DNA of 64,000 nt, taken from Sulfurospirillum sp. UCH001. GTDB taxonomy: Bacteria > Campylobacterota > Campylobacteria > Campylobacterales > Sulfurospirillaceae. The stretch spans positions 992,001 through 1,056,000 of the forward strand of contig NZ_AP014723.1 in the NCBI RefSeq assembly GCF_001548035.1, read 5' to 3'. The position numbers and the translations under genes were made by a program. The notes under the pieces are model-generated. The model was given only the letters and a program-made list of their open reading frames with translations, did not search any database and was not told where the DNA came from. Below, one piece after another: positions 1-64,000 of this stretch. Position 1 is the stretch's first letter; the number at the start of each line of letters is the position of its first letter.

Positions 1-1
1 T

Positions 2-58
2 GAATACGAATGTTTAGGTAAAATAAAAGTTGAAAATGGACGCATAAAGCGTACGTAA
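2..58 (+). CDS. C-terminal end of an upstream gene (partial)
   Basis: The first bases read as an open frame, ending EYECLGKIKVENGRIKRT at a TAA, and stop 9 nt before the next start codon. The short spacing suggests the gene is in the same operon as the TSUP transporter. Eighteen residues are too few to identify it. Confidence 0.45.
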   Translation, partial: EYECLGKIKVENGRIKRT

Positions 59-67
59 AGGACACGT

Positions 68-871
68 ATGGGACTTGAGTGGATTGTAGCATTCTTAGTG
101 TTAGGGTTAGTCGTTGGTTTTATGGCTGGGCTGCTTGGTATTGGAGGGGGAGGCATTATGGTGCCCGTGCTTACATCCATTTTCTTAGCACAAGGTGTTC
201 CTGTTGAACAGGTAGTTCATATGGCACTTGGTACCTCTATGGCATCTATCGTTTTTACCTCATTTGCAAGTATGCGAGCACACCATAAAAAGGGTGCGGT
301 GATGTGGAATGTGGTGAAGGTCATGGCAGGTGGTGTTATTATCGGAACGTTTGCTGCAACATTTTTAGCAACGTATATGAAATCCGTACATCTGGCAATT
401 TTCTTTGCTATTTTTATGGCTTATGTTTCTATTCAAATGGCCATTGATAAAAAACCAAAACCAAGTCGCGAACTCTCCACGCCTGTTTCTTTATTTAGTG
501 TAGGTTCACTCATTGGTATTGTCTCAGCACTTGTATCTATTGGTGGAGGGTCTTTGACGGTACCTTATCTTGTATGGCAAAATATTGATCTTAAACGTGC
601 TATCGCTACTTCTGCAGCTATTGGATTTCCACTTTCCATTGCAGGTACTGTTGGTTATATTGTCAATGGTATGATGCATGCAGAAGGAGGTGCAGAGATG
701 ATGTTAGGTTTTGTGTATCTGCCTGGTGTTTTACTGATCTCTCTTGTGAGTTATTTTACGGCACCACTGGGTGCAAAGATGGCACATACCCTTCCTGTTG
801 GTAAACTTAAGAAGATTTTTGCTTTACTATTGATGATACTTAGTATTAAGATGTTGACATCTGTCATTTGA
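68..871 (+). CDS. TSUP family (TauE/SafE) membrane exporter
   Basis: A 267-aa integral membrane protein of the TSUP/TauE-SafE family (DUF81), which moves sulfite, sulfonates or related anions across the inner membrane. It has the family's two-fold pseudo-repeat: a glycine-rich first helix (GLLGIGGGGIMVP near residues 22-34) and the matching second-half motif SIGGGSLTVPYL near residues 157-168, separated by a cytoplasmic loop with KKPKPSRE. About eight hydrophobic segments are visible. An AAAGGA ribosome site precedes the ATG. The substrate cannot be told from sequence, and the gene is probably co-transcribed with its neighbours on both sides. Confidence 0.85.
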   Translation: MGLEWIVAFLVLGLVVGFMAGLLGIGGGGIMVPVLTSIFLAQGVPVEQVVHMALGTSMASIVFTSFASMRAHHKKGAVMWNVVKVMAGGVIIGTFAATFLATYMKSVHLAIFFAIFMAYVSIQMAIDKKPKPSRELSTPVSLFSVGSLIGIVSALVSIGGGSLTVPYLVWQNIDLKRAIATSAAIGFPLSIAGTVGYIVNGMMHAEGGAEMMLGFVYLPGVLLISLVSYFTAPLGAKMAHTLPVGKLKKIFALLLMILSIKMLTSVI

Positions 872-898
872 AATGATGTGTATAAAAGAGGATTTGTG

Positions 899-1423
899 AT
901 GCATAGAGGTTTTTTTATGGCGCTTTTATTGCCTTCTCTGCTTGTATGTGCAAGTAACCTTTTTGAGGAAAGTCACGTTGCAGCAGTTCCAAACGGTTGT
1001 ATGGAACGCATTGAAATCAAAAATAGTTATACGCCTATTGATTTGTTCAAATCCAGTGCCGTCTGTATTGAAGAGCAAAAATACCCACAAGCGGTTGAAC
1101 TCTATCTTGTTGCTACGGCATATGGTTATTTTGATACAGAGCGTGTGGTTGATAAAAGTACGAGAAACGTTCTAGATACACTAAAAACAGAGATCTTTGG
1201 CCCCATTAACGCGAATAAACGCAACCAGTTTGCAGAAGCGTTACGTGCAAGATTGGACGATATGAAATCAAGCTGTTCGTTTCTTGCAAAATTAGGAATC
1301 CCAACGTATTATCCCGAGTATATGGTCCAAACAGGCGTTACACGCGGTGATGGACTTATCTTAAACTACAATGCAAAAGCATTATGGGAAGATACACGCC
1401 TTAATTATCTGCGTTGTCCTTAA
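899..1423 (+). CDS. Hypothetical secreted protein
   Basis: A 174-aa protein I do not recognise. The start is the ATG of MHRGFFMALLLP, preceded by AAAGAGGA at a good distance; an upstream GTG at 878 lacks a ribosome site. Residues 1-19 form a signal peptide with probable cleavage after VCA, so the product should be periplasmic. Four later cysteines could form disulfides. The stretch AVCIEEQKYPQAVELYLVATAYGY resembles a single TPR/Sel1-type helical hairpin. It follows the TSUP gene by 27 nt and overlaps the convergent serine dehydratase gene by 4 nt. Confidence 0.65.
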   Translation: MHRGFFMALLLPSLLVCASNLFEESHVAAVPNGCMERIEIKNSYTPIDLFKSSAVCIEEQKYPQAVELYLVATAYGYFDTERVVDKSTRNVLDTLKTEIFGPINANKRNQFAEALRARLDDMKSSCSFLAKLGIPTYYPEYMVQTGVTRGDGLILNYNAKALWEDTRLNYLRCP

Positions 1424-2610
1424 AGATAACGCTTTGCCAGACCTCCGAGTGAGGTCTCTTTGTATTTGGTATTCATATCTTTACCTGTCTCTACCATCGT
1501 TTGAATAATCTCATCAAAACTGACTTTATGTGCTCCATCCGTGTACGAAGTGTATTCTGCTGCATCAATAGCACGAATGGCAGCCACAGCATTACGCTCA
1601 ATGCACGGCACTTGCACGTACCCTGCGATTGGGTCACATGTCATGCCTAAGTGATGCTCTAGTCCCATTTCTGCCGCATAGTCAATCTGCTGCAAATTGC
1701 CTCCAAAAAGATACGAAGCCATCCCTGCTGCCATAGAGCAGGCAACACCCACTTCTCCTTGGCAACCTACTTCTGCGCCTGAAATAGAACCATTGAATTT
1801 TACGATATTGCCTAAAAGCCCAGCAACGGCAAGAGCACGTAAACAATCAGTTTGATCTAAGTTGTAAAGTTCTTTGAGGTAACGAAGCACCGCAGGTACA
1901 ACTCCACATGCCCCACAGGTAGGTGCTGTAACAACGACATTGCCCGATGCATTTTCTTCGCTGGTTGCAAGGGCATAAGCGAAGATCATGCCGTGCGCAC
2001 GTTTTTCTTCCTTACGTGCTTTGGCAAAAAACATGGGTGCTTTTCTAGGGTATTGAAGGATACCTGGTAGTACGCCAGTTTGTTTCAGTCCTCGATCAAT
2101 TGCTGCTTGCATGGTTGTCCAAACCTCTTCAAGGTAATTCCAGATCTCTTTACCTTCGTATTCTTCAACGTATTGCCATAACTCTTTATGTTCCTTCTGA
2201 CACCATTGCATGATGTCATTCATTGTCGTAAGAGGGTAAATAGATGGCTCAGAAAGAGGGTTTTCATTTGCTTCTTTGAGTGCGCTACCACCTACACTGT
2301 AGACTTCCCATGAGCCTAGAAGCTCTTTTTTATCATCAAATGCTTCAAAAAGCATACCATTGGAGTGAAAAGGTTTTGTAATGTCAGGTCGGAAAATAAT
2401 GTCAACTCCAGAAGAGGCTAGAGCTTGGCGTAGTGCTTCATCGGTTAAGTGTCCTCGTCCTGTCGCAGCAAGAGAGCCAAAAAGTGTCACTCGGTATAAA
2501 GATGCGTTAGGAAAGCGTTTTTTAAAAAGTGTTCCTGCGTTATAAGGCCCCATTGTATGGCTTGAAGAAGGACCATGTCCAATGCAGTAAAATGATCTGA
2601 GTGATTGCAT
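1420..2610 (-). CDS. sdaA: L-serine ammonia-lyase (iron-sulfur type)
   Basis: Iron-sulfur L-serine dehydratase, converting L-serine to pyruvate and ammonia in the cytoplasm. The N-terminal beta domain carries GHGPSSSHTMGP (residues 11-22); the alpha domain carries APTCGACG, CQGEVGVACSMAAG and CDPIAGYVQVPC, which supply the [4Fe-4S] cysteines and substrate loop. It is a single chain of 396 aa, shorter than the roughly 455-aa E. coli SdaA, with a short linker between domains. A ribosome site AAAGGTG precedes the ATG. In Campylobacterota serine is a major carbon source, so this is likely a catabolic enzyme. A divergent promoter region separates it from ruvX. Confidence 0.93.
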   Translation of the reverse strand: MQSLRSFYCIGHGPSSSHTMGPYNAGTLFKKRFPNASLYRVTLFGSLAATGRGHLTDEALRQALASSGVDIIFRPDITKPFHSNGMLFEAFDDKKELLGSWEVYSVGGSALKEANENPLSEPSIYPLTTMNDIMQWCQKEHKELWQYVEEYEGKEIWNYLEEVWTTMQAAIDRGLKQTGVLPGILQYPRKAPMFFAKARKEEKRAHGMIFAYALATSEENASGNVVVTAPTCGACGVVPAVLRYLKELYNLDQTDCLRALAVAGLLGNIVKFNGSISGAEVGCQGEVGVACSMAAGMASYLFGGNLQQIDYAAEMGLEHHLGMTCDPIAGYVQVPCIERNAVAAIRAIDAAEYTSYTDGAHKVSFDEIIQTMVETGKDMNTKYKETSLGGLAKRYL

Positions 2611-2742
2611 AATACACCTTTGTAGTTGACGAAAAATTGGCGGATTATAACATACAAATCTATTTTTTCTGGGAGACGCAAAGAGCGCTTTAAATCAATT
2701 TGATGTAAAATTAAGGATACATTATACAATGAAGAGTTTTAT

Positions 2743-3150
2743 GTGAAAAAAATAGCAAGTATTGATATTGGGCTCAAACGAATCGGTGTTGCACTCTGTT
2801 TGAGCTTAGATATTGTGACACCGCAAGAAGCAATCCTTCGTAAAAATCGTGATCAAGCAGCGCGCGATGTGGATGCATTTTTAAATGAGTGGAATATCGA
2901 GCTTTTAGTCGTGGGGCTTCCTAAAGGGGGCAGCAGTAGTGAAGAGATGGAACGACGCATTAAACATTTTGTATCCCTCTTAGCGTTTAGCGGAGAAGTT
3001 GTGTATCAGGATGAATATGGCTCAAGCAATGAGGCTAAAGAGATGATGCAAGGTGTGATTCGCCAAAAAAGAGATGGCAGGATTGATTCTATGGCAGCAA
3101 AGGTCATATTGGAGCGTTATTTGGATGCGAGAAAGGTACAGCATGGTTGA
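2743..3150 (+). CDS. ruvX: RuvX/YqgF family Holliday-junction resolvase-like nuclease
   Basis: A 135-aa RNase H-fold protein of the YqgF/RuvX family, implicated in 16S rRNA 5'-end processing and proposed as a Holliday-junction resolvase. The diagnostic start SIDIGLKRIGVAL contains the first catalytic Asp. VVGLPKG and DEYGSSNEA, with the second acidic residue, follow, and a final DSMAAKVILERYL helix carries the last Asp. Translation begins at a GTG. The last 8 nt overlap the start of the following TRIC gene, indicating translational coupling. Confidence 0.9.
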   Translation: MKKIASIDIGLKRIGVALCLSLDIVTPQEAILRKNRDQAARDVDAFLNEWNIELLVVGLPKGGSSSEEMERRIKHFVSLLAFSGEVVYQDEYGSSNEAKEMMQGVIRQKRDGRIDSMAAKVILERYLDARKVQHG

Positions 3151-3751
3151 GCTCATGGTCGCCGATATCATCGGTACAGTTGCTTTTGCACTCAGTGGTT
3201 TTTATGTTGCCGTAAAAGAGAAACTTGATTTATTGGGCGTATTTATTGCTTCGTTTTTAACTGCGCTTGGTGGTGGATTGGTGCGTGACATGCTTGCAGA
3301 TCGGCCTCCTTACACATTCACGAACCTAATGCCTACTTTTTTGGTTTTGGGCGTTATTGTTTTTAGTATAATGTTTAAATTACACCAAAAAGATGAGATA
3401 GAAAAGACCTTTTATTTTATCGTGAGTGATACATTAGGACTAGTCTCTTTTTCAATTACAGGTGCGCTTATTGGGTTACAAGCTGGATTTAATTTCTTTG
3501 GAGTGATTTTGCTTGCGCTGATTACTGCAGTTGGCGGTGGCGTAGTACGCGATATTTTACTTAATCGTGTACCACTTTTGTTAACCAGTGAGTTTTATGG
3601 AACGGTTGCGCTGTTGGTAGGAGCGATTTTATTTGTATTCGCACAGTTTGATATAAGTGGTTATATGCCATTGATGTTCGTTTTTACATTTGGGGTTGCC
3701 CTTAGGTTATTGGCATATTACAAACAGTGGAATTTACCTAAAATTGGGTAG
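3143..3751 (+). CDS. TRIC cation channel family membrane protein (YicG-like)
   Basis: A 202-aa inner-membrane protein of the bacterial TRIC/UPF0126 family, trimeric monovalent-cation channels. It has two homologous three-helix halves, each with the glycine signature (GGGLVRDML near residue 45 and GGGVVRDIL near residue 134). The start at MVELMVADIIG gives the family's usual length; the longer upstream reading lies inside ruvX and is rejected. It overlaps ruvX by 8 nt. Confidence 0.88.
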   Translation: MVELMVADIIGTVAFALSGFYVAVKEKLDLLGVFIASFLTALGGGLVRDMLADRPPYTFTNLMPTFLVLGVIVFSIMFKLHQKDEIEKTFYFIVSDTLGLVSFSITGALIGLQAGFNFFGVILLALITAVGGGVVRDILLNRVPLLLTSEFYGTVALLVGAILFVFAQFDISGYMPLMFVFTFGVALRLLAYYKQWNLPKIG

Positions 3752-3759
3752 CAATCCGC

Positions 3760-3765
3760 TATAAT
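3760..3765 (+). promoter_or_regulatory. -10 element upstream of argD-like gene
   Basis: A perfect TATAAT lies 24 nt before the argD-like ATG, after the TRIC stop codon. No clear -35 is visible, which is usual for Campylobacterota vegetative promoters. A GAGG ribosome site follows at 3778-3781. Confidence 0.55.
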
Positions 3766-3789
3766 TGCGTTTTTTTAGAGGAGTACGTT

Positions 3790-4977
3790 ATGGATTTTGA
3801 AACAATGGATAAAGAGTATGTGTTGCAGACTTATGCGAGAAACTATGTCAATTTTAAACACGGTATCAACGCAACACTTTTTGATGATAAAGGAAGAGAT
3901 TATATCGACTTTACGAGTGGTATCGGTGTTGTAAGTGTTGGACATGGCAATCAAAGACTTGCTGATGCGATCAGCGATCAAGCACGTCATATTATTCACA
4001 CATCAAATCTTTATATGATTGAGCCACAAGCAAGACTTGCTAAAAAAATCAATGAACTTACAGGTTTTGATGTTGGTGTCTTTTTTGGAAACTCAGGGGC
4101 TGAAGCCAATGAAGGAGCCATCAAACTTGCTCGAAAGTATGGAGAGAAAAAATTTGCCAATAAAAAATATAAAGTTTTAACTCTTGAACACTCATTTCAT
4201 GGAAGAACCATCACAACGGTCAAAGCAACAGGACAAGCAAGTTTTCATAAAAGTGCTTTTGCTCCATATCCAGAAGGGTTTTCTTATACAAAAGAGATTG
4301 CGGATCTTTATAATACCATCGATGATGAAACCGTTGCTGTAATGATAGAACTTGTGCAAGGCGAGGGCGGGGTTAAGGCATTCCCAAAAAAAGATATTCA
4401 AGACTTGGCAAAATTTCTAAAAGAAAAAGAGATTTTATTGATTATTGATGAAGTTCAAAGTGGCGTTTTTAGAAGTGGTGAGTTTTTAGCAACATCACTT
4501 TATGAGATTGAACCAGACATCATTACACTTGCAAAAGGTTTAGCAGGTGGTGTGCCAATTGGTGCTGTGGTGACAAAGCATAAAGACATTTTTGAAGCAG
4601 GTGATCATGGCAGTACGTTTGGTGGTAATTTCCTCTCTACCCGTGCAGGACTTGAAGCACTCGCTATATTGGATGAGTACAAACAAAGCGGAATGCTTGA
4701 TGAAGCATTGATCTATTTTGAGGGCAAACTCAAAGCATTGTGCAAAGCATACCCAACGTTGTTTGTAAGTGTTGAAGGTCTTGGATTGATGCGTGGTATG
4801 AGATGTGCAAACGGTGAGATTTTAGCGAGCCTTATTAAGAAAGCCTTTGAACACGGTGTATTGGTTTTAAAAGCGGGACAAAATACACTACGCTTCTTGC
4901 CACCACTGACCATTTCTAAAGAAGAGATGGATGAGGGCTTTAAGCGCTTAGAAAGTGCATGTCAAGCACTTTTGTAA
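3790..4977 (+). CDS. argD: Acetylornithine/succinyldiaminopimelate-type aminotransferase
   Basis: A 395-aa class-III PLP aminotransferase, cytoplasmic, best matching ArgD (N-acetylornithine aminotransferase of arginine synthesis). Visible motifs are FTSGIGVVSVGHG, the cofactor-binding GNSGAEANEGAIKLAR (residues 100-115), HSFHGRT, the Asp pairing with the PLP ring nitrogen in IIDEVQSG (D220) and the Schiff-base lysine in TLAKGLAGG (K249). It has its own TATAAT promoter and a GAGG ribosome site. A two-gene unit with the methyltransferase 9 nt downstream is likely. ArgD enzymes often also serve in lysine synthesis. Confidence 0.88.
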   Translation: MDFETMDKEYVLQTYARNYVNFKHGINATLFDDKGRDYIDFTSGIGVVSVGHGNQRLADAISDQARHIIHTSNLYMIEPQARLAKKINELTGFDVGVFFGNSGAEANEGAIKLARKYGEKKFANKKYKVLTLEHSFHGRTITTVKATGQASFHKSAFAPYPEGFSYTKEIADLYNTIDDETVAVMIELVQGEGGVKAFPKKDIQDLAKFLKEKEILLIIDEVQSGVFRSGEFLATSLYEIEPDIITLAKGLAGGVPIGAVVTKHKDIFEAGDHGSTFGGNFLSTRAGLEALAILDEYKQSGMLDEALIYFEGKLKALCKAYPTLFVSVEGLGLMRGMRCANGEILASLIKKAFEHGVLVLKAGQNTLRFLPPLTISKEEMDEGFKRLESACQALL

Positions 4978-4986
4978 AAGAGATTC

Positions 4987-6012
4987 GTGAAATTTAGCGC
5001 CTATATGCATGAGTGGCTCTATGGCAAGGAGGGCTACTACACCAAAGAACGAACTATCGGAAAAGAGGGTGATTTTTACACTGCTGTAAGTACGAGTATG
5101 TTCTTTGGTGGAGCTATTGCCAAACGGTTACTCTCAACGATTGAGAGTGGATTTTTAAGCTCTTCATGCCACGTGGTTGAGATTGGTGCGCATAAAGGCT
5201 ATCTTCTTGCAGATATGATTCAGTTTATCTATACTCTCAAACCTGTATTGTTATCCTCCCTAAAATTTGTTATTGTTGAGCCTTTTGAGGCGAATCAACT
5301 TATGCAAAAAGCCTATTTTGAAGAAGCATTTGGTACTGCTATAACTCTCAAACATGTCAAAAATTTAGATGAACTGAGATGTGAAGAAGCATTTTTTGTT
5401 GCCAATGAAATTTTCGATGCGTTTCCATGCGAACTTATCAAAGAAGATCAAATGCTTTTTGTCGACAAAGAAAGTCTTTTTTTTGACACGATGGATGAAA
5501 AAATGAAAGCAAAAGCAGATGAATATGGCATCAAAAAAGGCGAACTTTGTTTAGAATATGAGCCTTTTGCTAAAGCAATGCATCACTGTTGCAATCGCTT
5601 TGAATTTGTAACATTTGATTATGGTGACAAAGAAGAAAGAGGTGATTTTTCTCTGCGTGTATATGCCAACCATCAAGTCTATCCTTTCTTCACATTGACC
5701 TCTTTGGTTGAAGAAAAACTTCGCGAAAAAAATGATTTTAATGCTTTTTTTGCCAAATCAGACATTACCTATGATGTTAATTTTAGTCATCTTTTTCATG
5801 CCTTTGAAAAAAATGGCATAAAAATTCATGTGTACAGCACCCAAATGAAAGCGTTGGTTGAGTTTGGATTAACGGAACTTTTAGAACTTTTCGCAGAAAA
5901 TGTTTCTCAAAAACAGTATGAAGCTGAAATGAATAAAATTAAAATATTGATCGATCCTTCTTTTATGGGAGAACGATTTAAAATGGCATGTTTTCGTAAG
6001 GGAGAAGTATAA
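4987..6012 (+). CDS. SAM-dependent methyltransferase, MidA/NDUFAF7 family
   Basis: A 341-aa protein of the COG1565 (MidA/NDUFAF7) family, class-I methyltransferases; the mitochondrial member methylates an arginine of complex I. The characteristic N-terminal region (YGKEGYYTKERTIGKEGDFYTA, within residues 13-35, is the hallmark) is followed by the SAM motif HVVEIGAHKGYLLADM and FVANEIFDAFPC. Translation starts at a GTG. It overlaps thiS by 1 nt at TAATG. A target in the epsilon-type complex I is plausible but unproven. Confidence 0.8.
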   Translation: MKFSAYMHEWLYGKEGYYTKERTIGKEGDFYTAVSTSMFFGGAIAKRLLSTIESGFLSSSCHVVEIGAHKGYLLADMIQFIYTLKPVLLSSLKFVIVEPFEANQLMQKAYFEEAFGTAITLKHVKNLDELRCEEAFFVANEIFDAFPCELIKEDQMLFVDKESLFFDTMDEKMKAKADEYGIKKGELCLEYEPFAKAMHHCCNRFEFVTFDYGDKEERGDFSLRVYANHQVYPFFTLTSLVEEKLREKNDFNAFFAKSDITYDVNFSHLFHAFEKNGIKIHVYSTQMKALVEFGLTELLELFAENVSQKQYEAEMNKIKILIDPSFMGERFKMACFRKGEV

Positions 6013-6212
6013 TGAAATTAATTATAAATGGTGAAGCCAAAGAAAGTAATGCGCGAACAATTCAAGAATTGATCGATGAATTAGAGATTGAGAGCAAAGT
6101 CATGGCATCAGCGGTTAATATGAATGTCATCAAAAAAGAGCAGTGGAAGAGTCATCAACTCTTGGAAAATGACAAAGTAGAATTTTTACAGTTTGTAGGT
6201 GGAGGCGCTTAA
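6012..6212 (+). CDS. thiS: ThiS-like sulfur carrier protein
   Basis: A 66-aa beta-grasp sulfur carrier for thiazole synthesis. The start MKLIINGEAKE and the ending VEFLQFVGGGA are typical of ThiS, except that the usual C-terminal Gly-Gly is followed by another Gly and an Ala (GGT GGA GGC GCT TAA). Such a tail would need trimming before adenylation by ThiF, or the final residue may be tolerated. Its ATG overlaps the stop of the methyltransferase gene, and its stop abuts the convergent acpS stop with no gap. Confidence 0.82.
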   Translation: MKLIINGEAKESNARTIQELIDELEIESKVMASAVNMNVIKKEQWKSHQLLENDKVEFLQFVGGGA

Positions 6213-6587
6213 TCAGTGCCAAAGTTGGCGAGTCTCTTTTTTGCCTTCAATGACAGCTACAGCAATCGCAAAACCTTTATCGTGGGTGATGGAGAGTGAT
6301 ACATCAGTGATGTTGTAATCTTCAATGAGATGGCGTGAAAGCGTAAAAGAGGGTGCATTTTTAGCGTCTTTATAAATCTTTATATCCATAAATCCACATT
6401 TTTCACTAATGCCGATTCCAAGTGCTTTTGAAATAGCTTCTTTCGCAGCATAGAAACCAGCAGCAGTAGCATCACTTTTTGCAAGAGTCATTTCTTCAGG
6501 AGATAAAAATTTTAAAAGCGCCTTGTCTCCAAAGCGCTTTTTGAGTTTTGTGATACGTTCTATCTCAATGAGGTCTATACCGATCAT
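6213..6587 (-). CDS. acpS: Holo-[acyl-carrier-protein] synthase
   Basis: A 124-aa AcpS-type 4'-phosphopantetheinyl transferase that loads CoA-derived phosphopantetheine onto acyl carrier protein. The Mg-binding Asp in MIGIDLIEIERI and the FYAAKEAISKALG helix with the catalytic Glu and Lys are both intact, and the LSITHDKGFAIAVAV strand is typical. The start codon overlaps the fliL stop by 4 nt, so the two genes are translationally coupled. Confidence 0.93.
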   Translation of the reverse strand: MIGIDLIEIERITKLKKRFGDKALLKFLSPEEMTLAKSDATAAGFYAAKEAISKALGIGISEKCGFMDIKIYKDAKNAPSFTLSRHLIEDYNITDVSLSITHDKGFAIAVAVIEGKKETRQLWH

Positions 6588-7117
6588 TGAACCACGAAGT
6601 CTGTAAAGTAGATGTTTTTGACTTGTCCATCAGAGAGATTTTCATTGATTTTATCTAGGACTTCATCTTTGAGTTTATCTTTACCTTTGAGTGTGCTAAT
6701 CTCTTCAAAGGTTTTAGATGAGAATGTACGAATGATGATGTCACGAATCAGAGACTTTTTATGATCCATTTCTGGTTGTAACTTTGGATCACTCAGTTCT
6801 AAGTCTATAGAGACTTTTAAAAAGCGGTTACCACTTTCGCTGAGTAAGTTAACAACAAATTGTGCCATAGGATACATTGGACCAATAGCTAAATGATCTG
6901 TTGATTTTTTGCTACTTTTTTTCTTCTCAGTTTTGACATCTTGTTGTGTAGTTTGTGTTGGTGCTGCCTCATCATGGCTTCCTAAAAGTAAAAAAGCTGC
7001 TGCTCCTCCACCTATTAGAAGTACTACTAACAATACGACGACAATAATAAGCACCATATTGCTTTTAGGTTTTTTATCAACGGCACCATCAGCATCTTCA
7101 GGTTTTTTACCAGCCAT
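6584..7117 (-). CDS. fliL: Flagellar basal-body protein FliL
   Basis: A 177-aa FliL, a stator-associated flagellar motor protein. It has a short cytoplasmic lysine-rich N-terminus, one transmembrane helix at about residues 21-45, a low-complexity linker rich in T, Q, K and S, and the periplasmic FliL core with FVVNLLSESGNRFLKVSIDLEL and the conserved RDIIIRTFSSKT. An AAAGGAT site precedes the ATG. It lies away from the main flagellar operons, paired with acpS. Confidence 0.92.
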   Translation of the reverse strand: MAGKKPEDADGAVDKKPKSNMVLIIVVVLLVVLLIGGGAAAFLLLGSHDEAAPTQTTQQDVKTEKKKSSKKSTDHLAIGPMYPMAQFVVNLLSESGNRFLKVSIDLELSDPKLQPEMDHKKSLIRDIIIRTFSSKTFEEISTLKGKDKLKDEVLDKINENLSDGQVKNIYFTDFVVQ

Positions 7118-7178
7118 TCTCTATCCTTTTACATGTAAATATACGTTTCATCATATATCGTTTATTTTTATTAAAAAT

Positions 7179-8534
7179 TTACATCCATTCGATTAATTTT
7201 GACACTTCATCGATATTATAGCACTTGATACCATCGATTTTTTCTAATGGTAGAGATGGAACAACTGCTTTTTCGAACTGCTGGGACTTAGCTTCTTTGA
7301 GTCTTAGGTCAAGATTAAAAATGTCACGCACATCCCCAATCAGTGAAACTTCACCAATGAAAATGGTGTCTTTACTAATAGGGCGATTACGATAAGAGCT
7401 AATAATCGCTGCAATAATTGCAAGATCTGCCGATGTTTCATTGATCTTAATACCACCGGCAATGTTGATGTAAACATCATATTGGTTAAACGGTAAATCC
7501 AGTTTACGCTCCAAAAGCGCTAAAAGCATTGTAAGACGATTGAGTTCATACCCTGTAGCACTACGTTTAGGGTTAGGATATCCGCTGTCGCTGACTAGTG
7601 CTTGTACTTCCAAAACAATAGGGCGGCTTCCTTCCATCATAACCGTAATAGCTGAGCCTGCTTGCGCTTTTCCTCTTGTAAAAAACTTTTTAGAGACATC
7701 TTTAGCACTCACAAGGCCCACTTTAGTCATCTCAAAAATACCCACTTCACTGGTTGTTCCAAAACGGTTTTTAAAACCACGAAGAAGACGTAGCTCACGA
7801 GAAGAATCGCCTTCAAAGTAGAGTACGGTATCGACCATGTGCTCTAAAACGCGAGGACCGGCGATAGAGCCTTCTTTAGTGATATGTCCGATGATAAATG
7901 TTGCAATGTTCTTTTCTTTTCCAAAACGCATTAACTCAAAAGTGATTTCTCGTACTTGTGAGACACTTCCCGGTGCTGAGGCAATTTTTTCACTGTAAAT
8001 TGTTTGAATAGAGTCGATAATAAGTACTTCAAACGCATGTTTTTCTAGCTCTTTAAATATCGTATCGAGTCTGATTTCAGAGAGAAGATAAAGATTTGGA
8101 TAATTGCTGTCCACACGGTTTGCTCGCAATTTGATCTGACTTGATGACTCTTCCCCACTGACATAAAGAACTTTTTTACCTTCACGAGCGAGGTTTCCTG
8201 CTATTTTAAGAAGTAAGGTTGATTTACCCACACCTGGGCTTCCACCGATGAGGGTAAGGCTTCCTTGAACAATACCTCCGCCAAGCACCAAATCAAGTTC
8301 CTGATCTCCTGAGCTATAACGCTCAATTTGCTCAAAACTCACTTCAGTAATAGGAATAGCGTTACTTTGAGTATTGGCTATTGGTTTAGAATTGATCTCT
8401 TTGAGTACTTCTATCTGTTTATCGCTGAGTTCAATGTACTCATCCCATGCCCCACAATTAGGGCATTTACCAAGCCATTTGGCACTTTGATGCCCACAGG
8501 CTTGGCATTCGAAAAGAATCTGTTTTTTAGCCAT
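7179..8534 (-). CDS. radA: DNA repair protein RadA/Sms
   Basis: A 451-aa RadA (Sms), a RecA-like branch-migration ATPase in recombinational repair. The order is a C4 zinc finger at the N-terminus (CQACG and CPNCG), Walker [11 protein letters not shown] near residue 97, Walker [10 protein letters not shown], the RadA-specific LRGFKNRFG motif, and a C-terminal Lon-protease-like domain. The ATG lies inside the 3' end of ftsY (8-nt overlap), so the two are co-translated. Confidence 0.96.
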
Positions 8535-9411
8535 TGTTCGTAGTAAAAATAGAATCTAAAATCGTGTCGATGTAATGATCTGCATTAAATGGGATAAGGT
8601 CGTCTCTGCCTTCTCCTACTCCCACATAGATGATAGGAAGCTCTAGTGCTTTAGCAATTCCAAAAAGTGAACCACCTTTGGCTGTACCATCAAGTTTTGT
8701 GATGATAATTGCATCAATACTTATCATCTCATGAAACGCTTTAGCTTGATTGATCGCTGATGTTCCTTGTGTCCCATCTAGAATGAGAATTTTACGATGT
8801 GGTGCGCCAGTCAGTGCCTTATCGCAGATACGAACGATTTTTTTGAGTTCGTTAGCAAGATTGACTTGATTGTGCAATCTTCCTGCTGTATCGATAATAA
8901 CATGATCGATCTTTTTAGCGACAGCTGAACTGATGGTATCGTATGCCACAGCGGAAGGGTCATGCCCTTGTTGCGTGTAAATGATGCCCACGCCAATTTT
9001 CTCTGCCCAACTTTTGAGCTGCTCAATCGCTGCGGCTCTAAAGGTATCAGCAGCACCCAAGAGTACGCTTTGATTTTCTTTTTTATAGTTGTGCGCTAGT
9101 TTGGCGATGGTGGTTGTTTTACCTGCTCCATTCACTCCAATAACGAGTTCAACAAAAGGTTTTTGCGATAGATCTTGTGTCGTTGTGTCGTATTTGAAAT
9201 AGGCTTTTAAAACACGTCTCACATCTTCACGTGCAACATTCTGTGCAGGTGGAAGATAGTAGAGAATCTCTTCAATCAACTCATAAGGAATATCAGACTC
9301 GATCAGAATTTCTTCTAGGGTCGTTTTATCAATTTTTTCGACTTTTTCAGGCAATATTTCCTTGATAGCTCCAAGGGTTTTGTCGAGACCTTTTTTAATA
9401 AAACTAAACAT
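8527..9411 (-). CDS. ftsY: Signal recognition particle receptor FtsY
   Basis: A 294-aa SRP GTPase docking ribosome-SRP complexes at the membrane. It has a short amphipathic start ([16 protein letters not shown]), the N domain, and the G domain with [37 protein letters not shown] and [10 protein letters not shown]. The acidic A domain of E. coli FtsY is absent, as in other Campylobacterota. It overlaps radA downstream and the TlpA-like gene upstream by 1 nt, so a three-gene operon is likely. Confidence 0.95.
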
Positions 9412-9962
9412 TAGAGTACTTTTTTGATGTCAGCATCGATCATCTCTTCTGGAATTGCGCCTACATAATGTGTAGAGTATTTGCCGTTTTTATCATATAA
9501 GAACATCAAAGGAATGTTTTTAACGCCACCAGCGCTCTGAGCAAGTTTGAAATTGTCAATACCATTGGTGATGATATAATTGATATTGTTATATTTTACA
9601 AAGCTGTTGATTTCTTCATTGGATTTGTTTTCTTCCAAAAGAACACTGATGATGACAAAATTGTCTTTGTATTTTTCTTGAAGGTTAACAAGGTGAGGAA
9701 TTTCAGCTTTACATGGTGGACACCACGTCGTAAAAAAGTTAACTAAAACAATTTTATTTTCATATCCAGCAAAACTAAACCCTCTTTCAAGTGGCGTAAC
9801 AACAATTTCTTTCCCTGAAATGTCTTGAAGTACAATTTTTTCATTTTTAACCTCTTCTTTGACTTTCGAAGAGTTCTCATCTACTTTCTTTTTTTCAGAA
9901 GAACAACCGCTAAAAAAAAGCATAGAACAAGAAACAAATAGAGCAAACCAAAACTTCATCAT
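9411..9962 (-). CDS. TlpA/ResA-like thioredoxin lipoprotein
   Basis: A 183-aa thioredoxin-fold lipoprotein. The signal peptide ends in the lipobox LFFSGC, with the lipidated Cys at residue 20, followed by a lysine- and glutamate-rich linker and a TlpA-type redoxin domain with active site [16 protein letters not shown]. It is predicted to act in the periplasm as a disulfide reductase, for example in cytochrome c maturation or thiol recycling. AAAGGATT precedes tandem ATGs; the first was used. It is the first gene of the ftsY-radA unit. Confidence 0.85.
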
Positions 9963-10045
9963 AATCCTTTATTAAGAGCTCTTCAAGAACTCTGTATTCC
10001 ATATTTTATTTGCTATAACCTTGCCTCATATGAGGTAAAAACTTC

Positions 10046-10074
10046 TTGCAAAACTGCACGAAGTCTATTATAAT
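10046..10074 (+). promoter_or_regulatory. Promoter for 5-FTHF cyclo-ligase/rny
   Basis: TTGCAA (10046-10051) and a perfect TATAAT (10069-10074) are separated by 17 nt, a good sigma-70-type promoter about 40 nt ahead of the cyclo-ligase start. Two short palindromes lie in the same divergent intergenic region: AAGAGCTCTT (9974-9983) and CCTCATATGAGG (10024-10035). They may be operators. Confidence 0.6.
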
Positions 10075-10113
10075 GGCTATGATTGTATTCAAACATGCCT
10101 TAAAGTGACAACA

Positions 10114-10773
10114 ATGCAAAAAATTAAGTTTGAGAGTAAGTCGGAATTTCGCTCTTATGCAAGAGAAAAATTGTGTTCAGTACACAATCCTTATAAGCGT
10201 GATAAACTCGTTGAAAAACACATTTTAGAACTGTTGAAACATGCCCATGCACGTTCCATATTGCTCTATGTTTCTCTCCCTATTGAAGCCAATACAAAAG
10301 GCATTATTGCAACATGCAGGCGAAGAAAATGTAAAGTCTATGTTCCGTTTATGGAAGGCGTCAGTTTCAAGATGGTAAAATGGAGATTGCCTTCAAGTAA
10401 GAAAACATTTAACATAGAAGAGCCAAAGAACTCTTTTGCTGTTAAACCAAAAATTGATTTTGCAGTAGTGCCCGTCATAGGGGTTGATGGGGCATTGAAA
10501 AGAATTGGTTTTGGTAAAGGGATGTATGATCGTTTTTTTGCATCGCTTGAGCCTAAACCTCCAATAGCATTTGTTCAAAGGGAGTTTTGTATGACACAAA
10601 GCCTTTTATCTGAAGCACATGATATTGCAGCTGATATTTATTTAACCCCCTATAAAACTATTATTAAAAGAGGGACAAATGGTCTTAGAGTCATTAGCGG
10701 TCGGCGGAGCTGCGCTAGCAAGCGGCGTTGCAGGATTTTTCATCGCGAAAAAGATGGAAGCTGCAAATTATGA
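10114..10773 (+). CDS. 5-formyltetrahydrofolate cyclo-ligase
   Basis: A homologue of 5-formyl-THF cyclo-ligase (MTHFS), which converts 5-formyl-THF to 5,10-methenyl-THF with ATP. The substrate/ATP segment VPVIGVDGALKRIGFGKGMYDRFFA (within residues 115-140) is diagnostic. The ATG at 10114 is preferred over a GTG three codons upstream. The family normally ends shortly after the ITP/LTPYKT strand, but this frame runs on another 30 residues through the first 95 nt of rny. The extension is basic and Cys-rich with no family counterpart. Confidence 0.82.
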   Translation: MQKIKFESKSEFRSYAREKLCSVHNPYKRDKLVEKHILELLKHAHARSILLYVSLPIEANTKGIIATCRRRKCKVYVPFMEGVSFKMVKWRLPSSKKTFNIEEPKNSFAVKPKIDFAVVPVIGVDGALKRIGFGKGMYDRFFASLEPKPPIAFVQREFCMTQSLLSEAHDIAADIYLTPYKTIIKRGTNGLRVISGRRSCASKRRCRIFHREKDGSCKL

Positions 10774-12235
10774 GATACATGTTGCTCAAGCAAGAGCTAA
10801 AGCAAAAGCCATTGAGCATGAAGCAGAGTTAATTCTTAGTAATAGCAATATTAAGGTTAAAGAAGCAGAACTAGAAGCGAAACGAAAATACGAAGATCGT
10901 ACGATTACGCTTAAAAAAGAGCATTCAGAAAAAATGCTTGAACTAGAGAAAAAAGAGCGTACTTATAAAGAGGAACTCAAAAAAATCACGAAAGATCGTG
11001 AAGACCTTCAAGTGTTGCAAACAAGCGCAAATGCTTTGTTCGATGAAGGACAACAACTCAAAGAAGAATACACCTCTAAAGTCAATGAAGCGCTTATGGT
11101 GTTAGAGCGTTCAGCAGGACTTACTCAAAATGAAGCAAAAGAGATCGTTTTAGCCAAAGTAGAAGAACAATCTCGTGCAGAAATTGCACATACGGTTAGA
11201 CGCCTTGAAGAAGAGGCAAAACAAGATATCAAACGTCGTGTCAATTACATCCTTGCTCAAGCAACAACCCGTTTTGCAGGTGAGTTCGCGGCTGAGCGTC
11301 TTATCAACGTTGTTAATATTAAAGATGACGAGCTTAAAGGTCGTATTATTGGTAAAGAGGGTCGCAATATCAAAACCCTTGAGATGCTTTTAGGTGTTGA
11401 TATTATCATCGATGATACACCAAATGCGATTATTTTAAGTAGCTTCAACCTTTACAGACGTGCCATTGCAACGAAAGTGATTGAGCTTTTAGTTCAAGAT
11501 GGCAGAATTCAACCAGCACGTATTGAAGGCATCTATGAAAAAGTTAAAGATGAATTTGATCAAAGCTTAATGGAAGAGGGTGAAAATATTATCATCGATC
11601 TTGGTCTTTCTAAAATGCATCCAGAGCTTGTAAAATTGATTGGTCGTTTAAAATTTAGAGCAAGTTATGGACAAAATGCTCTTGGTCACTCACTTGAAGT
11701 TGCTCATTTAGCGGGTATCATTGCAGCTGAAACAGGCGGCGATGTATTGCTTGCTCGCCGTGCAGGTATCTTACATGATATCGGTAAAGCATTAACACAT
11801 GAGACAGCAGGAAGCCATGTTGACTTAGGTGCTGAAATTTGTCGTCGTTATAAAGAGCACGATGTGGTTATCAATGCAATTTTTGCACACCATGGACATG
11901 AAGAACCAACATCTGTTGAATCAGCAGCTGTTTGTGCAGCAGACACCCTTTCTGCGGCTCGTCCAGGTGCTAGAAGAGAAGTTCTTGAGAGCTTCTTAAA
12001 ACGTGTTCAAGATATTGAGGAGATTGCAAAAAATAAACAAGGTATTAAGCAAGTCTATGCGATCAATGCGGGACGTGAAATTCGTGTTATTGCAAATGCA
12101 AAACTCATCAATGATGATGAAGCAGTACTCCTTGCTAAAGAGATTGCACAAGAGATTGAAAGCAAAGTTCAATATCCAGGTGAAATTAAAGTCAACGTTA
12201 TTAGAGAACTTCGCGCTGTTGACTTCGCACGCTAA
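10679..12235 (+). CDS. rny: Ribonuclease Y
   Basis: A 518-aa membrane-anchored endoribonuclease that initiates mRNA decay. It has an N-terminal transmembrane helix (residues 5-25), a long coiled coil (residues 30-190), a KH domain with GRIIGKEGRNIKTLE, and an HD domain with the metal motif ILHDIGKALTHE, ending in VNVIRELRAVDFAR. Full length for the family. The start lies inside the cyclo-ligase frame, giving a 95-nt overlap in another frame. A clear terminator hairpin follows. Confidence 0.96.
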   Translation: MVLESLAVGGAALASGVAGFFIAKKMEAANYEIHVAQARAKAKAIEHEAELILSNSNIKVKEAELEAKRKYEDRTITLKKEHSEKMLELEKKERTYKEELKKITKDREDLQVLQTSANALFDEGQQLKEEYTSKVNEALMVLERSAGLTQNEAKEIVLAKVEEQSRAEIAHTVRRLEEEAKQDIKRRVNYILAQATTRFAGEFAAERLINVVNIKDDELKGRIIGKEGRNIKTLEMLLGVDIIIDDTPNAIILSSFNLYRRAIATKVIELLVQDGRIQPARIEGIYEKVKDEFDQSLMEEGENIIIDLGLSKMHPELVKLIGRLKFRASYGQNALGHSLEVAHLAGIIAAETGGDVLLARRAGILHDIGKALTHETAGSHVDLGAEICRRYKEHDVVINAIFAHHGHEEPTSVESAAVCAADTLSAARPGARREVLESFLKRVQDIEEIAKNKQGIKQVYAINAGREIRVIANAKLINDDEAVLLAKEIAQEIESKVQYPGEIKVNVIRELRAVDFAR

Positions 12236-12246
12236 ACACATTTAAA

Positions 12247-12269
12247 TGTAGAGGCTTTATGCCTCTACA
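12247..12269 (+). terminator. Intrinsic terminator after rny
   Basis: A perfect 9-bp stem, TGTAGAGGC / GCCTCTACA, with a 5-nt loop, followed within a few bases by a run of T (12276-12280), lies 11 nt after the rny stop codon. Confidence 0.8.
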
Positions 12270-12294
12270 GCCTGCTTTTTAATGGATACAAAAA

Positions 12295-14100
12295 ATGCAT
12301 ACGCACTACAGCTTCAAAACCCTTTTTGATGAGATAAAACACTACAAAAAAGAGCTGATATTAGCCAATATCATTGCTTTCTTGGCCGTGACTATTAGCA
12401 CGCCTGTGCCTCTTTTAATGCCTATGTTAGTGGATGAAGTTCTTTTAGGCAAGCAAGGGGTTATGACACACTATGTAGATGCTCTATTTGGAGCTTCAAA
12501 TCCGGCGTATTTTTATATTGGTGTGGTTTTAGTTATTGTTGTTTTGCTAAGAGTCATCTTTTTTCTTTTAAACTATTTGCAAACAAAACTGTTTACGATC
12601 GTGTCTAAAAATATTGCTTTTAAGATTCGCAAAGACGTCTTAGAACATTTGAGCCATGTGGCAATGAACCAATTTGAGTTTTTTGGTTCAGGAAAGGCTG
12701 CTTCTCTCCTCGTAACCGATGTTGAGACAATCGATAATTTCTTAGGTGTTTTTGTCAGTCGTTTAATTATCTCAGTATTTACTATTTTAGGGGTAGGTGC
12801 TGTTTTATTGATGATTCATTGGCAACTTGGTCTTTTCATCTTAATTCTCAATCCAATCGTCATTCTTTTTACTACGAAATTGGCTAAAAAGGTGGCAAAG
12901 CTTAAAAAAGAGCAGAATAAAGCTTTTGAGCTTTTCCAAGAAGCACTCTCTGAGACACTCGATATGTTTGTGCAAATTCGTGCAACCAATAAAGAGAGAC
13001 TCTTTTTTGATAAAGTGGATGAACACGCTAAAACCATTAAAGAAAGTTCAATTATTTTTGGTTACAAAAGTGATGGCGCTAATCGTCTCTCTTTTCTTGT
13101 ATTCTTATCAGGATTTGAGCTTTTTCGCGCAGCAAGTATCTTTGTGGTTGCGTATTCAGATCTTAGTATTGGCGCAATGCTTGCTATTTTTGGTTATTTG
13201 TGGGTTATGATGCCGCCTATTCAAGACATACTCAATATCCAGTATACCTATCACAATGCAAGCAAGGCATTAGGCCGTATTAACGAAATTTTGAGTCTAA
13301 AAAAAGAAGAGAGAGGATCACACATCAAAAATCCTTTCTTAGAAACATATACAAATGCAATTGAACTTAAAGACGTCAATTTTAGCTATGATGGAACAAA
13401 ACAGATTCTTGAAGATATTAATTTGACAATTCCAAAAGGTTCAAAAATCGCTATAATAGGCGCTAGTGGAAGTGGTAAAACAACATTGGCACATCTTTTG
13501 GTAGGACTGTATCCATTAGAATCTGGTGATATTTTCTTTGATGGCATTTCAGTCAAAGAGATTGGTTTAGATGTGGTAAGAGATCATCTCTTTTTAGTGT
13601 TACAAAATCCACAACTTTTCAATGCTTCTATTGCTCAAAACTTGATGATTGATGAAAAAACCGATAAAGCACTCATTCATCAGGCGTTACAAATTGCTCA
13701 GTTGGAGAGTTTTATTGATGAACTTCCTGAAGGGCTACAAACGCAAATAGGCAAGCATGGCATTAAGCTTTCAGGTGGACAAAGACAACGTCTAAGCATC
13801 GCTCGTATGGTGCTGCAAAATCCTAATGTTGTTATTTTGGATGAGTCAACATCAGCATTGGATGTTCATACGGAAGTAAAGCTTTTTAACGCACTTGAAA
13901 ATTATCTAGAATGTAAAACAACCATTATTATAGCGCATAGGCTTAGTACGATTAAAAAGGCCGATTTTATCTATGTGTTGGATAAGGGGCGTATTGTTGA
14001 GTCTGGCACACATGAGGAACTTATGCGTCAAGAGGGCGCATTTTATGAATACGTTGTACAAAATAGAAGGAGTAAAGATAATGAAAAAAATATGGCTTAG
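12295..14100 (+). CDS. ABC exporter, fused permease and ATPase (MsbA-like)
   Basis: A 601-aa type-IV ABC half-exporter. Six transmembrane helices occupy residues 1-310, followed by a nucleotide-binding domain with Walker A GASGSGKTT, signature LSGGQRQRLSIAR, Walker B VVILDESTSALD and H-loop IIAHRLST. It probably acts as a homodimer exporting lipid, drug or peptide; the substrate cannot be read. The 3' end overlaps the SYLF gene by 20 nt. Confidence 0.88.
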   Translation: MHTHYSFKTLFDEIKHYKKELILANIIAFLAVTISTPVPLLMPMLVDEVLLGKQGVMTHYVDALFGASNPAYFYIGVVLVIVVLLRVIFFLLNYLQTKLFTIVSKNIAFKIRKDVLEHLSHVAMNQFEFFGSGKAASLLVTDVETIDNFLGVFVSRLIISVFTILGVGAVLLMIHWQLGLFILILNPIVILFTTKLAKKVAKLKKEQNKAFELFQEALSETLDMFVQIRATNKERLFFDKVDEHAKTIKESSIIFGYKSDGANRLSFLVFLSGFELFRAASIFVVAYSDLSIGAMLAIFGYLWVMMPPIQDILNIQYTYHNASKALGRINEILSLKKEERGSHIKNPFLETYTNAIELKDVNFSYDGTKQILEDINLTIPKGSKIAIIGASGSGKTTLAHLLVGLYPLESGDIFFDGISVKEIGLDVVRDHLFLVLQNPQLFNASIAQNLMIDEKTDKALIHQALQIAQLESFIDELPEGLQTQIGKHGIKLSGGQRQRLSIARMVLQNPNVVILDESTSALDVHTEVKLFNALENYLECKTTIIIAHRLSTIKKADFIYVLDKGRIVESGTHEELMRQEGAFYEYVVQNRRSKDNEKNMA

Positions 14101-14746
14101 TTTAATTATAAGTTTTGTAATGACCACAACACTTTTTGCATCTGCGGAAGAGAAACTTTTGGATTCCTCCAATGCTCTTAAAAACATGATATATGATTCA
14201 AAAATTAAAGTACCACAGAAAATTCTTGAGCGTGCTCAGGCGATTGCTATTTTCCCTGGAACGATTGAAATTAGTATGTTCTTAGGTGGGAAAACAGGTA
14301 ATGGTGTTATGGTCGTTCGTAGAAGTGACGGTTCATGGAGCTATCCATTTTTTGTGAAACTTGGTGGAGCGGGACTTGGTTTTCAACTCGGCTTTGAGAA
14401 AAAAGATATCTTGATGATTTTCCAAACAAAAGACAGTATTCAAAAATTGATGAATAATAAAATTACACTTGGAGCAGATGCATCTGTTGCTGCAGGTCCT
14501 GCAGGTGAGAGTGCTGGTAGAGGTAGTGAGCTTGATTTTAAATCAGAGGTCTATACCTATACGAAGACAGAGGGAGCGTTTGTGGGTGTGTCAATTGATG
14601 GATCTGTTATGAACCATGATTATGACCAAAATATCGAACTCTATGGTAATAATATCACCCCAGCACAAATTGTAGAATCGGATGGACTGATCTCTTCATA
14701 TGCTGTTGAAGAATTCCTCAAAGCAATACAAAAATTGACACGTTAA
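14081..14746 (+). CDS. SYLF-domain (Ysc84/DUF500) secreted protein
   Basis: A 221-aa protein with a signal peptide (cleavage after LFASA) and a SYLF lipid-binding domain. Typical features are AIAIFPGTIEISMFLGGKTGNG and a conserved GADASVAAGPAGESAGRGS segment. The ATG follows AAGGAG, with the start inside the ABC exporter gene. SYLF domains bind phosphoinositides in eukaryotes; the bacterial role is poorly known. The coupling to an ABC exporter and a DedA protein suggests envelope lipid handling (inference). Confidence 0.85.
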   Translation: MKKIWLSLIISFVMTTTLFASAEEKLLDSSNALKNMIYDSKIKVPQKILERAQAIAIFPGTIEISMFLGGKTGNGVMVVRRSDGSWSYPFFVKLGGAGLGFQLGFEKKDILMIFQTKDSIQKLMNNKITLGADASVAAGPAGESAGRGSELDFKSEVYTYTKTEGAFVGVSIDGSVMNHDYDQNIELYGNNITPAQIVESDGLISSYAVEEFLKAIQKLTR

Positions 14747-14754
14747 GGATTAGT

Positions 14755-15318
14755 GTGGAAGATATATTAAGTTCTCTCTCTACGTATGGATATATTATCC
14801 TTTTTTTATATTCGTTTGGCGGCGGTATGGTCGCCATTATTGCTGCTGGAGTGCTATCATATGCAGGTAAAATGGACTTAAGTGCATCAATCGCAGTGGC
14901 AGCGTGTGCGAATATCATCGGTAGTTCATTTTTATTTTATATGGGACGTTACAATAAAAAAGCGTTAATGCCTTATATTAGGGATCATCGAAGAAAGTTA
15001 GCACTCAGTCATATTTTGATGAAAAAGTATGGAGATAAAATTATTTTCATTCAAAAGTTTATTTATGGGCTAAAAACACTTGTGCCTATGACCATTGGAT
15101 TGACAAAGTATCCACAAGTGAAATTTCATATACTCAATACAATTTCAGCTATTGTTTGGGCCGTAGTTTTAGGTATAGGAAGTTTTATGACAGGCGATAT
15201 TTTAATGCGCATTGCTGCGTATTTTTCTGAAAATACCTTTTTAGCACCATTGATTTTACTCTCTATCATTGGGCTTATCTGGTTTTACTTCCAAACTGCT
15301 ACTAAAAAGAAAAACTAA
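14755..15318 (+). CDS. DedA/VTT family membrane protein
   Basis: A 187-aa DedA (SNARE-associated/VTT) protein with a re-entrant first region, the conserved MGRYN segment and the FIQKFIYGLKTLVPMTIGL motif matching the family's F[IL].RF.P..R signature. Members include putative undecaprenyl-phosphate or phospholipid flippases. Translation starts at GTG, 8 nt after the SYLF stop, so the ABC-SYLF-DedA trio is one operon. The terminator hairpin at 15336-15364 closes it. Confidence 0.86.
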   Translation: MEDILSSLSTYGYIILFLYSFGGGMVAIIAAGVLSYAGKMDLSASIAVAACANIIGSSFLFYMGRYNKKALMPYIRDHRRKLALSHILMKKYGDKIIFIQKFIYGLKTLVPMTIGLTKYPQVKFHILNTISAIVWAVVLGIGSFMTGDILMRIAAYFSENTFLAPLILLSIIGLIWFYFQTATKKKN

Positions 15319-15335
15319 ACTTTAAGTGCATTGCC

Positions 15336-15364
15336 AACCTGCCAGTAATCGCTACTGGCAGGTT
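15336..15364. terminator. Bidirectional terminator
   Basis: A perfect 12-bp inverted repeat, AACCTGCCAGTA / TACTGGCAGGTT, with a 5-nt loop, lies 17 nt after the DedA stop. It also lies just beyond the possible minus-strand small ORF ending at 15368, so it could serve both directions. Confidence 0.75.
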
Positions 15365-15367
15365 ACT

Positions 15368-15472
15368 TTAAAATATTTTATTACTTAAAATAAGCATTTT
15401 TTGTTCAAAACGATTCATAAACTCATTGTAAACTTTGCATGAATGACTGATGGTACAGATTAAACTTTTCAT
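15368..15472 (-). CDS. Possible small ORF divergent from the S24 repressor
   Basis: A 34-codon frame (MKSLICTISHSCKVYNEFMN then an arginine- and lysine-containing tail ending NKIF). It has a strong AGAGGAG ribosome site 5-8 nt before the ATG, lies divergent to the S24 regulator, and ends right at a perfect terminator stem. No family recognised. The strength of the ribosome site and the placement support a real small protein, but coding statistics are too weak to be sure. Confidence 0.35.
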   Translation of the reverse strand: MKSLICTISHSCKVYNEFMNRFEQKMLILSNKIF

Positions 15473-15503
15473 AGAAGGCTCCTCTGTTATAAAATTTTCA
15501 ATA

Positions 15504-15552
15504 TTGTAATAAAAATAGAAAATATGCTATAATTTTATTTCAAAATGAAATA
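15504..15552 (+). promoter_or_regulatory. Promoter and putative operator of the S24 repressor gene
   Basis: TTGTAA (15504-15509) and TATAAT (15528-15533) are spaced 18 nt. Immediately downstream lies the perfect 17-bp palindrome TATTTCAAAATGAAATA (15536-15552), between the -10 and the ribosome site, where a repressor would block its own transcription. Confidence 0.5.
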
Positions 15553-15564
15553 TTGGAGGATAAT

Positions 15565-16224
15565 ATGCCAGATATTTTAACGGTTTTGAACAGGGTTAAG
15601 GATATTTTATCTCAAGAATTAGGTGATCGTAAGGTATTTGACAAAGATGTTGCAGAAGCTCTTGGCATCAATCAGCTCACCCTTGCAACAATGAAAAATC
15701 GTGCCAAAATTCCGTATAAAGAAATTCTTGAATTTTGTGCGAAACGAAAAATTTCCATTAATTGGCTTTTGTTTGACCAAGTTGTTGAGAGTTTACAAGC
15801 AGAAACAGATAAATTTGCCAGAGTGCATTATTTTAGAGACATATATGCTTCAGCAGGCGGTGGTGCTTTGAATGAAGATGAAGAGGGCGAAATGATGTAT
15901 CTTGATGAAGAGATTGTTCAAAAGCTGGGTGGTCTTGGAATGATCAAACATATTCAGGCTATTAATGTTTTAGGCGATTCTATGGAGCCCACACTGTACA
16001 GTGGGGATGTTGTTTTTATCAATAAAGAGTACACAAATGCACGCAAAGCAGGCATCTATGTTGTTTCAACGCCAGTAGGACTTTTCATCAAACGTTTACA
16101 ACTTCATGCTAATGGAACAGTCGCTTTGGTCTCTGATAATGAAGCGTATTCACCTGAGATTATTAATGCAGAGGATGTTCAAGTTCTCGGGAAAGTGGTT
16201 GGAAAACTCTCCGCAAATGTTTAG
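15565..16224 (+). CDS. LexA-like S24 family transcriptional repressor
   Basis: A 219-aa regulator with an N-terminal helix-turn-helix (residues 1-70, VFDKDVAEALGINQLTLATMK) and a C-terminal S24 autoprotease domain. Ser139 (VLGDSMEPTLYSGD) and Lys176 (LFIKRLQ) form the Ser-Lys dyad, and an Ala-Gly scissile pair lies at about residues 97-98 (ASAGGG). The family self-cleaves when stimulated by RecA filaments, derepressing target genes. The start is the ATG after TTGGAGGA; a longer TTG start is rejected. Probably autoregulated via the adjacent palindrome. It could be a prophage relic or a chromosomal stress regulator. Confidence 0.83.
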   Translation: MPDILTVLNRVKDILSQELGDRKVFDKDVAEALGINQLTLATMKNRAKIPYKEILEFCAKRKISINWLLFDQVVESLQAETDKFARVHYFRDIYASAGGGALNEDEEGEMMYLDEEIVQKLGGLGMIKHIQAINVLGDSMEPTLYSGDVVFINKEYTNARKAGIYVVSTPVGLFIKRLQLHANGTVALVSDNEAYSPEIINAEDVQVLGKVVGKLSANV

Positions 16225-16244
16225 AGTTTAAGAGAAGCGTTAAT

Positions 16245-17153
16245 CTATGATCTCTTCTTTGCCCAAAAGGCTGCTAGGAAGGCTCCTGATATATTTTGCC
16301 AGACACTAAAAATTGCTCCAATAAGAGCACTTAGGGGAGTAAAATATTTAATAGCTAAGGCAACAGCTAAGCCAGAGTTTTGCATTCCTACTTCAATTGC
16401 AATGGTTTTACAAATTGCATGATTGTATCCAAGCCATTTTGCAACACAATAACCACTCGCAAGTCCTACGCTATTGTGAAGTACAACGCCGATGATGCTC
16501 AAAAATCCTATAGTTGCTATATGTTCTTGGTTGATAGCCACGATAATGGCAATAATAAAGACAATAGAGAGCATAGAAAATGTTGCTAAATAAGGCTCAT
16601 AGCGTTTAATGCTTTCATGTAAAAAATAATTGATGATGACTCCAAAAATAACTGGTACAACAACAATTTGCAAAATGCTCATCAACATTTCATTGAATGG
16701 AACAGGAACACTTTGACCTACATATAAAAGGGTTAAAACAGGTGTTACAACAACTGAGAGTAGGGTTGACGTCATTGTCATTGTGATAGAAAGCGCTACA
16801 TCTCCTTTTGCTAAGTAAGTAATTACATTCGATGCTGTTCCTCCTGAAACGGAGCCTACGAGGATCATCCCTACTAGTAATTCTGTTGAGAAGCCTAGTG
16901 CTTTTGAGAGTATCCATGCAGAAAGAGGCATGATAAAAAATTGTAATGCTACTGTAATTGCGATAGGTTTAGGGCGATGAAGCACACGTGCAAAATCTTC
17001 TAGACGAAGAGTAACACCCATAAAAAACATAATAGCCATCAGAAGCGGAGCAATGTAGCTTTTAAAAGAAAGAAAAATAGGTGGAAGAAAATAGGCACAA
17101 AAAGAGAGTAATAAAACCCATAGAGGGAAAAGAGCATTAAGACGATTAATCAT
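16245..17153 (-). CDS. Bile acid:sodium symporter (BASS) family transporter
   Basis: A 302-aa membrane protein with about nine to ten hydrophobic segments and BASS-family motifs, including the VGSVSGGTASNVITYLA turn near residues 99-115 and IEVGMQNSGLAVALA near residues 252-266. Family members import organic anions such as pantoate or 2-oxoacids with sodium; bile acids are not implied. An AAGGATTTT site precedes the ATG. It lies downstream of the ppiB terminator and appears independently transcribed. Confidence 0.85.
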   Translation of the reverse strand: MINRLNALFPLWVLLLSFCAYFLPPIFLSFKSYIAPLLMAIMFFMGVTLRLEDFARVLHRPKPIAITVALQFFIMPLSAWILSKALGFSTELLVGMILVGSVSGGTASNVITYLAKGDVALSITMTMTSTLLSVVVTPVLTLLYVGQSVPVPFNEMLMSILQIVVVPVIFGVIINYFLHESIKRYEPYLATFSMLSIVFIIAIIVAINQEHIATIGFLSIIGVVLHNSVGLASGYCVAKWLGYNHAICKTIAIEVGMQNSGLAVALAIKYFTPLSALIGAIFSVWQNISGAFLAAFWAKKRS

Positions 17154-17225
17154 TAAAATCCTTGTGCAAAAAGATGGAGGAGATTATAACAAAAATGTGG
17201 ATGGGTACTAAAAGAAGAATGAAGG

Positions 17226-17254
17226 ACATGTAAAGAGTCAGGCTCTTTACATGT
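17226..17254. terminator. Terminator hairpin after ppiB
   Basis: A perfect 12-bp inverted repeat, ACATGTAAAGAG / CTCTTTACATGT, with a 5-nt loop lies 9 nt past the ppiB stop. A T-run follows on the plus strand (17260-17265), and a pyrimidine-rich tract follows on the minus strand. Confidence 0.72.
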
Positions 17255-17263
17255 AGGGATTTT

Positions 17264-17758
17264 TTAAAGTTTGTCTTTGATTTCGATCGTGATCATTTTG
17301 TCGTTTTGTGTAATACTATCAAGTACTTTAAAGCTCTCTTTGTCGTCTTTATCAATAGCACCAAAAACGGTGTGAACACCATCTAAGTGAGGACAATCAA
17401 CAAAGCAGATGAAGAATTGGCTACCGCCTGTGTTTGGACCTGCATGTGCCATTGAAAGAGAGCCACGTTTGTGTCTGCTCTTTTGACCTCTACATTCACA
17501 TGCGATGCTCCAACCAGGGCCTCCTGTTCCTCTTCCACTTGGACAACCACCTTGTGCCATAAAGTTTTTGATAACACGGTGGAAAATAAGCCCATCATAA
17601 AACTTATCATTCGCAAGTGTTGCAAAGTTAGCAACTGTAGTTGGTGTCTCTTCTGGATTAAGCTTAATAACAATATCGCCTTTTTCAGTTTTAATAATGG
17701 CATATTGAAAAGCGCTTAATTGCTCTTTTGTGTAATCGTATGTTTTTAATTTGCTCAT
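17264..17758 (-). CDS. ppiB: Peptidyl-prolyl cis-trans isomerase, cyclophilin type
   Basis: A 164-aa cytoplasmic cyclophilin. It carries the catalytic FHRVIKNFMAQGG (the Arg-Phe-Gln-type site), GTGGPGWSIACE, GSLSMAHAGPNTGGSQFFI and HLDGVHTVFGAI motifs. There is no signal peptide. The IACECRGQKSRHKRG insertion is longer and more basic than in E. coli PpiB but occurs in some epsilonproteobacterial homologues as far as I recall. Confidence 0.92.
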   Translation of the reverse strand: MSKLKTYDYTKEQLSAFQYAIIKTEKGDIVIKLNPEETPTTVANFATLANDKFYDGLIFHRVIKNFMAQGGCPSGRGTGGPGWSIACECRGQKSRHKRGSLSMAHAGPNTGGSQFFICFVDCPHLDGVHTVFGAIDKDDKESFKVLDSITQNDKMITIEIKDKL

Positions 17759-17821
17759 GTGTTAAAGCCTTTATTCTTTAGTTTGGTCGTGGATTATAAC
17801 AAGCGATTCCTATAAGCTGTA

Positions 17822-19972
17822 TTAACCCATTTTTTTAGCAGGAGATTTTCGATAAGTGAGTACCTGTTTAGGGTAAATAGGATCTTCTTTAGGAGCTGAA
17901 GAGATAATAATACGTTGAAGAACATCCAATTTATGATTTTCTTTTGCGAATTCGCTTAAACGTTTGTCCATAGGAAAAAATTGTAAATACGTTAAAAAGG
18001 ATTTTTCCCAGTCAATAGCACTATCCATCATTTTCTGCGCATCATGAAATTGTGAAATATAGATCTTTTTCATAATGTTTGCAATGTGTTGTTTACAAAT
18101 GGAAATTTTCATATACGGTTCGATGTTTTTAAATACTTTATCATACTCTTTTGCTTCAACAAGCGTTATTTGATGGTCATGGAAGGTTTGTTTCATCTCT
18201 TCTAATTCTCCAACAAGAGCATAATGACTTTGAAGTTGGTATTGATCTTGTGTTTTTACTGCCTCCAAAAGCATTTTATGTTCGATTTGATACTCTAAAA
18301 TCAATAAAGCTTTAGAAGCCTCTTTTAGCTTAGTGGCTTGATTTTGATACGGCCTAAATTGATATAAAATGTCGGCTAGTATGAGAGATTGCTGATAATT
18401 TTTTTCTTCTAAATATTTGAGAGTTTCTTGTTGTAAGCGCTCTCCTACTTGAAGAACTTTTTGATACAGTGGAGTTGATTCTAAAAAGTTGTTTTGAGCT
18501 ACAAGACGAAAATAAAAACTAAAGTGTTTTTCCTTCACAGCTGTTTCTGCAAGCGTAAACGTTCCTGAGCGTTTGAGCATATTTTCAATAAGAGGTTTTT
18601 TTTCTTCCACATCTAAGAAAGCATGCAAACTCTCTTTCGCTGCTTCTTTGTTTAAGAGAGGTTCACGTGCAAGTAAAATTTGTGCTGTTTGAAGATTTTT
18701 ACTCCATAATGCCTCGATCTGTTTAAAAAGTGAGCTTTTTTTAAGTTCTGGTTTGAGTCTAACAAGATCATACGCAGGAGCATAACTCATACTTCTAATG
18801 TAACGTTGAAGTGCCATCAAATCAGGCTGTAACTCTTCAATTTCTGCAAATTCGAGTTTACATTTAGGATGAAATAAAAATGGTTCAGCAATTTTTTGTG
18901 CTTGCTCTATATCGCCTCTTGAGAGAAGGTTCATGATCGTCTCTTTTTGTTCTAACCAGTACTCATAAATCTTTTTTGTTTCCCTATGAGACATTAAAAA
19001 GATATTTTTTTGGAAAATAAGACACGCTTCTTTTACTTGTTTGAGTTTTATGTAATTAATAAACTCCTCTTCAAATTCTCGATGGTTGTAAAACAGTATT
19101 TCACCTGTTTTAAATCCCATAATAAAGTATTTTTGTGTACGTGAAAGGGTTGTGACACCATGGTAAGGTAATTTTACTTGATAGAGTGTATCAAGGGTTT
19201 TAACATACACAGCAAACAGAATGGATTCACGTGTTCCAACATAGACAAATTTTTTACTATGAGAAAGTACCATAACAGAAGGCCAAACATTTTGATCAAG
19301 AAGCTTTTCTTGAATCACTTTGCCTTTATAAAGGTCTATCTTTAAAATTTTGCCATTACGAGTAATCGCAAGAAGGGTATATTCATCGAGAAATGTCATC
19401 ATTTCAATAACGGCATTTAATTTTTGTTCAAAGGCAATACTAAAGCTGTTGATTTTATAGACAATCAGTTCACGAGAGAATGAGGCATAAGCGGCTCGTT
19501 GGTACTCTTCGGAGATAGCCACAGCACTAATGGCGTCGCTTGTAACGGGAAGTTCTGCTTGGATTGTGCCATCTTCTGGGCAAATAATATAGCTTCTTCC
19601 TCGTTCATTACCTGTGATAAGGTAGCGATCATTTTCACTCAGTGCAGCTTTGCTTACAACTTCATTTTGATTGTACTTAAATGATGTAACACTTAAAAGC
19701 TGAGATTTTATGTCAAAAACATGTTCTAAGCCTTGATTAGAAGAGGCACTGTATGCTAAGTTTTGTCCGATACTAACAGGACGTTTGTAGTAATCAAAAA
19801 GTGTGGGTGACATTCCACTGCTTAGGGGTGTACTTCTTGTGATTTTTAATTCACCAAGATCAATTTTGTGCATACGGCACTGATTGTCTATAATCTGAAG
19901 AGTGGATTCATTTGCGACACTCGCACAGGAGATCGCAGAGTGAAATGCTATCTCTCTTGAACTTGGCAGCAT
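17822..19972 (-). CDS. WD40-like beta-propeller protein
   Basis: A 716-aa protein whose first half (residues 10-330) consists of weak WD40/PQQ-type beta-propeller blades (SENDRYLITGNERGRSYIICPEDG, SHSKKFVYVGTRESILFAVYVK and similar). The second half is a long helical region resembling TPR-like scaffolding. There is no signal peptide. The start overlaps the response-regulator gene by 25 nt, so the two are co-translated; this protein may be the output or scaffold for that regulator. No specific name can be given. Confidence 0.75.
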   Translation of the reverse strand: MLPSSREIAFHSAISCASVANESTLQIIDNQCRMHKIDLGELKITRSTPLSSGMSPTLFDYYKRPVSIGQNLAYSASSNQGLEHVFDIKSQLLSVTSFKYNQNEVVSKAALSENDRYLITGNERGRSYIICPEDGTIQAELPVTSDAISAVAISEEYQRAAYASFSRELIVYKINSFSIAFEQKLNAVIEMMTFLDEYTLLAITRNGKILKIDLYKGKVIQEKLLDQNVWPSVMVLSHSKKFVYVGTRESILFAVYVKTLDTLYQVKLPYHGVTTLSRTQKYFIMGFKTGEILFYNHREFEEEFINYIKLKQVKEACLIFQKNIFLMSHRETKKIYEYWLEQKETIMNLLSRGDIEQAQKIAEPFLFHPKCKLEFAEIEELQPDLMALQRYIRSMSYAPAYDLVRLKPELKKSSLFKQIEALWSKNLQTAQILLAREPLLNKEAAKESLHAFLDVEEKKPLIENMLKRSGTFTLAETAVKEKHFSFYFRLVAQNNFLESTPLYQKVLQVGERLQQETLKYLEEKNYQQSLILADILYQFRPYQNQATKLKEASKALLILEYQIEHKMLLEAVKTQDQYQLQSHYALVGELEEMKQTFHDHQITLVEAKEYDKVFKNIEPYMKISICKQHIANIMKKIYISQFHDAQKMMDSAIDWEKSFLTYLQFFPMDKRLSEFAKENHKLDVLQRIIISSAPKEDPIYPKQVLTYRKSPAKKMG

Positions 19973-21237
19973 AATTCGAAGTCCTCTTGTTTGACGATAC
20001 AGATCATATAACGATTTGGCGCATATTGACTAATTTTAACCAAAACTTCAAGCATATGCCCTATGGATTTTACAATTCCTTTAAAGGTAATGTCTCCATC
20101 ATAAGGCCAGTTGTTTTTTATATCTTCAATGCTTGTGAAAAAATCCATCTCTTCAAAATCAACCAACTCTTTTAAATGAAGTGACTGTTGTGTCAGTTTT
20201 GTGAGTAAACGCTCATCGGTATGGTTGTTTACAAGCTCTTCAAAGAGTTTGTTGTAGTTTAAAAAGGTCAAATCATCACTCAAAAGAGCAGAACAAAAAG
20301 GAATGTTTTTTAAGAGTTCATCTTCTTTGATGTTTATCGCAAGATTGATATTTTCTTTTGATTTCTCTTCTTGTTTTTTGTAGATCTCGGTAATATCTTG
20401 GATAATACTAATGTACTCCATGATATTGCCTTGGCTATCAAAAATTGGAACAATAGTTTTATAGTGATATAAGGGCTCAAGAGTACGTGTCTGGCTGATA
20501 ATCAGCCCTTGCCATGTTTTTCTAGCTAATAGAGCCTTCCAAATTTCATCATAGAGGGCGGGATTTGTCGAAGGGTGCGTAATGACCTTATAACTCTGTC
20601 CAACAATTTCATCTCTACTATAGCCTGTTGATTTGCAAAAATTTTCATTAACATCGGTAATAATGCCATCTTTATTGGTTATAGAAACAATGGTTGCTTT
20701 ATCTAATGCTTCTTTATAAGCTCTAAGAAGAGATGTTTTCATATCGAGTGATTTAGACTGCATATGCGCAAATTTTTTCAGTTTTTCGTTGGCAATTTCT
20801 AAATCTTGCTTGTATTGATCGAGGAGTTGTTCTTTATGTATTTTTTCAACAATAGAATGTAGAACATTTAAGATTTGGTCACTTTGCAGTGGTTTTGTGA
20901 TAAAGTTATTGACCCCAAGGTTAATGAGTTTTACTAAGTATTCGCTCTCATTGTGTGCGGAAGTGACAAGAATAGGTTGTTGCGGATAGAGTTCTTTAAT
21001 CTTTTCAATCATCTCTACTCCATCTATAATCGGCATACGAATGTCTGTAATAACGAGATGATAACGGTTTTGTGCTAGTTTTAAAAGTCCTTCTTCTCCA
21101 TTGCTTGCTACATCAACTTGTTTAAAAATATCATTGAGAAAAAGGCTAATCTCTTCACGCAGTGCAGGGTCATCTTCAACGTATAAAACCTTTAGATCTT
21201 TACTCCAAGTGATAAGTTGGTTTACCACATTTTCCAT
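19948..21237 (-). CDS. Response regulator with REC and PAS domains
   Basis: A 429-aa protein. It has a REC domain (residues 14-130) with phospho-acceptor D65 (VITDIRMP), Asp pair EDD near residues 21-23 and Lys in FITKPLQ, then a coiled-coil linker, then a PAS domain (residues 180-285, ITNKDGIITDVNENFCKSTGYSRDEIVGQ) with PAC, then a 130-aa C-terminal region without a recognised output. It is the lead gene of a unit with the beta-propeller protein, and lies divergent from the OmpR-type regulator. Confidence 0.87.
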   Translation of the reverse strand: MENVVNQLITWSKDLKVLYVEDDPALREEISLFLNDIFKQVDVASNGEEGLLKLAQNRYHLVITDIRMPIIDGVEMIEKIKELYPQQPILVTSAHNESEYLVKLINLGVNNFITKPLQSDQILNVLHSIVEKIHKEQLLDQYKQDLEIANEKLKKFAHMQSKSLDMKTSLLRAYKEALDKATIVSITNKDGIITDVNENFCKSTGYSRDEIVGQSYKVITHPSTNPALYDEIWKALLARKTWQGLIISQTRTLEPLYHYKTIVPIFDSQGNIMEYISIIQDITEIYKKQEEKSKENINLAINIKEDELLKNIPFCSALLSDDLTFLNYNKLFEELVNNHTDERLLTKLTQQSLHLKELVDFEEMDFFTSIEDIKNNWPYDGDITFKGIVKSIGHMLEVLVKISQYAPNRYMICIVKQEDFELCCQVQER

Positions 21238-21364
21238 AATGACTCCCCAGATGGATTTATGCTTTAATTATATACTCTTGACGTTGTATTTGTGTTGTAT
21301 TTTTTGATATACTTTCCGCGATATGTGCTTATATTTTGGCAAATCTACTCATTGAGGAATAAAA

Positions 21365-22057
21365 GTGAGTGAATCATTGTCTTTACTCCTTGTAGAAGAT
21401 GATCTCTCTTTAAATGAAGAGTTGGGAATCTTCCTGTCTGATTTTTTTGATAAGATTGATTCTGTTGATTCAGCAGAAGAAGCTTATGAAAAATACCTCA
21501 CTTCTACGTATGATTTGGTAATTACTGATATTCAGCTCCCGCATCAAAATGGTCTGAGTTTAGTCGAAAAAATTAGGAAAAAAAATCCCTCTCAAATGGT
21601 GATTGTTATCTCTGCGTATAAAGAAGTTGATTATTTTCTCAAAAGCATTGATTTAGGAATTTACAGTTTTTTAACAAAGCCTTTTGACTCTCAACTCTTA
21701 ATCAACACGATGATAAAAGTGACAAATCAACTGCATCATAAACATACGCCTTTAGAGTCTAGTATGGTGTCGTTGCATGATGGGGTGAGTTTTGATTTGA
21801 AAGCAAAAAGTCTTTTTGTCAATGGTGTTCTTAAAGAACTTACGGAAAAAGAGGAGTGTTTACTCTTCCTTTTAGTGAAAAATGCAAATACTTTTGTACG
21901 TAATGAACAACTCTCACAAGCGATTTGGCAGAGTGATGAGATCAATAACTCTACACTTCGAGCACTCGTGAAGCGTGTTCGGGATAAGCTTGGCTATGAT
22001 GAGTGTATTATTAACTTAAAAAATAGAGGTTACAAGCTTACCGCACATCCTTCATAG
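21365..22057 (+). CDS. OmpR-type response regulator
   Basis: A 230-aa two-component DNA-binding regulator. It has a REC domain with D55 (VITDIQLP), Thr/Ser and Lys of the switch (VISAYKE, LTKPFDS), and a C-terminal winged helix (ALVKRVRDKLGYDECIINLKNRGYKL). GTG start after GAGG. It overlaps the convergent REC-GGDEF-EAL gene by 20 nt. Partner kinase unknown; the two orphan-like kinases downstream are candidates. Confidence 0.9.
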   Translation: MSESLSLLLVEDDLSLNEELGIFLSDFFDKIDSVDSAEEAYEKYLTSTYDLVITDIQLPHQNGLSLVEKIRKKNPSQMVIVISAYKEVDYFLKSIDLGIYSFLTKPFDSQLLINTMIKVTNQLHHKHTPLESSMVSLHDGVSFDLKAKSLFVNGVLKELTEKEECLLFLLVKNANTFVRNEQLSQAIWQSDEINNSTLRALVKRVRDKLGYDECIINLKNRGYKLTAHPS

Positions 22058-23777
22058 GAAGCTCTAAGGGGGCGTTAAAGAAAAAGCCTTGAGAGTAGTG
22101 TACTCCCAATTTTCTAACCATCTCAAACTCTTCTTTTGTTGAAATAAATTCAGCGACAACTTTGATACCAATCTTTTGTGCCATAGATGCTATAGACTCT
22201 ACAATGTCTTGATTACGAGGGTTTTCGTGAATCCCCTTGATAAACTGACCATCAATTTTAATAAAATCCACACCTAGCGCCTCTAAGCGGTTGAAATTTG
22301 ATCTATCACTTCCAAAATCATCTAATGCAAGAGAATAACCCATACTTTTGAGTATCTGTAAATTTCTAAGAGGTTCACGATTGATATCACTGATGATAAT
22401 ATCTTCTAAGATTTCAAACGTAACGAGCTTTGGATCAATTGTGTAAAGCTGTTGTTTTGCTTCTAAAAAGTCTATAAAAGCCTTATTCAGAAGGTCTTCA
22501 TTGGTGATATTGATCGAAAATGCTACATTCTGTCCAGAGAAAATTTTAAATGCTTTATTGATCATAATACGTGTAAGATTACTCATAAGACCACTGCGCC
22601 TTGCTGCCTCTAGAAAATGAGCTGGAGAGATGATTTCGCCATCATCTTCCACGCGAGCCAGACATTCGTATTTGACAATTTCTTCGGTTTGATTATCGAT
22701 AATAGGCTGAAAATAGGGCACAACACGATCTTCTTCTAACGCGATACGAAACTTTTGTATCCATGTTGTTTCAATTTTAGAACGTTTGAGAAAAATATCT
22801 TGCGTATTGTAAATGTTATATTGGTTTGGTACGCCTCGCATTCTTGCTTCCCTGAGTGCAATACGTGCATTTGGAAGAAGTGCTGCAGGTGAGTTGGCTG
22901 TGGCTATACCGCATGAAAGAGTAATATACACAGGCTGATTCTCGTACTCGCCAATAGGGGTTTCGTGAAAAAAGGCTTGAATTTGTATCGCAACGAACTC
23001 AGGATTAATGATTTGCGGATCGAAAATAATAACAAATTCATCTGAATTGTAACGATAGAGATGTACCTCTTTTGAAAGATTGTATTGTAAGTATTCACCT
23101 ACTTTAAAAAGGGCTTGATCTGCAAATCCTGAGCCATAGGTTTGATTGATGAAACTGAAATTATCGATATTGTAAAGCATAATGGTTAATGAATGTTCTT
23201 CATCAAAATTATCTAAAAAGTGATAAAGCATGGTTGCGTTTTTGAGTTTTGTGATTTTATCAATGGTTAAAAACTCGTGTACAAGTTGAGAATTTTCTGC
23301 AAGTTGTTTACTCTGCTCATCGAGTTTTTGTTGCAATTTTGCATGAATAGATGCTTTTGTAAAGCGCTCTTTTACCAATGAAGCGACTTTAAAAAGTGTT
23401 TCTAAAAGCTGGTCAAAATCGATTGGTTTTAAGATATAGCCATTGACATTATTGCGAATACTCTCTAGAAAAAATTCTGTTTCATTGTGCGCTGAAACAA
23501 CGATGATAGGTTGTTTTGGATTAATAGATTGAATATTTCTAATGAGATCCATACCATTCATATGAGGCATGTTAAGATCGGTAATGACAATATCATAACC
23601 ATTAGGATGTTCTTTATAGCATTTAAGTGCTTCAACACCATCGCTTGCTTCATCAATTTGATGAAAAAGATCACGCAGGAGTGCAACAGTGTTTTCACGT
23701 AATACCACATCATCTTCGACGTATAAAACATGTAAATTAGAAGTAAGGCTTAAAAGATCGGTAAGGCTAATTTGCAC
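22038..23777 (-). CDS. Response regulator with REC, degenerate GGDEF and EAL domains
   Basis: A 579-aa cyclic-di-GMP signalling protein. REC (residues 12-130) has D67. The GGDEF-like domain has the signature changed to NSDEF (YRYNSDEFVII), so cyclase activity is unlikely. The EAL domain has ECL in place of EAL but keeps the downstream acidic DDFGS, KIDG and VAE residues, so phosphodiesterase activity is plausible. I chose the GTG at 23777 because GGAGA precedes it and it overlaps the kinase stop by only 11 nt. A start at 23864 would put 98 nt inside the kinase gene. Confidence 0.85.
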   Translation of the reverse strand: MQISLTDLLSLTSNLHVLYVEDDVVLRENTVALLRDLFHQIDEASDGVEALKCYKEHPNGYDIVITDLNMPHMNGMDLIRNIQSINPKQPIIVVSAHNETEFFLESIRNNVNGYILKPIDFDQLLETLFKVASLVKERFTKASIHAKLQQKLDEQSKQLAENSQLVHEFLTIDKITKLKNATMLYHFLDNFDEEHSLTIMLYNIDNFSFINQTYGSGFADQALFKVGEYLQYNLSKEVHLYRYNSDEFVIIFDPQIINPEFVAIQIQAFFHETPIGEYENQPVYITLSCGIATANSPAALLPNARIALREARMRGVPNQYNIYNTQDIFLKRSKIETTWIQKFRIALEEDRVVPYFQPIIDNQTEEIVKYECLARVEDDGEIISPAHFLEAARRSGLMSNLTRIMINKAFKIFSGQNVAFSINITNEDLLNKAFIDFLEAKQQLYTIDPKLVTFEILEDIIISDINREPLRNLQILKSMGYSLALDDFGSDRSNFNRLEALGVDFIKIDGQFIKGIHENPRNQDIVESIASMAQKIGIKVVAEFISTKEEFEMVRKLGVHYSQGFFFNAPLELPMKDVR

Positions 23778-25944
23778 TGTTGTGTTCTCCGCGAATTTTG
23801 ATGGTAAATTTTGCACCATTTGGTGTATTTTCGACATATAAAGCACCATGACAGTGCTCTTCAATAATCGTTTTTGACATATAAAGTCCTAGCCCCGTAC
23901 CATTACGTTCGGATTTCGTAGAAAAATATGGATCGAATATTTTCGTAATGATAGACTCAGGAATGCCACCGGCATTATCCTCAATAGTGATGACAAAAAA
24001 CGCATTTTCTTCATACGCATTAAGCCATATAGTACCATTTTCTAACTTTTTTTCGAGAATAACGTCTTGTGCATTTTTGATAATATTAATGATGACTTGC
24101 ATCACTTGGGTTTCATAGGTTATGAGGTCATTGTCTGAACTATTGGTAAAGTTCAAGGTAATTTTGTGTACTTCTAAGCTTTTTCCAATAAGATTGAGTG
24201 CTCTTTCTATGATGATTTTAAGCGAAGTTTGCTCGTGTTGTTGTTCTGGTCTAAAAAAGTTTCTAAAATCATCAATGGTGGTCGTAAGAAATTGGATGTA
24301 ATTATCTATTTTACTGATAGATGTTGTTAAAAATGCTTCTTGTTCTTTTCTTCCTTCTTCGGTAAGCAAATCAAATTTTTTAAGGCTCTGTTTGAGTTTT
24401 ATGCTAGCAGTGACGGCTGAAATCGCACCAAGAGGCTGGCGCCATTGATGGGCTATCATACTGATCATTTCACCCATTTGCGCCAAACGTGATTGGTAAA
24501 TCATCATTTTTTGAGTTTCCATTTTTTCAACGACACCCTCTTTAATTTTCCGATCCATAGAGTCATAAAGTTCTTGAAGCTCTTGGCTCATAGCTGTGAA
24601 ATTATCTAAAAGTGTATTGATCTCGATAATATGTGAACGTTCCATCTTCATTGTTGTCAGTTTATCTTTAAATTTTTTTGTCGCTTCAATAAGTTCATAC
24701 AATGGAGAAAGAATTTGGTTTGAAAATTGATTGGCACGGCTTAGGAGTGCAAAAAGAAAAATGAGATAAAAAAGTACCATAAGTCCCAGTGCTATAAAGC
24801 CGACAACATTTGTTTTATCTTTGAGTTTGGTGCTATTGGCTAGCAAGGATTCTTTATCGAGCAGAAGAACAAACTTCCAGCTCGTTTGCGGGATGTTATG
24901 TTGCGTGATAATCAAATCACCATGATCGCTGTGAAATTCTGTCATACTATTGTTTTCTTGTATTATCCTACCCAATGATGTTGCAAGTGCATTGTTTTTG
25001 TTGGTAAAAATATTAAAGTCTTGTGGCTTACTGATGGTTGTTTCAATAGGTGCTTTGTAACTATGTGAGGTTAACTCTTTGATCCCAAGATAGGGTTCTA
25101 ATGCCTTACTCATGCCCAAAATATGGCCTTTTTCATCCACAAGCATCGCCATTGAGGTATAAGGAAGCTGTATAGAGAGAATATTGGTAATAAGTTGATC
25201 AATGGTGACATCGATGCCCACAACACCTTCTAGAAAGTCTCCTTTATAGACTGGAGCTATAGCACTGATCATCCAGCCCAGCCCTGCTGGGTCTAAGTAG
25301 GCATCCGTCCAAACGACTTTTTGTTGTGGATTGTGAATTTTGTCGGCAAGGTAGTAAAAGTTGAATGTTGGAATATTGATGTCATGCGCGTATTGGCTGA
25401 GAGCGTCTGGCATAAAAGGACAAAGTCTGTTCATGGAATCATACGAGTTAAAATAGACCTGTGCAATGTTTTCGTTGGTATTTAAAATGGCATTGTAAAA
25501 AGCATCCAATTTTTCCGTAGCAATAGCTTTTTCAAGCCGATGAGGTTCTTGTTTTTGAACATTGGAGAAAAATAGCGTACAAGAGTCCTCTCTTTTTTTT
25601 GTGTTTGTAATGACCCCTGTGTCAGTCACACTGTACGAACTATCTTTATTTATAATCAAAGAAGGGTTATAAGAAGCAAAAAAGTTTTCATGCTCTTTTT
25701 GAAACAGTAAAGTAATGTCTGAGATGGCTTTAAACTCACTATTGATGATGGTAGCAGAGCGCTTACTGATCTCTTTAATATGTACTTTACTTTCTTCAAT
25801 CAAGGTGTTTTGTGTAGCGGTGTTGACGTAAGCGTTACTCCAAAAATATGCACCCAAAAGCATTGCTTCAATCAGAAGTAAAGGATAAATAATTGATTTT
25901 AGATACTCTTTTTTAACCAGTTTTGAGAGGGAGTATTGCATCAT
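23767..25944 (-). CDS. Membrane sensor histidine kinase with Cache domain
   Basis: A 725-aa sensor kinase. It has TM1 (residues 17-35), a large periplasmic double-Cache-like domain (residues 40-375, with VVWTDAYLDPAGLGWMISAIAPVY typical of dCache), TM2 (residues 378-400), a coiled linker, and HisKA with the phosphoacceptor AHQWRQPLGAISAV. HATPase boxes are VIINIIKNAQDV (N box), IEDNAGGIP (G1) and NGTGLGLYMSK (G2). It overlaps the REC-GGDEF-EAL gene (probable partner) downstream and the second kinase upstream. Confidence 0.9.
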   Translation of the reverse strand: MMQYSLSKLVKKEYLKSIIYPLLLIEAMLLGAYFWSNAYVNTATQNTLIEESKVHIKEISKRSATIINSEFKAISDITLLFQKEHENFFASYNPSLIINKDSSYSVTDTGVITNTKKREDSCTLFFSNVQKQEPHRLEKAIATEKLDAFYNAILNTNENIAQVYFNSYDSMNRLCPFMPDALSQYAHDINIPTFNFYYLADKIHNPQQKVVWTDAYLDPAGLGWMISAIAPVYKGDFLEGVVGIDVTIDQLITNILSIQLPYTSMAMLVDEKGHILGMSKALEPYLGIKELTSHSYKAPIETTISKPQDFNIFTNKNNALATSLGRIIQENNSMTEFHSDHGDLIITQHNIPQTSWKFVLLLDKESLLANSTKLKDKTNVVGFIALGLMVLFYLIFLFALLSRANQFSNQILSPLYELIEATKKFKDKLTTMKMERSHIIEINTLLDNFTAMSQELQELYDSMDRKIKEGVVEKMETQKMMIYQSRLAQMGEMISMIAHQWRQPLGAISAVTASIKLKQSLKKFDLLTEEGRKEQEAFLTTSISKIDNYIQFLTTTIDDFRNFFRPEQQHEQTSLKIIIERALNLIGKSLEVHKITLNFTNSSDNDLITYETQVMQVIINIIKNAQDVILEKKLENGTIWLNAYEENAFFVITIEDNAGGIPESIITKIFDPYFSTKSERNGTGLGLYMSKTIIEEHCHGALYVENTPNGAKFTIKIRGEHNSAN

Positions 25945-27167
25945 ATCAATGAACCTTCTTTGAGTTTAATGGTAAATTTAGCACCTGTTGGTGTATTGGA
26001 AGCTAAAATTTCACCATTGCAATGCTCTTCGATAATGGTTTTAGACATATAAAGCCCCAATCCTGTACCATTTTTTTCACTTTTTGTTGAAAAATAGGGT
26101 TCAAATATATGTGGTAATATATGTTTAGGAATGCCTCCCGCATTATCTTCAATGCTAATTGTTTGCCATTTTTCTTCTTTCCCAATGGTAATAGCGATAT
26201 GCGCATGATGAATTTCGCGTTCTTTGATAACATCTTCCGAATTTTTAAGAATATTAAGTATAACTTGCGTGACTTCATTGGCGTAGGTAAAAATCTCACG
26301 GGTGGCATGCGTTTCGACTTTCACAGTAATTCCATTGATTTCAAGGGCTTTTCCGATAATTTCTAATGTGCGGTTTACCAGTTGTGTGAGAGTAACGCTC
26401 TCTTTTTGTTTGTTGGGTTTAAAAAAGTTACGAAAATCATCGATGGTGTGGGTTAGGAATTGTACATACGATTCAATTTTACTCATTGCTTCGCTGATAA
26501 AGCGTTTGCTCTCTTCTTGACCTTCTGGTGTTGAGTAATCAAAACGATTGAGTGTGGTTTTAAGTTTAATAGAAGCAGACACAGCAGAAATAGAGCCTAA
26601 TGGTTGGCGCCATTGATGAGCGATCATACTGATCATCTCGCCCATTTGCGCAAGACGAGATTGTTGTAAAATATGTTGATCTTTCTCTCGATTTTTTTTT
26701 ACCTCTTCTTCTACTCGACGTTCCAACGTCTGGTTGATTTCGATCAGCTCAAGATGGTTTTTACAGGCACGCACAGCATTCTCTAGTTTTGATTGGAAAG
26801 AGATGATGATAGCTTTTATGAGCTCAATTTCACTTTTGCTTGCTTGAAAAATAAACACAATCCAATCATCACCTAGTTTGATATATAGAAAAGATTTTCC
26901 ACTTTTTGCATCATAATGTATAGATTCATTTTTTATCAGTGCGTGCGGTGCAATAAAAATTTCTTGATAGGCTTTTTTACCTTGCAGACAAAGTTGTCTA
27001 TACTGTTTTGAGTGTTTGTCATGCTCCCAATAAATTGCAGCAAGAGCACCTGTTTTTCGTGAAAAAACTTTTAAAAAATGCTCCATCATCTCTTTGAGTT
27101 GAAGGGATGTTCCTATTGCGCTGACACACTCGAATGTAATTAAAAGTTGTTCGTTGAGTTGTTGCAT
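25941..27167 (-). CDS. Cytoplasmic histidine kinase with GAF-like N-terminus
   Basis: A 408-aa soluble kinase. Residues 1-150 look GAF-like (FLKVFSRKTGALAAIYWEHDK). They are followed by a coiled coil and a HisKA/HATPase core nearly identical in layout to the next gene (AHQWRQPLGSISAV, NILKNSEDV, IEDNAGGIP, NGTGLGLYMSK). It overlaps the following kinase by 4 nt (ATGA). The close similarity of the two cores suggests a tandem duplication of the catalytic part with different sensors. Confidence 0.88.
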   Translation of the reverse strand: MQQLNEQLLITFECVSAIGTSLQLKEMMEHFLKVFSRKTGALAAIYWEHDKHSKQYRQLCLQGKKAYQEIFIAPHALIKNESIHYDAKSGKSFLYIKLGDDWIVFIFQASKSEIELIKAIIISFQSKLENAVRACKNHLELIEINQTLERRVEEEVKKNREKDQHILQQSRLAQMGEMISMIAHQWRQPLGSISAVSASIKLKTTLNRFDYSTPEGQEESKRFISEAMSKIESYVQFLTHTIDDFRNFFKPNKQKESVTLTQLVNRTLEIIGKALEINGITVKVETHATREIFTYANEVTQVILNILKNSEDVIKEREIHHAHIAITIGKEEKWQTISIEDNAGGIPKHILPHIFEPYFSTKSEKNGTGLGLYMSKTIIEEHCNGEILASNTPTGAKFTIKLKEGSLI

Positions 27168-27246
27168 TAAAGGCTCCTAAAGCACATATTGTACGCTAAA
27201 GTGAAGAGACTATAAAGATGTTGATACATATAAAGGTTAAACATTT

Positions 27247-28299
27247 TTATAGTGTCCCTACAACACATGTGCTATTATAAAATTCGATATTTTCTTGGCT
27301 GTCATTAGCAATTTCACCAAGGCTTATAACACCCCAAAGAATGGTCTTTGGAGCATAAACACTACGAATGGCACGCATTTCTTCTTTAAATGATTTATCC
27401 AATAAAGAATATCTAGAAATACAATCTATCATCAAGACGGATTGAATGTTTTCATCTTCTTTATCTGCATATGATATTTCTGCAGCTTCTTTGGCTGCTT
27501 CTAGAAGGTTTTCTTTTTCAGCCTTGAGAATTGATAATACAGAATTACAATCGAGTTTTCCAACTAAAACGATATTATGACCATCGGTTGTAACAGGTTC
27601 TCGTACAATAAAATCTTTATTATAACGGACGATTCCTAATGGATAACGTTGTGAAATTTTGAAAAACGGTGTACTGTCGAAGCGTATATTACTGTCTTTT
27701 TCTATTGCTTCTTTGTATACATTAAATGCATTTTTGAAATTGATTTTTTCTAAAACATTTCCGTTACATGTTGTCGCTATAAAAGGTCCAACAAGGGGTT
27801 TCCATCCATGTTTTGTACCTAGACCAATTGTACTTGTTGACGTAATGATGATTGCAGCATTCATATAAAAACGATGAGCATCAAATAAAATAGGTTCTTG
27901 TATAAGGCATGTTTTACCTGCACCGCCACCGATAAGTTTTGTTTTTTCGGGTAAAAATGAGTAAAACTCTTCTAAAAAATCATCTATTTGAGATGAAAAG
28001 CCATCGACAATTACTAGAGCAGAATTGATATCTGATTTGGGTTGGAGTGGATTAGGTGTATCCATATCAAAGATATGTAGAGATGATGTTGAACTCAGTT
28101 TTGCAACGATAATGCCACTTGCATACGTTTTGCCTTTAAAAATCACTCTTGGAAAAATGGCACCACAAACATTCACATCTTCATATTTTGGTATTTCTAA
28201 GAAAGGTGTATCTTCTGCAATAAGCAGTAAATACGAGCCTTCCCGAAGTTTTGCATGTAAATCTTCAATGCGCTGAACAAAGGTGATGCGTTCAAACAT
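27247..28299 (-). CDS. FIST domain sensor protein
   Basis: A 350-aa cytoplasmic protein with FIST N and C domains, a small-ligand (possibly amino-acid) sensory module usually found with kinases. Recognisable segments are LIGGGAGKTCL, YMNAAIIITSTSTIGLGTKHGWKPL and the C-terminal ILWGVISLGEI turn typical of FIST_C. GGAG precedes the ATG. It sits 80 nt upstream of the GAF kinase and probably feeds a signal to it (inference from position). Confidence 0.83.
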   Translation of the reverse strand: MFERITFVQRIEDLHAKLREGSYLLLIAEDTPFLEIPKYEDVNVCGAIFPRVIFKGKTYASGIIVAKLSSTSSLHIFDMDTPNPLQPKSDINSALVIVDGFSSQIDDFLEEFYSFLPEKTKLIGGGAGKTCLIQEPILFDAHRFYMNAAIIITSTSTIGLGTKHGWKPLVGPFIATTCNGNVLEKINFKNAFNVYKEAIEKDSNIRFDSTPFFKISQRYPLGIVRYNKDFIVREPVTTDGHNIVLVGKLDCNSVLSILKAEKENLLEAAKEAAEISYADKEDENIQSVLMIDCISRYSLLDKSFKEEMRAIRSVYAPKTILWGVISLGEIANDSQENIEFYNSTCVVGTL

Positions 28300-28433
28300 G
28301 GTTACTCCAAAAATTTTTCTGAAGTTATTGTATTACATAAGTGTGATAAACGCGTTGCAAAATCAATATAACACGATTGCAACATTCGCGTGTTATGATT
28401 TTGCTATTTAATGAAAAGGTAAAGGGTAAGTTG

Positions 28434-28838
28434 ATGGAAGAACTCGAACAACGTTATATAAATATGTTAAATATCGCAGGACATGGTGTCTGGGATTGGA
28501 ACGCTGTTACGAATGAGGTGTTTTTTTCGACACAGTGGAAAAAAATGTTGGGTTATGAACCTGATGAAATTCATAACAATGTAGAGGAGTGGAGTTCTCG
28601 TGTACATCCAGATGACTTCAACCAGTGCATCAATGAACTTGCAGCATTATTTAGTGGTCAGATAGAACATTACCGTAATGAACATCGCATTTTATGCAAA
28701 GATGGAACGTACCGATGGATTTTAGATCAAGGAAGTGTTGTTGAAAAGAATGCAAAGGGAGCACCTGTGCGAGTTGTTGGTACTCACACAGATATAGATG
28801 ATCTTAGACGTGCTTTAGAGGAAGCAAAAGGGCATTAA
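28434..28838 (+). CDS. Stand-alone PAS domain protein
   Basis: A 134-aa protein consisting of a single PAS_3-type domain with PAC (GHGVWDWNAVTNEVFFSTQW, WSSRVHPDDF, HRILCKDGTYRWILDQG, VVGTHTDIDD). The ATG at 28434 follows AAAGGG; upstream ATGs lack ribosome sites. No output domain, so it probably modulates a neighbouring sensor by protein contact. Divergent from the FIST gene and convergent with ybaK (4-nt overlap). Confidence 0.8.
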   Translation: MEELEQRYINMLNIAGHGVWDWNAVTNEVFFSTQWKKMLGYEPDEIHNNVEEWSSRVHPDDFNQCINELAALFSGQIEHYRNEHRILCKDGTYRWILDQGSVVEKNAKGAPVRVVGTHTDIDDLRRALEEAKGH

Positions 28839-29317
28839 CCCTTAATCAATGCTTCACATGTTGCATGAGATGCTTGTATCAGTACATCAGGAGAAAGACA
28901 CAACTGTGCACCTCTGAGTCCTGCACTCACATACACTTTGTCATGTTCTTTGACAGAACTATCGATAAACGTAGGATAGTTTTTTTTCATTGCGAGTGGT
29001 GAACAGCCACCTCTGATATAACCTGTAAGTCCTAAAAGTTCTTTAACGGCAACCAGCTCGCATCGTTTTACTTTGGCAACACGTGCCAATGCTTTAAGAT
29101 CAATCTCTGTTGCTGCTGGAATACATGCAACGATAATATGTTTTGCATCATCTCTGGCTACTAATGTTTTGAAAACACAAGAGGCATCAACACCAAGCGC
29201 TTCAGCCGCGTGTGTAGCACTTAGATCTTCCTCATCTACTTCATAAGAGGTCATCTCGTAAGAAAGTTTGAGTGTATCTAAAAAGCGTGCAGCATTTGTT
29301 TTTTTAAGACTACTCAT
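28835..29317 (-). CDS. ybaK: Cys-tRNA(Pro)/aminoacyl-tRNA deacylase YbaK
   Basis: A 160-aa YbaK/EbsC-type trans-editing enzyme that hydrolyses mischarged Cys-tRNA(Pro). Typical motifs are ALGVDASCVFKTLVA with the conserved Lys, KRCELVAVKELLGLTGYIRGGCSPL and YVSAGLRGAQLCLSP. Full length. Its start overlaps the stop of the upstream membrane-protein gene by 4 nt. Confidence 0.92.
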   Translation of the reverse strand: MSSLKKTNAARFLDTLKLSYEMTSYEVDEEDLSATHAAEALGVDASCVFKTLVARDDAKHIIVACIPAATEIDLKALARVAKVKRCELVAVKELLGLTGYIRGGCSPLAMKKNYPTFIDSSVKEHDKVYVSAGLRGAQLCLSPDVLIQASHATCEALIKG

Positions 29318-29931
29318 TTTTCTATCTTTTTATAGGTAGTTTTAATGCCTAAAAGATTCAACTCTATTGTTTTTTCATTGGTGATATAAAAAGGTATACG
29401 CATTTTAGTATTTAGGTCAGTGACTTCAACATACTGTTTTTCGATGGTGTATTGAATAGGTGTGCTAATACCGTTGGCTAAAATTTTATCTTTTTGAAAT
29501 TCAATGTCACCGGTTGGGGCAAATATATTGCTTTTCTTTTGAGGTTGCCATTTACCAATGAGTGGATTTGGTGTTTCATGCAGTGCAATAGCCATAATCA
29601 CTGTTCCAATAAGAACAGCAGCAGCACCTATAACGATTCTTGGGTGATGTTTTGGATTCCAATCTCGTTCTTTCATGCATTGTCGCATCTTTTCTAAAAC
29701 AGACTCTCTGTTAGGCTGATTTTTAGGCTGAATTCGTGGTTCAGGACGTACATTCTGATGCTCTAATACGTTGTTTTCTTCTTCAAGTTGTCGAAAAAAT
29801 TCATCTTCATCTTCTTGATTCAAAGGATCTTTGAGAATTCTTTTTTTGTTTTTAAGAAGCTTGTCTGGATCCATATAATCAAGCGTTTCATCGGGTTTTA
29901 CTTCAAAAAATTTCATAAATTTAGAAAACAT
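29314..29931 (-). CDS. Hypothetical single-span membrane protein, paralogue A
   Basis: A 205-aa protein starting MFSKFMKFFEVK after AAGG. A charged cytoplasmic N-terminus (residues 1-105) is followed by one transmembrane helix (about residues 112-132) and a periplasmic C-terminal domain opening with NPLIGKWQPQ and closing with LLGIKTTYKKIEK. The C-terminal domain shares its plan with the divergent gene at 30080 (NPLLGKWRAQ ... GGFKTVYKRVK), so the two are diverged duplicates. The GKW core resembles a small beta-barrel (lipocalin-like) domain; function unknown. Confidence 0.65.
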   Translation of the reverse strand: MFSKFMKFFEVKPDETLDYMDPDKLLKNKKRILKDPLNQEDEDEFFRQLEEENNVLEHQNVRPEPRIQPKNQPNRESVLEKMRQCMKERDWNPKHHPRIVIGAAAVLIGTVIMAIALHETPNPLIGKWQPQKKSNIFAPTGDIEFQKDKILANGISTPIQYTIEKQYVEVTDLNTKMRIPFYITNEKTIELNLLGIKTTYKKIEK

Positions 29932-30079
29932 TGTTTGCCTTGTACATAATCTTACAATGCCGAAATTATAGCATTTGAAACTTTTAATGACGATGAGAAG
30001 GGCAAAAAGGTTCATGAAGTTCTACAATATATTAAAGTGCTATAATGGCATACATGGAAACACTAAAATAAGGTACCCA

Positions 30080-30526
30080 ATGCGCCCCAATGCGTTAAAT
30101 CCCAAAAAAGACAAACCTATAAAGCCAAAAACTGTGGCTAAAAAGAGAAATCTAAAACCGCAGAGTAAAGCAGCAAAAAAGAGCTCAAAACGTCCTTCGC
30201 TGTTGTTAAATCTATTGGCAAGCTGTGTTGTTATTTTTTTTGTAGGGTTTGGTATAAAATATGCGATTGATCATACGATCAACTACAATCCTCTTTTAGG
30301 TAAATGGAGAGCTCAAACGGTTTTAGGTATTATGGAAATAGAATTTGATCGAACTTCCATGTCTTCTTTTGGCACAAAAAATCCTGTCACTTATGATGTT
30401 TCAGAGAATAAAGTCATTGTCATTGACGATACAATAAAGGTAGGTAACACCTATAAAATCATAGATGAAAATACTATCTCCTCCGAAGCGGGTGGTTTTA
30501 AAACGGTTTATAAACGCGTGAAATAA
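30080..30526 (+). CDS. Hypothetical single-span membrane protein, paralogue B
   Basis: A 148-aa protein starting MRPNALNPKK after AAGG. It has a very basic, proline- and lysine-rich N-terminus (residues 1-45), one transmembrane helix (about residues 48-70) and a C-terminal NPLLGKW domain ending TVYKRVK. It is divergent from paralogue A, with about 150 nt between starts. An upstream ATG at 29975 would add a tail without a ribosome site and is rejected. No known family recognised. Confidence 0.65.
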   Translation: MRPNALNPKKDKPIKPKTVAKKRNLKPQSKAAKKSSKRPSLLLNLLASCVVIFFVGFGIKYAIDHTINYNPLLGKWRAQTVLGIMEIEFDRTSMSSFGTKNPVTYDVSENKVIVIDDTIKVGNTYKIIDENTISSEAGGFKTVYKRVK

Positions 30527-30567
30527 ACAACACATGAAATGTTGTTAAGACAAGTAAGGTAATTAAA

Positions 30568-30918
30568 ATGCTTCACAAAGAACGTAGAATACTCAATCTA
30601 CTAGGGCAGTTTTCACAAAAATTGCAACAATCACAGAGTAAAACAGACGATAAAGAAAAGATGATGTTTCGAGAATTGGGTGAGTTGATCTCAACATCAG
30701 ACCTAAAAAGAAGTAATCCCAATACTACATTTGGCATACCAAATTTCATTTGGTATTTGATTATGATAGGTATGGTGGGTTATCTTATCAAAGAGGTTTT
30801 TTTGTTAAATAACATGAAGGATGTACCTAGTGTTGTATCGACCATCACTAAAGAAGTCAACGAAATAAAAAATACAACCAACAAAGCTTTAGAAAATGCC
30901 AAAAAGGAGCATAAATAA
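30568..30918 (+). CDS. Hypothetical small membrane protein
   Basis: A 116-aa protein with a basic N-terminus, a central hydrophobic helix (IPNFIWYLIMIGMVGYLIKEVFLL, about residues 57-80) and a C-terminal coiled-coil-like stretch rich in K, E, N and T. A TAAGG site precedes the ATG. It lies 41 nt after paralogue B and may be co-transcribed. Not recognised. Confidence 0.55.
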   Translation: MLHKERRILNLLGQFSQKLQQSQSKTDDKEKMMFRELGELISTSDLKRSNPNTTFGIPNFIWYLIMIGMVGYLIKEVFLLNNMKDVPSVVSTITKEVNEIKNTTNKALENAKKEHK

Positions 30919-30991
30919 AACGGCACTAAGCATTTTTTGATAGGGTGTTTGTGATATTTTGAATTTTGCTTGATAAGTTTTGAAGAAGAAA

Positions 30992-31067
<76 letters not shown>

Positions 31068-31085
31068 ACGGAGAAAGTTAAAAGG

Positions 31086-31161
31086 TGGATGGGGTAAAGG
31101 GATTCGAACCCCTGAAATGACTGGACCAAAACCAGTTGCCTTACCGCTTGGCTATACCCCA
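31086..31161 (-). tRNA. tRNA-Gln (TTG)
   Basis: A 76-nt tRNA with TTG anticodon, acceptor stem TGGGGTA / TACCCCA, T-loop TTCGAAT and encoded CCA. The discriminator base is T (U73) rather than the G of E. coli tRNA-Gln. In Campylobacterota Gln-tRNA is made by mischarging with Glu and amidation by GatCAB, so GlnRS identity rules need not apply. Confidence 0.93.
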
Positions 31162-31180
31162 ATGCCTTAAACGAGGTGAA

Positions 31181-31209
31181 ATTATAGTCACTTTTAATTT
31201 GTTTGTCAA
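31181..31209 (-). promoter_or_regulatory. Consensus sigma-70 promoter of the tRNA-Gln/tRNA-fMet unit
   Basis: On the minus strand TTGACA (31204-31209) and TATAAT (31181-31186) are perfect consensus hexamers with a 17-nt spacer. The first tRNA begins 20 nt further on. A perfect -35 is unusual for this phylum and fits a strong stable-RNA promoter. On the plus strand a separate TATAAT (31221-31226) probably drives ribB. Confidence 0.8.
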
Positions 31210-31253
31210 GGGTTTTTTTCTATAATCTTTTAAAACTATTATTTGGAGCAAAG

Positions 31254-32276
31254 ATGCCTATTCAAAGAGTCAAACAAGCAATAGAAGATATTAAGCATGG
31301 CAAAATGGTAATGATGGTCGATGATGAAGACCGAGAAAATGAGGGTGATCTTGTTTATGCAGCAACATTCTCGACTCCTGAAAAAGTCAATTTTATGGCC
31401 TCTGAAGCAAAAGGCTTGATTTGTGTTTCATTAAATGAAGAGATCGCGAAGCGTTTAGATTTAACTCCTATGGTTAAAAATAATGACTCTCAGCATGAAA
31501 CAGCTTTTACGGTTTCAGTGGATGCGCGTGTTTGCTCTACGGGTATTTCAGCGTATGAGCGTGACATTACGATTAAAATTCTTGCCGATTCTCTGAGCCG
31601 TCCTTCCGAGCTGGTTAAACCAGGTCATATTTTCCCACTTATCGCACGCAAAGGCGGTACATTGGTTCGTACAGGACACACAGAAGGTTCTGTCGATCTT
31701 TGTCGTTTAGCAGGGCTTAGTGAAGTAGCTGTTATTTGTGAAGTCATGAAAGAAGATGGTCATATGGCTAGACGTGATGATCTTGATCTTTTCTGCAAAA
31801 AACATGATATTAATATTGTCTACATTTCTGACATTGTGGCATACCGTATGCAAGCAGAATCTTTGGTACGTGAAGTCACTTCAGGACTTGTAGAGTTCTT
31901 TGGTACAGAAACACGTAAAATTGATATGGTAGATCATGAAGGAAATCATCATATTGTTTACGCATTTGGTGACATTGGTAAAACAAGTGCGGTAAAATTC
32001 CATCACATCTTGCCAGATAACGAACTATTAGCCAATGAGAAAAAGTTCCAAGGTGTTTTAAAAGCGATCGAGTATCTTAAAAAGAACAATGGTATTTTTG
32101 TCTTTATCGATAGCGAATACACTACAAATCCAGAACTGAGAGAATTTGGTATTGGTGCGCAAATTTTGAAAAAATTAGGCATTGAAAATATCAATTTACT
32201 TTCTACGACTAAACGCAAAGATTATGTTGGATTATCTGGTTTTGGGCTGAATATTCATCAAGAGATTGTTTTGTAA
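31254..32276 (+). CDS. ribB: 3,4-dihydroxy-2-butanone-4-phosphate synthase with degenerate RibA domain
   Basis: A 340-aa riboflavin-pathway enzyme converting ribulose 5-phosphate to DHBP. The N-terminal RibB domain is intact: VDDEDRENEGDL with the acidic metal ligands, RPGHIFPL-type VKPGHIFPLIARKGG, and RTGHTEGSVDLCRLAG. The C-terminal half aligns in position with GTP cyclohydrolase II but lacks its zinc-binding cysteine cluster and catalytic motif, so that activity is not expected. This is known for Helicobacter/Campylobacter RibBA-like proteins. The ATG follows GGAG; an upstream start is rejected. Confidence 0.9.
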   Translation: MPIQRVKQAIEDIKHGKMVMMVDDEDRENEGDLVYAATFSTPEKVNFMASEAKGLICVSLNEEIAKRLDLTPMVKNNDSQHETAFTVSVDARVCSTGISAYERDITIKILADSLSRPSELVKPGHIFPLIARKGGTLVRTGHTEGSVDLCRLAGLSEVAVICEVMKEDGHMARRDDLDLFCKKHDINIVYISDIVAYRMQAESLVREVTSGLVEFFGTETRKIDMVDHEGNHHIVYAFGDIGKTSAVKFHHILPDNELLANEKKFQGVLKAIEYLKKNNGIFVFIDSEYTTNPELREFGIGAQILKKLGIENINLLSTTKRKDYVGLSGFGLNIHQEIVL

Positions 32277-32306
32277 CATATCATCTTTAACATTCAAAGG
32301 ACGTAG

Positions 32307-34001
32307 ATGGATTTTTTCCTTTTCTCAGTGTTGGTACTGCTCGCTGTAACTGCAATTATGGTAACACTCTCAAAACGAATTGGACTTGGTTCAATTTTAG
32401 GGTTGCTGATTGCAGGTATTATAGTGGGTCCACATACAGGTGGCTTTACCGTAACGAGTGAAGTTGAATCATTACGCCATTTTACAGAATTTGGGGTTGT
32501 ACTATTGCTCTTCATCATTGGGCTTGAAATGCAACCCTCTAAACTTTGGTCGATGCGAAAAGAGGTCTTTGGACTCGGATCGTTACAAGTGATCGCCTCT
32601 GGCGTTGTTCTTGGTTTGTATATGAACTTTTTTGTAGAGAGTCTAGCCGTAGCAATGCTGATTGGTTTTACACTTGCGCTTTCTTCGACAGCATTAGTCA
32701 TGCAACTCTTACAAGAAAAAGGAAAAATCAACACCGAACACGGTAAAAACGCTTTTGCTATTTTGCTGCTTCAAGATTTAGCGGTTGTCCCTTTATTGGC
32801 CGTTCTTCCTTGGCTTTCATCACAAGAACAAAATGTAGATACGTCTTGGGTTGAGTCATTAGCAACCGTTGTAGTGATGTTCGCACTTTTAGTGGCGTTT
32901 GGTCGTTATATCATTCCAAAAGCACTTGATAAAGTAGCTAAACAACGCAATAAGGATGCATTTTTACTGCTAACATTGCTTAGTGTTGTTCTTGCAGCAT
33001 TTTTAATGGACCATGCGGGACTTTCAATGGCACTGGGTGCTTTTTTGATGGGTATGTTTCTCTCTACCTCTCGTTATAGTTTTCAGATCGAATCAAGTCT
33101 TGAGCCTTTTAAAGGTATCTTGATGAGCCTTTTCTTTATTGCTGTTGGTATGTCGATTGATTTTAATGCAATTTTTAAAGATCCTTGGATTTTTAGCACA
33201 CATATCGTAGTCATTCTTGTTTTAAAAGCACTGGTTGTTTTTGTCTTGGTGCTCCTTTTTGGTGGCAATAAAAGTGGTGCGATCAAACTTGCATTTTTGC
33301 TCAATCAAAGTGGTGAATTTGGTTTTGTTCTTTTTGGTGCGGCAAAGGCATTGGGAATTATTGACGATACACTTTTTGTTGTGGGTATTGGAGTTATCTC
33401 TATCAGTATGCTCGTAACACCTGTGTTGTATAGTTTTGGCTGTACGATCGCTAATAAACTTGCCAATCTTTCACAATTTTCGTATTTCAATACCGACAAT
33501 GCAAGCATGGAACAAAAAGTTGTGGTTGCCGGTTATGGTAGTACAGGAAAAGTCATCGCTAAAATGCTCAAAAGTAGTGGTATCCCTTTTATGGTTTTTG
33601 ACATTAATACAACAGAAGTGGCGCATGGGCGAAGAGAGGGATTACCTGTCTTTTTTGGCGACATCACCGATATGAAACTGCTCAATACCATCAAACTAGA
33701 TCAAGCTTCGATGGTCATTGTCTCCATCGATCATAGTCTCAACGCTATCAAAGTAGTTAAACACATCAAAGAGAATTATCCGCATATTAAGATTTTAGCA
33801 CGTGCTTTAGACATTAAAGCGATGGATAAATTGTTATTATCGGGTGCGAGTTGGGTTATTGCTGAAACATTGGAGAGTAGTATTCGTACAGGTGAAGAAG
33901 CTCTTAATCAAATGGGTGTACCAAATGATGAAATCAATGCATTGCTTGAATCATTACGTAAAAATGAGTATGAGCTCATTCGAGAGATGACCAAGGAGTA
34001 A
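32307..34001 (+). CDS. KefB/CPA2-type cation:proton antiporter
   Basis: A 564-aa transporter. About 12 transmembrane helices (residues 1-385) carry CPA2 features (LLFIIGLEMQ, LLLQDLAVVPLLAV, SGEFGFVLFG), followed by a cytoplasmic RCK/TrkA-N domain (VVVAGYGSTGKVIAKML, Rossmann GxGxxG) that would bind NAD(H) or a nucleotide. Likely K+/H+ or Na+/H+ exchange. It is followed after 2 nt by the META lipoprotein gene. Confidence 0.88.
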   Translation: MDFFLFSVLVLLAVTAIMVTLSKRIGLGSILGLLIAGIIVGPHTGGFTVTSEVESLRHFTEFGVVLLLFIIGLEMQPSKLWSMRKEVFGLGSLQVIASGVVLGLYMNFFVESLAVAMLIGFTLALSSTALVMQLLQEKGKINTEHGKNAFAILLLQDLAVVPLLAVLPWLSSQEQNVDTSWVESLATVVVMFALLVAFGRYIIPKALDKVAKQRNKDAFLLLTLLSVVLAAFLMDHAGLSMALGAFLMGMFLSTSRYSFQIESSLEPFKGILMSLFFIAVGMSIDFNAIFKDPWIFSTHIVVILVLKALVVFVLVLLFGGNKSGAIKLAFLLNQSGEFGFVLFGAAKALGIIDDTLFVVGIGVISISMLVTPVLYSFGCTIANKLANLSQFSYFNTDNASMEQKVVVAGYGSTGKVIAKMLKSSGIPFMVFDINTTEVAHGRREGLPVFFGDITDMKLLNTIKLDQASMVIVSIDHSLNAIKVVKHIKENYPHIKILARALDIKAMDKLLLSGASWVIAETLESSIRTGEEALNQMGVPNDEINALLESLRKNEYELIREMTKE

Positions 34002-34003
34002 CA

Positions 34004-34492
34004 ATGAATCGTTTATGGATTATGGTAAGTGTATGTATCTTTGCCTTTGTTTTGGTTGGCTGTGCGGCCTCTGCAACACAAGAAAAACCAGCTGAAGTCA
34101 TTTCCTCAGAGTCAGTGACTCCTGAGGCTAATGTGCCAGAGAAGCGCTTACAAGAAGTCTATTGGAAGCTTATCGGAGTAGAGGGAAAAGCAGTGATTGA
34201 AGATCCTCATGCACGTGAGGCTTATATCATATTAAGACTTGAAGGTCATCGTTTACAAGGCTTCGGCGGATGCAATATTTTACTCGGAAGTTATGAATTA
34301 AATGAAGCTTCTTCTCACGTAAAATTTTCACGTGTGGCTTCAACGATGATGGCGTGTCCAAGACTTCGCGATGAGTCAGCGTTTTTGAAAGCTTTAGAGA
34401 AAGTAGAATCGTACAGCATTGAAGAGGGTGTTTTACTGCTTCAAAAAGAGGGCAAAACTGTAGCAACATTTGAGGCGGTATATCAGCCTTAA
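34004..34492 (+). CDS. META-domain lipoprotein (HslJ-like)
   Basis: A 162-aa lipoprotein with lipobox FVLVGC (Cys20) and a META/HslJ domain (residues 48-160). The domain has YWKLIGVEG, the hallmark GFGGCNILLGSYEL, and MMACPRLRDESAFLKAL. HslJ proteins confer novobiocin or heat resistance in E. coli; here the role is unknown. It follows the antiporter with a 2-nt gap and overlaps the convergent truncated kinase by 4 nt. Confidence 0.82.
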   Translation: MNRLWIMVSVCIFAFVLVGCAASATQEKPAEVISSESVTPEANVPEKRLQEVYWKLIGVEGKAVIEDPHAREAYIILRLEGHRLQGFGGCNILLGSYELNEASSHVKFSRVASTMMACPRLRDESAFLKALEKVESYSIEEGVLLLQKEGKTVATFEAVYQP

Positions 34493-35166
34493 GTCGCTGC
34501 ATTCTTCGTACAAAAAGCCTTTTTGATTTCAAGAAGGGTTTTTGTATGTGTCCCTAAATCTTCAAGTTCATTTTGTGTTTCTAGTAGATCGTATTCTGCT
34601 AAAAAAAGTAAGTCTTCCATCAATTTTTGAAGTGTTTTAATCTCTTCAAGTTGTGTTTGTAAAATCGTTTGATACTCTTCATTTGAGCGTTCTTTACGCA
34701 AGGCTATCTCTATTTCTCCTCGCATAATGGTCAGTGGTGTACGCAGTTCATGGGATGCATTGGTATTAAACTCTTTAACCCCACAAAAAGCTTTTTCAAG
34801 CCGTTCTAACATTTCATTAAACGCGATAGCTAAATGGTTGATTTCATCATTGAAAGGACGTTGTTTAATGCGCTTTGAAAGGTCTTTTGGCGTAATCGCT
34901 TGAATCTCTTTGAGCATATGTTGAATGGGTTGAAAGTACTTTGTAATCAAAACATAACCGCCAATGCTTGAAAGTAGCACGATAAATGGGGTTAGTATCC
35001 ACATTCTTGATAAAAAATGCTCAACCAGCTCATGGGTTTGATGGGTTGCATAAAATTTTTCAGTGAGGTGGTGTTCTATATTAAGATAGAGTGCGTAATT
35101 AAAACTTGCCAAGATGAGTGTTTGAATCGCAAGAAACCACAACAACAGTTTAATTTTAATTTGCAT
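34489..35166 (-). CDS. Truncated sensor histidine kinase (no ATPase domain)
   Basis: A 225-aa protein with two transmembrane helices (residues 7-29 and 55-75), a HAMP domain (residues 76-130) and a HisKA domain with the H-box FNTNASHELRTPLTIMRGE. The frame ends about 50 residues after the H-box, before any N, G1 or G2 box. It cannot phosphorylate itself as it stands. No response regulator is adjacent. Either a decayed QseC-type kinase or a phosphotransfer/dimerisation remnant. It is the last gene of the seven-gene operon, overlapping the phosphoesterase by 11 nt. Confidence 0.8.
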   Translation of the reverse strand: MQIKIKLLLWFLAIQTLILASFNYALYLNIEHHLTEKFYATHQTHELVEHFLSRMWILTPFIVLLSSIGGYVLITKYFQPIQHMLKEIQAITPKDLSKRIKQRPFNDEINHLAIAFNEMLERLEKAFCGVKEFNTNASHELRTPLTIMRGEIEIALRKERSNEEYQTILQTQLEEIKTLQKLMEDLLFLAEYDLLETQNELEDLGTHTKTLLEIKKAFCTKNAAT

Positions 35167-35917
35167 GGATTTCCTTTATAAGTTTGATAATAGCTATTTC
35201 ACTTGGAGCGCAAAAACGAAAATTAAAGCCCCAGCTTCCATACCCTGTATTAACATAAATCTGCGTTTTACCGTTTTTATGCAAGCCTTTTATATAAGGC
35301 TGAAAGAGTCTTACGATATAGCCAAAAGGGTATATCTGCCCACCATGGGTGTGACCACTAAGCTGCAAGTCAATGGAAAATTCTTTTGCAAAACGTATGT
35401 CTTTGGGTTGATGTGCGAGAAGGATGGATGGAACGTGTGGCGTCAGTTTGGAAAAAAGTGCTTTTTCATGGCGCTCTAAGCCAAAGTAGCGACTAAAGGC
35501 GTCACTTAAGCCCAAAAGGTGTAAATGCTCACCATCTCTTTCAAGTGTAATGAGCTGGTTATCAAGGAGTATAAAACCCAGTTTTTTCACTTCATCAAAA
35601 AGACGTTTTCGTGCAAACGTAAGGTCATGGTTGCCACTGACAAAATAAACAGGATGTTTTAATTGCTTTAAAATTTCTAGGTGGGTGCGAATTTTAAAAA
35701 GTGAAGCATCAAAGAGATCGCCCGTTAGAGCGATCATGTCGATATCAAATGTGTTGATCTTCGCTACCAATGTTTCAAGTGCGTGAAGAGGCGTTTTCGC
35801 ATTAATATGCACATCGCTTAAATGCACTATGGTAAAGTTTTCAAACGAAGCAGGCAAGTTGTCTATGCCTACGAGTACTCTTTTAATAGTGAGTTTCTCA
35901 TACGCTTTTTCAAACAT
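35156..35917 (-). CDS. Calcineurin-like metallophosphoesterase (YkuE/YaeI family)
   Basis: A 253-aa phosphoesterase with a complete two-metal site: LSDVHI (DxH), LTGDLFD (GDxxD), VSGNHDL (GNHD), LLAHQP and SGHTHGGQIYP (GHTH). The N-terminal transmembrane segments found in many YkuE/YaeI-type enzymes are absent. Relatives act on UDP-2,3-diacylglucosamine or phospholipids; the substrate here is open. It follows YceI by 12 nt and overlaps the truncated kinase. Confidence 0.88.
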   Translation of the reverse strand: MFEKAYEKLTIKRVLVGIDNLPASFENFTIVHLSDVHINAKTPLHALETLVAKINTFDIDMIALTGDLFDASLFKIRTHLEILKQLKHPVYFVSGNHDLTFARKRLFDEVKKLGFILLDNQLITLERDGEHLHLLGLSDAFSRYFGLERHEKALFSKLTPHVPSILLAHQPKDIRFAKEFSIDLQLSGHTHGGQIYPFGYIVRLFQPYIKGLHKNGKTQIYVNTGYGSWGFNFRFCAPSEIAIIKLIKEIHAN

Positions 35918-35929
35918 GGTATTCTACTT

Positions 35930-36469
35930 CTATTGCTTTGCCAATGCAAGATCATACGTAATCGCTACTTCGTCTCGTACACTTAAAAAGAGCAATGTTG
36001 GAGGCTCGATACCAAACTCAGTCATCTTGATATTAAAACCACCTTTGAGTTTCACAAGGTTGTTTTGCTCTGAAATTTCGGCTTTTGTGTCAATGGCTTT
36101 GATTTGATTGTTGAGGGTCAATACGCCTAAAATATGGTAACCATCTGCCTCTTTTTTAACTTCTTTGAGCTTAAAGTTGGTACTTGGATGCTCTTTAACA
36201 TGAAGCGTTTCATGCATATGTTCATCACGTTTTTCGTTCTCGCTTTTAAGACTCAATAACTCGAATGAAATATCGCCATTTAGGGATTCTAGTGTTTCAT
36301 CCATAGTTAGTTTAGTAATGATATGACTGCTTTTAGGTGCAATGTTGCTATCGCCTAAGATTTCTGTTTGAGCCTGTATAAAACCTTCTTTAAAACTAAG
36401 CTCTTTTGCATACATAGCACCGCATAACAAAGAAGAAGCCAAGAGAGATAAGGTAATTTTACTGAACAT
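35930..36469 (-). CDS. YceI family periplasmic protein
   Basis: A 179-aa protein with a signal peptide (cleavage after AMYA) and a YceI lipocalin-like domain that binds isoprenoid quinones or polyprenyl chains in characterised homologues. Visible features are FELLSLKSENEKRDEHMH, TNFKLKEVKKE and FNIKMTEFGIEPP. AAAGGAT precedes the ATG, which overlaps the upstream membrane gene by 11 nt. In this operon it may supply or sense quinone or isoprenoid near the heme-copper-oxidase-like protein (inference). Confidence 0.85.
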   Translation of the reverse strand: MFSKITLSLLASSLLCGAMYAKELSFKEGFIQAQTEILGDSNIAPKSSHIITKLTMDETLESLNGDISFELLSLKSENEKRDEHMHETLHVKEHPSTNFKLKEVKKEADGYHILGVLTLNNQIKAIDTKAEISEQNNLVKLKGGFNIKMTEFGIEPPTLLFLSVRDEVAITYDLALAKQ

Positions 36470-37454
36470 TGTTGATCCTTTTTTGAGAAGTTTGATACAC
36501 ATAGTGATAGATTTCGACACATAAAAGCATACAGATAAAGATAACCCCAATATAGGTGTAACCAAAAAGTGCGCTCATAAGTCCACCGCCGCCTGCAATC
36601 CAGCCTGTAAAAACCATGATGATGCCAAGAAATCTAAGATTGCCAAAATTCGAGAGTCGCTTCATAATGACAAAGTTATAGTACGAGATGACAAAAGGGT
36701 ATACCATGCTTAAGAGTATGGCTTCTCGTGCTGCATAGAGCATATAACTCATCGCAAATAAAAGTGCGATAATAAACGAATGGTACTCTCTCAGTGCATC
36801 ACGAAACAGGTATGCCACACCCATACCCACCAAGTGAAACACTAAAATGATATGCCATGTTGGCTCTCTCCAGATAGAGATATCCACACTTCTAGAGAGT
36901 GTTTCAAAAAGGTTAGCATCCAAATACGCCCAAACTGCCATCGATACAACCGCATAGAGTGTAAGACTTCTTTGCTCAATGAAAGGCTCAGGTACGTGGT
37001 GGAGAAAGAAACTACACACCAATGCAATGAGTGAGAGAGCGATGGCTAGATTGCCTCTTAAAATAGGCTCGTATGTAAAGAGTGCCGTAGCAAGGGCATA
37101 GGTAAACCCAAGGGCTATGGCGATTTCACTGTAACGTCCACGTGTGAGTTTAATCAGCAAAGGAGCGCTCATGCCAAGGCTTATGCCAAGAAGACCCAAA
37201 ACGACAAGGTTGAGTGATGGATAAAAGAGCGAACAAAGAGCTTGAAGCCCTATGAAAAAGATGATCTTTCTCTGGTCGGTATTTAACCAGCCAAAAGAGC
37301 GGTACACCAGTAAACTTCCCAATACTCCACCGAGTGGAAGCGTAAAGAAGGCTTGAATGTCAGAGTGGGACACTTCCACAATGCCCGTTTGTGCGATGAG
37401 TAAGTAGTAGCAAAACTCACTCGCAACAAAGAGCGTAAAGAGGGCACTAAACAT
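36459..37454 (-). CDS. Polytopic membrane protein of unknown function
   Basis: A 331-aa protein with about ten hydrophobic helices, starting MFSALFTLFVASEFCYYLL after AAAGGAGA. The layout resembles an MFS-type carrier (IKLTRGRYSEIAIALG resembles an MFS loop), but no firm family can be named. It overlaps the oxidase-like gene by 8 nt and yceI by 11 nt, so all three are co-translated. A longer upstream reading lies in the oxidase gene and is rejected. Confidence 0.7.
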   Translation of the reverse strand: MFSALFTLFVASEFCYYLLIAQTGIVEVSHSDIQAFFTLPLGGVLGSLLVYRSFGWLNTDQRKIIFFIGLQALCSLFYPSLNLVVLGLLGISLGMSAPLLIKLTRGRYSEIAIALGFTYALATALFTYEPILRGNLAIALSLIALVCSFFLHHVPEPFIEQRSLTLYAVVSMAVWAYLDANLFETLSRSVDISIWREPTWHIILVFHLVGMGVAYLFRDALREYHSFIIALLFAMSYMLYAAREAILLSMVYPFVISYYNFVIMKRLSNFGNLRFLGIIMVFTGWIAGGGGLMSALFGYTYIGVIFICMLLCVEIYHYVYQTSQKRINNVQ

Positions 37455-39024
37455 AAAGTCTCCTTTGTAATTTTGCTTGGAAGATGATATACACACACGC
37501 AAAGACAAGGTCATAAATGGCGATGAGCATACCTTCGATGCCGAGTTGATGCGAAAGATAAAGCGATAAAAACATCGCAGAAACCGCGATACGGTTAAAC
37601 GCACTTATCTTCGCAAGCAAAAGCGCATGTGAGGGCTGCGTCAAGCCAAAGAGATGAATGATGCCCGTTGTCATCATAAACGCAAAGACGATGTACTCAT
37701 ACTTTCCTTCAAAGCCAAAGCCTAAAAGTGGGTAAAGTGTTGCAGCAAAAACAAACAAAAAGATACCACCCAGTGCATCTGAGAGGAAGCCTGTAAGATG
37801 GTAAAGCTTTAATGTGTCAATTTTCTGGGCATTAAGCCCAAATTCTGGGTAGAAAAAGCCCATGGTCACTAGGATAATGAAGAGTCCACACAGCATACGA
37901 ATCGTCCATAAAAGGTTGATGTCCGCTTGCATAAAGCCCGCTTCCATAAGTCCTGCCATGGAAAGTGCGATAAGCATCAGTGTAAAACCTAGTGTATAAA
38001 AGAATCCAAACGCTTTTTGGTTGAGATTTTTAAGGTACGGTGAAACAACTGCCATTGCCATAAAGAAGATGCCAACACCCATAGCGATGTGTGCATGAGC
38101 CACAACAAGGTCATTGCGGTGAAACAACCAGCGAATAGAAGGGATAAACAAGATGTTTCCCTCGATGTCTACAAATAAAAAGGAGTAAACAGAAATCACG
38201 AGAAAAGGACTGTTTTTCAGCGTAAGCTTCGCATCTTTGAGCCATTTGATGAGCAATGGCACAAAACAAAGGGTTAGGTACTGAAAAAACCACTCTTGGT
38301 TGTAGCTCAAATCACCTATGAAAATGCGGTGAGCCACAGAAGCGATGTAACCCACAAGTGGGATAATCCACATGGCATGGTATTTTGCGACAAAAGGTTC
38401 TTTGGCATGGAGTTTTATAAGCAGATAAAAGATAGGAATGAGAGTATAACTCATGCCAAGAGTATTGTCTCCGTGAGGTCCTACGATAGTTTTTTCCACT
38501 TGCCCGATGACAGGGTTCATAAGCACCAAAAGCGCGATAGGCGAAGCGATAACAAGGTATAAAGAGACTTTGATCCACAGTGGTATGACTTTGTACTCTT
38601 TGATGTAGTCATACAGTGCTAAGATGTAAAAAACACCTGAAAAAGCGAGGATGAAGTTGAACTCATATGCAAAATCATAAAAAACAAGTCCTCGATGAAC
38701 ACCTAAAAGAAGGCTGATGGTCATAAAAACTAAAAAGATACACCAAAGTGTAAAGTATATTTTGAGCTTTTCAAGCCCTTTTTCACTGTGGATATTCTCT
38801 TTTTCCATCAACACAAATGGTAAAAAAGAGAGCATTAACGGCACAAAACCATAGAGCATCAAGGAGACATGCGCACTTCTAGCATTGACCGCTGAAAGTG
38901 TAGAAGAGGGGAGAAAATAGCCCAAAAGATTGAGTGAATACTCAAACCCACATGCCAAACCTAGCACAAAAAATAAAGAGCCTATGACAAAGGCTTTTTG
39001 TATAAAACTAGAGAATTTTTCCAT
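37447..39024 (-). CDS. Atypical heme-copper oxidase subunit I-like protein
   Basis: A 525-aa, roughly 12-helix protein of the cytochrome oxidase/NO reductase subunit I superfamily. His52 (RSAHVSLMLYG) and the His310/His312 pair (VVAHAHIAMG) fit the helix-II and helix-X heme ligands. His184 (VGPHGDN) fits the helix-VI metal ligand. The usual His-His of helix VII is reduced to one (VAHR, His232), and the CcoN Tyr context is not evident. No subunit II, CcoO or cytochrome c gene is nearby. It overlaps the ABC ATPase gene by 17 nt. It may be a heme b protein without oxidase activity. Confidence 0.75.
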   Translation of the reverse strand: MEKFSSFIQKAFVIGSLFFVLGLACGFEYSLNLLGYFLPSSTLSAVNARSAHVSLMLYGFVPLMLSFLPFVLMEKENIHSEKGLEKLKIYFTLWCIFLVFMTISLLLGVHRGLVFYDFAYEFNFILAFSGVFYILALYDYIKEYKVIPLWIKVSLYLVIASPIALLVLMNPVIGQVEKTIVGPHGDNTLGMSYTLIPIFYLLIKLHAKEPFVAKYHAMWIIPLVGYIASVAHRIFIGDLSYNQEWFFQYLTLCFVPLLIKWLKDAKLTLKNSPFLVISVYSFLFVDIEGNILFIPSIRWLFHRNDLVVAHAHIAMGVGIFFMAMAVVSPYLKNLNQKAFGFFYTLGFTLMLIALSMAGLMEAGFMQADINLLWTIRMLCGLFIILVTMGFFYPEFGLNAQKIDTLKLYHLTGFLSDALGGIFLFVFAATLYPLLGFGFEGKYEYIVFAFMMTTGIIHLFGLTQPSHALLLAKISAFNRIAVSAMFLSLYLSHQLGIEGMLIAIYDLVFACVYIIFQAKLQRRLYV

Positions 39025-39634
39025 CTTTTACCTCGATAATTTTGTCTGCATACTCGGACACTTTACGGTCATGCGTTGCAATGATAATGGTCGTACCACT
39101 TTTAGAGAGCATTTTAAAAAGTTCATAGATATTTTGTGAATTGTGTGAGTCTAGGTTCCCTGTTGGCTCATCCGCAAAGATGATTTTTGGAGCATTTACC
39201 AAAGCCCTAACAATGGCTGCACGTTGGCGTTGTCCTCCTGAAATCTCATCGGGGTACTTGTCTTTAATAGCTTCGATACCACACTGTTTTAAAAGTGCAT
39301 CAATAGCGCTGTTTTGTTTGTTGATAGCTGCAAGTTTAATGTTTTCCAAAATTGTTAAGTACCCGATGAGGTAATGAAACTGAAAGATAAACCCAACCTC
39401 TTTTTGACGAAATGCATCGATGTCTGGAATGAGCGTGTAAGCTTTTCCCTCAAAAAACAACTCGCCATGACTAGGGCGTAGTAGTGAAGAGAGGATGGAA
39501 AGAAGCGTGGACTTTCCACCACCACTCTCTCCTACGATAGCGATAAAATCGCCACGTCTTGCTTCAAAGTTGACATTGTCAAGGGCTAGGTCGTTTTTAT
39601 AATAGTGGGTAATGCCATGTGCCTCAAGTATCAT
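39008..39634 (-). CDS. ABC transporter ATP-binding protein (LolD/MacB-like)
   Basis: A 208-aa ATPase with Walker A GESGGGKST, Q-loop FIFQFHYL, signature SGGQRQRAAIVRAL, Walker B IIFADEPTGNLD and H-loop IIATHD. The EPTGNLDS string is typical of the MacB/LolD/FtsE class. It starts at the ATG after AGAGG, overlapping the permease stop by 4 nt. Confidence 0.9.
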   Translation of the reverse strand: MILEAHGITHYYKNDLALDNVNFEARRGDFIAIVGESGGGKSTLLSILSSLLRPSHGELFFEGKAYTLIPDIDAFRQKEVGFIFQFHYLIGYLTILENIKLAAINKQNSAIDALLKQCGIEAIKDKYPDEISGGQRQRAAIVRALVNAPKIIFADEPTGNLDSHNSQNIYELFKMLSKSGTTIIIATHDRKVSEYADKIIEVKDGKIL

Positions 39635-40713
39635 AAAGCACCTCTTTGAATAAGAATAATCGGGTCTATTTTTGAAGCACTGTACGCAGGCAAAAATGCA
39701 CCAAGAAGCGCCATAAAGAGAGAGAAACAAAATACTGCAACAACCGTCTCTAGGCTTAGTTCACCATTGACATACCCTTGAAACTTCTCGATGTGGGCTA
39801 TCATAAACAAAAGCGCCTTGGAGAATAAAAGTGCTGAGATAAAACCAACACAGGTGATGACAAATGTCTCACCGACAATCATGCTCATAATGAAACGTGA
39901 TGATTTTCCGATAGCTCTTAAAATGCCAAACTCACTACGTCGTTCATTGATAGTGATGCTGATAAGACTAGCAATCCCTAGCAGTCCCATTAAAAACGCC
40001 ACCGCACTAATGACATTGGAAGAGGTTTCGATGATTTTGAATTGGTTGTAGTTGTCCACAAACTCGTGCGTTGTTTTGGCTTCGATGTCTGAACTTTGAG
40101 CATTGATGTGCTCTATGATTGTTGTTGCTTCAAAGTTTCTATCCATGCTCACGAGCAAGATAGACGCTTCTTTGTTAAAGATGGCGCTAGCATCTTCTCG
40201 GTTAAGCACAGCCCCACCATCTTCAAAGCCCACACCGTTTTCAAAGATGCCAGAAGCAGTGTATGTTTTGTTAGAAATAGTGACAAATTTTGGAGAGTGC
40301 AGTCTTGCGTTGATGTTCTTACCCAGAATGACTTCGCCTTTTTTAGGGTAGGCTCCTTCTGTGAGTCTATACGCCTTGAAGCGGTTTTCACTTACGCCGT
40401 AAATTGCGGCAATCGGAAGGTCATTGATAGGAGAAGCCCCTAAAATGAGTGCATAGACCTCTTTCACTCCTGCAATGTTTTTGATTTTCTCTGCAAGATA
40501 TATGTTGACGTCACTAAAGAAAGTATCGGCGATTTTAGCTTGTGTAACGATGATGTCTCCATCGCTTTTGAGCATCGTGGAGTACATCCCGATAATACCT
40601 CTTGAGATCGACGTTATCATAAAGATAGCCGTAATCGCAACAGTGATACTGAGATAAATGAGAAACGTTTTAAAGCGGTTGCGATTTAGCGCTTTGAAAA
40701 AAAGTCCAACCAC
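39631..40713 (-). CDS. FtsX/MacB-type ABC permease
   Basis: A 360-aa permease with the MacB topology. TM1 is at residues 17-37. A large periplasmic domain (residues 45-230) contains VIVTQAKIADT-like MacB_PCD segments. Three C-terminal helices follow, with the FtsX domain motif INERRSEFGILRAIGKSSR. GTG start after AAGGA. First gene of the operon; such transporters work by mechanotransmission on periplasmic substrates or lipoproteins. Confidence 0.88.
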   Translation of the reverse strand: MVGLFFKALNRNRFKTFLIYLSITVAITAIFMITSISRGIIGMYSTMLKSDGDIIVTQAKIADTFFSDVNIYLAEKIKNIAGVKEVYALILGASPINDLPIAAIYGVSENRFKAYRLTEGAYPKKGEVILGKNINARLHSPKFVTISNKTYTASGIFENGVGFEDGGAVLNREDASAIFNKEASILLVSMDRNFEATTIIEHINAQSSDIEAKTTHEFVDNYNQFKIIETSSNVISAVAFLMGLLGIASLISITINERRSEFGILRAIGKSSRFIMSMIVGETFVITCVGFISALLFSKALLFMIAHIEKFQGYVNGELSLETVVAVFCFSLFMALLGAFLPAYSASKIDPIILIQRGAL

Positions 40714-40851
40714 GCAAATTCCTTGTTGTGATAATTTAATGACAATTTTAGAAAATTAAGATGAACGGAGTATGAATTTTCCTTAGATATAAAACATTTG
40801 AAAGCAAGAATGACGTACAATGGAGGATAATCACGCACGAAGGCGCGCTTC

Positions 40852-41739
40852 ATGAAAATCATTGTGTTAGATACTGAAACAACGGGTATGTTAGAAAAAG
40901 ACCGCATTTGTCAACTGAGTTATTTGGTGCTCAATGAAGATTTTGAGATAGAAGAGGTGCATAATGATCTGTGTATGCCACCATTGCCTATCTCTTATGA
41001 GGCGATGGCGATTCACCACATTACCCCTGAAATGCTTGAAGGCGAGCCAAGTTGCGTGCAAACCAAAGCCTATAAAAGACTTTTGGAACTCAACTCCCCA
41101 GCCAATCTGATGGTCATACAAAATGCGGCGTTTGACCTTGGAATGCTCTCCAAAGAGGGGTTTTCTTTGAAGATGAATCTTATCGATACCTTTCGAATTC
41201 TAAGAGCATACTATCCGCTTGATGGTACATCGTTTAGTTTGCAATACAAACGCTACCAATGGGGACTGTATAAGGAAGAAGAGGGCTTGGCTAAAAAGCT
41301 TGGCATTACCATCAAAGCACATGACGCTCTTGGCGATGTCATCGTGCTTAAACACCTTTTTGAGCGACTCTGCGAAGAACACTCTATGCCAAAGATGATT
41401 CTTCTTTGCTCAGAACCTATCATCTTAAGTCACATTCCTTATGGTAAAAACAAAGGCAAAAAGTTTGTGGATGTTGCTAAGAGCGATCGTCAAGACTTGC
41501 ACTATATGCTTAATGCCAACGGACTTGACGCGGATGTCAAAGCGTCCATACTCCACGCCCTTGAAGCTACTAAAGAGAGTGTGACTCTTACTATCGGCTT
41601 TGGCAAATATGCAGGCAAAACCCCTGAGGAAGTTTTAGAAATCGATAGAAACTATCTTTTATGGATGGTCAATAAGATGGATAACCTGAATGCTGAATTA
41701 AAAGAGGCGATAGAAAAGATTTTGGTTTCATATCCATAA
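40852..41739 (+). CDS. 3'-5' exonuclease (ExoX/DnaQ family)
   Basis: A 295-aa DEDD exonuclease. Exo I is VLDTETTGM, Exo II is VIQNAAFDLGML, and Exo III contains HDALGDVIVLKHL. The C-terminus has two copies of a short DUF3820-like module (IPYGKNKGKKFVDVA and IGFGKYAGKTPEEVL). This fits exodeoxyribonuclease X-type proteins that degrade single-stranded DNA in repair. Divergent from the ABC operon. Confidence 0.87.
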   Translation: MKIIVLDTETTGMLEKDRICQLSYLVLNEDFEIEEVHNDLCMPPLPISYEAMAIHHITPEMLEGEPSCVQTKAYKRLLELNSPANLMVIQNAAFDLGMLSKEGFSLKMNLIDTFRILRAYYPLDGTSFSLQYKRYQWGLYKEEEGLAKKLGITIKAHDALGDVIVLKHLFERLCEEHSMPKMILLCSEPIILSHIPYGKNKGKKFVDVAKSDRQDLHYMLNANGLDADVKASILHALEATKESVTLTIGFGKYAGKTPEEVLEIDRNYLLWMVNKMDNLNAELKEAIEKILVSYP

Positions 41740-41825
41740 TCACCATATAAATTTTCACTTCACTCATATAAATTGTTGTAATGGTTTGAACTCATTTTAA
41801 AATTGACACTACTATTTAAAAAAGT

Positions 41826-41831
41826 TATAAT
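41826..41831 (+). promoter_or_regulatory. -10 element of the universal stress protein gene
   Basis: TATAAT lies 47 nt before the start of the Usp gene, with AAGGAG just ahead of the ATG. No -35 consensus is visible. Confidence 0.5.
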
Positions 41832-41878
41832 CGTTTCAATAGCTCATAGCATGATAAAGCATACTTAAGGAGTAATGA

Positions 41879-42712
41879 ATGCAAAATTTAACTATCTTAA
41901 TAGCAACAGATTTTTCAGAAGGCTATACAGCTTTACTTAAAAAAGCAATTGATTTTGCAAAAAAGAAGCAAGCCAAACTTCATGTTCTTCATGTCATTGA
42001 AAAGACTTTTTTCAAGAAAAAAAATCTTGATTCTATTAAAGAACATTGCTGGAATACATTGCTCTCAGAGTATCCTACGTTGTCAAAAGAACAATTTCAT
42101 TGTCTTGAGGGCAACCCTGAAAAAATAATTTCGATTGTAGCGCAGACGATTGATGCTCGTATAATCTTGATTGGTGATAACCGCAATAAACACCCGATGG
42201 AAGCTATTTTTATGGGTTCGGACACTAAGGCAATTATTAGAGAGTCGCGTGTACCTGTTTTAGTGACAAAAAAACCTGAGTATACAGACTATGAGACGAT
42301 TTTAATCCCAACAGATTTGTCAAATGACTCGTTAGAGATGATTCAGCATATTGCTATTTTATTTCCACATGCTTATTTGATTTTGCTTCATCTTTACAGT
42401 GTCCCTTTTGAGTTTAGGCTTGGAATGTATGGATTTAATGATGATGAAATATCGAATTTTAAAGAAGAGAGTCGTGTAGGTGCTGAAAGTGAGCTCAATC
42501 TTTTTATACGAAAATTGAATATACCCGCAAAAAAAATTATTCCTATCGTACGTAAAGATTTGCTCAGTTCTGAGCGCTTTGAAGACCATCATAAAGATTT
42601 AAAAGCTGACCTTGTTGCCATTCATACGACAGGGCAGATCAGTTTTTTTGCTTTCGACCTCTTAGAAAAATCCACGAATGACGTTTTAGTTTATAAAATT
42701 ACACGTGGATAA
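41879..42712 (+). CDS. Tandem universal stress protein
   Basis: A 277-aa protein with two Usp domains. The first (LIATDFSEGYTALLKKAIDFA, ILIGDNR and MGSDTKAIIRESRVPVLV near residues 117-135) has the nucleotide-binding G-x2-G-x9-G(S/T) region partly changed. The second (ILIPTDLSNDSLEMIQHIA) is more diverged. It lies convergent with the second antiporter (8-nt gap). A start 4 nt upstream is in another frame. Confidence 0.85.
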   Translation: MQNLTILIATDFSEGYTALLKKAIDFAKKKQAKLHVLHVIEKTFFKKKNLDSIKEHCWNTLLSEYPTLSKEQFHCLEGNPEKIISIVAQTIDARIILIGDNRNKHPMEAIFMGSDTKAIIRESRVPVLVTKKPEYTDYETILIPTDLSNDSLEMIQHIAILFPHAYLILLHLYSVPFEFRLGMYGFNDDEISNFKEESRVGAESELNLFIRKLNIPAKKIIPIVRKDLLSSERFEDHHKDLKADLVAIHTTGQISFFAFDLLEKSTNDVLVYKITRG

Positions 42713-42720
42713 TTTTGTGC

Positions 42721-44418
42721 TTAATGCTGAGGTATGAAACGCAACAAAACGTGATTTGTCATACCTTTGGCAAGCTCTTCTTCTCCAAAAAAGACAGTGC
42801 CAATGTTATCAGACTGGAGCAAAGAAGCTTCATCTTCACTATGCGTACGAAGAATAAGCTCAATGGTGGGATTGAGTGAGCGTGAAACTTCTGCAATTTT
42901 ACGTACATTGATCGCATCAGGCGTTGCGATAATCAACATAGCCGCTTCATGGATGTGTGCATTGTGAAGAATGTCTGCATCTGTTGCATCACCTGAAATG
43001 GCGTTAAAGCCTTGATGGCGTAATGACTCTACAAGTGTTCGGTTTTGTTCTACAATCATATAAGGCAAATTTTGCTTTTTAAGTGCTTCTGAGATGCGTT
43101 TACCAACGCGTCCATAGCCTACAAGAACAACATGCCCTTTAGGTAGAGAAGGTTCATCATTTTCTGGAAGTTTTGTCGAAGGGTCTTTTCTTGCATCCAA
43201 ATGACGAGCATAAGCTGAATGCTTAAGTATCCAACGACTAATGGGTGTTAATGTGTTAAAGATAAAAGGGTTGAGTGTAATTGAAATAATGGCACCCGCT
43301 AAGATCAAACTATACCCTTCTTGTGGTAAAAGCCCAAGAGTCATACCAAGACTGGCTAGAATGAAGGAAAATTCCCCGATTTGTGCAAGGCTCGCTGCAA
43401 CGGTGAGTGCTGTATGCAAAGGGTATCTCAAAGCTAAAACCAAAAGAGCGGCTGCAAGCGATTTACCAAGGATAATAATAGCTACAACACATAAGACTTC
43501 TAAAGGCTTAGTTATTAAAATTTGGGGTTGAAAAAGCATGCCTACTGCCACAAAGAATAAAACAGCAAATGCATCACGCAATGGAAGTGATTTTTCTGCG
43601 GCTCTGTGACTGAATTCCGACTCACGTAAAACCATACCTGCAAAAAATGCGCCTAATGCAAATGAAACACCAAAAAGCTCAGATGCTCCATAAGCAATGC
43701 TTACAGCAACAGCAATGACTGATAGTGTGAAAAGTTCTCTTGAGCCTGTGCGAGACACTTGCCAAATACACCATGGAATAACTCTTTTACCTACAAAAAG
43801 CATAATGACAATAAACGCTATGACTTGCAGTAGTGTCTGACCGACAGTCATGAAAAGGGAAGATTGGTCGTGTGAAGCAGGTGCATTTCCGCCTAAAAGA
43901 TTTGCTAGTGGCGGTAAAAGTACCAGTACAAGTACGGTTGCAAGGTCTTCCATAACTAACCAACCAACAGCGATGCGTCCATTCATGGACTCTAAAATAT
44001 TTTTAGCTTCTAATGCTTTGAGTAATACCACGGTACTTGCACACGAAAGTGAAACGCCAAAGATGAGTGCAGCACCAAAACTGTATCCCCACCATATGGC
44101 CATACCCATGCCAAGCAGTGTCGCAACACTCATTTGAATCACTGCACCAGGGATGGCGATACGCCTTACCGATAAAAGGTCTTCTAGTGAAAAGTGGAGC
44201 CCAACTCCGAACATTAAGAGCATAACGCCAATTTCAGAAAGTTGCGCAGCAATTGTCATGTCCGCAACGAAACCGGGTGTAGTAGGTCCTATAAGAATAC
44301 CAGCAAATAAGTAACCAACCAAGGCTGGGATTTTCAGCTTGGTGGCAATGAAGCCAAAGATAAGCGCCAATCCAAAGCCAAAAGCAATGGTGCTGATTAA
44401 GGATACGCTATGGTCCAT
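42721..44418 (-). CDS. YbaL-like CPA2 cation:proton antiporter
   Basis: A 565-aa transporter with about 12 helices (LVGYLFAGILIGPTTPGFV, LMFGVGLHFSLEDLL, FGVSFALGAFFAGMVL) and a C-terminal TrkA-N domain (VVLVGYGRVGKRISEALKK) with ISGDATD. The organisation matches E. coli YbaL. It is the second CPA2 antiporter of this window and differs from the first in sequence, so it is not a recent duplicate. GGAGG precedes the ATG. Confidence 0.88.
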   Translation of the reverse strand: MDHSVSLISTIAFGFGLALIFGFIATKLKIPALVGYLFAGILIGPTTPGFVADMTIAAQLSEIGVMLLMFGVGLHFSLEDLLSVRRIAIPGAVIQMSVATLLGMGMAIWWGYSFGAALIFGVSLSCASTVVLLKALEAKNILESMNGRIAVGWLVMEDLATVLVLVLLPPLANLLGGNAPASHDQSSLFMTVGQTLLQVIAFIVIMLFVGKRVIPWCIWQVSRTGSRELFTLSVIAVAVSIAYGASELFGVSFALGAFFAGMVLRESEFSHRAAEKSLPLRDAFAVLFFVAVGMLFQPQILITKPLEVLCVVAIIILGKSLAAALLVLALRYPLHTALTVAASLAQIGEFSFILASLGMTLGLLPQEGYSLILAGAIISITLNPFIFNTLTPISRWILKHSAYARHLDARKDPSTKLPENDEPSLPKGHVVLVGYGRVGKRISEALKKQNLPYMIVEQNRTLVESLRHQGFNAISGDATDADILHNAHIHEAAMLIIATPDAINVRKIAEVSRSLNPTIELILRTHSEDEASLLQSDNIGTVFFGEEELAKGMTNHVLLRFIPQH

Positions 44419-44535
44419 TGGCTTTTCCTCCTGAGCTTTTATGTGAGATTGTATGATATAGATATATATTTATCATACAATAAATTATTTAATAATATGT
44501 AAACTCATTTGAAAATATTAAAGCGTCAAGGCTTG

Positions 44536-45267
44536 CTAAATGGTTGTTCCATGCTCTTTTTGTACGTGCAAAAGCAGTGTTCTAAAATCTTCAAAATACC
44601 CAATGGATCGTTTTTTTAGCTCTGCTTCTTCATGTTTGGCATATGTATCAAACATAGCGATAACATCGATGCCTGCATTTCGTGCGGCTTCAAGCCCTAC
44701 TAAAGAGTCTTCAATGACTAAGCACTCCTGTGGTGTGACATCAAGCTTTTGCATGATGAAATGGTGTACTTCAGGATGGGGTTTTATCTTACTCACCATT
44801 TCTCGTCCTAAAATGAGCGAAAATATCTTTTCAAAATTCACTTTTTGGCGCATGGCGTTATTTTCATGGATGTAGATGTTGAGATTGTTTTGACTGGTGG
44901 TGCTTGCGATGACAAGCTGATAGCCTCGCTCTTTGAGGTAGTGCAACAGCGTGTGCGCATCTGGTTTGAAGTCGATGACATTTTTGAGGTAATGCTGAGC
45001 AATAGCGTAGCGCATGGAGCGGATCTCTTCTTTAGAAAAAGGTGCATTATACGTGTGTGCTAAAAAGTCGCAGTATTCTAAGTAGGCATCTTGGGTGTGG
45101 CTAAATGAGCGTAATAGCTCATCGCGTTTTTGTTGTATACTCATTTCATCTAAAGCTTCTCCACCAAGACGCGTTATAAGCTCTCTATCGACAACGTTCC
45201 AAATGCCCACAGAGTCGATGAGTGTGCCGTCCATATCGAAGATGATGACTTTTTTATCTTGAAACAT
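44536..45267 (-). CDS. HAD family hydrolase (beta-phosphoglucomutase/GPP-like)
   Basis: A 243-aa HAD phosphatase. Motif I is IIFDMDGTLIDS, motif II is LVIASTTSQ, the motif III lysine lies in SKIKPHPEV, and motif IV is CLVIEDSLVGLEAARNAG. There is a helical C1 cap. Likely a small sugar-phosphate or 2-phosphoglycolate-type phosphatase. AAGGAG precedes the ATG. Confidence 0.87.
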   Translation of the reverse strand: MFQDKKVIIFDMDGTLIDSVGIWNVVDRELITRLGGEALDEMSIQQKRDELLRSFSHTQDAYLEYCDFLAHTYNAPFSKEEIRSMRYAIAQHYLKNVIDFKPDAHTLLHYLKERGYQLVIASTTSQNNLNIYIHENNAMRQKVNFEKIFSLILGREMVSKIKPHPEVHHFIMQKLDVTPQECLVIEDSLVGLEAARNAGIDVIAMFDTYAKHEEAELKKRSIGYFEDFRTLLLHVQKEHGTTI

Positions 45268-45284
45268 AAAACTCCTTGAAGTAT

Positions 45285-45743
45285 TTATAAGAGGAAAGGG
45301 ATGATTCTTTTTGTTTTTTGCATATAGTTTTTATACTCATTTGAGCGTTTTATCCATAACATTTCCTCTTTTTTAGCTTTTAAGGAGAGTGTTACAACTA
45401 AAAGCGCATAAACAAAAAAACTTAAAATTGAAGGTTTAGAAAGTACCACACCAAGCATCATCACAAGAACAGAAAAGTACATTGGATGTCTGATGTATTG
45501 GTATGCTCCTGTAGTGATAAGCAAGGCGTCTTTTTTGATCTCTGGTGTAATGTTGAAGTTGCCAGGTTTGTTATGACGTATTGTATACAGTCCAAAAAGA
45601 GCTCCTAGAAAAAAGAGAAGCAGCGCAAAGGTATTTGGCATCTGTATGCCATGGAGTAACAAAAGAAGTGCGATAAAGACAAATTGTTGAATGACTAAAA
45701 GATACGAGTTACTTTTACTTCTTGTCTTGAGGTGTTTTCGCAT
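45285..45743 (-). CDS. ICMT-like membrane methyltransferase
   Basis: A 152-aa protein with four to five hydrophobic segments and the isoprenylcysteine carboxyl methyltransferase/PEMT signature YQYIRHPMYFSVLVMMLG, plus a C-terminal KKEEMLWIKRSNEYKNYM. Probably a SAM-dependent membrane methyltransferase acting on a lipid or small thiol; substrate unknown. Confidence 0.78.
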   Translation of the reverse strand: MRKHLKTRSKSNSYLLVIQQFVFIALLLLLHGIQMPNTFALLLFFLGALFGLYTIRHNKPGNFNITPEIKKDALLITTGAYQYIRHPMYFSVLVMMLGVVLSKPSILSFFVYALLVVTLSLKAKKEEMLWIKRSNEYKNYMQKTKRIIPFLL

Positions 45744-45784
45744 GTAAAACCTAAAAAAACATTCTGTATTTTACATGCAAAACA

Positions 45785-46093
45785 TTACTCTGCCTCTTCG
45801 CTTTTTTGCGAAGTTACAGATTTTTTAGCAGGTTTAGCGATAATCTCAATATAACATTCGCCCCAATTCTCAGCGTGTGCTTTGTCGATGGCAGCTATGA
45901 GTTCTTGTACAGGAATTTCTTCTGCATTTTGGCTATTTTTTCCTGCTTTGCAATCAAAAATCCAAAAAGGAGCCCCTTCTGGTAGTTTTTTATTGCGCTC
46001 ACGTTTAAGGTATTTTCGGATTTCATGTTTGATCGCATCAACAACTCTATCGCTGTTTTTATTTTCTTCATGAAGATGAAATATTTTTTTCAA
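45785..46093 (-). CDS. DUF6172-like small protein
   Basis: A 102-aa soluble protein starting at TTG (AAAAGG is well placed upstream). The sequence KHEIRKYLKRERNKKLPEG and PFWIFDCKAG matches, from memory, the DUF6172 family found in proteobacteria. No catalytic motif is evident. The C-terminus ends in a charged tail. Confidence 0.65.
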   Translation of the reverse strand: MKKIFHLHEENKNSDRVVDAIKHEIRKYLKRERNKKLPEGAPFWIFDCKAGKNSQNAEEIPVQELIAAIDKAHAENWGECYIEIIAKPAKKSVTSQKSEEAE

Positions 46094-46155
46094 GAATAAC
46101 CTTTTAAATGATGAATATTTGAATAAGTATTGTACTTTGTTTTAGCTTTGAATGC

Positions 46156-46548
46156 CTATTTAAACTCTGCTTTATATGCATCGTCTAATATTGCCATAAA
46201 GGATGTTGCATCCATATATCCTGTATAACCTTCGATGATGCTATGGCGTGTTGGTGAAAGAATAGCATTGGCTGGAGTGTACTTGGTGCGTAAATCTTTA
46301 GGCAAAGATGGGTCATAAAGATCGATGGAGACAAAAACATATTTTTGCTCAATCTGCTTTCTATACGTTGCGTTACTAAATATTTCTCTATCCATCTGTT
46401 TACAGTAAGGACAATTTTCTGTTACGATGTTGACAAGAATGAGTTTTTTCTCTTTAATGGCTCTCGCACTTTCTTCTTCTAAGAAGCTCGCTTGTAGTGC
46501 AATCACACTCAAACATACTGTCATAAGAACTTTAGATAACCAACGCAT
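46156..46548 (-). CDS. Periplasmic thioredoxin-like protein
   Basis: A 130-aa protein with a signal peptide (cleavage near ALQA) and a thioredoxin fold of the SoxW/DUF255 type with active site TENCPYCKQMDREIF. The ATG follows AAGGAAG. A much longer upstream frame has no ribosome site and unlikely composition. The promoter region contains the ACAATA/TATTGT half-sites described separately. Confidence 0.8.
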   Translation of the reverse strand: MRWLSKVLMTVCLSVIALQASFLEEESARAIKEKKLILVNIVTENCPYCKQMDREIFSNATYRKQIEQKYVFVSIDLYDPSLPKDLRTKYTPANAILSPTRHSIIEGYTGYMDATSFMAILDDAYKAEFK

Positions 46549-46919
46549 TGATGGACTTCCTTTACAATAAAGTATTGTAGAACAATACAACACACATGAT
46601 ATAATAGAGATAAAATACGAGAAGAAGTATAAGGAATGTAATGAAAACACGAGTGTATTATGATGATATTTATTTTCTATAGTATCTAAAAAATATCCAT
46701 AAAATAGGCTTTTTATCCAATAAGTTTTCAAGAAAAAATATTGCAAACTAGGAAAAATAGTCAAGAAAATAGTCAAGAATTTTGAGCGTACGTCTCTTAA
46801 AAGGTAGAGTGTTGTTGGTAAAATACTGATGATCTGGGAGTGTAATATCTGCAAGTTTTTAATATTTCTATTTGGAACAAATATGTAATTGAAAAAATTA
46901 GGTTTCTTTTAATAGGGAA
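46549..46919. other. Gene-poor stretch with operator-like repeats
   Basis: About 370 nt without a convincing gene. At 46564-46588 three half-sites alternate with 3-nt spacers (ACAATA, TATTGT, ACAATA), forming two overlapping palindromes; GTATTGT-AGA-ACAATAC is the better one. A TATAAT (about 46606) and an SD-preceded ATG (46641) open a frame of only 13 codons (MKTRVYYDDIYFL), possibly the stub of a lost gene. The rest is AT-rich with short imperfect repeats (AATAGTCAAGAA-type at 46757-46780). Confidence 0.45.
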
Positions 46920-47042
46920 CTACACTTTGGTTCCTAATAATCGTTTCTTCAAGCAAAAAATTTCATAGTCATTTTGTTGTGCCATTATCCAATCAAACCA
47001 ACTCTGGTTAAAATGGAGATCGCTCAAATGTATTAAACGCAT
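46920..47042 (-). pseudogene. 5' stub of a metallophosphoesterase gene
   Basis: A 40-codon frame, MRLIHLSDLHFNQSWFDWIM and 20 more residues, ends at TAG. LIHLSDLHFN is the first metal motif (DxH) of calcineurin-like phosphoesterases and is followed by a WFDWI segment typical of one family. All later motifs are missing. The ATG overlaps the last codons of the PD-(D/E)XK-like gene, so it was the next gene in that operon before truncation. Confidence 0.6.
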
Positions 47043-47734
47043 TGGGCTTCTTCAATGATTAATTGCGATTGTTTTTCTTGTTCAAGTATCTCTTTTTCAT
47101 ACGTAAATTCTATAACGTCATTTTGAAATACTTTATTTTTAGAATGACATTTAGGCCAAACAACAGCTTTTTGAATAGAGCATCTATCCCATTCTAATCC
47201 ATAGATTTTCAGTAAGTCGTAAAAAAAATCTGCTTGTTCTTTGACAATAGCTTCAAAATCATTTACTTGTTTTTGAAGTTCTGTTAAAAACCTTGAAGAT
47301 TTTAGTTCAATAATATAGAGTTCATTATTTTTGCTAAAACCTAAAATATCATTGACAATTTTTTGATTTGCTTGATCATACATCACTAACTCGGATGTAA
47401 TAAATTGAATATTATCTCCAAACGGTAATAGATGAGAAGGATGACCCATTGCTTTGTCGATAATAGTCGCTTGCAAAAGTTTTTCAGGAGTTTTTCGTTT
47501 TGGTTTTTCTAATACTTTCTTAGGAGATATAAGTGTCATAAATTTTTCTTCTGTTTTTATACCAGAATATCCCATTTCTGGTGTTTTTGAGTCTAATGAT
47601 ACAAGTGATATCCCTTTCACATTGCCACGGCAATGCATTTTACCCTGATTATCTTTGTCTGTTTCATTAAGTTTATCCTTGTATTTTTCGTTCAATCTTT
47701 TTGCTAATTTGAAATACTTGAATGCGTCTTCCAT
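47033..47734 (-). CDS. Putative PD-(D/E)XK nuclease-like protein
   Basis: A 233-aa protein. Residues 125-150 read IVNDILGFSKNNELYIIELKSS, fitting the D...(E)xK core strand pair of the PD-(D/E)XK nuclease fold (Asp in NDILG, Glu and Lys in IELK). The N-terminus (1-90) is charged and unrecognised, the C-terminus helical. AAGGA precedes the ATG. Third gene of the MBL operon. Nuclease activity is predicted from the motif only. Confidence 0.6.
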   Translation of the reverse strand: MEDAFKYFKLAKRLNEKYKDKLNETDKDNQGKMHCRGNVKGISLVSLDSKTPEMGYSGIKTEEKFMTLISPKKVLEKPKRKTPEKLLQATIIDKAMGHPSHLLPFGDNIQFITSELVMYDQANQKIVNDILGFSKNNELYIIELKSSRFLTELQKQVNDFEAIVKEQADFFYDLLKIYGLEWDRCSIQKAVVWPKCHSKNKVFQNDVIEFTYEKEILEQEKQSQLIIEEAQCV

Positions 47735-47758
47735 CTTTAAATCCTTTGGTATATATTT

Positions 47759-48307
47759 TTAAAATATAGCTTTTGTGAGTGTTATTTGAACATCGACAGT
47801 ATAGTAATAATTTGATAAATAACATGCTTCTTCATTTGCAATATAGCCTCTTGTATTATCTATAAATTCCTGTGTCTCCTCATGAAGAGCATCATCAAAA
47901 ACGTCAATTTGTCCTTGGCTCATATCATCATCTAATTCTTCATATTTATTTTCTATTTTTGAACAATGATCTTCATACATATCGATATACATCGCATCAT
48001 CATGCTTATAAGAATCATACGCATAATGATCGTGAAAAACTACATCAACCTTCTCAATGGTATAATCCAAAGGAAAATCGCCTTCTAAAATAGTCTCTAT
48101 GTCATTGTAGATGAAGGAACTTTTATTGGTTTCAATATTCAAGTATTTTTTGACATTAGCGATAATATCTTCTTTAATATCTTCCATCTCTCCATCAATA
48201 CTTTCACTTTTAAATTCTGTTAAATCATGAATCTGATAGCCTCTGTAACTATTTTCTTTATAAACATTTTCAAACGTTAAAATGAGTGTTTCATTTGATT
48301 CTTGCAT
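47759..48307 (-). CDS. Hypothetical acidic protein
   Basis: A 182-aa, strongly acidic, tyrosine-rich protein (VVFHDHYAYDSYKHDDAMY, YEELDDDMSQGQID). The ATG follows AGGAAA; an upstream start would overlap the MBL gene and is rejected. No family recognised. The acidic character and placement between two nuclease-like genes would fit an inhibitor or DNA-mimic role, but this is speculation. Confidence 0.55.
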   Translation of the reverse strand: MQESNETLILTFENVYKENSYRGYQIHDLTEFKSESIDGEMEDIKEDIIANVKKYLNIETNKSSFIYNDIETILEGDFPLDYTIEKVDVVFHDHYAYDSYKHDDAMYIDMYEDHCSKIENKYEELDDDMSQGQIDVFDDALHEETQEFIDNTRGYIANEEACYLSNYYYTVDVQITLTKAIF

Positions 48308-48323
48308 GGTTTTTCCTAATGTC

Positions 48324-49565
48324 TTAAATAACAAATGGCATACCGTCTTCAAGGACAACGGTATTTTCAAAATGTTTACAAAACGCATCTTTATGTTCTG
48401 TATGAATAGGAATGAGAGCTTTTGGACTTAATGCTTCTGAAAACTTTTTTAAACTTTCAAGATCAGCATGTCCACTGGTATGTGCATAAATCCAGTTATG
48501 ATTTTCTTGCAGTTTTTGATATAGCTTGATCGTTTTTGCATCGCTAAATTCAGGCTTTAAATAACCAAGCCATTGAGAATAGATAATATTTGCACTCAGA
48601 ATATCAAGCTTGCTTAAAAGTTTTTCAATATGCCAAGGAGAAATTTTTACATAATAGCGTGATGGCTCTTTTTTAATATTATCGATTGAAATTATATTAC
48701 TAAAAAGTCTGTATTGAAAATCCCCAAAGTAGTCACGATTTTTTTTGATTTTCTCATAATAGCTTCCACCATACACTTTCAATACAAAAACATTTTTCCA
48801 ATCCATCGTTGGAATAGATGTTGAAACACTTGACATTTTTTCAAGTATCCATGCGGTGTACATATCGATTACAAAGATTTTTCCTGTTTTTTTACATGCC
48901 CTGTAAGCAGAAACGAGAGAGTCAATGTTTTGGGAAGAGCCTACCATAAACGTAATGGTTTCTGTATTTTTTAGCGTCTCAAGAATCTTGTTTTCGACAC
49001 TGATTTCATTGGGAAACTCTTCGTTGCTTCGTTGTAGCATCGTTCCTTCCATCAAAAGAAGATCAGCATCTTTGAGCTTCTTTTGTTTAAGCATGTTTTC
49101 AAAGAGTTTTGATTTTCTGCCATTAGCTCTAAAATCACCACTATAAATTACTTTTTTACCGTTATATTCAACTAAAAAAGCATACGCATCGACAGCACTA
49201 TGGTCAACCAAATAAGGAGTTATGGTTATATCTCCAATTTGAAAGGGTTTCCATGCTTCAAAATGATAGAACTTATTTTCCAGTAAACCTTGTCCCGTAA
49301 AAAGCTTCGTTGCATTCATCAGCTCTTTTGAAAGCTTCCCACAATAAATAGGAATCGTTGTTTCAACCGTTGTAATTTCGCCAAAATGATCTTGATGAGG
49401 ATGAGAGATAATAATGGCATCAACCTTTTTATTTGTAAAATGAAGTTTTTTTGACTCCAAATTTAGTGGTGTTCCATAATCAAATAAGAGAGTTGTATTT
49501 CGAGTTGAAAGCTCTATACAACTTCCACCAATTTCATTTGTTCCTTTGTGGATCGTTAGTGTCAT
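48324..49565 (-). CDS. MBL-fold metallohydrolase, RNase J/beta-CASP-like
   Basis: A 413-aa beta-lactamase-fold protein. It starts MTLTIHKGTNEIGGSCIEL and carries the metal motif SHPHQDHFGE (HxHxDH), VDHSAVDAYAF, IYSGDFRANG and a C-terminal HTSGHADLESLKKF. These features place it with RNase J/CPSF-type beta-CASP nucleases rather than with hydrolases of small substrates, though it is shorter than RNase J (about 550 aa) and probably lacks the RNase J C-terminal domain. First gene of a minus-strand operon whose promoter shares the operator at 49689-49704. Confidence 0.8.
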   Translation of the reverse strand: MTLTIHKGTNEIGGSCIELSTRNTTLLFDYGTPLNLESKKLHFTNKKVDAIIISHPHQDHFGEITTVETTIPIYCGKLSKELMNATKLFTGQGLLENKFYHFEAWKPFQIGDITITPYLVDHSAVDAYAFLVEYNGKKVIYSGDFRANGRKSKLFENMLKQKKLKDADLLLMEGTMLQRSNEEFPNEISVENKILETLKNTETITFMVGSSQNIDSLVSAYRACKKTGKIFVIDMYTAWILEKMSSVSTSIPTMDWKNVFVLKVYGGSYYEKIKKNRDYFGDFQYRLFSNIISIDNIKKEPSRYYVKISPWHIEKLLSKLDILSANIIYSQWLGYLKPEFSDAKTIKLYQKLQENHNWIYAHTSGHADLESLKKFSEALSPKALIPIHTEHKDAFCKHFENTVVLEDGMPFVI

Positions 49566-49688
49566 TATATACCTTACATAAAAAGTAGATCTTTTAAAAA
49601 TAAAGAGTCTTTATTTTTGAAAATTTACCGCAACGAGAATAATTTCTATAGTATACGGGATATGATATAAAATTTTAGCAAGTGACTA

Positions 49689-49704
49689 AGACAAATTTAT
49701 GTCT
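49689..49704. promoter_or_regulatory. Operator 1, AGACA-N6-TGTCT, with divergent promoters
   Basis: AGACAAATTTATGTCT is an inverted repeat between the MBL operon and the WYL gene. TATAAT (49716-49721) follows exactly 11 nt downstream on the plus strand. TAAAAT (49672-49677) follows exactly 11 nt downstream on the minus strand. One site could thus control both the MBL operon and the WYL regulator. Confidence 0.7.
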
Positions 49705-49765
49705 ATTTTTAAAAATATAATTACAATATTCATGTATAATCTGACAAATGTTCTAAAGGATATGT

Positions 49766-50689
49766 ATGCCAAAAGTCGAACGGCCATCAAATAATTCAAA
49801 ATGGGAACGTATCAACACTATTTACGAGCTTTTAAAACAATCATGCGATGGTATGAGTATTCAAGATCTCTCAAAACAAATGGATGTTAGTACAAAGACC
49901 ATTCAGCGTGACTTGTATGAAGTTTTAGGTGAGTATGGGGCTGTTAAACAAGGACGAATGTGGAAGCTTGATAACAAAAAAGCCGAAGATAATCTTAATT
50001 CCAATGAGCGCATTATTCTCGGTATTTTAGATGAGATGGCAAAAAATGCTGGCAGTAGTTTTTATGGCAAGGCACATTCTCTGCTGAAACAAATCTCTCA
50101 ACAATTAGAACATCCTATTTTTGCGAATGTCGAGAGTGAATCCTTGGATGAAAGCCATATAGAGCTTTTTTCTTTGCTGGAAAAAGCGATTAAAACAAAG
50201 CACACCGTTAGCTTTACCTACAAAAAACATGTTTTTGACGTTCAACCACTTAAATTAGCATTTTTTGACAGCTTTTGGTACCTCTTAGCACTTGATATCA
50301 ATGAAGAGAATAAATTTAAAAAGTTTTATCTTAAATCCATTAATAGTCTCACAATCCAAGATAATACATTTGCGATCAATACAACGTTGGAAGAACGTTT
50401 AAAAAAGGCAAATTCCATTTGGTTTGATTTGGATAAAGAGCTTTTTGATGTGCATTTACTCATTGATAAAGAAGTAATAACCTATTTTGAGCGTAAACCA
50501 CTGAAAGGACAAACAATTATAGGCAAAGATGCTGATGGTTCAGTAGAGATTATTGTACCTATCACGCATGAAATGGAAATCGTGCCTTTGATCTTTTGGT
50601 ATGTCCCTTACATTAAAGTCTTAGAACCTCAATGGATTGCCGACATCGTGAAAGAAAAAATACACGCTTATCATCAAAGTATTCAATAA
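49766..50689 (+). CDS. WYL-domain transcriptional regulator
   Basis: A 307-aa regulator with an N-terminal winged helix (residues 10-70; MSIQDLSKQMDVSTKTIQRDLYEV is the recognition region), a WYL domain (residues 140-215, FDSFWYLLALDI with the FWYL core) and a WCX-like C-terminal extension (PLIFWYVPYIKVLEPQWIADIVK). WYL domains sense ligands, often single-stranded nucleic acid, and regulators of this class (BrxR, CapW, DriD, PafBC) control defence or DNA-damage genes. Operator 1 precedes it, indicating autoregulation. Confidence 0.9.
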   Translation: MPKVERPSNNSKWERINTIYELLKQSCDGMSIQDLSKQMDVSTKTIQRDLYEVLGEYGAVKQGRMWKLDNKKAEDNLNSNERIILGILDEMAKNAGSSFYGKAHSLLKQISQQLEHPIFANVESESLDESHIELFSLLEKAIKTKHTVSFTYKKHVFDVQPLKLAFFDSFWYLLALDINEENKFKKFYLKSINSLTIQDNTFAINTTLEERLKKANSIWFDLDKELFDVHLLIDKEVITYFERKPLKGQTIIGKDADGSVEIIVPITHEMEIVPLIFWYVPYIKVLEPQWIADIVKEKIHAYHQSIQ

Positions 50690-50692
50690 AGA

Positions 50693-50708
50693 AGACATCT
50701 TTATGTCC
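50693..50708 (+). promoter_or_regulatory. Operator 2, AGACA-N6-TGTCC, before the sirtuin gene
   Basis: AGACATCTTTATGTCC begins 3 nt after the WYL stop. A TAAAGT hexamer (50720-50725) follows exactly 11 nt downstream, the same phasing as operator 1. The sirtuin GTG lies 60 nt beyond the operator. Confidence 0.65.
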
Positions 50709-50768
50709 GTAAAATGAGATAAAGTTCTGTTAATGCAGACTTATAGTAGTGGACATAAAGGATACAAA

Positions 50769-51596
50769 GTGCAACTTGAAGAAACCATAAACATTGCAAA
50801 GCAACTGATTGAAAATGCCGAAGCGATTCTCATCACAGCAGGTGCTGGCATGGGTGTCGATAGTGGCTTACCCGATTTTAGGGGAGAGGAGGGCTTTTGG
50901 AGAGCTTATCCACTTCTAAAAGATAAAGGACTTCACTTTGAAGATATGGCTACGCCAAAACTTTTTAAGACAGATCCTTCTCTTGCTTGGGCTTTTTATG
51001 GTCAAAGGCTCAATTTATACCGTGCTACTACGCCTCATAAAGGCTTTGATGCTTTAAAAGAGCTTGTTCATTCAAAAAATAACAATTATTTCATCTATAC
51101 TTCCAATGTTGATGGGCACTTTCAAAAAGCAGGATTTGATGAAGAGAAAATCGTTGAAGTTCATGGAAGTATCCATCATTTGCAGTGTTTAACTCCATGT
51201 TCAAAAAAGATATGGCGTGCAAACGATACGTTTGTTAACGTTAATTTAGACACATTTCGTGCTCTTAACATACCTTCATGTCCTTATTGTGGTTCTATCG
51301 CTCGGCCGAATATACTGATGTTTGGAGACTGGTCTTATTGGAACGAAAAACGTTTTAATCAACAAATCGCAAGATATCGTAAATGGCTTAAGCAAAATAA
51401 AACAGCCCATATCGTTGTAATAGAGATTGGCGCTGGAACTGCGATTCCAACCATACGTTATGAAAGTGAAAGAGTCTCGAAACAGTTTTTGAATGCATAT
51501 TTAATTCGTATTAATCCATATGATAGTTTTATCGATAAAAGCGTCAAAAGAGGGCTCAGTATTCCCTTGGGTGGACTTGATGGAATAAAAAAATAG
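50769..51596 (+). CDS. Sirtuin (SIR2 family NAD-dependent protein deacylase)
   Basis: A 275-aa sirtuin with an intact NAD site (AILITAGAGMGVDSGLPDFRG), TSNVDGHFQKAGF, catalytic His in EVHGSIHHLQC, a zinc ribbon (CLTPC and CPYCG) and VVIEIGAGTAIPT. The substrate pocket lacks an obvious SIRT5-type Tyr-Arg pair that I can place. The GTG is chosen because AAAGGA precedes it; an ATG 12 codons upstream has no ribosome site. It is under operator 2 and presumably WYL control. Acts on acyl-lysine of proteins; ADP-ribosylation or NAD depletion are alternatives. Confidence 0.87.
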   Translation: MQLEETINIAKQLIENAEAILITAGAGMGVDSGLPDFRGEEGFWRAYPLLKDKGLHFEDMATPKLFKTDPSLAWAFYGQRLNLYRATTPHKGFDALKELVHSKNNNYFIYTSNVDGHFQKAGFDEEKIVEVHGSIHHLQCLTPCSKKIWRANDTFVNVNLDTFRALNIPSCPYCGSIARPNILMFGDWSYWNEKRFNQQIARYRKWLKQNKTAHIVVIEIGAGTAIPTIRYESERVSKQFLNAYLIRINPYDSFIDKSVKRGLSIPLGGLDGIKK

Positions 51597-51681
51597 TAGC
51601 TAGTTTATCAAAGAATTATGTTTAGAAATTTTAAGCGATACTTTAGCTGTAGGGAGTTAAAGAACAGTCTTAAAAGTTACA

Positions 51682-52182
51682 TTATTTAGCAGAAAAAACA
51701 CACTTTTCATCAAACCATGCGAGTTCATCGATGTACATTTTCCCAGAAATTTCAGGCATCAAATTGCGATGAGAATCATAGTTATAAATTCTCACTTCTT
51801 TGAATTCTTCCAAAAACTCTCTTTTTTTTGTTAGAGAATTTATATTGGAAGAATTCCCAGCTGGCCAATGACTAAAAATGAGTAATTGTTCTGCTTTTGT
51901 TATAAGTGTGTTCCACTCTTCCTTACTTGGTTGCTTTTTATTGAATAGTCTGCCAACATATACTTGAACTTGTTCTTCATCAGAATTGTAAATCCAATTC
52001 TCTTGCAATATACGTTTTGCAAATGTTTGTTCACATGCTTTGCCGATTTAGAGTAGCACATGTGAACCGTACACTGGATGAGTACCATAAATCTGATAAA
52101 CTCCATGGTCAGTATCTCCTTTTAAAGATTTTACTTTTTCAAGAGAATAAGGACCTTTCCATTCGATGTATATTTCTGTCAT
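51682..52182 (-). pseudogene. GIY-YIG nuclease gene with internal stop
   Basis: One continuous frame from MTEIYIEWKGPYSLEKVK to DELAWFDEKCVFSAK is interrupted by a single TAA (52048-52050) at codon 45. The first motif is GVYQIYG, and the second would be LLYIGKA with the stop replacing the Tyr of YIG (CTC TAA ATC GGC AAA GCA). Downstream CEQTFAKRILQ is typical of GIY-YIG helices. Frame and length (166 codons) are otherwise intact, so the lesion is recent or a sequencing error. Confidence 0.75.
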
Positions 52183-52276
52183 GATTTATTTTCCATTTAT
52201 TCATTATTCCTATCTATGAGTAATTATAAAACAAAAAATCATAATTTTATATACTTTTAAAAGGTTTTTTAACCAT

Positions 52277-53716
52277 TTAAGAATCCACCATAAGCTCAAT
52301 AACGGCTTCAAGGCTTTCACTAACAGCCTTATAATTTTCTACACCATAGCCACCACTCAAACACATCATGATCGGTATATGACGTTTTTTAGCTTCAGTG
52401 AAGATCATGATGTCTCGTTGCTTTAGCCCTTCTGCTGAGACTGCCAATTTACCAAGAGGGTCGCCTTTGAGTATATCGCTGCCGCCATTGTAAAAAATGA
52501 AGTCGGGTGCTATGTTATCTATGAGTGGCGCAACAGAGTGTTTCAATAGGGTGAGATACTCTTTATCTGAAGTAAACAATGGAATTCCTATCAAAGTAAA
52601 ACGTCCATCTTTACTCTTTTTTGTCGTTCGTAAGTCTGCTTGAAACGTGTTATACATATCAAAGATATAAAAATTATCCATGTGTGTTGCAAATTCGATA
52701 ACGCCATCGCCTAAATGAGCGTCAAGGTCAATGTAAAGAATTTTCAATGATGGGTTAGCCTTTCTTAATTGTAGTGTTCCAAGCGCGTAGTCATTGAAAA
52801 AACAAAAACCGCCGCCTTTGTTTTTATGCGCATGATGGAAGCCTCCGCCAAGATTTATCGCCCAACCAACCTCTAAAGCCAAAAAAGAGGCTTGAATTGT
52901 TCCATTAGCCATTGCACGAAGAGGATCAATCAAATAAGCATTGCTCATAGGTGCAGGGACTAATTTTAAAACATCTAAATTCAATACCGAACTTATCGTA
53001 TGTTTATCGCTTCTGACGTTTAGAAGGTATTGACGTGTATGATAAGCATTCAGTTCTTCATCTATCAATGGCTCTATGTGCCGTGCGTCCAAGCGATACT
53101 CAAACGATAAGTTATGAGCAATGCGATCAAACTTTCTTAGATCTAAAGGATAGTTACTCTCACGAATTGCATCTTCCACAACAGATGGCAGATAAAAATT
53201 ATAAGTATGTAAATCATACATAATGGGTAGAGCCTTTTTTTGTAGAGAATTCATTTTAGGGAAAGCGACAATTTCCTCACAATATTGATATCTAGGAATA
53301 AGCTCCCAATGAACGTGTGATATGCTTAAAATCTCATCCCAGTCGAGATTTGATGTCACCAATGTACGAAGCAAATCGCAATGAAATTCACCATAAAAAG
53401 GATGATCAAGCATCGTTTCATACTCATTGTGATTTTCTCCATCATTTAAGTGTGAGTACTTTGTTTTATCTGATATATTTTTTAATCTATCTTCCTTTTC
53501 CCATAAAGGATCGTCAAATGAATCATTATAGAAGGCAATTTTGACATCTAGTTCGTAATCATACGACCCCTCTTTTTTTAACCTTAACGCCTCTTTCAAT
53601 GCTCCATCTAACACGACTGCCTTTTCAACAATCGCTTTTTCAATCTGCATTAAATAAGCATTGAGATTTCGAATTGCGGCGATCGTTTCATGTGTTACAT
53701 TATCGTTTTTGTGCAT
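52277..53716 (-). CDS. Class IV (HDAC11-like) histone-deacetylase family protein
   Basis: A 479-aa protein. The C-terminal 290 residues form an arginase-fold deacylase with all zinc-site motifs: GGGFHHAH, GGGFCFFND, YIDLDAHLGDG (zinc Asp and His), YNGGSDILKGDPLG (zinc Asp) and LSGGYG. DILKGDPLGKLAVS is closest to HDAC11/class IV enzymes, which remove long acyl chains. The N-terminal 160 residues are unrecognised and could be a targeting domain. ATG after AGAGG; a GTG 9 nt upstream lacks a site. It overlaps the FtsZ-C-like gene by 17 nt. Likely substrates are acylated proteins in this locus (inference). Confidence 0.87.
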   Translation of the reverse strand: MHKNDNVTHETIAAIRNLNAYLMQIEKAIVEKAVVLDGALKEALRLKKEGSYDYELDVKIAFYNDSFDDPLWEKEDRLKNISDKTKYSHLNDGENHNEYETMLDHPFYGEFHCDLLRTLVTSNLDWDEILSISHVHWELIPRYQYCEEIVAFPKMNSLQKKALPIMYDLHTYNFYLPSVVEDAIRESNYPLDLRKFDRIAHNLSFEYRLDARHIEPLIDEELNAYHTRQYLLNVRSDKHTISSVLNLDVLKLVPAPMSNAYLIDPLRAMANGTIQASFLALEVGWAINLGGGFHHAHKNKGGGFCFFNDYALGTLQLRKANPSLKILYIDLDAHLGDGVIEFATHMDNFYIFDMYNTFQADLRTTKKSKDGRFTLIGIPLFTSDKEYLTLLKHSVAPLIDNIAPDFIFYNGGSDILKGDPLGKLAVSAEGLKQRDIMIFTEAKKRHIPIMMCLSGGYGVENYKAVSESLEAVIELMVDS

Positions 53717-54083
53717 CGTTGTCACCTCTTAATCGATAAAAAAATATGCTCAGATGAATTTCATCAAGGCTCAATGTTTCATTGGTTTGAGTATCAAAGG
53801 TAAGATCATACTCATCGGCTACATCCATGATTTTTCCCATGGCTTCGCTAAGTTCATACAATGGATAACTTGGATGCATTTCAAACGAGATATACCACTG
53901 TGTATAACTTAAGAGCATTAATGTTTCTTTGTTTAAAAGGCTCAGTAGTTTACATGTAGCGTTAAGTGCTGCATGGTCGCACAAAGAGGCATTTTGCGTG
54001 ATTAAAATAAACTCATTGTCATGAGATAGATCGATTCCAAAGTTTTTTGCAGTGTTGAAAACAGCTGAATTTAAATATTTCAT
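53700..54083 (-). CDS. FtsZ C-terminal-domain-like protein (second half of a split FtsZ homologue)
   Basis: A 127-aa protein. Residues 60-117 (WYISFEMHPSYPLYELSEAM and onward to DEIHLSIFFYRL) follow the FtsZ C-terminal domain pattern of strand, L-E helix with I/A spacing, then strand with D-E-I-x-V-x-I ending. The T7 loop NxDxxD that completes the GTPase site in FtsZ is missing at the N-terminus. It overlaps the GTPase-like half by ATGA, so the two are made together and probably assemble. The assignment is by pattern and should be tested by structure prediction. Confidence 0.6.
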   Translation of the reverse strand: MKYLNSAVFNTAKNFGIDLSHDNEFILITQNASLCDHAALNATCKLLSLLNKETLMLLSYTQWYISFEMHPSYPLYELSEAMGKIMDVADEYDLTFDTQTNETLSLDEIHLSIFFYRLRGDNDAQKR

Positions 54084-54619
54084 CTACATTCCTTTTCACG
54101 TGGAATTGCTTCATAGAGCATTTTGTAAAAACCATCCATATAGGTATTTATGTCTTGATGCATGCAATCGTGAATGAGGTTTCGATCTGAAAAAATTTTA
54201 TGTTGCACATCTAACTTATGAAAGGTTCGCTCCATCTCTTTTGCGCATAGATGTTTGTTTTTCCCTTCAAAATCAAAAGGTCGTACCGCTATAATAAATA
54301 ACTTTTTTCTAGATTTTGAAGAACTGTTGGCTAAGATTTTTTGCAATACTGTCGTACTGTAACCCCCTCCAATACCAATAAAAACAACACATCGTGTGTA
54401 AGTACTCATAACAAGTTCAAAATCGAATGTATGAAAGAATGTGTCAAAGGATTGAATTACATGTCCGTGTTTATCTGTCAGAAATGTAGGCATTGTGTAT
54501 TTATTGGGTAAAAATTCATCTGTGATAACTAATATATTATACTCGGTGATAGTATTGAGGTATTTTGTTGAATTAAGCATATGTTGTTCAAAAGAGCCAA
54601 TACCTAGCGCTAGCTTCAT
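54080..54619 (-). CDS. FtsZ GTPase-domain-like protein (first half of a split FtsZ homologue)
   Basis: A 179-aa Rossmann-type protein aligned with the FtsZ/tubulin GTPase domain. MKLALGIGSFEQHMLN stands in for the T1 loop, and VVFIGIGGGYSTTVLQKIL for the tubulin signature GGGTG(S/T)G (residues 80-95, degenerate). LFIIAVRPFDFEGK (residues 107-120) matches the very conserved FtsZ VVTKPFxFEGK, and SDRNLIHD matches NDKLL. It ends after the region of helix H7. GTP binding is doubtful. It is the first gene of the unit with the C-terminal half and the deacylase, under operator 3; AAAGGAT precedes the ATG. Confidence 0.68.
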   Translation of the reverse strand: MKLALGIGSFEQHMLNSTKYLNTITEYNILVITDEFLPNKYTMPTFLTDKHGHVIQSFDTFFHTFDFELVMSTYTRCVVFIGIGGGYSTTVLQKILANSSSKSRKKLFIIAVRPFDFEGKNKHLCAKEMERTFHKLDVQHKIFSDRNLIHDCMHQDINTYMDGFYKMLYEAIPREKECR

Positions 54620-54663
54620 AAAAATCCTTTTAAGTTTTATGAAGTTAGTATAAGCTATTTTAT

Positions 54664-54679
54664 GGACATTATTGTGTCC
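54664..54679 (-). promoter_or_regulatory. Operator 3, GGACA-N6-TGTCC, before the split-FtsZ/deacylase operon
   Basis: GGACATTATTGTGTCC. On the minus strand TATACT (54647-54652) follows exactly 11 nt downstream, then the start codon of the FtsZ-like gene at 54619. Both half-sites match the other three operators. Confidence 0.68.
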
Positions 54680-54699
54680 AATATATTAAAAAGATACTA

Positions 54700-55230
54700 C
54701 TATTGAATCACTTTAGATAGATCAGTATCGTTTTCAATATAATCCACTAAAGCTGTTCCAAATGGATAAGGATCTTTTACATGTATAACTTCTTTTTTTA
54801 CGCAATTTCCGCCAGTAATATAATAAGCTACACCATTTTTATCTTTATCACTATTAGGCAGTCTACAGCTCGTTACGATAACGCCACTAAACCATGATGC
54901 TTTTATTCTCAGCTCAACGTTAGAGTCTGAATGATCAAGCGCTTCACTGTTAGGATTTGATAAAAAAAGATCATCAAAGCGTTGTTCTGTTTTATTGAAA
55001 AGTGATGTCAGAAATAAAGTATGTTCACTTAGTTGCCAATAACATATAAAAATTCTTTCTTTAGATTGAGGTTTAAATCCATCATTTGGTAAGCCTTTCT
55101 CTTTGAGTAAAGTGACTAAAGGAGAAACATATTTTCTTTTATCTTTTAACGTTTCTTGAACCGATATAATGTATAAATTTATACCACTCTCAACATCTAT
55201 TAATTTATCTCGCTTAAGAGGAAAACTCAT
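54700..55230 (-). CDS. Hypothetical protein
   Basis: A 176-aa soluble protein I do not recognise. ERIFICYWQLSEHTLFLTSLFN and GVIVTSCRLPNSDKDKNGVAYYITGGN look like mixed alpha/beta segments. No signal peptide or clear catalytic motif. No operator copy precedes it, so it is probably read from the ankyrin operon 76 nt upstream. Confidence 0.5.
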   Translation of the reverse strand: MSFPLKRDKLIDVESGINLYIISVQETLKDKRKYVSPLVTLLKEKGLPNDGFKPQSKERIFICYWQLSEHTLFLTSLFNKTEQRFDDLFLSNPNSEALDHSDSNVELRIKASWFSGVIVTSCRLPNSDKDKNGVAYYITGGNCVKKEVIHVKDPYPFGTALVDYIENDTDLSKVIQ

Positions 55231-55305
55231 GTGTGCTCCTTTGATCTTATTATCATGACATCATAACAAATTTATAAGGCATCTTTCTGAAATAAGGCAT
55301 TACTC

Positions 55306-55716
55306 TCATAATGATTTTTGATCATTCACGACTAAAAGAAAGTCCTCAAACACATTTATTTTAGGCTCCCCAACACTGTAAAAAGGTTGTAACTTTGCAT
55401 ACTGTTTTAAGAGAATAATGACATCGCGATCGTTTTTAAAATAAGCCCATTTTGAAGCCGTCCAACCATCGTGATCTTTTTCATAGATAGATGCTTTATA
55501 GTACAATAATAGTTTGATGATTTTAAGATGAGACTTGGCACACGCCAGCATCAAAAGCGTTATATTTGAAGAGTCTTTTGCATTTGGATTTACTCCAACC
55601 ATCAGCAATAACCTCACCATAATGACACGATCATTTTTGACTGCTTCAATGATCTTTGCATCACTATAATTGATTAAAGCGTTACGTAATTTTTTTAATG
55701 GACTGCGTATCATCAA
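55306..55716 (-). CDS. Ankyrin-repeat protein
   Basis: A 136-aa protein with about three ankyrin repeats: IIEAVKNDRVIMVRLLLMVGVNPNAKDSSNITLLMLAC, then HLKIIKLLLYYKASIYEKDHDGWTASKWA (each within residues 20-100). Likely a protein-binding adaptor. AAAGGA precedes tandem ATGs. It overlaps the upstream gene by 4 nt. Confidence 0.8.
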   Translation of the reverse strand: MMIRSPLKKLRNALINYSDAKIIEAVKNDRVIMVRLLLMVGVNPNAKDSSNITLLMLACAKSHLKIIKLLLYYKASIYEKDHDGWTASKWAYFKNDRDVIILLKQYAKLQPFYSVGEPKINVFEDFLLVVNDQKSL

Positions 55717-56117
55717 ATTTTCCTTTGTTGTTTTTCAACGTCATAGTGTTTTATGACATACTCTGTCTTTGATATTTTTCTCTTTAACCAGTTCTTTTTA
55801 GTGATCAAACCTTGCTTCTCAGCGAATCGTAGATAAAGCATTAAGCGAAGTTGCATCGGAAATTTTTTCTTTTCCATTTGGAGTGTTTTGCACAATTTAG
55901 CAAGCGTTATAGGTGAACCATAACGAAAAAAAGCTCTATAAAGCATCACGTACGCAAAACTCTCAAGAAGGTCGATACCCCATTCTTTTGCGAGGGCATC
56001 GATACTTGGCTCTTTTGGTGTTGTTTTACGTTCTAGAAAATAGTGTTTTGTGAGCTTTTTAACCGCTTTTTTATCGAGCAATAACGCTTCGATAAAGAGA
56101 GATGAATGTTCTACCAT
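55713..56117 (-). CDS. Hypothetical basic protein, possible winged helix
   Basis: A 134-aa basic, helical protein (PITLAKLCKTLQMEKKKFPM, LMLYLRFAEKQGLITKKNWLKRK). The pattern of helix, helix and a LI-T-K wing suggests a DNA-binding winged helix, but this is uncertain. It overlaps the ankyrin gene by 4 nt and lies 9 nt after a possible 42-aa ORF. Confidence 0.5.
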   Translation of the reverse strand: MVEHSSLFIEALLLDKKAVKKLTKHYFLERKTTPKEPSIDALAKEWGIDLLESFAYVMLYRAFFRYGSPITLAKLCKTLQMEKKKFPMQLRLMLYLRFAEKQGLITKKNWLKRKISKTEYVIKHYDVEKQQRKI

Positions 56118-56126
56118 CTCTAATTC

Positions 56127-56255
56127 CTATACCAGAAGCGCATGAGTTAGCACTTGGATTGTGCAACATGGCAGCTCTTTTTTCAATAATTTATTGTTTT
56201 CAAATTTACTAAATTCAGTGCTATGTTGAGTGAATGCCAAATTCTGTAATTGCAT
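56127..56255 (-). CDS. Possible 42-aa leader ORF
   Basis: A 42-codon frame beginning MQLQNLAFTQHSTEFSKFEN with AGGGA 8 nt upstream, ending TAG 9 nt before the next start. It lies between operator 4 (minus-strand -10 TATCAT at 56289-56294) and the ankyrin operon, so it would be the first gene of that unit. It has two adjacent cysteines. Not recognised. Confidence 0.38.
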   Translation of the reverse strand: MQLQNLAFTQHSTEFSKFENNKLLKKELPCCTIQVLTHALLV

Positions 56256-56305
56256 ATGATTATCCCTGAGTTACGATTTTAATGTGTCATGATATCTTTA
56301 AAATG

Positions 56306-56321
56306 GGACATAAATATGTCT
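56306..56321. promoter_or_regulatory. Operator 4, GGACA-N6-TGTCT, with divergent promoters
   Basis: GGACATAAATATGTCT. TAAAAT (56333-56338) lies exactly 11 nt downstream on the plus strand toward the DnaA-like gene. TATCAT (56289-56294) lies exactly 11 nt downstream on the minus strand toward the ankyrin operon. Architecture as operator 1. Confidence 0.7.
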
Positions 56322-56370
56322 AGCTTAGGTGTTAAAATCGATATAAAATTTTTCAAGAAAAGGATTTAGT

Positions 56371-57117
56371 ATGTCAAGTGAAACTAGCGCTACAGTGCTA
56401 AATAAGATGTATACATTTGATAATTATGTGGTTGGGAATTTTAATCACGTATCCTACACCATAGCTAAACTAGTAGCAGACAAACCAGGTGTTATGTATA
56501 GTCCAGTTTTCATCTATGGTCCAATAGGCGTTGGCAAAACCTATCTTATTCATGCTATTGGTAATTATGCTCAAAGTAAAGGCAAAATCGTTATTTATGC
56601 GACGATTGAGCAGTTTATGAATGACTTTACCTATAATCTTCGCAACCAATCAATGGATCGTTTCCGTGAAAAATACCGTAGTTGCGATGTTTTACTTATC
56701 GATGACATACAAGATTTGGCCAATAAAATTCAAACACAAGAAGAATTTTTTCATACCTTTAATGAACTTTACGCTGCAGGTAAACAGATTGTATTAACCT
56801 CAGATAAACCACCAAAGATGATTAATGGTCTTGAAGATCGTTTAAAAAGTCGTTTTATAGGTGGATTTATATCTGATATTGGGATACCAGAACTTGAAGA
56901 TAAAATAGCTATGATTAAAAAGAAATGTGATATTTTTGAATTCTCTTTGGGTGATGATATTATCAATGATATTGCAGTAAACATTGGTGATGATATCCGT
57001 GAAATTGAGAGTTTTGCTATTAATTTAAATGTTTTGAAAAACTTGATACATCAAAAAAACATGATTGATATTATTCAAAAAATTTTAAAAAATTTTTTGA
57101 ATATGCCAATTGAATAA
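56371..57117 (+). CDS. DnaA-like AAA+ ATPase lacking the DNA-binding domain
   Basis: A 248-aa protein matching DnaA domain III. Walker A is GPIGVGKT (residues 50-57), the RFREKYRSCDVLLIDDIQDL segment includes Walker B (108-112), sensor 1 is LTSDKPP, the Arg-finger region is EDRLKSRFIGG, and sensor 2 is DDIREIE (R210). DnaA domains I/II and the DnaA-box-binding domain IV are absent, so it resembles a Hda/DnaA-decoy type protein. AAAAGGA precedes the ATG. Under operator 4. It might modulate initiation by joining DnaA oligomers (inference). Confidence 0.85.
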   Translation: MSSETSATVLNKMYTFDNYVVGNFNHVSYTIAKLVADKPGVMYSPVFIYGPIGVGKTYLIHAIGNYAQSKGKIVIYATIEQFMNDFTYNLRNQSMDRFREKYRSCDVLLIDDIQDLANKIQTQEEFFHTFNELYAAGKQIVLTSDKPPKMINGLEDRLKSRFIGGFISDIGIPELEDKIAMIKKKCDIFEFSLGDDIINDIAVNIGDDIREIESFAINLNVLKNLIHQKNMIDIIQKILKNFLNMPIE

Positions 57118-57122
57118 ACATT

Positions 57123-57476
57123 ATGAACAATGAATTAACAACCACTAACAACGATCATCAACTCGTATTGGCAAGATCCAGAGTCTTATTAAAGATAACG
57201 AAAAAAATACTTGTCAATATACAAAAAAGTAACCCAAGTATAAAATACCCAATAACATTAATACATAGTGATAATGTTGTTGAATCTGTTGCAATTTCTT
57301 CTGATGGAAAGTATATGATTTCTGGAAGTAGAGATGCGACTATTAAGCTTTGGGATTTACCTAGTGGAAAAGAGATTCAGATATTTAAAGGGCATAAAGA
57401 TTGTATCAATTCTATTGCTATTTCTCATGACAGCAATAGAATTGTATCTGCAAGTGACGACAAAACAATTAAAGTA
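57123..57476 (+). pseudogene. WD40 protein truncated by an IS3-family insertion
   Basis: A 118-codon remnant starting MNNELTTTNNDHQLVLARSR with two WD40 blades (VESVAISSDGKYMISGSRD...IKLWD and INSIAISHDSNRIVSASDD...IKVW). A beta-propeller needs about seven blades, so most of it is lost. The frame continues into the IS for another 48 codons of non-homologous sequence. It begins 5 nt after the DnaA-like stop and is probably translationally coupled to it. Confidence 0.78.
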
Positions 57477-57565
57477 TGGAATGACCCCACAACACTAGAC
57501 ACTCTTGAAACTGTTAATACGGTCGATAATGACCACATGAAACATCAAGAGGAGAAAGTAATTCC

Positions 57566-57850
57566 ATGGCAAATAAACTATACACAGACGAGTTCAAACA
57601 AGAGGCAGTCAATCAAATTGTAAAAAATGGCTATCCCATTAAAGATACCGCACAAAGATTAGGAGTGCATCCTGATTCACTCAAAGCATGGATAAAAATC
57701 TATAGTAATCCTCAAAGTACCTCACAACACCAAGCTTCCAAAGATTTATCATCCGAGAATAGGAAGCTCAAAGCAGAATTAAAAAGAGTCACCGAGGAGC
57801 GTGACATTCTAAAAAAGGCCGCAGCGTACTTTGCCAAGAATCAAAAGTAA
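57566..57850 (+). CDS. IS3-family transposase OrfA
   Basis: A 94-aa HTH protein (MANKLYTDEFKQEAVNQIVK, IKDTAQRLGVHPDSLKAWIK) with a C-terminal leucine-zipper-like helix. The heptamer A-AAA-AAG at 57811-57817 is in the correct frame for -1 ribosomal slippage. After the shift the frame stays open into orfB, so an OrfAB fusion can be made. Confidence 0.92.
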   Translation: MANKLYTDEFKQEAVNQIVKNGYPIKDTAQRLGVHPDSLKAWIKIYSNPQSTSQHQASKDLSSENRKLKAELKRVTEERDILKKAAAYFAKNQK

Positions 57851-57888
57851 AGTACGCCTTCATTAAAGAGTATAAGCCATTTTATCCC

Positions 57889-58731
57889 GTGCGAAGAATG
57901 TGCAAAGCTTTGCAAGTCCATTTTAGTGGTTATTATGCATGGAATAAACAACCAGAATCAAAACGTGATAGAGATAATAAAGTGGTCTTGCAACACATTA
58001 AAGAGGCTTATGAACACAGTGGTCGTATCTATGGATATCGAACTGTTACCAAAGATCTTATAGCATCAGGTATCAGTGTGAATAAAAAAAGAGTCGCAAG
58101 ACTTATGAACATAGCCAAACTCTTTGGTGCAGGTGTCAAACAGAAAAAACCTCGTTATAAAAAAGGGCAGAGACATTTGGCACATCCTAACCATCTTGGG
58201 CAGTGTTTCAATGTTCAAGAGCCAAATCACACATGGGTAACAGATATAACCTATATCAAAACACATGAAGGATGGTTTTATTTAGCGGTTGTATTAGACC
58301 TTTTCAGTAGAAAAGTTGCTGGATGGGCAACAAGTCATCGCATGACAACACAGTTAGCTCTAAAAGCTCTGGAAATGGCAACCTTTAGACAAAAACCACA
58401 TCATGAAGTTATTGTACACTCTGATCAAGGATCACAGTATAGCTCTTACGAGTGGCAAGCACTCCTAAAAAAATACAACCTGATTCCTAGCATGAGCAGG
58501 CGAGGCAACTGTTATGATAATGCAGTGGCTGAAAGCTTTTTTAAAACATTTAAGCGTGAATGTGTCAAAAAACAGATTTATATTACACGAGAGGAAGCAC
58601 AATCAGACATATTTTATTACATTGAAATGTTTTATAATTCAACCAGAAGGCATAGCTATCTTGGTTATATTTCGCCCAATGAATTTGAAAAAAGATATAA
58701 TGAGAAATTAAATATGGCTTCGCAGAATTAG
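57889..58731 (+). CDS. IS3-family transposase OrfB (DDE integrase)
   Basis: The frame reads from the slip site at 57811; the first ATG is at 57889 (280 aa). HTH_21 (HSGRIYGYRTVTKDLI) is followed by the rve integrase core with DDE residues in WVTDITYI, VIVHSDQGSQYSS and NAVAESFFKTFKRE, and the usual STRRHSYLGYISPNEFE end. It appears intact, so the IS may be active. Confidence 0.93.
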   Translation: MRRMCKALQVHFSGYYAWNKQPESKRDRDNKVVLQHIKEAYEHSGRIYGYRTVTKDLIASGISVNKKRVARLMNIAKLFGAGVKQKKPRYKKGQRHLAHPNHLGQCFNVQEPNHTWVTDITYIKTHEGWFYLAVVLDLFSRKVAGWATSHRMTTQLALKALEMATFRQKPHHEVIVHSDQGSQYSSYEWQALLKKYNLIPSMSRRGNCYDNAVAESFFKTFKRECVKKQIYITREEAQSDIFYYIEMFYNSTRRHSYLGYISPNEFEKRYNEKLNMASQN

Positions 58732-58760
58732 AGTGTGTCTACAAATGTGGGGTCATTCCA

Positions 58761-59578
58761 GAGAGCTCATTCAAAAAATATTACATGTAAAACAAGAGAT
58801 ACATCATTTTACTACAGCAGAAAAAAGAGCTCGTTTTCAACATTTGAGAGAGAAGTATGCAGCTTTAAAACAAGCTATTGATATGAAAAAAACATATCAA
58901 TCTTCTCTTGAAGAAGCACTGGCAAAACTTAATCCTTTAGATGATACCTACCATGAACTTTATGAAAAAATAAAAGTTTTAAAAGAAGAATTAAATGTTG
59001 CAGAAGAGGCTTTGAATCAAAAATATCAGAAAGCGATAAAAGAGTTTGACGAAGATCCTGACATGCAAGAGTACGAAGAAACTAAACGTATGTATGAAGA
59101 ATTTAGAAATAATTTTGAAGAAGAACTCAATGCTAAATTATTTGATCTTAGTGAAAGCGAGAAAAAAGAACTTAAACAGCTCTATAGGCAAGCCAGTAGA
59201 CTTTGCCATCCAGATATCGTAGCTGATGAACTGAAAACTCAAGCGCATGAGATGATGCAAAAACTCAATGATGCCTATAGTGAAAAAAATTTAACAATTG
59301 TTAAAGAGATACTTTTCGCGTTACAGCATGATATTGGCTTTACTGTTGCAAGTAATAATATAAATAATAAAGAAAAACTTAAAGCAAAGATTGTCAAACT
59401 TAGAAAAAAGCTTAAAATCACTGAAAACGAAATAACAGAAATAAAATTAGATGAAACATTTGAAATTATTAAAGATTTGGATAATTGGGATACATACTTT
59501 GAAGAGCTTAAAGGGAATCTTGAATATGAACTCATGTCTCTTATGAATAATTATAATGCACTTAGGTTTTATTCTTGA
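58761..59578 (+). pseudogene. J-domain/coiled-coil protein, 5' end lost at the IS
   Basis: An open frame runs in from the right IS repeat (the first possible starts, GTG 58733 and ATG 58745, are IS sequence). After it comes about 270 residues of chromosome-derived protein. A long coiled coil is followed by a DnaJ-like J domain (LKQLYRQASRLCHPDIV with the HPD motif) and another charged coil. The gene's real N-terminus is missing. It may be the distal part of the same WD40 gene or the next gene downstream. Confidence 0.65.
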
Positions 59579-59604
59579 GATGAAGAAATACTCTTGGTAG
59601 ATAA

Positions 59605-59886
59605 ATAAAACGTCTTGACACACAAACAAGACGATTTCTGTATAAGATAGAAGTTTCAAAACCAAGTAAGCAGACCCGCGCAAAGATTTGGAAATCAAAA
59701 GTTCCAGATCTCTCAAATGAGATCATTGCATCCATTGCTCATTATGAATTAAGTGGTGGTCAAATTGAAAATGTGGCACGTAAGTGTTTACTAGATGCCA
59801 TATTAAATTTAAAAGAGATATGTGTTGAGGATTTGAAAAAATCATGTACTGATGAAATTCAGTTCAAAGAAGAGAAATGTTCATAA
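59605..59886 (+). pseudogene. C-terminal relic of an AAA+ ATPase
   Basis: About 93 codons without a start, reading RRFLYKIEVSKPSKQTRAKI, then WKSKVPDLSNEIIASIAHYE, then LSGGQIENVARKCLLDAILN. The RRF..KIE..KP...R..IW and ELSGGQIENV.RK pattern is the C-terminal part of classical AAA ATPases that often accompany ankyrin, WD40 or J-domain genes. Walker motifs are gone, so only the end survives. Confidence 0.68.
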
Positions 59887-59938
59887 CTAGGTTTTATTTA
59901 ATACCACATTGTCTATAATCACACAAAAGGATAAGCCC

Positions 59939-60400
59939 ATGCCACAGCTACTTTATACTATTGAGGAATACATAGCCAAACACCGTAAAAAAGACTCTAT
60001 TTGGATGGTGTTCAATACTCGTTACAATGAAATACACGCGCTACACCAGAAAATTTCTGATGAGGAAGCCTTTAGTTTTTATAACCGTCAATTCACAGAT
60101 GAAATAGCGCGAGAAAACTTTTTAGAATATATGAAAACCAATTTTCCGCAAACAGCACTCTTAGAAGTATTTGATTTAGTAGGTATAGAATGGCTTCAAT
60201 GGCCCTATCTTGGAAGCATTGCTATTGATACTGACATCGGTAGTGAGGTTTATAATGCACTTTGTGAGAAGTATGGCGATGCCTATAAAGACCCCATATC
60301 TACAAACCAAGCACTTTGGGTTATGGAATATAAAGACGCCAAAGTAATCCATGAAAAACGGTGTAAAGCCATTGATGAGGAATTTGGAGATGATGAATGA
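59939..60400 (+). CDS. Hypothetical protein
   Basis: A 153-aa soluble, acidic protein beginning MPQLLYTIEEYIAKHRKKDS after AAAGGA (an ATG 10 codons upstream lacks a site). FSFYNRQFTDEIARENFLEYM and EWLQWPYLGSIAIDTD are its most distinctive stretches. Not recognised. It is followed 22 nt later by the HAD gene, probably the same operon. Confidence 0.55.
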   Translation: MPQLLYTIEEYIAKHRKKDSIWMVFNTRYNEIHALHQKISDEEAFSFYNRQFTDEIARENFLEYMKTNFPQTALLEVFDLVGIEWLQWPYLGSIAIDTDIGSEVYNALCEKYGDAYKDPISTNQALWVMEYKDAKVIHEKRCKAIDEEFGDDE

Positions 60401-60422
60401 TGTATTTCTTAAAGAATTTTAA

Positions 60423-61331
60423 ATGAATAATATCATCGCACTTATTTTTGACTTTGATATAACCCTCTCACCAGAATTCCAGCAACAGGTCATTTTTGAT
60501 CATTGGGGTGTTGATGCAGAGACGTTTTGGCGTGAATGTGGGGTATTGGGAAAGCAAGGATACGATCTAGAGCACTCTTATATGCGTAATATGATCGATT
60601 ATGGTAGACGCGATAGTAAATACGCACTCACCAATGAAAAATTACGTGAATTTGGGCGTCAGGTGGAACTATATCAAGGGCTTAGCCGTAAAGATGGGTT
60701 CACCTCGGTTTTTGATGATCTTAAAACACTTCTTAACAAAAAAGAGTTCGCCGAACATAATATAGAGTTAGAGTGCTACTGTATCAGTGGTGGACTTAAA
60801 CCGATGATAGAAGGCGCTTTTGAAGCACATGATCTTAATGGTTATTTTAAAGAAATATTTGCATGCGATTTTGATGAAGACGACACGGGAAAGCTCGGGT
60901 ACATCAAAGAAACCGTTGGCCATACCATAAAAACTCAAAAGCTTTTTATGATAGCTAAGGGAGTTTCTCCTAAAAATGGCGATCATCCTTCACTTGTAAA
61001 TGAAGTGATCCATCACTACCGAGTACCATTTGAGAACATGATCTTTTTGGGAGATGGACAAACGGATATTCCCGCCTTTTCCTTGGTCAATAAAAATGGC
61101 GGTAAATCAATTGCCGTATATCGTGAAGAGAAAACTAGTGATGGCTCAATAGATGAAGAACACACCCTTGAAACTTATCTAAATGGCTATAAACTCGCCA
61201 TCGAAGCCAATCGTGCAGAGCAATTATTGCCTGCTGATTATTCGTTTGGTAAACCGCTAAAAATGGCTTTGCTTGGGTATGTTGAGAGTGTGGCAAAAAA
61301 TATTATGAATAAATCGAATAGTAAAATTTAA
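60423..61331 (+). CDS. HAD family phosphatase
   Basis: A 302-aa HAD-superfamily protein. Motif I is IFDFDITLS (Asp10/Asp12), motif II is CYCISGG, motif III is GKLG, and motif IV is FLGDGQTDIPAFSLV. This is closest to phosphoserine-phosphatase-like HADs with a helical cap. The weak sequence of the cap does not reveal the substrate. It ends 11 nt before the first DUF262 gene. Confidence 0.82.
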   Translation: MNNIIALIFDFDITLSPEFQQQVIFDHWGVDAETFWRECGVLGKQGYDLEHSYMRNMIDYGRRDSKYALTNEKLREFGRQVELYQGLSRKDGFTSVFDDLKTLLNKKEFAEHNIELECYCISGGLKPMIEGAFEAHDLNGYFKEIFACDFDEDDTGKLGYIKETVGHTIKTQKLFMIAKGVSPKNGDHPSLVNEVIHHYRVPFENMIFLGDGQTDIPAFSLVNKNGGKSIAVYREEKTSDGSIDEEHTLETYLNGYKLAIEANRAEQLLPADYSFGKPLKMALLGYVESVAKNIMNKSNSKI

Positions 61332-61342
61332 AGGATATATTT

Positions 61343-62638
61343 TTGGAATCCAACGAAATCATTAAAGTAAAAGATTTATTGAATAAAACTAATCTGCAAA
61401 TACCAGAATATCAAAGGCCATATAAGTGGGATATTTATAATATCAATCAGCTTATAGATGATATTTTACGTTTTAATGACAAAGAAACATATAGACTTGG
61501 TACTATTGTTTTGCACAAAGAGAATGAAAAATTAAATATCGTTGATGGTCAACAACGAACTATATCGCTGTTACTAATTTACCATGCTCTTAAAGAAGTT
61601 AACCAAAGATATGTAGGCTCATTGACCATAAATTTTGATTGGAAATTTAAGAGTGATATTTCAAAGTTTAACATCCAAAATAACTACCAAGCTATCAAAA
61701 GGAGAGCTAATGAGTTTGATGAGAAAACAATCAAATTTATTTTTGAAAAATGTGAAATTGTTGTTATTACTCTTAATGATCTAACGGAAGCTTTTCAATT
61801 TTTTGATTCACAAAATGCAAGAGGTAAAGATTTAGACCCTCATGATTTACTGAAAGCGTATCATTTAAGAGAAATGGATGAAGTTGAGGAGAAAGAAAAA
61901 ATAAAAATTATCAAAACGTGGGAAGATGTGAATCCTGAAGAGTTAACTAGGCTTTTTGAAGATAATCTTTTCCGTATACGCCAATGGAGCAAAACTCGTT
62001 CAGCTCGATTTTTTACTAAAAAAGACATTGGTGTATTCAAAGGATTTAACCTACATGATATGAATGAATACATGTATTCCAAAATACAAGTAATTGCTAA
62101 TTCCTACATTAATCATTACAATCAAGAGTATATCCATCAAATCGATTCAAATACAATGAATTATCCATTTCAGATAGATCAAACGATTATCAATGGTAAA
62201 CGCTTTTTTGAAATGGTTACTTACTATAAAAAGTTTAAAGAAAAAATGAAAGAGATTAAAAATGAGATTTTGATACTGCTGGATTCATACGAATCAAAAA
62301 GTAGAACAGGTGATAAATATGTTCGTATTCTTTTTGATTGCGCTTTAATGTATTACATTGACAGATTTGGAGAAGTCGAGCTCGACAAAGCGATTGAAAA
62401 ATTCTTCATTTGGGCATATTCATTAAGATTAAAACAACACTCTGTCCAAATAGCTTCAATGGATAATTATGCCTTAGCCTATATAGAAAATATCAATATT
62501 TTTCAACACATAAGAGAAGCAATTAATCATAAAGAAATTATCAATTTACAATTAGAAATTGTAAGCCAAATAGTCGCAACTAAAGTTAAAGAAATAGTAG
62601 AAAAATTTGAGGAGTTGGGTTATGTCACAAAACAATAA
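61343..62638 (+). CDS. DUF262 domain protein (GmrS-like), first of a tandem pair
   Basis: A 431-aa protein starting at TTG (AAGGATAT ahead). DUF262/ParB-like features are QIPEYQRPYKWDIYNI, LNIVDGQQRTISLLLI and FFDSQNARGKDLDPHDLLKAYHLRE. DUF262 proteins include the NTPase half of the GmrSD type-IV restriction enzyme. No C-terminal HNH/DUF1524 nuclease is evident. It overlaps the second DUF262 gene by 17 nt, so they are co-translated. Confidence 0.85.
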   Translation: MESNEIIKVKDLLNKTNLQIPEYQRPYKWDIYNINQLIDDILRFNDKETYRLGTIVLHKENEKLNIVDGQQRTISLLLIYHALKEVNQRYVGSLTINFDWKFKSDISKFNIQNNYQAIKRRANEFDEKTIKFIFEKCEIVVITLNDLTEAFQFFDSQNARGKDLDPHDLLKAYHLREMDEVEEKEKIKIIKTWEDVNPEELTRLFEDNLFRIRQWSKTRSARFFTKKDIGVFKGFNLHDMNEYMYSKIQVIANSYINHYNQEYIHQIDSNTMNYPFQIDQTIINGKRFFEMVTYYKKFKEKMKEIKNEILILLDSYESKSRTGDKYVRILFDCALMYYIDRFGEVELDKAIEKFFIWAYSLRLKQHSVQIASMDNYALAYIENINIFQHIREAINHKEIINLQLEIVSQIVATKVKEIVEKFEELGYVTKQ

Positions 62639-64000
62639 TATACCTAAAGTCTTTTCTATAGAAAAATTGTTTGAAAATGGAGACTACATTATTCCAGTAT
62701 ATCAGCGAAATTATGCGTGGGGTGAAAAAGAGATAAATCAGCTGATAGATGATATTTATGATTATTGCGAAGAAAATGAAAAAAACAATGATAAAAAAAA
62801 CTATTATATTGGGACTCTGATAGTTTTTAAAAGAGATAAAGCATTTGAAGTGATTGATGGACAACAACGACTTACAACATTATTTATATTGATGAGTGTC
62901 TTAAATAAATTAAATGAATCATTTAGATTAAAATTTGAAAGTAGAGAAAGAGCAGAAAAAACGTTACAAGAGATTAGAAGACAAGAGTTTAAATTTGACA
63001 ATTATTTGAAAGAAGAATTAAATATAAACATTTTAAATGCCTATGTGCTTATTCAAAAAAGATTCAAAAAATTAAATGAAAAATTTATTGATTATTTTCT
63101 AGATAAAGTTCAAATATTAAGAATCGAAGTTCCAGAGGACACCGATTTGAATCATTATTTTGAAATTATGAATAATAGAGGTGAACAGCTAGAAAAGCAT
63201 GAAATTTTGAAATCACGGATGCTTGCAAAATTAAAAGATGACAAACAAGCAACAAGTATGTTCAATACAATTTGGGAAGCTTGTACTAACATGGAACGAT
63301 ATGTTCAGTATGGTTTTTCACATGAACAACGAAAAAATATTTTTGGTAATAATTGGAACGAATTTCAAAAGAAAAGTTTTGATGATCTGCTCAATCAATC
63401 AGATCAAATTCAAATGAGCGAAAATGCAAGTACTATAGCGGAACTTATCGGAATTAATGCAAAGAAAATGTCGTCACCTGAACTTGTAAAAGATGATGAT
63501 AATCCTGAAAGATTTAATGCGGTTATCAATTTTTCAAACTTTTTGTTGCATGTGTTAAGAATTCAAACAAATGAGGATATCCCTCTTGATGATAAGAGAT
63601 TGCTAGAAACATTTAATGGCAAATATGAGTCAATGGAAGATGTTAAATGTTTTGGATTTAACCTTCTAAAAATGAAGTTTTTATTCGATAACTATATCAT
63701 TAAAAGAGAATATACAGCTAAAGGCGATGAATGGAGCTTGAAACAATTAATCAAAAATGATCATCCAAGTAAAAATAATTCTGCTTATTATAAAAATAGA
63801 TTTAATGATGAAAGACAAAACAAAAACATCTTAATTCTTTTATCAATGTTTCATGTCTCAGCACCTACTCTAATATACAAACATTGGTTGAATGCTGCAC
63901 TAAAATATTTATTTGAAAATAGCGAAATTCAAGATAGTTGTTATATTTCTTATTTAGAAAAAATAGCTAAAACTTACATGAAAGATAGATTTTTAAGTAT
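62622..64000 (+). CDS. DUF262 domain protein, second of the pair (partial, runs off the window)
   Basis: At least 459 residues starting MSQNNNIPKVFSIEKLF; the ATG follows GAGGAG inside the first gene. DUF262 motifs are YIIPVYQRNYAWGEKEI, FEVIDGQQRLTTLFIL and FEIMNNRGEQLEKHEILKSRM. The frame is open to the window edge, so a C-terminal nuclease (DUF1524/HNH) may lie beyond. Pairing of two DUF262 genes suggests a restriction or abortive-infection role. Confidence 0.85.
   Translation, partial: MSQNNNIPKVFSIEKLFENGDYIIPVYQRNYAWGEKEINQLIDDIYDYCEENEKNNDKKNYYIGTLIVFKRDKAFEVIDGQQRLTTLFILMSVLNKLNESFRLKFESRERAEKTLQEIRRQEFKFDNYLKEELNINILNAYVLIQKRFKKLNEKFIDYFLDKVQILRIEVPEDTDLNHYFEIMNNRGEQLEKHEILKSRMLAKLKDDKQATSMFNTIWEACTNMERYVQYGFSHEQRKNIFGNNWNEFQKKSFDDLLNQSDQIQMSENASTIAELIGINAKKMSSPELVKDDDNPERFNAVINFSNFLLHVLRIQTNEDIPLDDKRLLETFNGKYESMEDVKCFGFNLLKMKFLFDNYIIKREYTAKGDEWSLKQLIKNDHPSKNNSAYYKNRFNDERQNKNILILLSMFHVSAPTLIYKHWLNAALKYLFENSEIQDSCYISYLEKIAKTYMKDRFLS

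Follow-up and report, generated by a model that had tools for sequence, protein, structure and literature searches.

Which regulator acts through a palindrome that recurs, always in the same register with a -10 hexamer, in the promoters of neighboring genes, and does it switch these genes on or off? We analyzed a 64,000-nt stretch of the Sulfurospirillum sp. UCH001 genome (the window), in which RGACA-N6-TGTCY matches exactly at positions 49689, 50693, 54664, and 56306 only. The original prediction had joined these four sites into one WYL regulon, and all six -10 hexamers that it had placed exactly 11 nt (N11) from an operator edge were found. Its rough estimate of ~0.2 chance matches was borne out by dinucleotide shuffles, in which 0.17 matches are expected per window and none of 100 shuffles reached four.

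Operators and genes in the window

Divergent genes flank operators 1 and 4, which, as had been claimed, have phased hexamers on both sides. Operator 1 (AGACAAATTTATGTCT, 49689–49704) separates a minus-strand MBL operon from the plus-strand WYL gene (49766–50689), with TAAAAT (49672–49677, minus strand) directed at the former and TATAAT (49716–49721, plus strand) at the latter. The MBL operon, called by spacing, comprises three genes, the first of which (48324–49565, minus strand) encodes a beta-CASP/RMMBL-like MBL-fold protein (Pfam); the other two occupy 47759–48388 and 47033–47734. Operator 4 (GGACATAAATATGTCT, 56306–56321) is located between an operon for a 134-aa protein and an ankyrin-repeat protein (55306–56117, minus strand; Pfam Ank) and a gene for a 248-aa protein with a DnaA-type AAA+ ATPase domain (56371–57117, plus strand; Pfam Bac_DnaA, 2.3e-57). 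Its hexamers are TATCAT (56289–56294, minus strand) toward the ankyrin operon and TAAAAT (56333–56338, plus strand) toward the DnaA-like gene; in the 248-aa protein, Pfam matched no separate C-terminal DNA-binding domain of DnaA.

Operator 2 (AGACATCTTTATGTCC, 50693–50708) precedes a Sir2-family gene (50733–51596, plus strand; Pfam) and is followed by TAAAGT (50720–50725, plus strand); given this -10, we infer that the true Sir2 start is more likely a GTG downstream of AAAGGA, near 50770. Both operator and -10 are identical in a relative, G015. TACTTT, read from operator 2 back into the WYL gene, is probably a chance resemblance to a -10, as no gene lies there. Operator 3 (GGACATTATTGTGTCC, 54664–54679) has a -10, TATACT (54647–54652, minus strand), only on the side of the deacylase operon (52277–54619, minus strand). 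The three genes of this operon, again grouped by spacing and all on the minus strand, encode a 179-aa protein (54080–54619), a 127-aa protein (53700–54083), and a histone-deacetylase-fold protein (52277–53725; Pfam Hist_deacetyl, 1.7e-45). Pfam thus supports the MBL, WYL, sirtuin, deacylase, ankyrin, and DnaA ATPase labels of the first reading; the FtsZ-like label given to the 179-aa protein remains unverified, with no match in a Pfam search and an uninformative single-sequence fold (pLDDT 41). By position, the operators are inferred to stand in the place of the -35 region, centered at ~-31.5 and spanning ~-39 to -24.

Distribution of the operator in the genome

The genome-wide scatter that would have spoken against a regulon was not found. 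A scan of the UCH001 genome for RGACA-N6-TGTCY returned 17 matches, 12 of which fall inside a single 55-kb insertion (P ~4e-17). Each of the 12 has a TANNNT at N11 on one or both sides, and the hexamer occupies N11 on 18 of the 24 operator sides, as compared to a mean of 1.0 at other distances; none of the five matches elsewhere in the genome has a phased -10. The eight operators beyond the window serve as an independent test of the four-site observation and, taken alone, have TANNNT at N11 on 11 of 16 sides. The extent of the predicted regulon was therefore understated, although its four window sites stand: the data support a regulon of 12 operators and ~17 transcription units confined to a mobile island. 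One-mismatch operators with a phased -10 were absent both from the island and from the 44 kb to its left, and the island has no N5-spaced sites, though these are common in orthologous loci.

The insertion (genome ~1038100–1092760; 46100–64000 of the window) holds all 12 phased operators; its left edge is not exactly resolved, and at its right end lies an integrase-like ORF, whose family was judged by reading without a profile search. The genes flanking it are 54.7 kb apart here vs 0.1–1.2 kb in six relatives. Absent from this place in relatives and carrying a recombinase gene, it is a mobile genomic island. It also contains duplicated insertion sequences and paralogous genes; an Rfam search at 46–64 kb of the window gave no match.

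Conservation across Campylobacterota

Conservation of the motif in related loci, which the original prediction had proposed as a check, is observed. We scanned 399 related genomes for the composite pattern of palindrome and phased -10, which adjoins WYL orthologs and precedes orthologous targets in Arcobacter/Aliarcobacter, Campylobacter, Sulfurovum, Sulfuricurvum, Sulfurimonas, and other Sulfurospirillum-family genomes. Of the 133 composite sites outside UCH001, 50 have an ortholog of this WYL gene within 10 kb, where 1.1 would be expected, a ~45-fold linkage over chance that was found from DNA alone. In the converse, protein-first test, 80 WYL loci contained 56 palindromes with N6 and 39 with N5 spacing vs 0–5 for every other spacing, and the distance to the -10 again peaks at N11. 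Phased -10 sides are directed at genes in 131 of 144 cases vs 74 of 168 for unphased sides. The operator-bearing orthologous targets in other genera are AAA ATPases, sirtuins, and HDAC-like deacylases, and the same target families carry operators in several genera and on plasmids. Viral contigs yielded only one distant relative of the WYL protein (28%), so a phage origin of this WYL clade is not supported. A literature search found no WYL regulon described in Campylobacterota, including Campylobacter, Helicobacter, and Arcobacter.

The WYL protein and its possible mode of action

The island's own WYL protein is most likely the regulator of these operators; there are no binding data, and binding is inferred. 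Pfam matches (HTH, WYL, WCX) and a structure model give the domain order winged HTH, three-helix linker, WYL, WCX; the helices between wHTH and WYL (residues 79–120) are modeled with low confidence. The best PDB matches of the predicted structure are chains of DriD (full-length Foldseek E 4.5e-15, ~18% identity), followed by PafBC, both ranking above BrxR and CapW. Against DriD, the model reaches a global TM-score of only ~0.47, and prediction of its three-helix linker is poor.

In Caulobacter crescentus, the WYL protein DriD acts as a homodimer to activate a non-SOS response to DNA damage (PMC12340889; PDB 8tp8, 9pfv), and its site, GAC-N7-GTC, overlaps the -35 region at one distance from the -10 in all DriD promoters (PMC12340889). 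The island system shares with it the domain order, a GAC/GTC pseudo-palindrome (GAC-N8-GTC here; orthologous loci have N7 or N8), an operator over the -35 region at a fixed distance from the -10, and a bidirectional promoter region adjoining the regulator gene. It differs in scale and cargo, with 12 island-confined operators as opposed to ~five known chromosomal promoters of DNA repair and cell-cycle genes, and in that DriD activates only one side of its own bidirectional promoter, whereas several island operators are phased on both sides.

We consider it probable that the ~17 transcription units and 12 operators of the mobile island form a regulon under a DriD-like WYL activator. Established computationally are the operators, their phasing, their confinement to the island, their conservation, and their association with the WYL gene across Campylobacterota; binding by the WYL protein, activation as opposed to repression, homodimer formation, the nature of the ligand, and what the cargo does are inferences. 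The fixed operator-to--10 register indicates an activator, a deduction from operator position only. Campylobacterota promoters often lack a -35 element, and its absence is therefore not by itself an argument for activation. The proposed sequence of events would begin with ligand binding by the WYL domains, the ligand being, by analogy, single-stranded nucleic acid from DNA damage or phage replication. The ligand-bound homodimer would then occupy RGACA-N6-TGTCY, substitute at ~-39 to -24 for a -35 element, and anchor RNA polymerase on a promoter that offers only the -10 hexamer fixed at N11. The symmetry of the site would allow a single operator to serve two divergent promoters. The homodimer itself is inferred; the observations here are a symmetric site and a genome with one match to this WYL clade. 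Recurrence of the sequence and the regulator across the phylum suggests an activator that responds to stress or phage and turns on the island as a whole.

Should the protein instead repress, it would block polymerase at the -35 region and release the island genes upon ligand binding, as do BrxR and CapW, the best-studied defense-linked WYL regulators, which repress BREX and CBASS via inverted repeats bound as dimers (PMC9122601, PMC9122588). An operator over the -35 region could indeed exclude polymerase, and the operator of the Arcobacter-group WYL gene itself lies outside the phased position. Repression, however, needs no exact spacing to the -10, yet N11 holds at all 12 operators of the island and on more than a hundred promoter sides of other genomes. 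The placement also differs: CapW binds across the -10 and BrxR immediately downstream of it (PMC9122601, PMC9122588), with one or two sites per system, whereas the island operators lie 11 nt upstream. Together with the weaker structural match to BrxR and CapW, this leaves repression unlikely but not negligible.

It is much less plausible that another regulator, carried along with the islands, acts through the operator, with the WYL gene merely one of its targets. In its favor, the WYL gene has an operator of its own, and some operator clusters lack a close WYL gene within 18 kb. The clusters of G021 and G112, with no close WYL gene nearby, and that of G300, from which the WYL gene is 400 kb away, also speak against the DriD-like reading. 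Against a different regulator, the operator-linked families that we tabulated include no other recurrent DNA-binding gene family, DriD has the same GAC/GTC half-site, and the linkage to the WYL clade far exceeds chance. An alternative sigma factor that reads the palindrome as its -35 element would also typically show a fixed spacing to the -10. This possibility can hardly be upheld when the dyad is used in both directions with arms separated by N5 or N6, the -10 hexamer is of the ordinary TATAAT-like kind, and the palindrome tracks the WYL gene. Equally hard to credit, and strongly disfavored by the linkage and register data, are chance palindromes or a single promoter cassette copied with mobile DNA and without current regulatory role: the island's duplicated elements and paralogs would allow for copying, but across the 12 sites operator and -10 are conserved and spacer and flanks are not. 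The spacer carries almost no information, so that cassette copying was rejected as the cause of the constant phasing, and many genera show the same linkage of motif, gene families, and WYL clade.

The DriD-like activator remains our preferred reading, and two further WYL activators bear comparison. PafBC of mycobacteria, a heterodimer acting by sigma adaptation (PMC11804915), likewise replaces -35 recognition, using a promoter motif at -26 whose position is fixed. It differs in that only the HTH of PafB contacts promoter DNA, whereas the island has a two-fold symmetric site and a single WYL gene rather than paired WYL paralogs. The operator spacing also seems to match that of PafBC promoters, a resemblance to which we give no weight as evidence. 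SiwR of Mycobacterium smegmatis, a homodimer, also activates from a palindrome upstream of the -10 (PMC10693628), but this 19-bp palindrome lies between -35 and -10 and controls one operon with different cargo.

More tentatively, and with somewhat more doubt than confidence, we suggest a previously undescribed, phylum-wide mobile regulon, in which Campylobacterota islands and plasmids carry a DriD-like activator and use its symmetric, -35-replacing operator as a transferable promoter module that works in both directions. By acquiring the module, unrelated cargo (AAA ATPases, sirtuins, HDAC-like deacylases, and nucleases) would join one nucleic-acid-sensing response, and one dimer could activate either divergent promoter or both together. 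Sequence alone here defines the operator, the register, and the targets of a phylum-spread WYL regulon. These extend the activation geometry of DriD from ~five promoters in a single species to more than a hundred promoter sides across many genera, provide a motif for finding new members (RGACA-N5/6-TGTCY-N11-TANNNT), and make testable how a mobile island silences varied defense- or stress-type cargo and then turns it all on together.

Also counting against the activator reading, the WYL gene's own promoter is phased in UCH001 but not on Arcobacter plasmids, and in G015 its operator is degenerate. In UCH001 a second -10-like TATAAT (49735–49740, plus strand), assigned to the WYL gene by inference, lies at N30 from operator 1; four Arcobacter-group WYL promoters have a -10-like TAAAAT at the same distance.

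Operators and promoter register in the genome

The original prediction of a WYL regulon rested on four copies of the palindrome RGACA-N6-TGTCY (window positions 49689, 50693, 54664 and 56306) and six -10-like hexamers, each exactly 11 nt off the operator edge. All ten elements are present as described, and in shuffled sequence the palindrome is expected 0.17 times per 64 kb, near the ~0.2 estimated with the prediction. In the complete 2.6-Mb single-contig genome, of which the window spans bases 992001–1056000, the palindrome matches 17 times. Genome-wide scatter, which would have spoken against a regulon, is not observed: 12 of the 17 matches lie within one 55-kb island (P ~4e-17), at positions between 1041689 and 1085126. 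Every one of these 12 sites has TANNNT at N11 on at least one side; the remaining five matches, outside the island, lack a phased -10. In total, N11 holds TANNNT on 18 of the 24 island-site sides, whereas other distances average 1.0 (binomial P ~1e-20). The eight sites beyond the window, unseen when the prediction was made, are phased on 11 of 16 sides when taken alone (P ~2e-12). A further arm, on the - strand at 1083282, is phased at N12.

Conservation and linkage to the WYL clade

The WYL gene (49766–50689, + strand) encodes the putative operator-binding regulator. Homology to it was used to fetch 80 loci from Arcobacter, Aliarcobacter, Campylobacter, Helicobacter, Sulfurovum, Sulfuricurvum, Sulfurimonas and Sulfurospirillum, which together contain 56 copies of RGACA-Nk-TGTCY with k=6, 39 with k=5 and 0–5 with any other k. 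Strict -10 hexamers at k=6 peak at N11 both in close orthologs (24 versus at most 4 elsewhere) and in distant ones (11 versus at most 2); at k=5, 17 are found at N11 and 8 at N12. A gene starts in the direction of the phased -10 on 131 of 144 sides, compared to 74 of 168 unphased sides (P 2e-19; 156 non-redundant sites). Genes in these loci were called mechanically, loci shared by the two partly overlapping collections were collapsed by hand, and congeneric genomes are not independent samples. Two Arcobacteraceae plasmids show the same phasing, at 6 of 7 sites on one and 4 of 5 on the other; in both, the unphased site precedes the WYL gene by 79 bp. Near the WYL gene in plasmid versions of the regulon, on Aliarcobacter cibarius pACIB and Arcobacter p82_LEO_62 (L171 and L172), are SLOG, Sir2, PD-(D/E)XK, DUF262, DUF2779, VWA, Fic and restriction-modification genes. 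In Helicobacter burdigaliensis (L101) and H. valdiviensis (L119), N5 operators just 3' of the WYL gene have their -10 at N12 instead of N11, possibly a clade-specific register.

A scan of 399 genomes of the order for RGACA-N6-TGTCY-N11-TANNNT, which used no protein information, revealed clusters in several families; the WYL clade was located by a separate profile search. Leaving out the own genome and the relative G015, 50 of 133 listed composite sites lie within 10 kb of a WYL gene of the clade, where a uniform distribution predicts 1.1, and the clade is enriched in genomes with at least two sites (19/25 versus 63/372, P 1e-9). The P value is overstated, since both arms of a divergent operator enter the count and related genomes are not independent data; even so, the effect is ~45-fold. 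WYL genes of the strongest clusters are 49–57% identical to the window protein. Conservation at homologous loci, proposed as a check, is thus borne out: the composite motif adjoins WYL-clade genes in related genomes, upstream of targets of the same families. A far more distant WYL protein (24% identity; G322, L062 ~5649–6557) has the same operator 78–130 bp from its gene start and two more nearby, so other WYL clades may share this operator grammar.

The most frequent target is an AAA ATPase (21 locus groups), whose best PADLOC match is IetA, followed by the WYL gene (17), a family one representative of which is a PD-(D/E)XK nuclease (10), sirtuin and HDAC-like deacylase (9 each), and smaller unknown families. 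Operator clusters also contain HNH, Fic, SLOG and uracil-DNA-glycosylase-like genes. Defence and stress islands carry cargo of this kind; a defence activity has not been shown.

Operator position and mode of regulation

With the first base of the -10 element placed at -12, the operator covers positions -39 to -24 and has its centre at -31.5. The spacer bases between operator and -10 are barely conserved, which argues that the register is held by function. Comparisons of the predicted WYL structure rank DriD first, then PafBC, then BrxR and CapW; global TM-scores are modest (~0.47), probably owing to differing domain orientation and a poorly predicted helix linker. BrxR and CapW are repressors that act from sites on or after the -10 (PMC9122601 and PMC9122588, respectively), in contrast to the upstream operator here. 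From this position, the fixed register and the structural ranking we infer that the WYL protein is an activator, although no experiment addresses binding or the direction of regulation. By analogy, it may homodimerize and respond to a single-stranded DNA ligand; there is no experiment on the signal.

The WYL promoter in the window combines a phased -10 (49716) with a second at N30 (49735). In four WYL promoters of the Arcobacter group, a -10-like hexamer is absent from N11 but present at N30, as TAAAAT, and in G015, whose WYL protein is 96% identical, the upstream sequence differs and the operator is degenerate. WYL autoregulation thus varies, consistent with the absence of self-activation in DriD. 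The sirtuin operator of G015 is intact. In the same genome (L040 ~15120–15330), the upstream half of the WYL intergenic region is unrelated to its counterpart in the window while the coding sequence is 96% identical, suggesting, from sequence alone, a possible module exchange exactly at the WYL promoter.

The island and its cargo

The genes flanking the region are 54.7 kb apart here (genome ~1038100–1092760) and 0.1–1.2 kb apart in six relatives (G013, G014, G016, G023, G019 and G008), placing the regulon within one insertion; an ORF at its right end reads as a tyrosine integrase. An ORF is faced by 18 of the 19 phased -10s of the island. With one transposase and one 64-aa ORF among these set aside, the regulon comprises about 17 credible units. 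Targets beyond the window are single genes (gamma-glutamyl-cyclotransferase-like, WG-repeat, bacterial PH-domain and AAA ATPase), two operons (one for 122-aa and 208-aa proteins, one that includes a DUF2779 protein), a PcfJ-like gene and its divergent 226-aa neighbour, and a divergent pair, one protein of which has a sub-threshold FtsK-gamma match.

The stretch from operator 4 (56306) to the 134-aa ankyrin-operon gene holds a 42-aa ORF (MQLQNLAFTQ..., 56255–56127, - strand), whose position makes it a candidate first gene of the transcript. A WD40-repeat ORF 3' of the DnaA-like gene (57123–58731) is apparently shortened by an IS3-type transposase pair, and another IS3-like element is present in two identical copies (L017:10806–11986 and L018:10164–11344, both island stretches). 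Pairs of similar proteins of unknown family (59909–60400 and L018:5151–5615; 55713–56117 and L017:9994–10371; L018:4462–5034 and L018:15235–15783), some of them under operators, suggest that cargo modules were duplicated. The island also holds, at L017:1484–7262 beside DUF262-like genes, a large two-gene pair that lacks its own operator and reads as an AddB/AddA-type nuclease-helicase.
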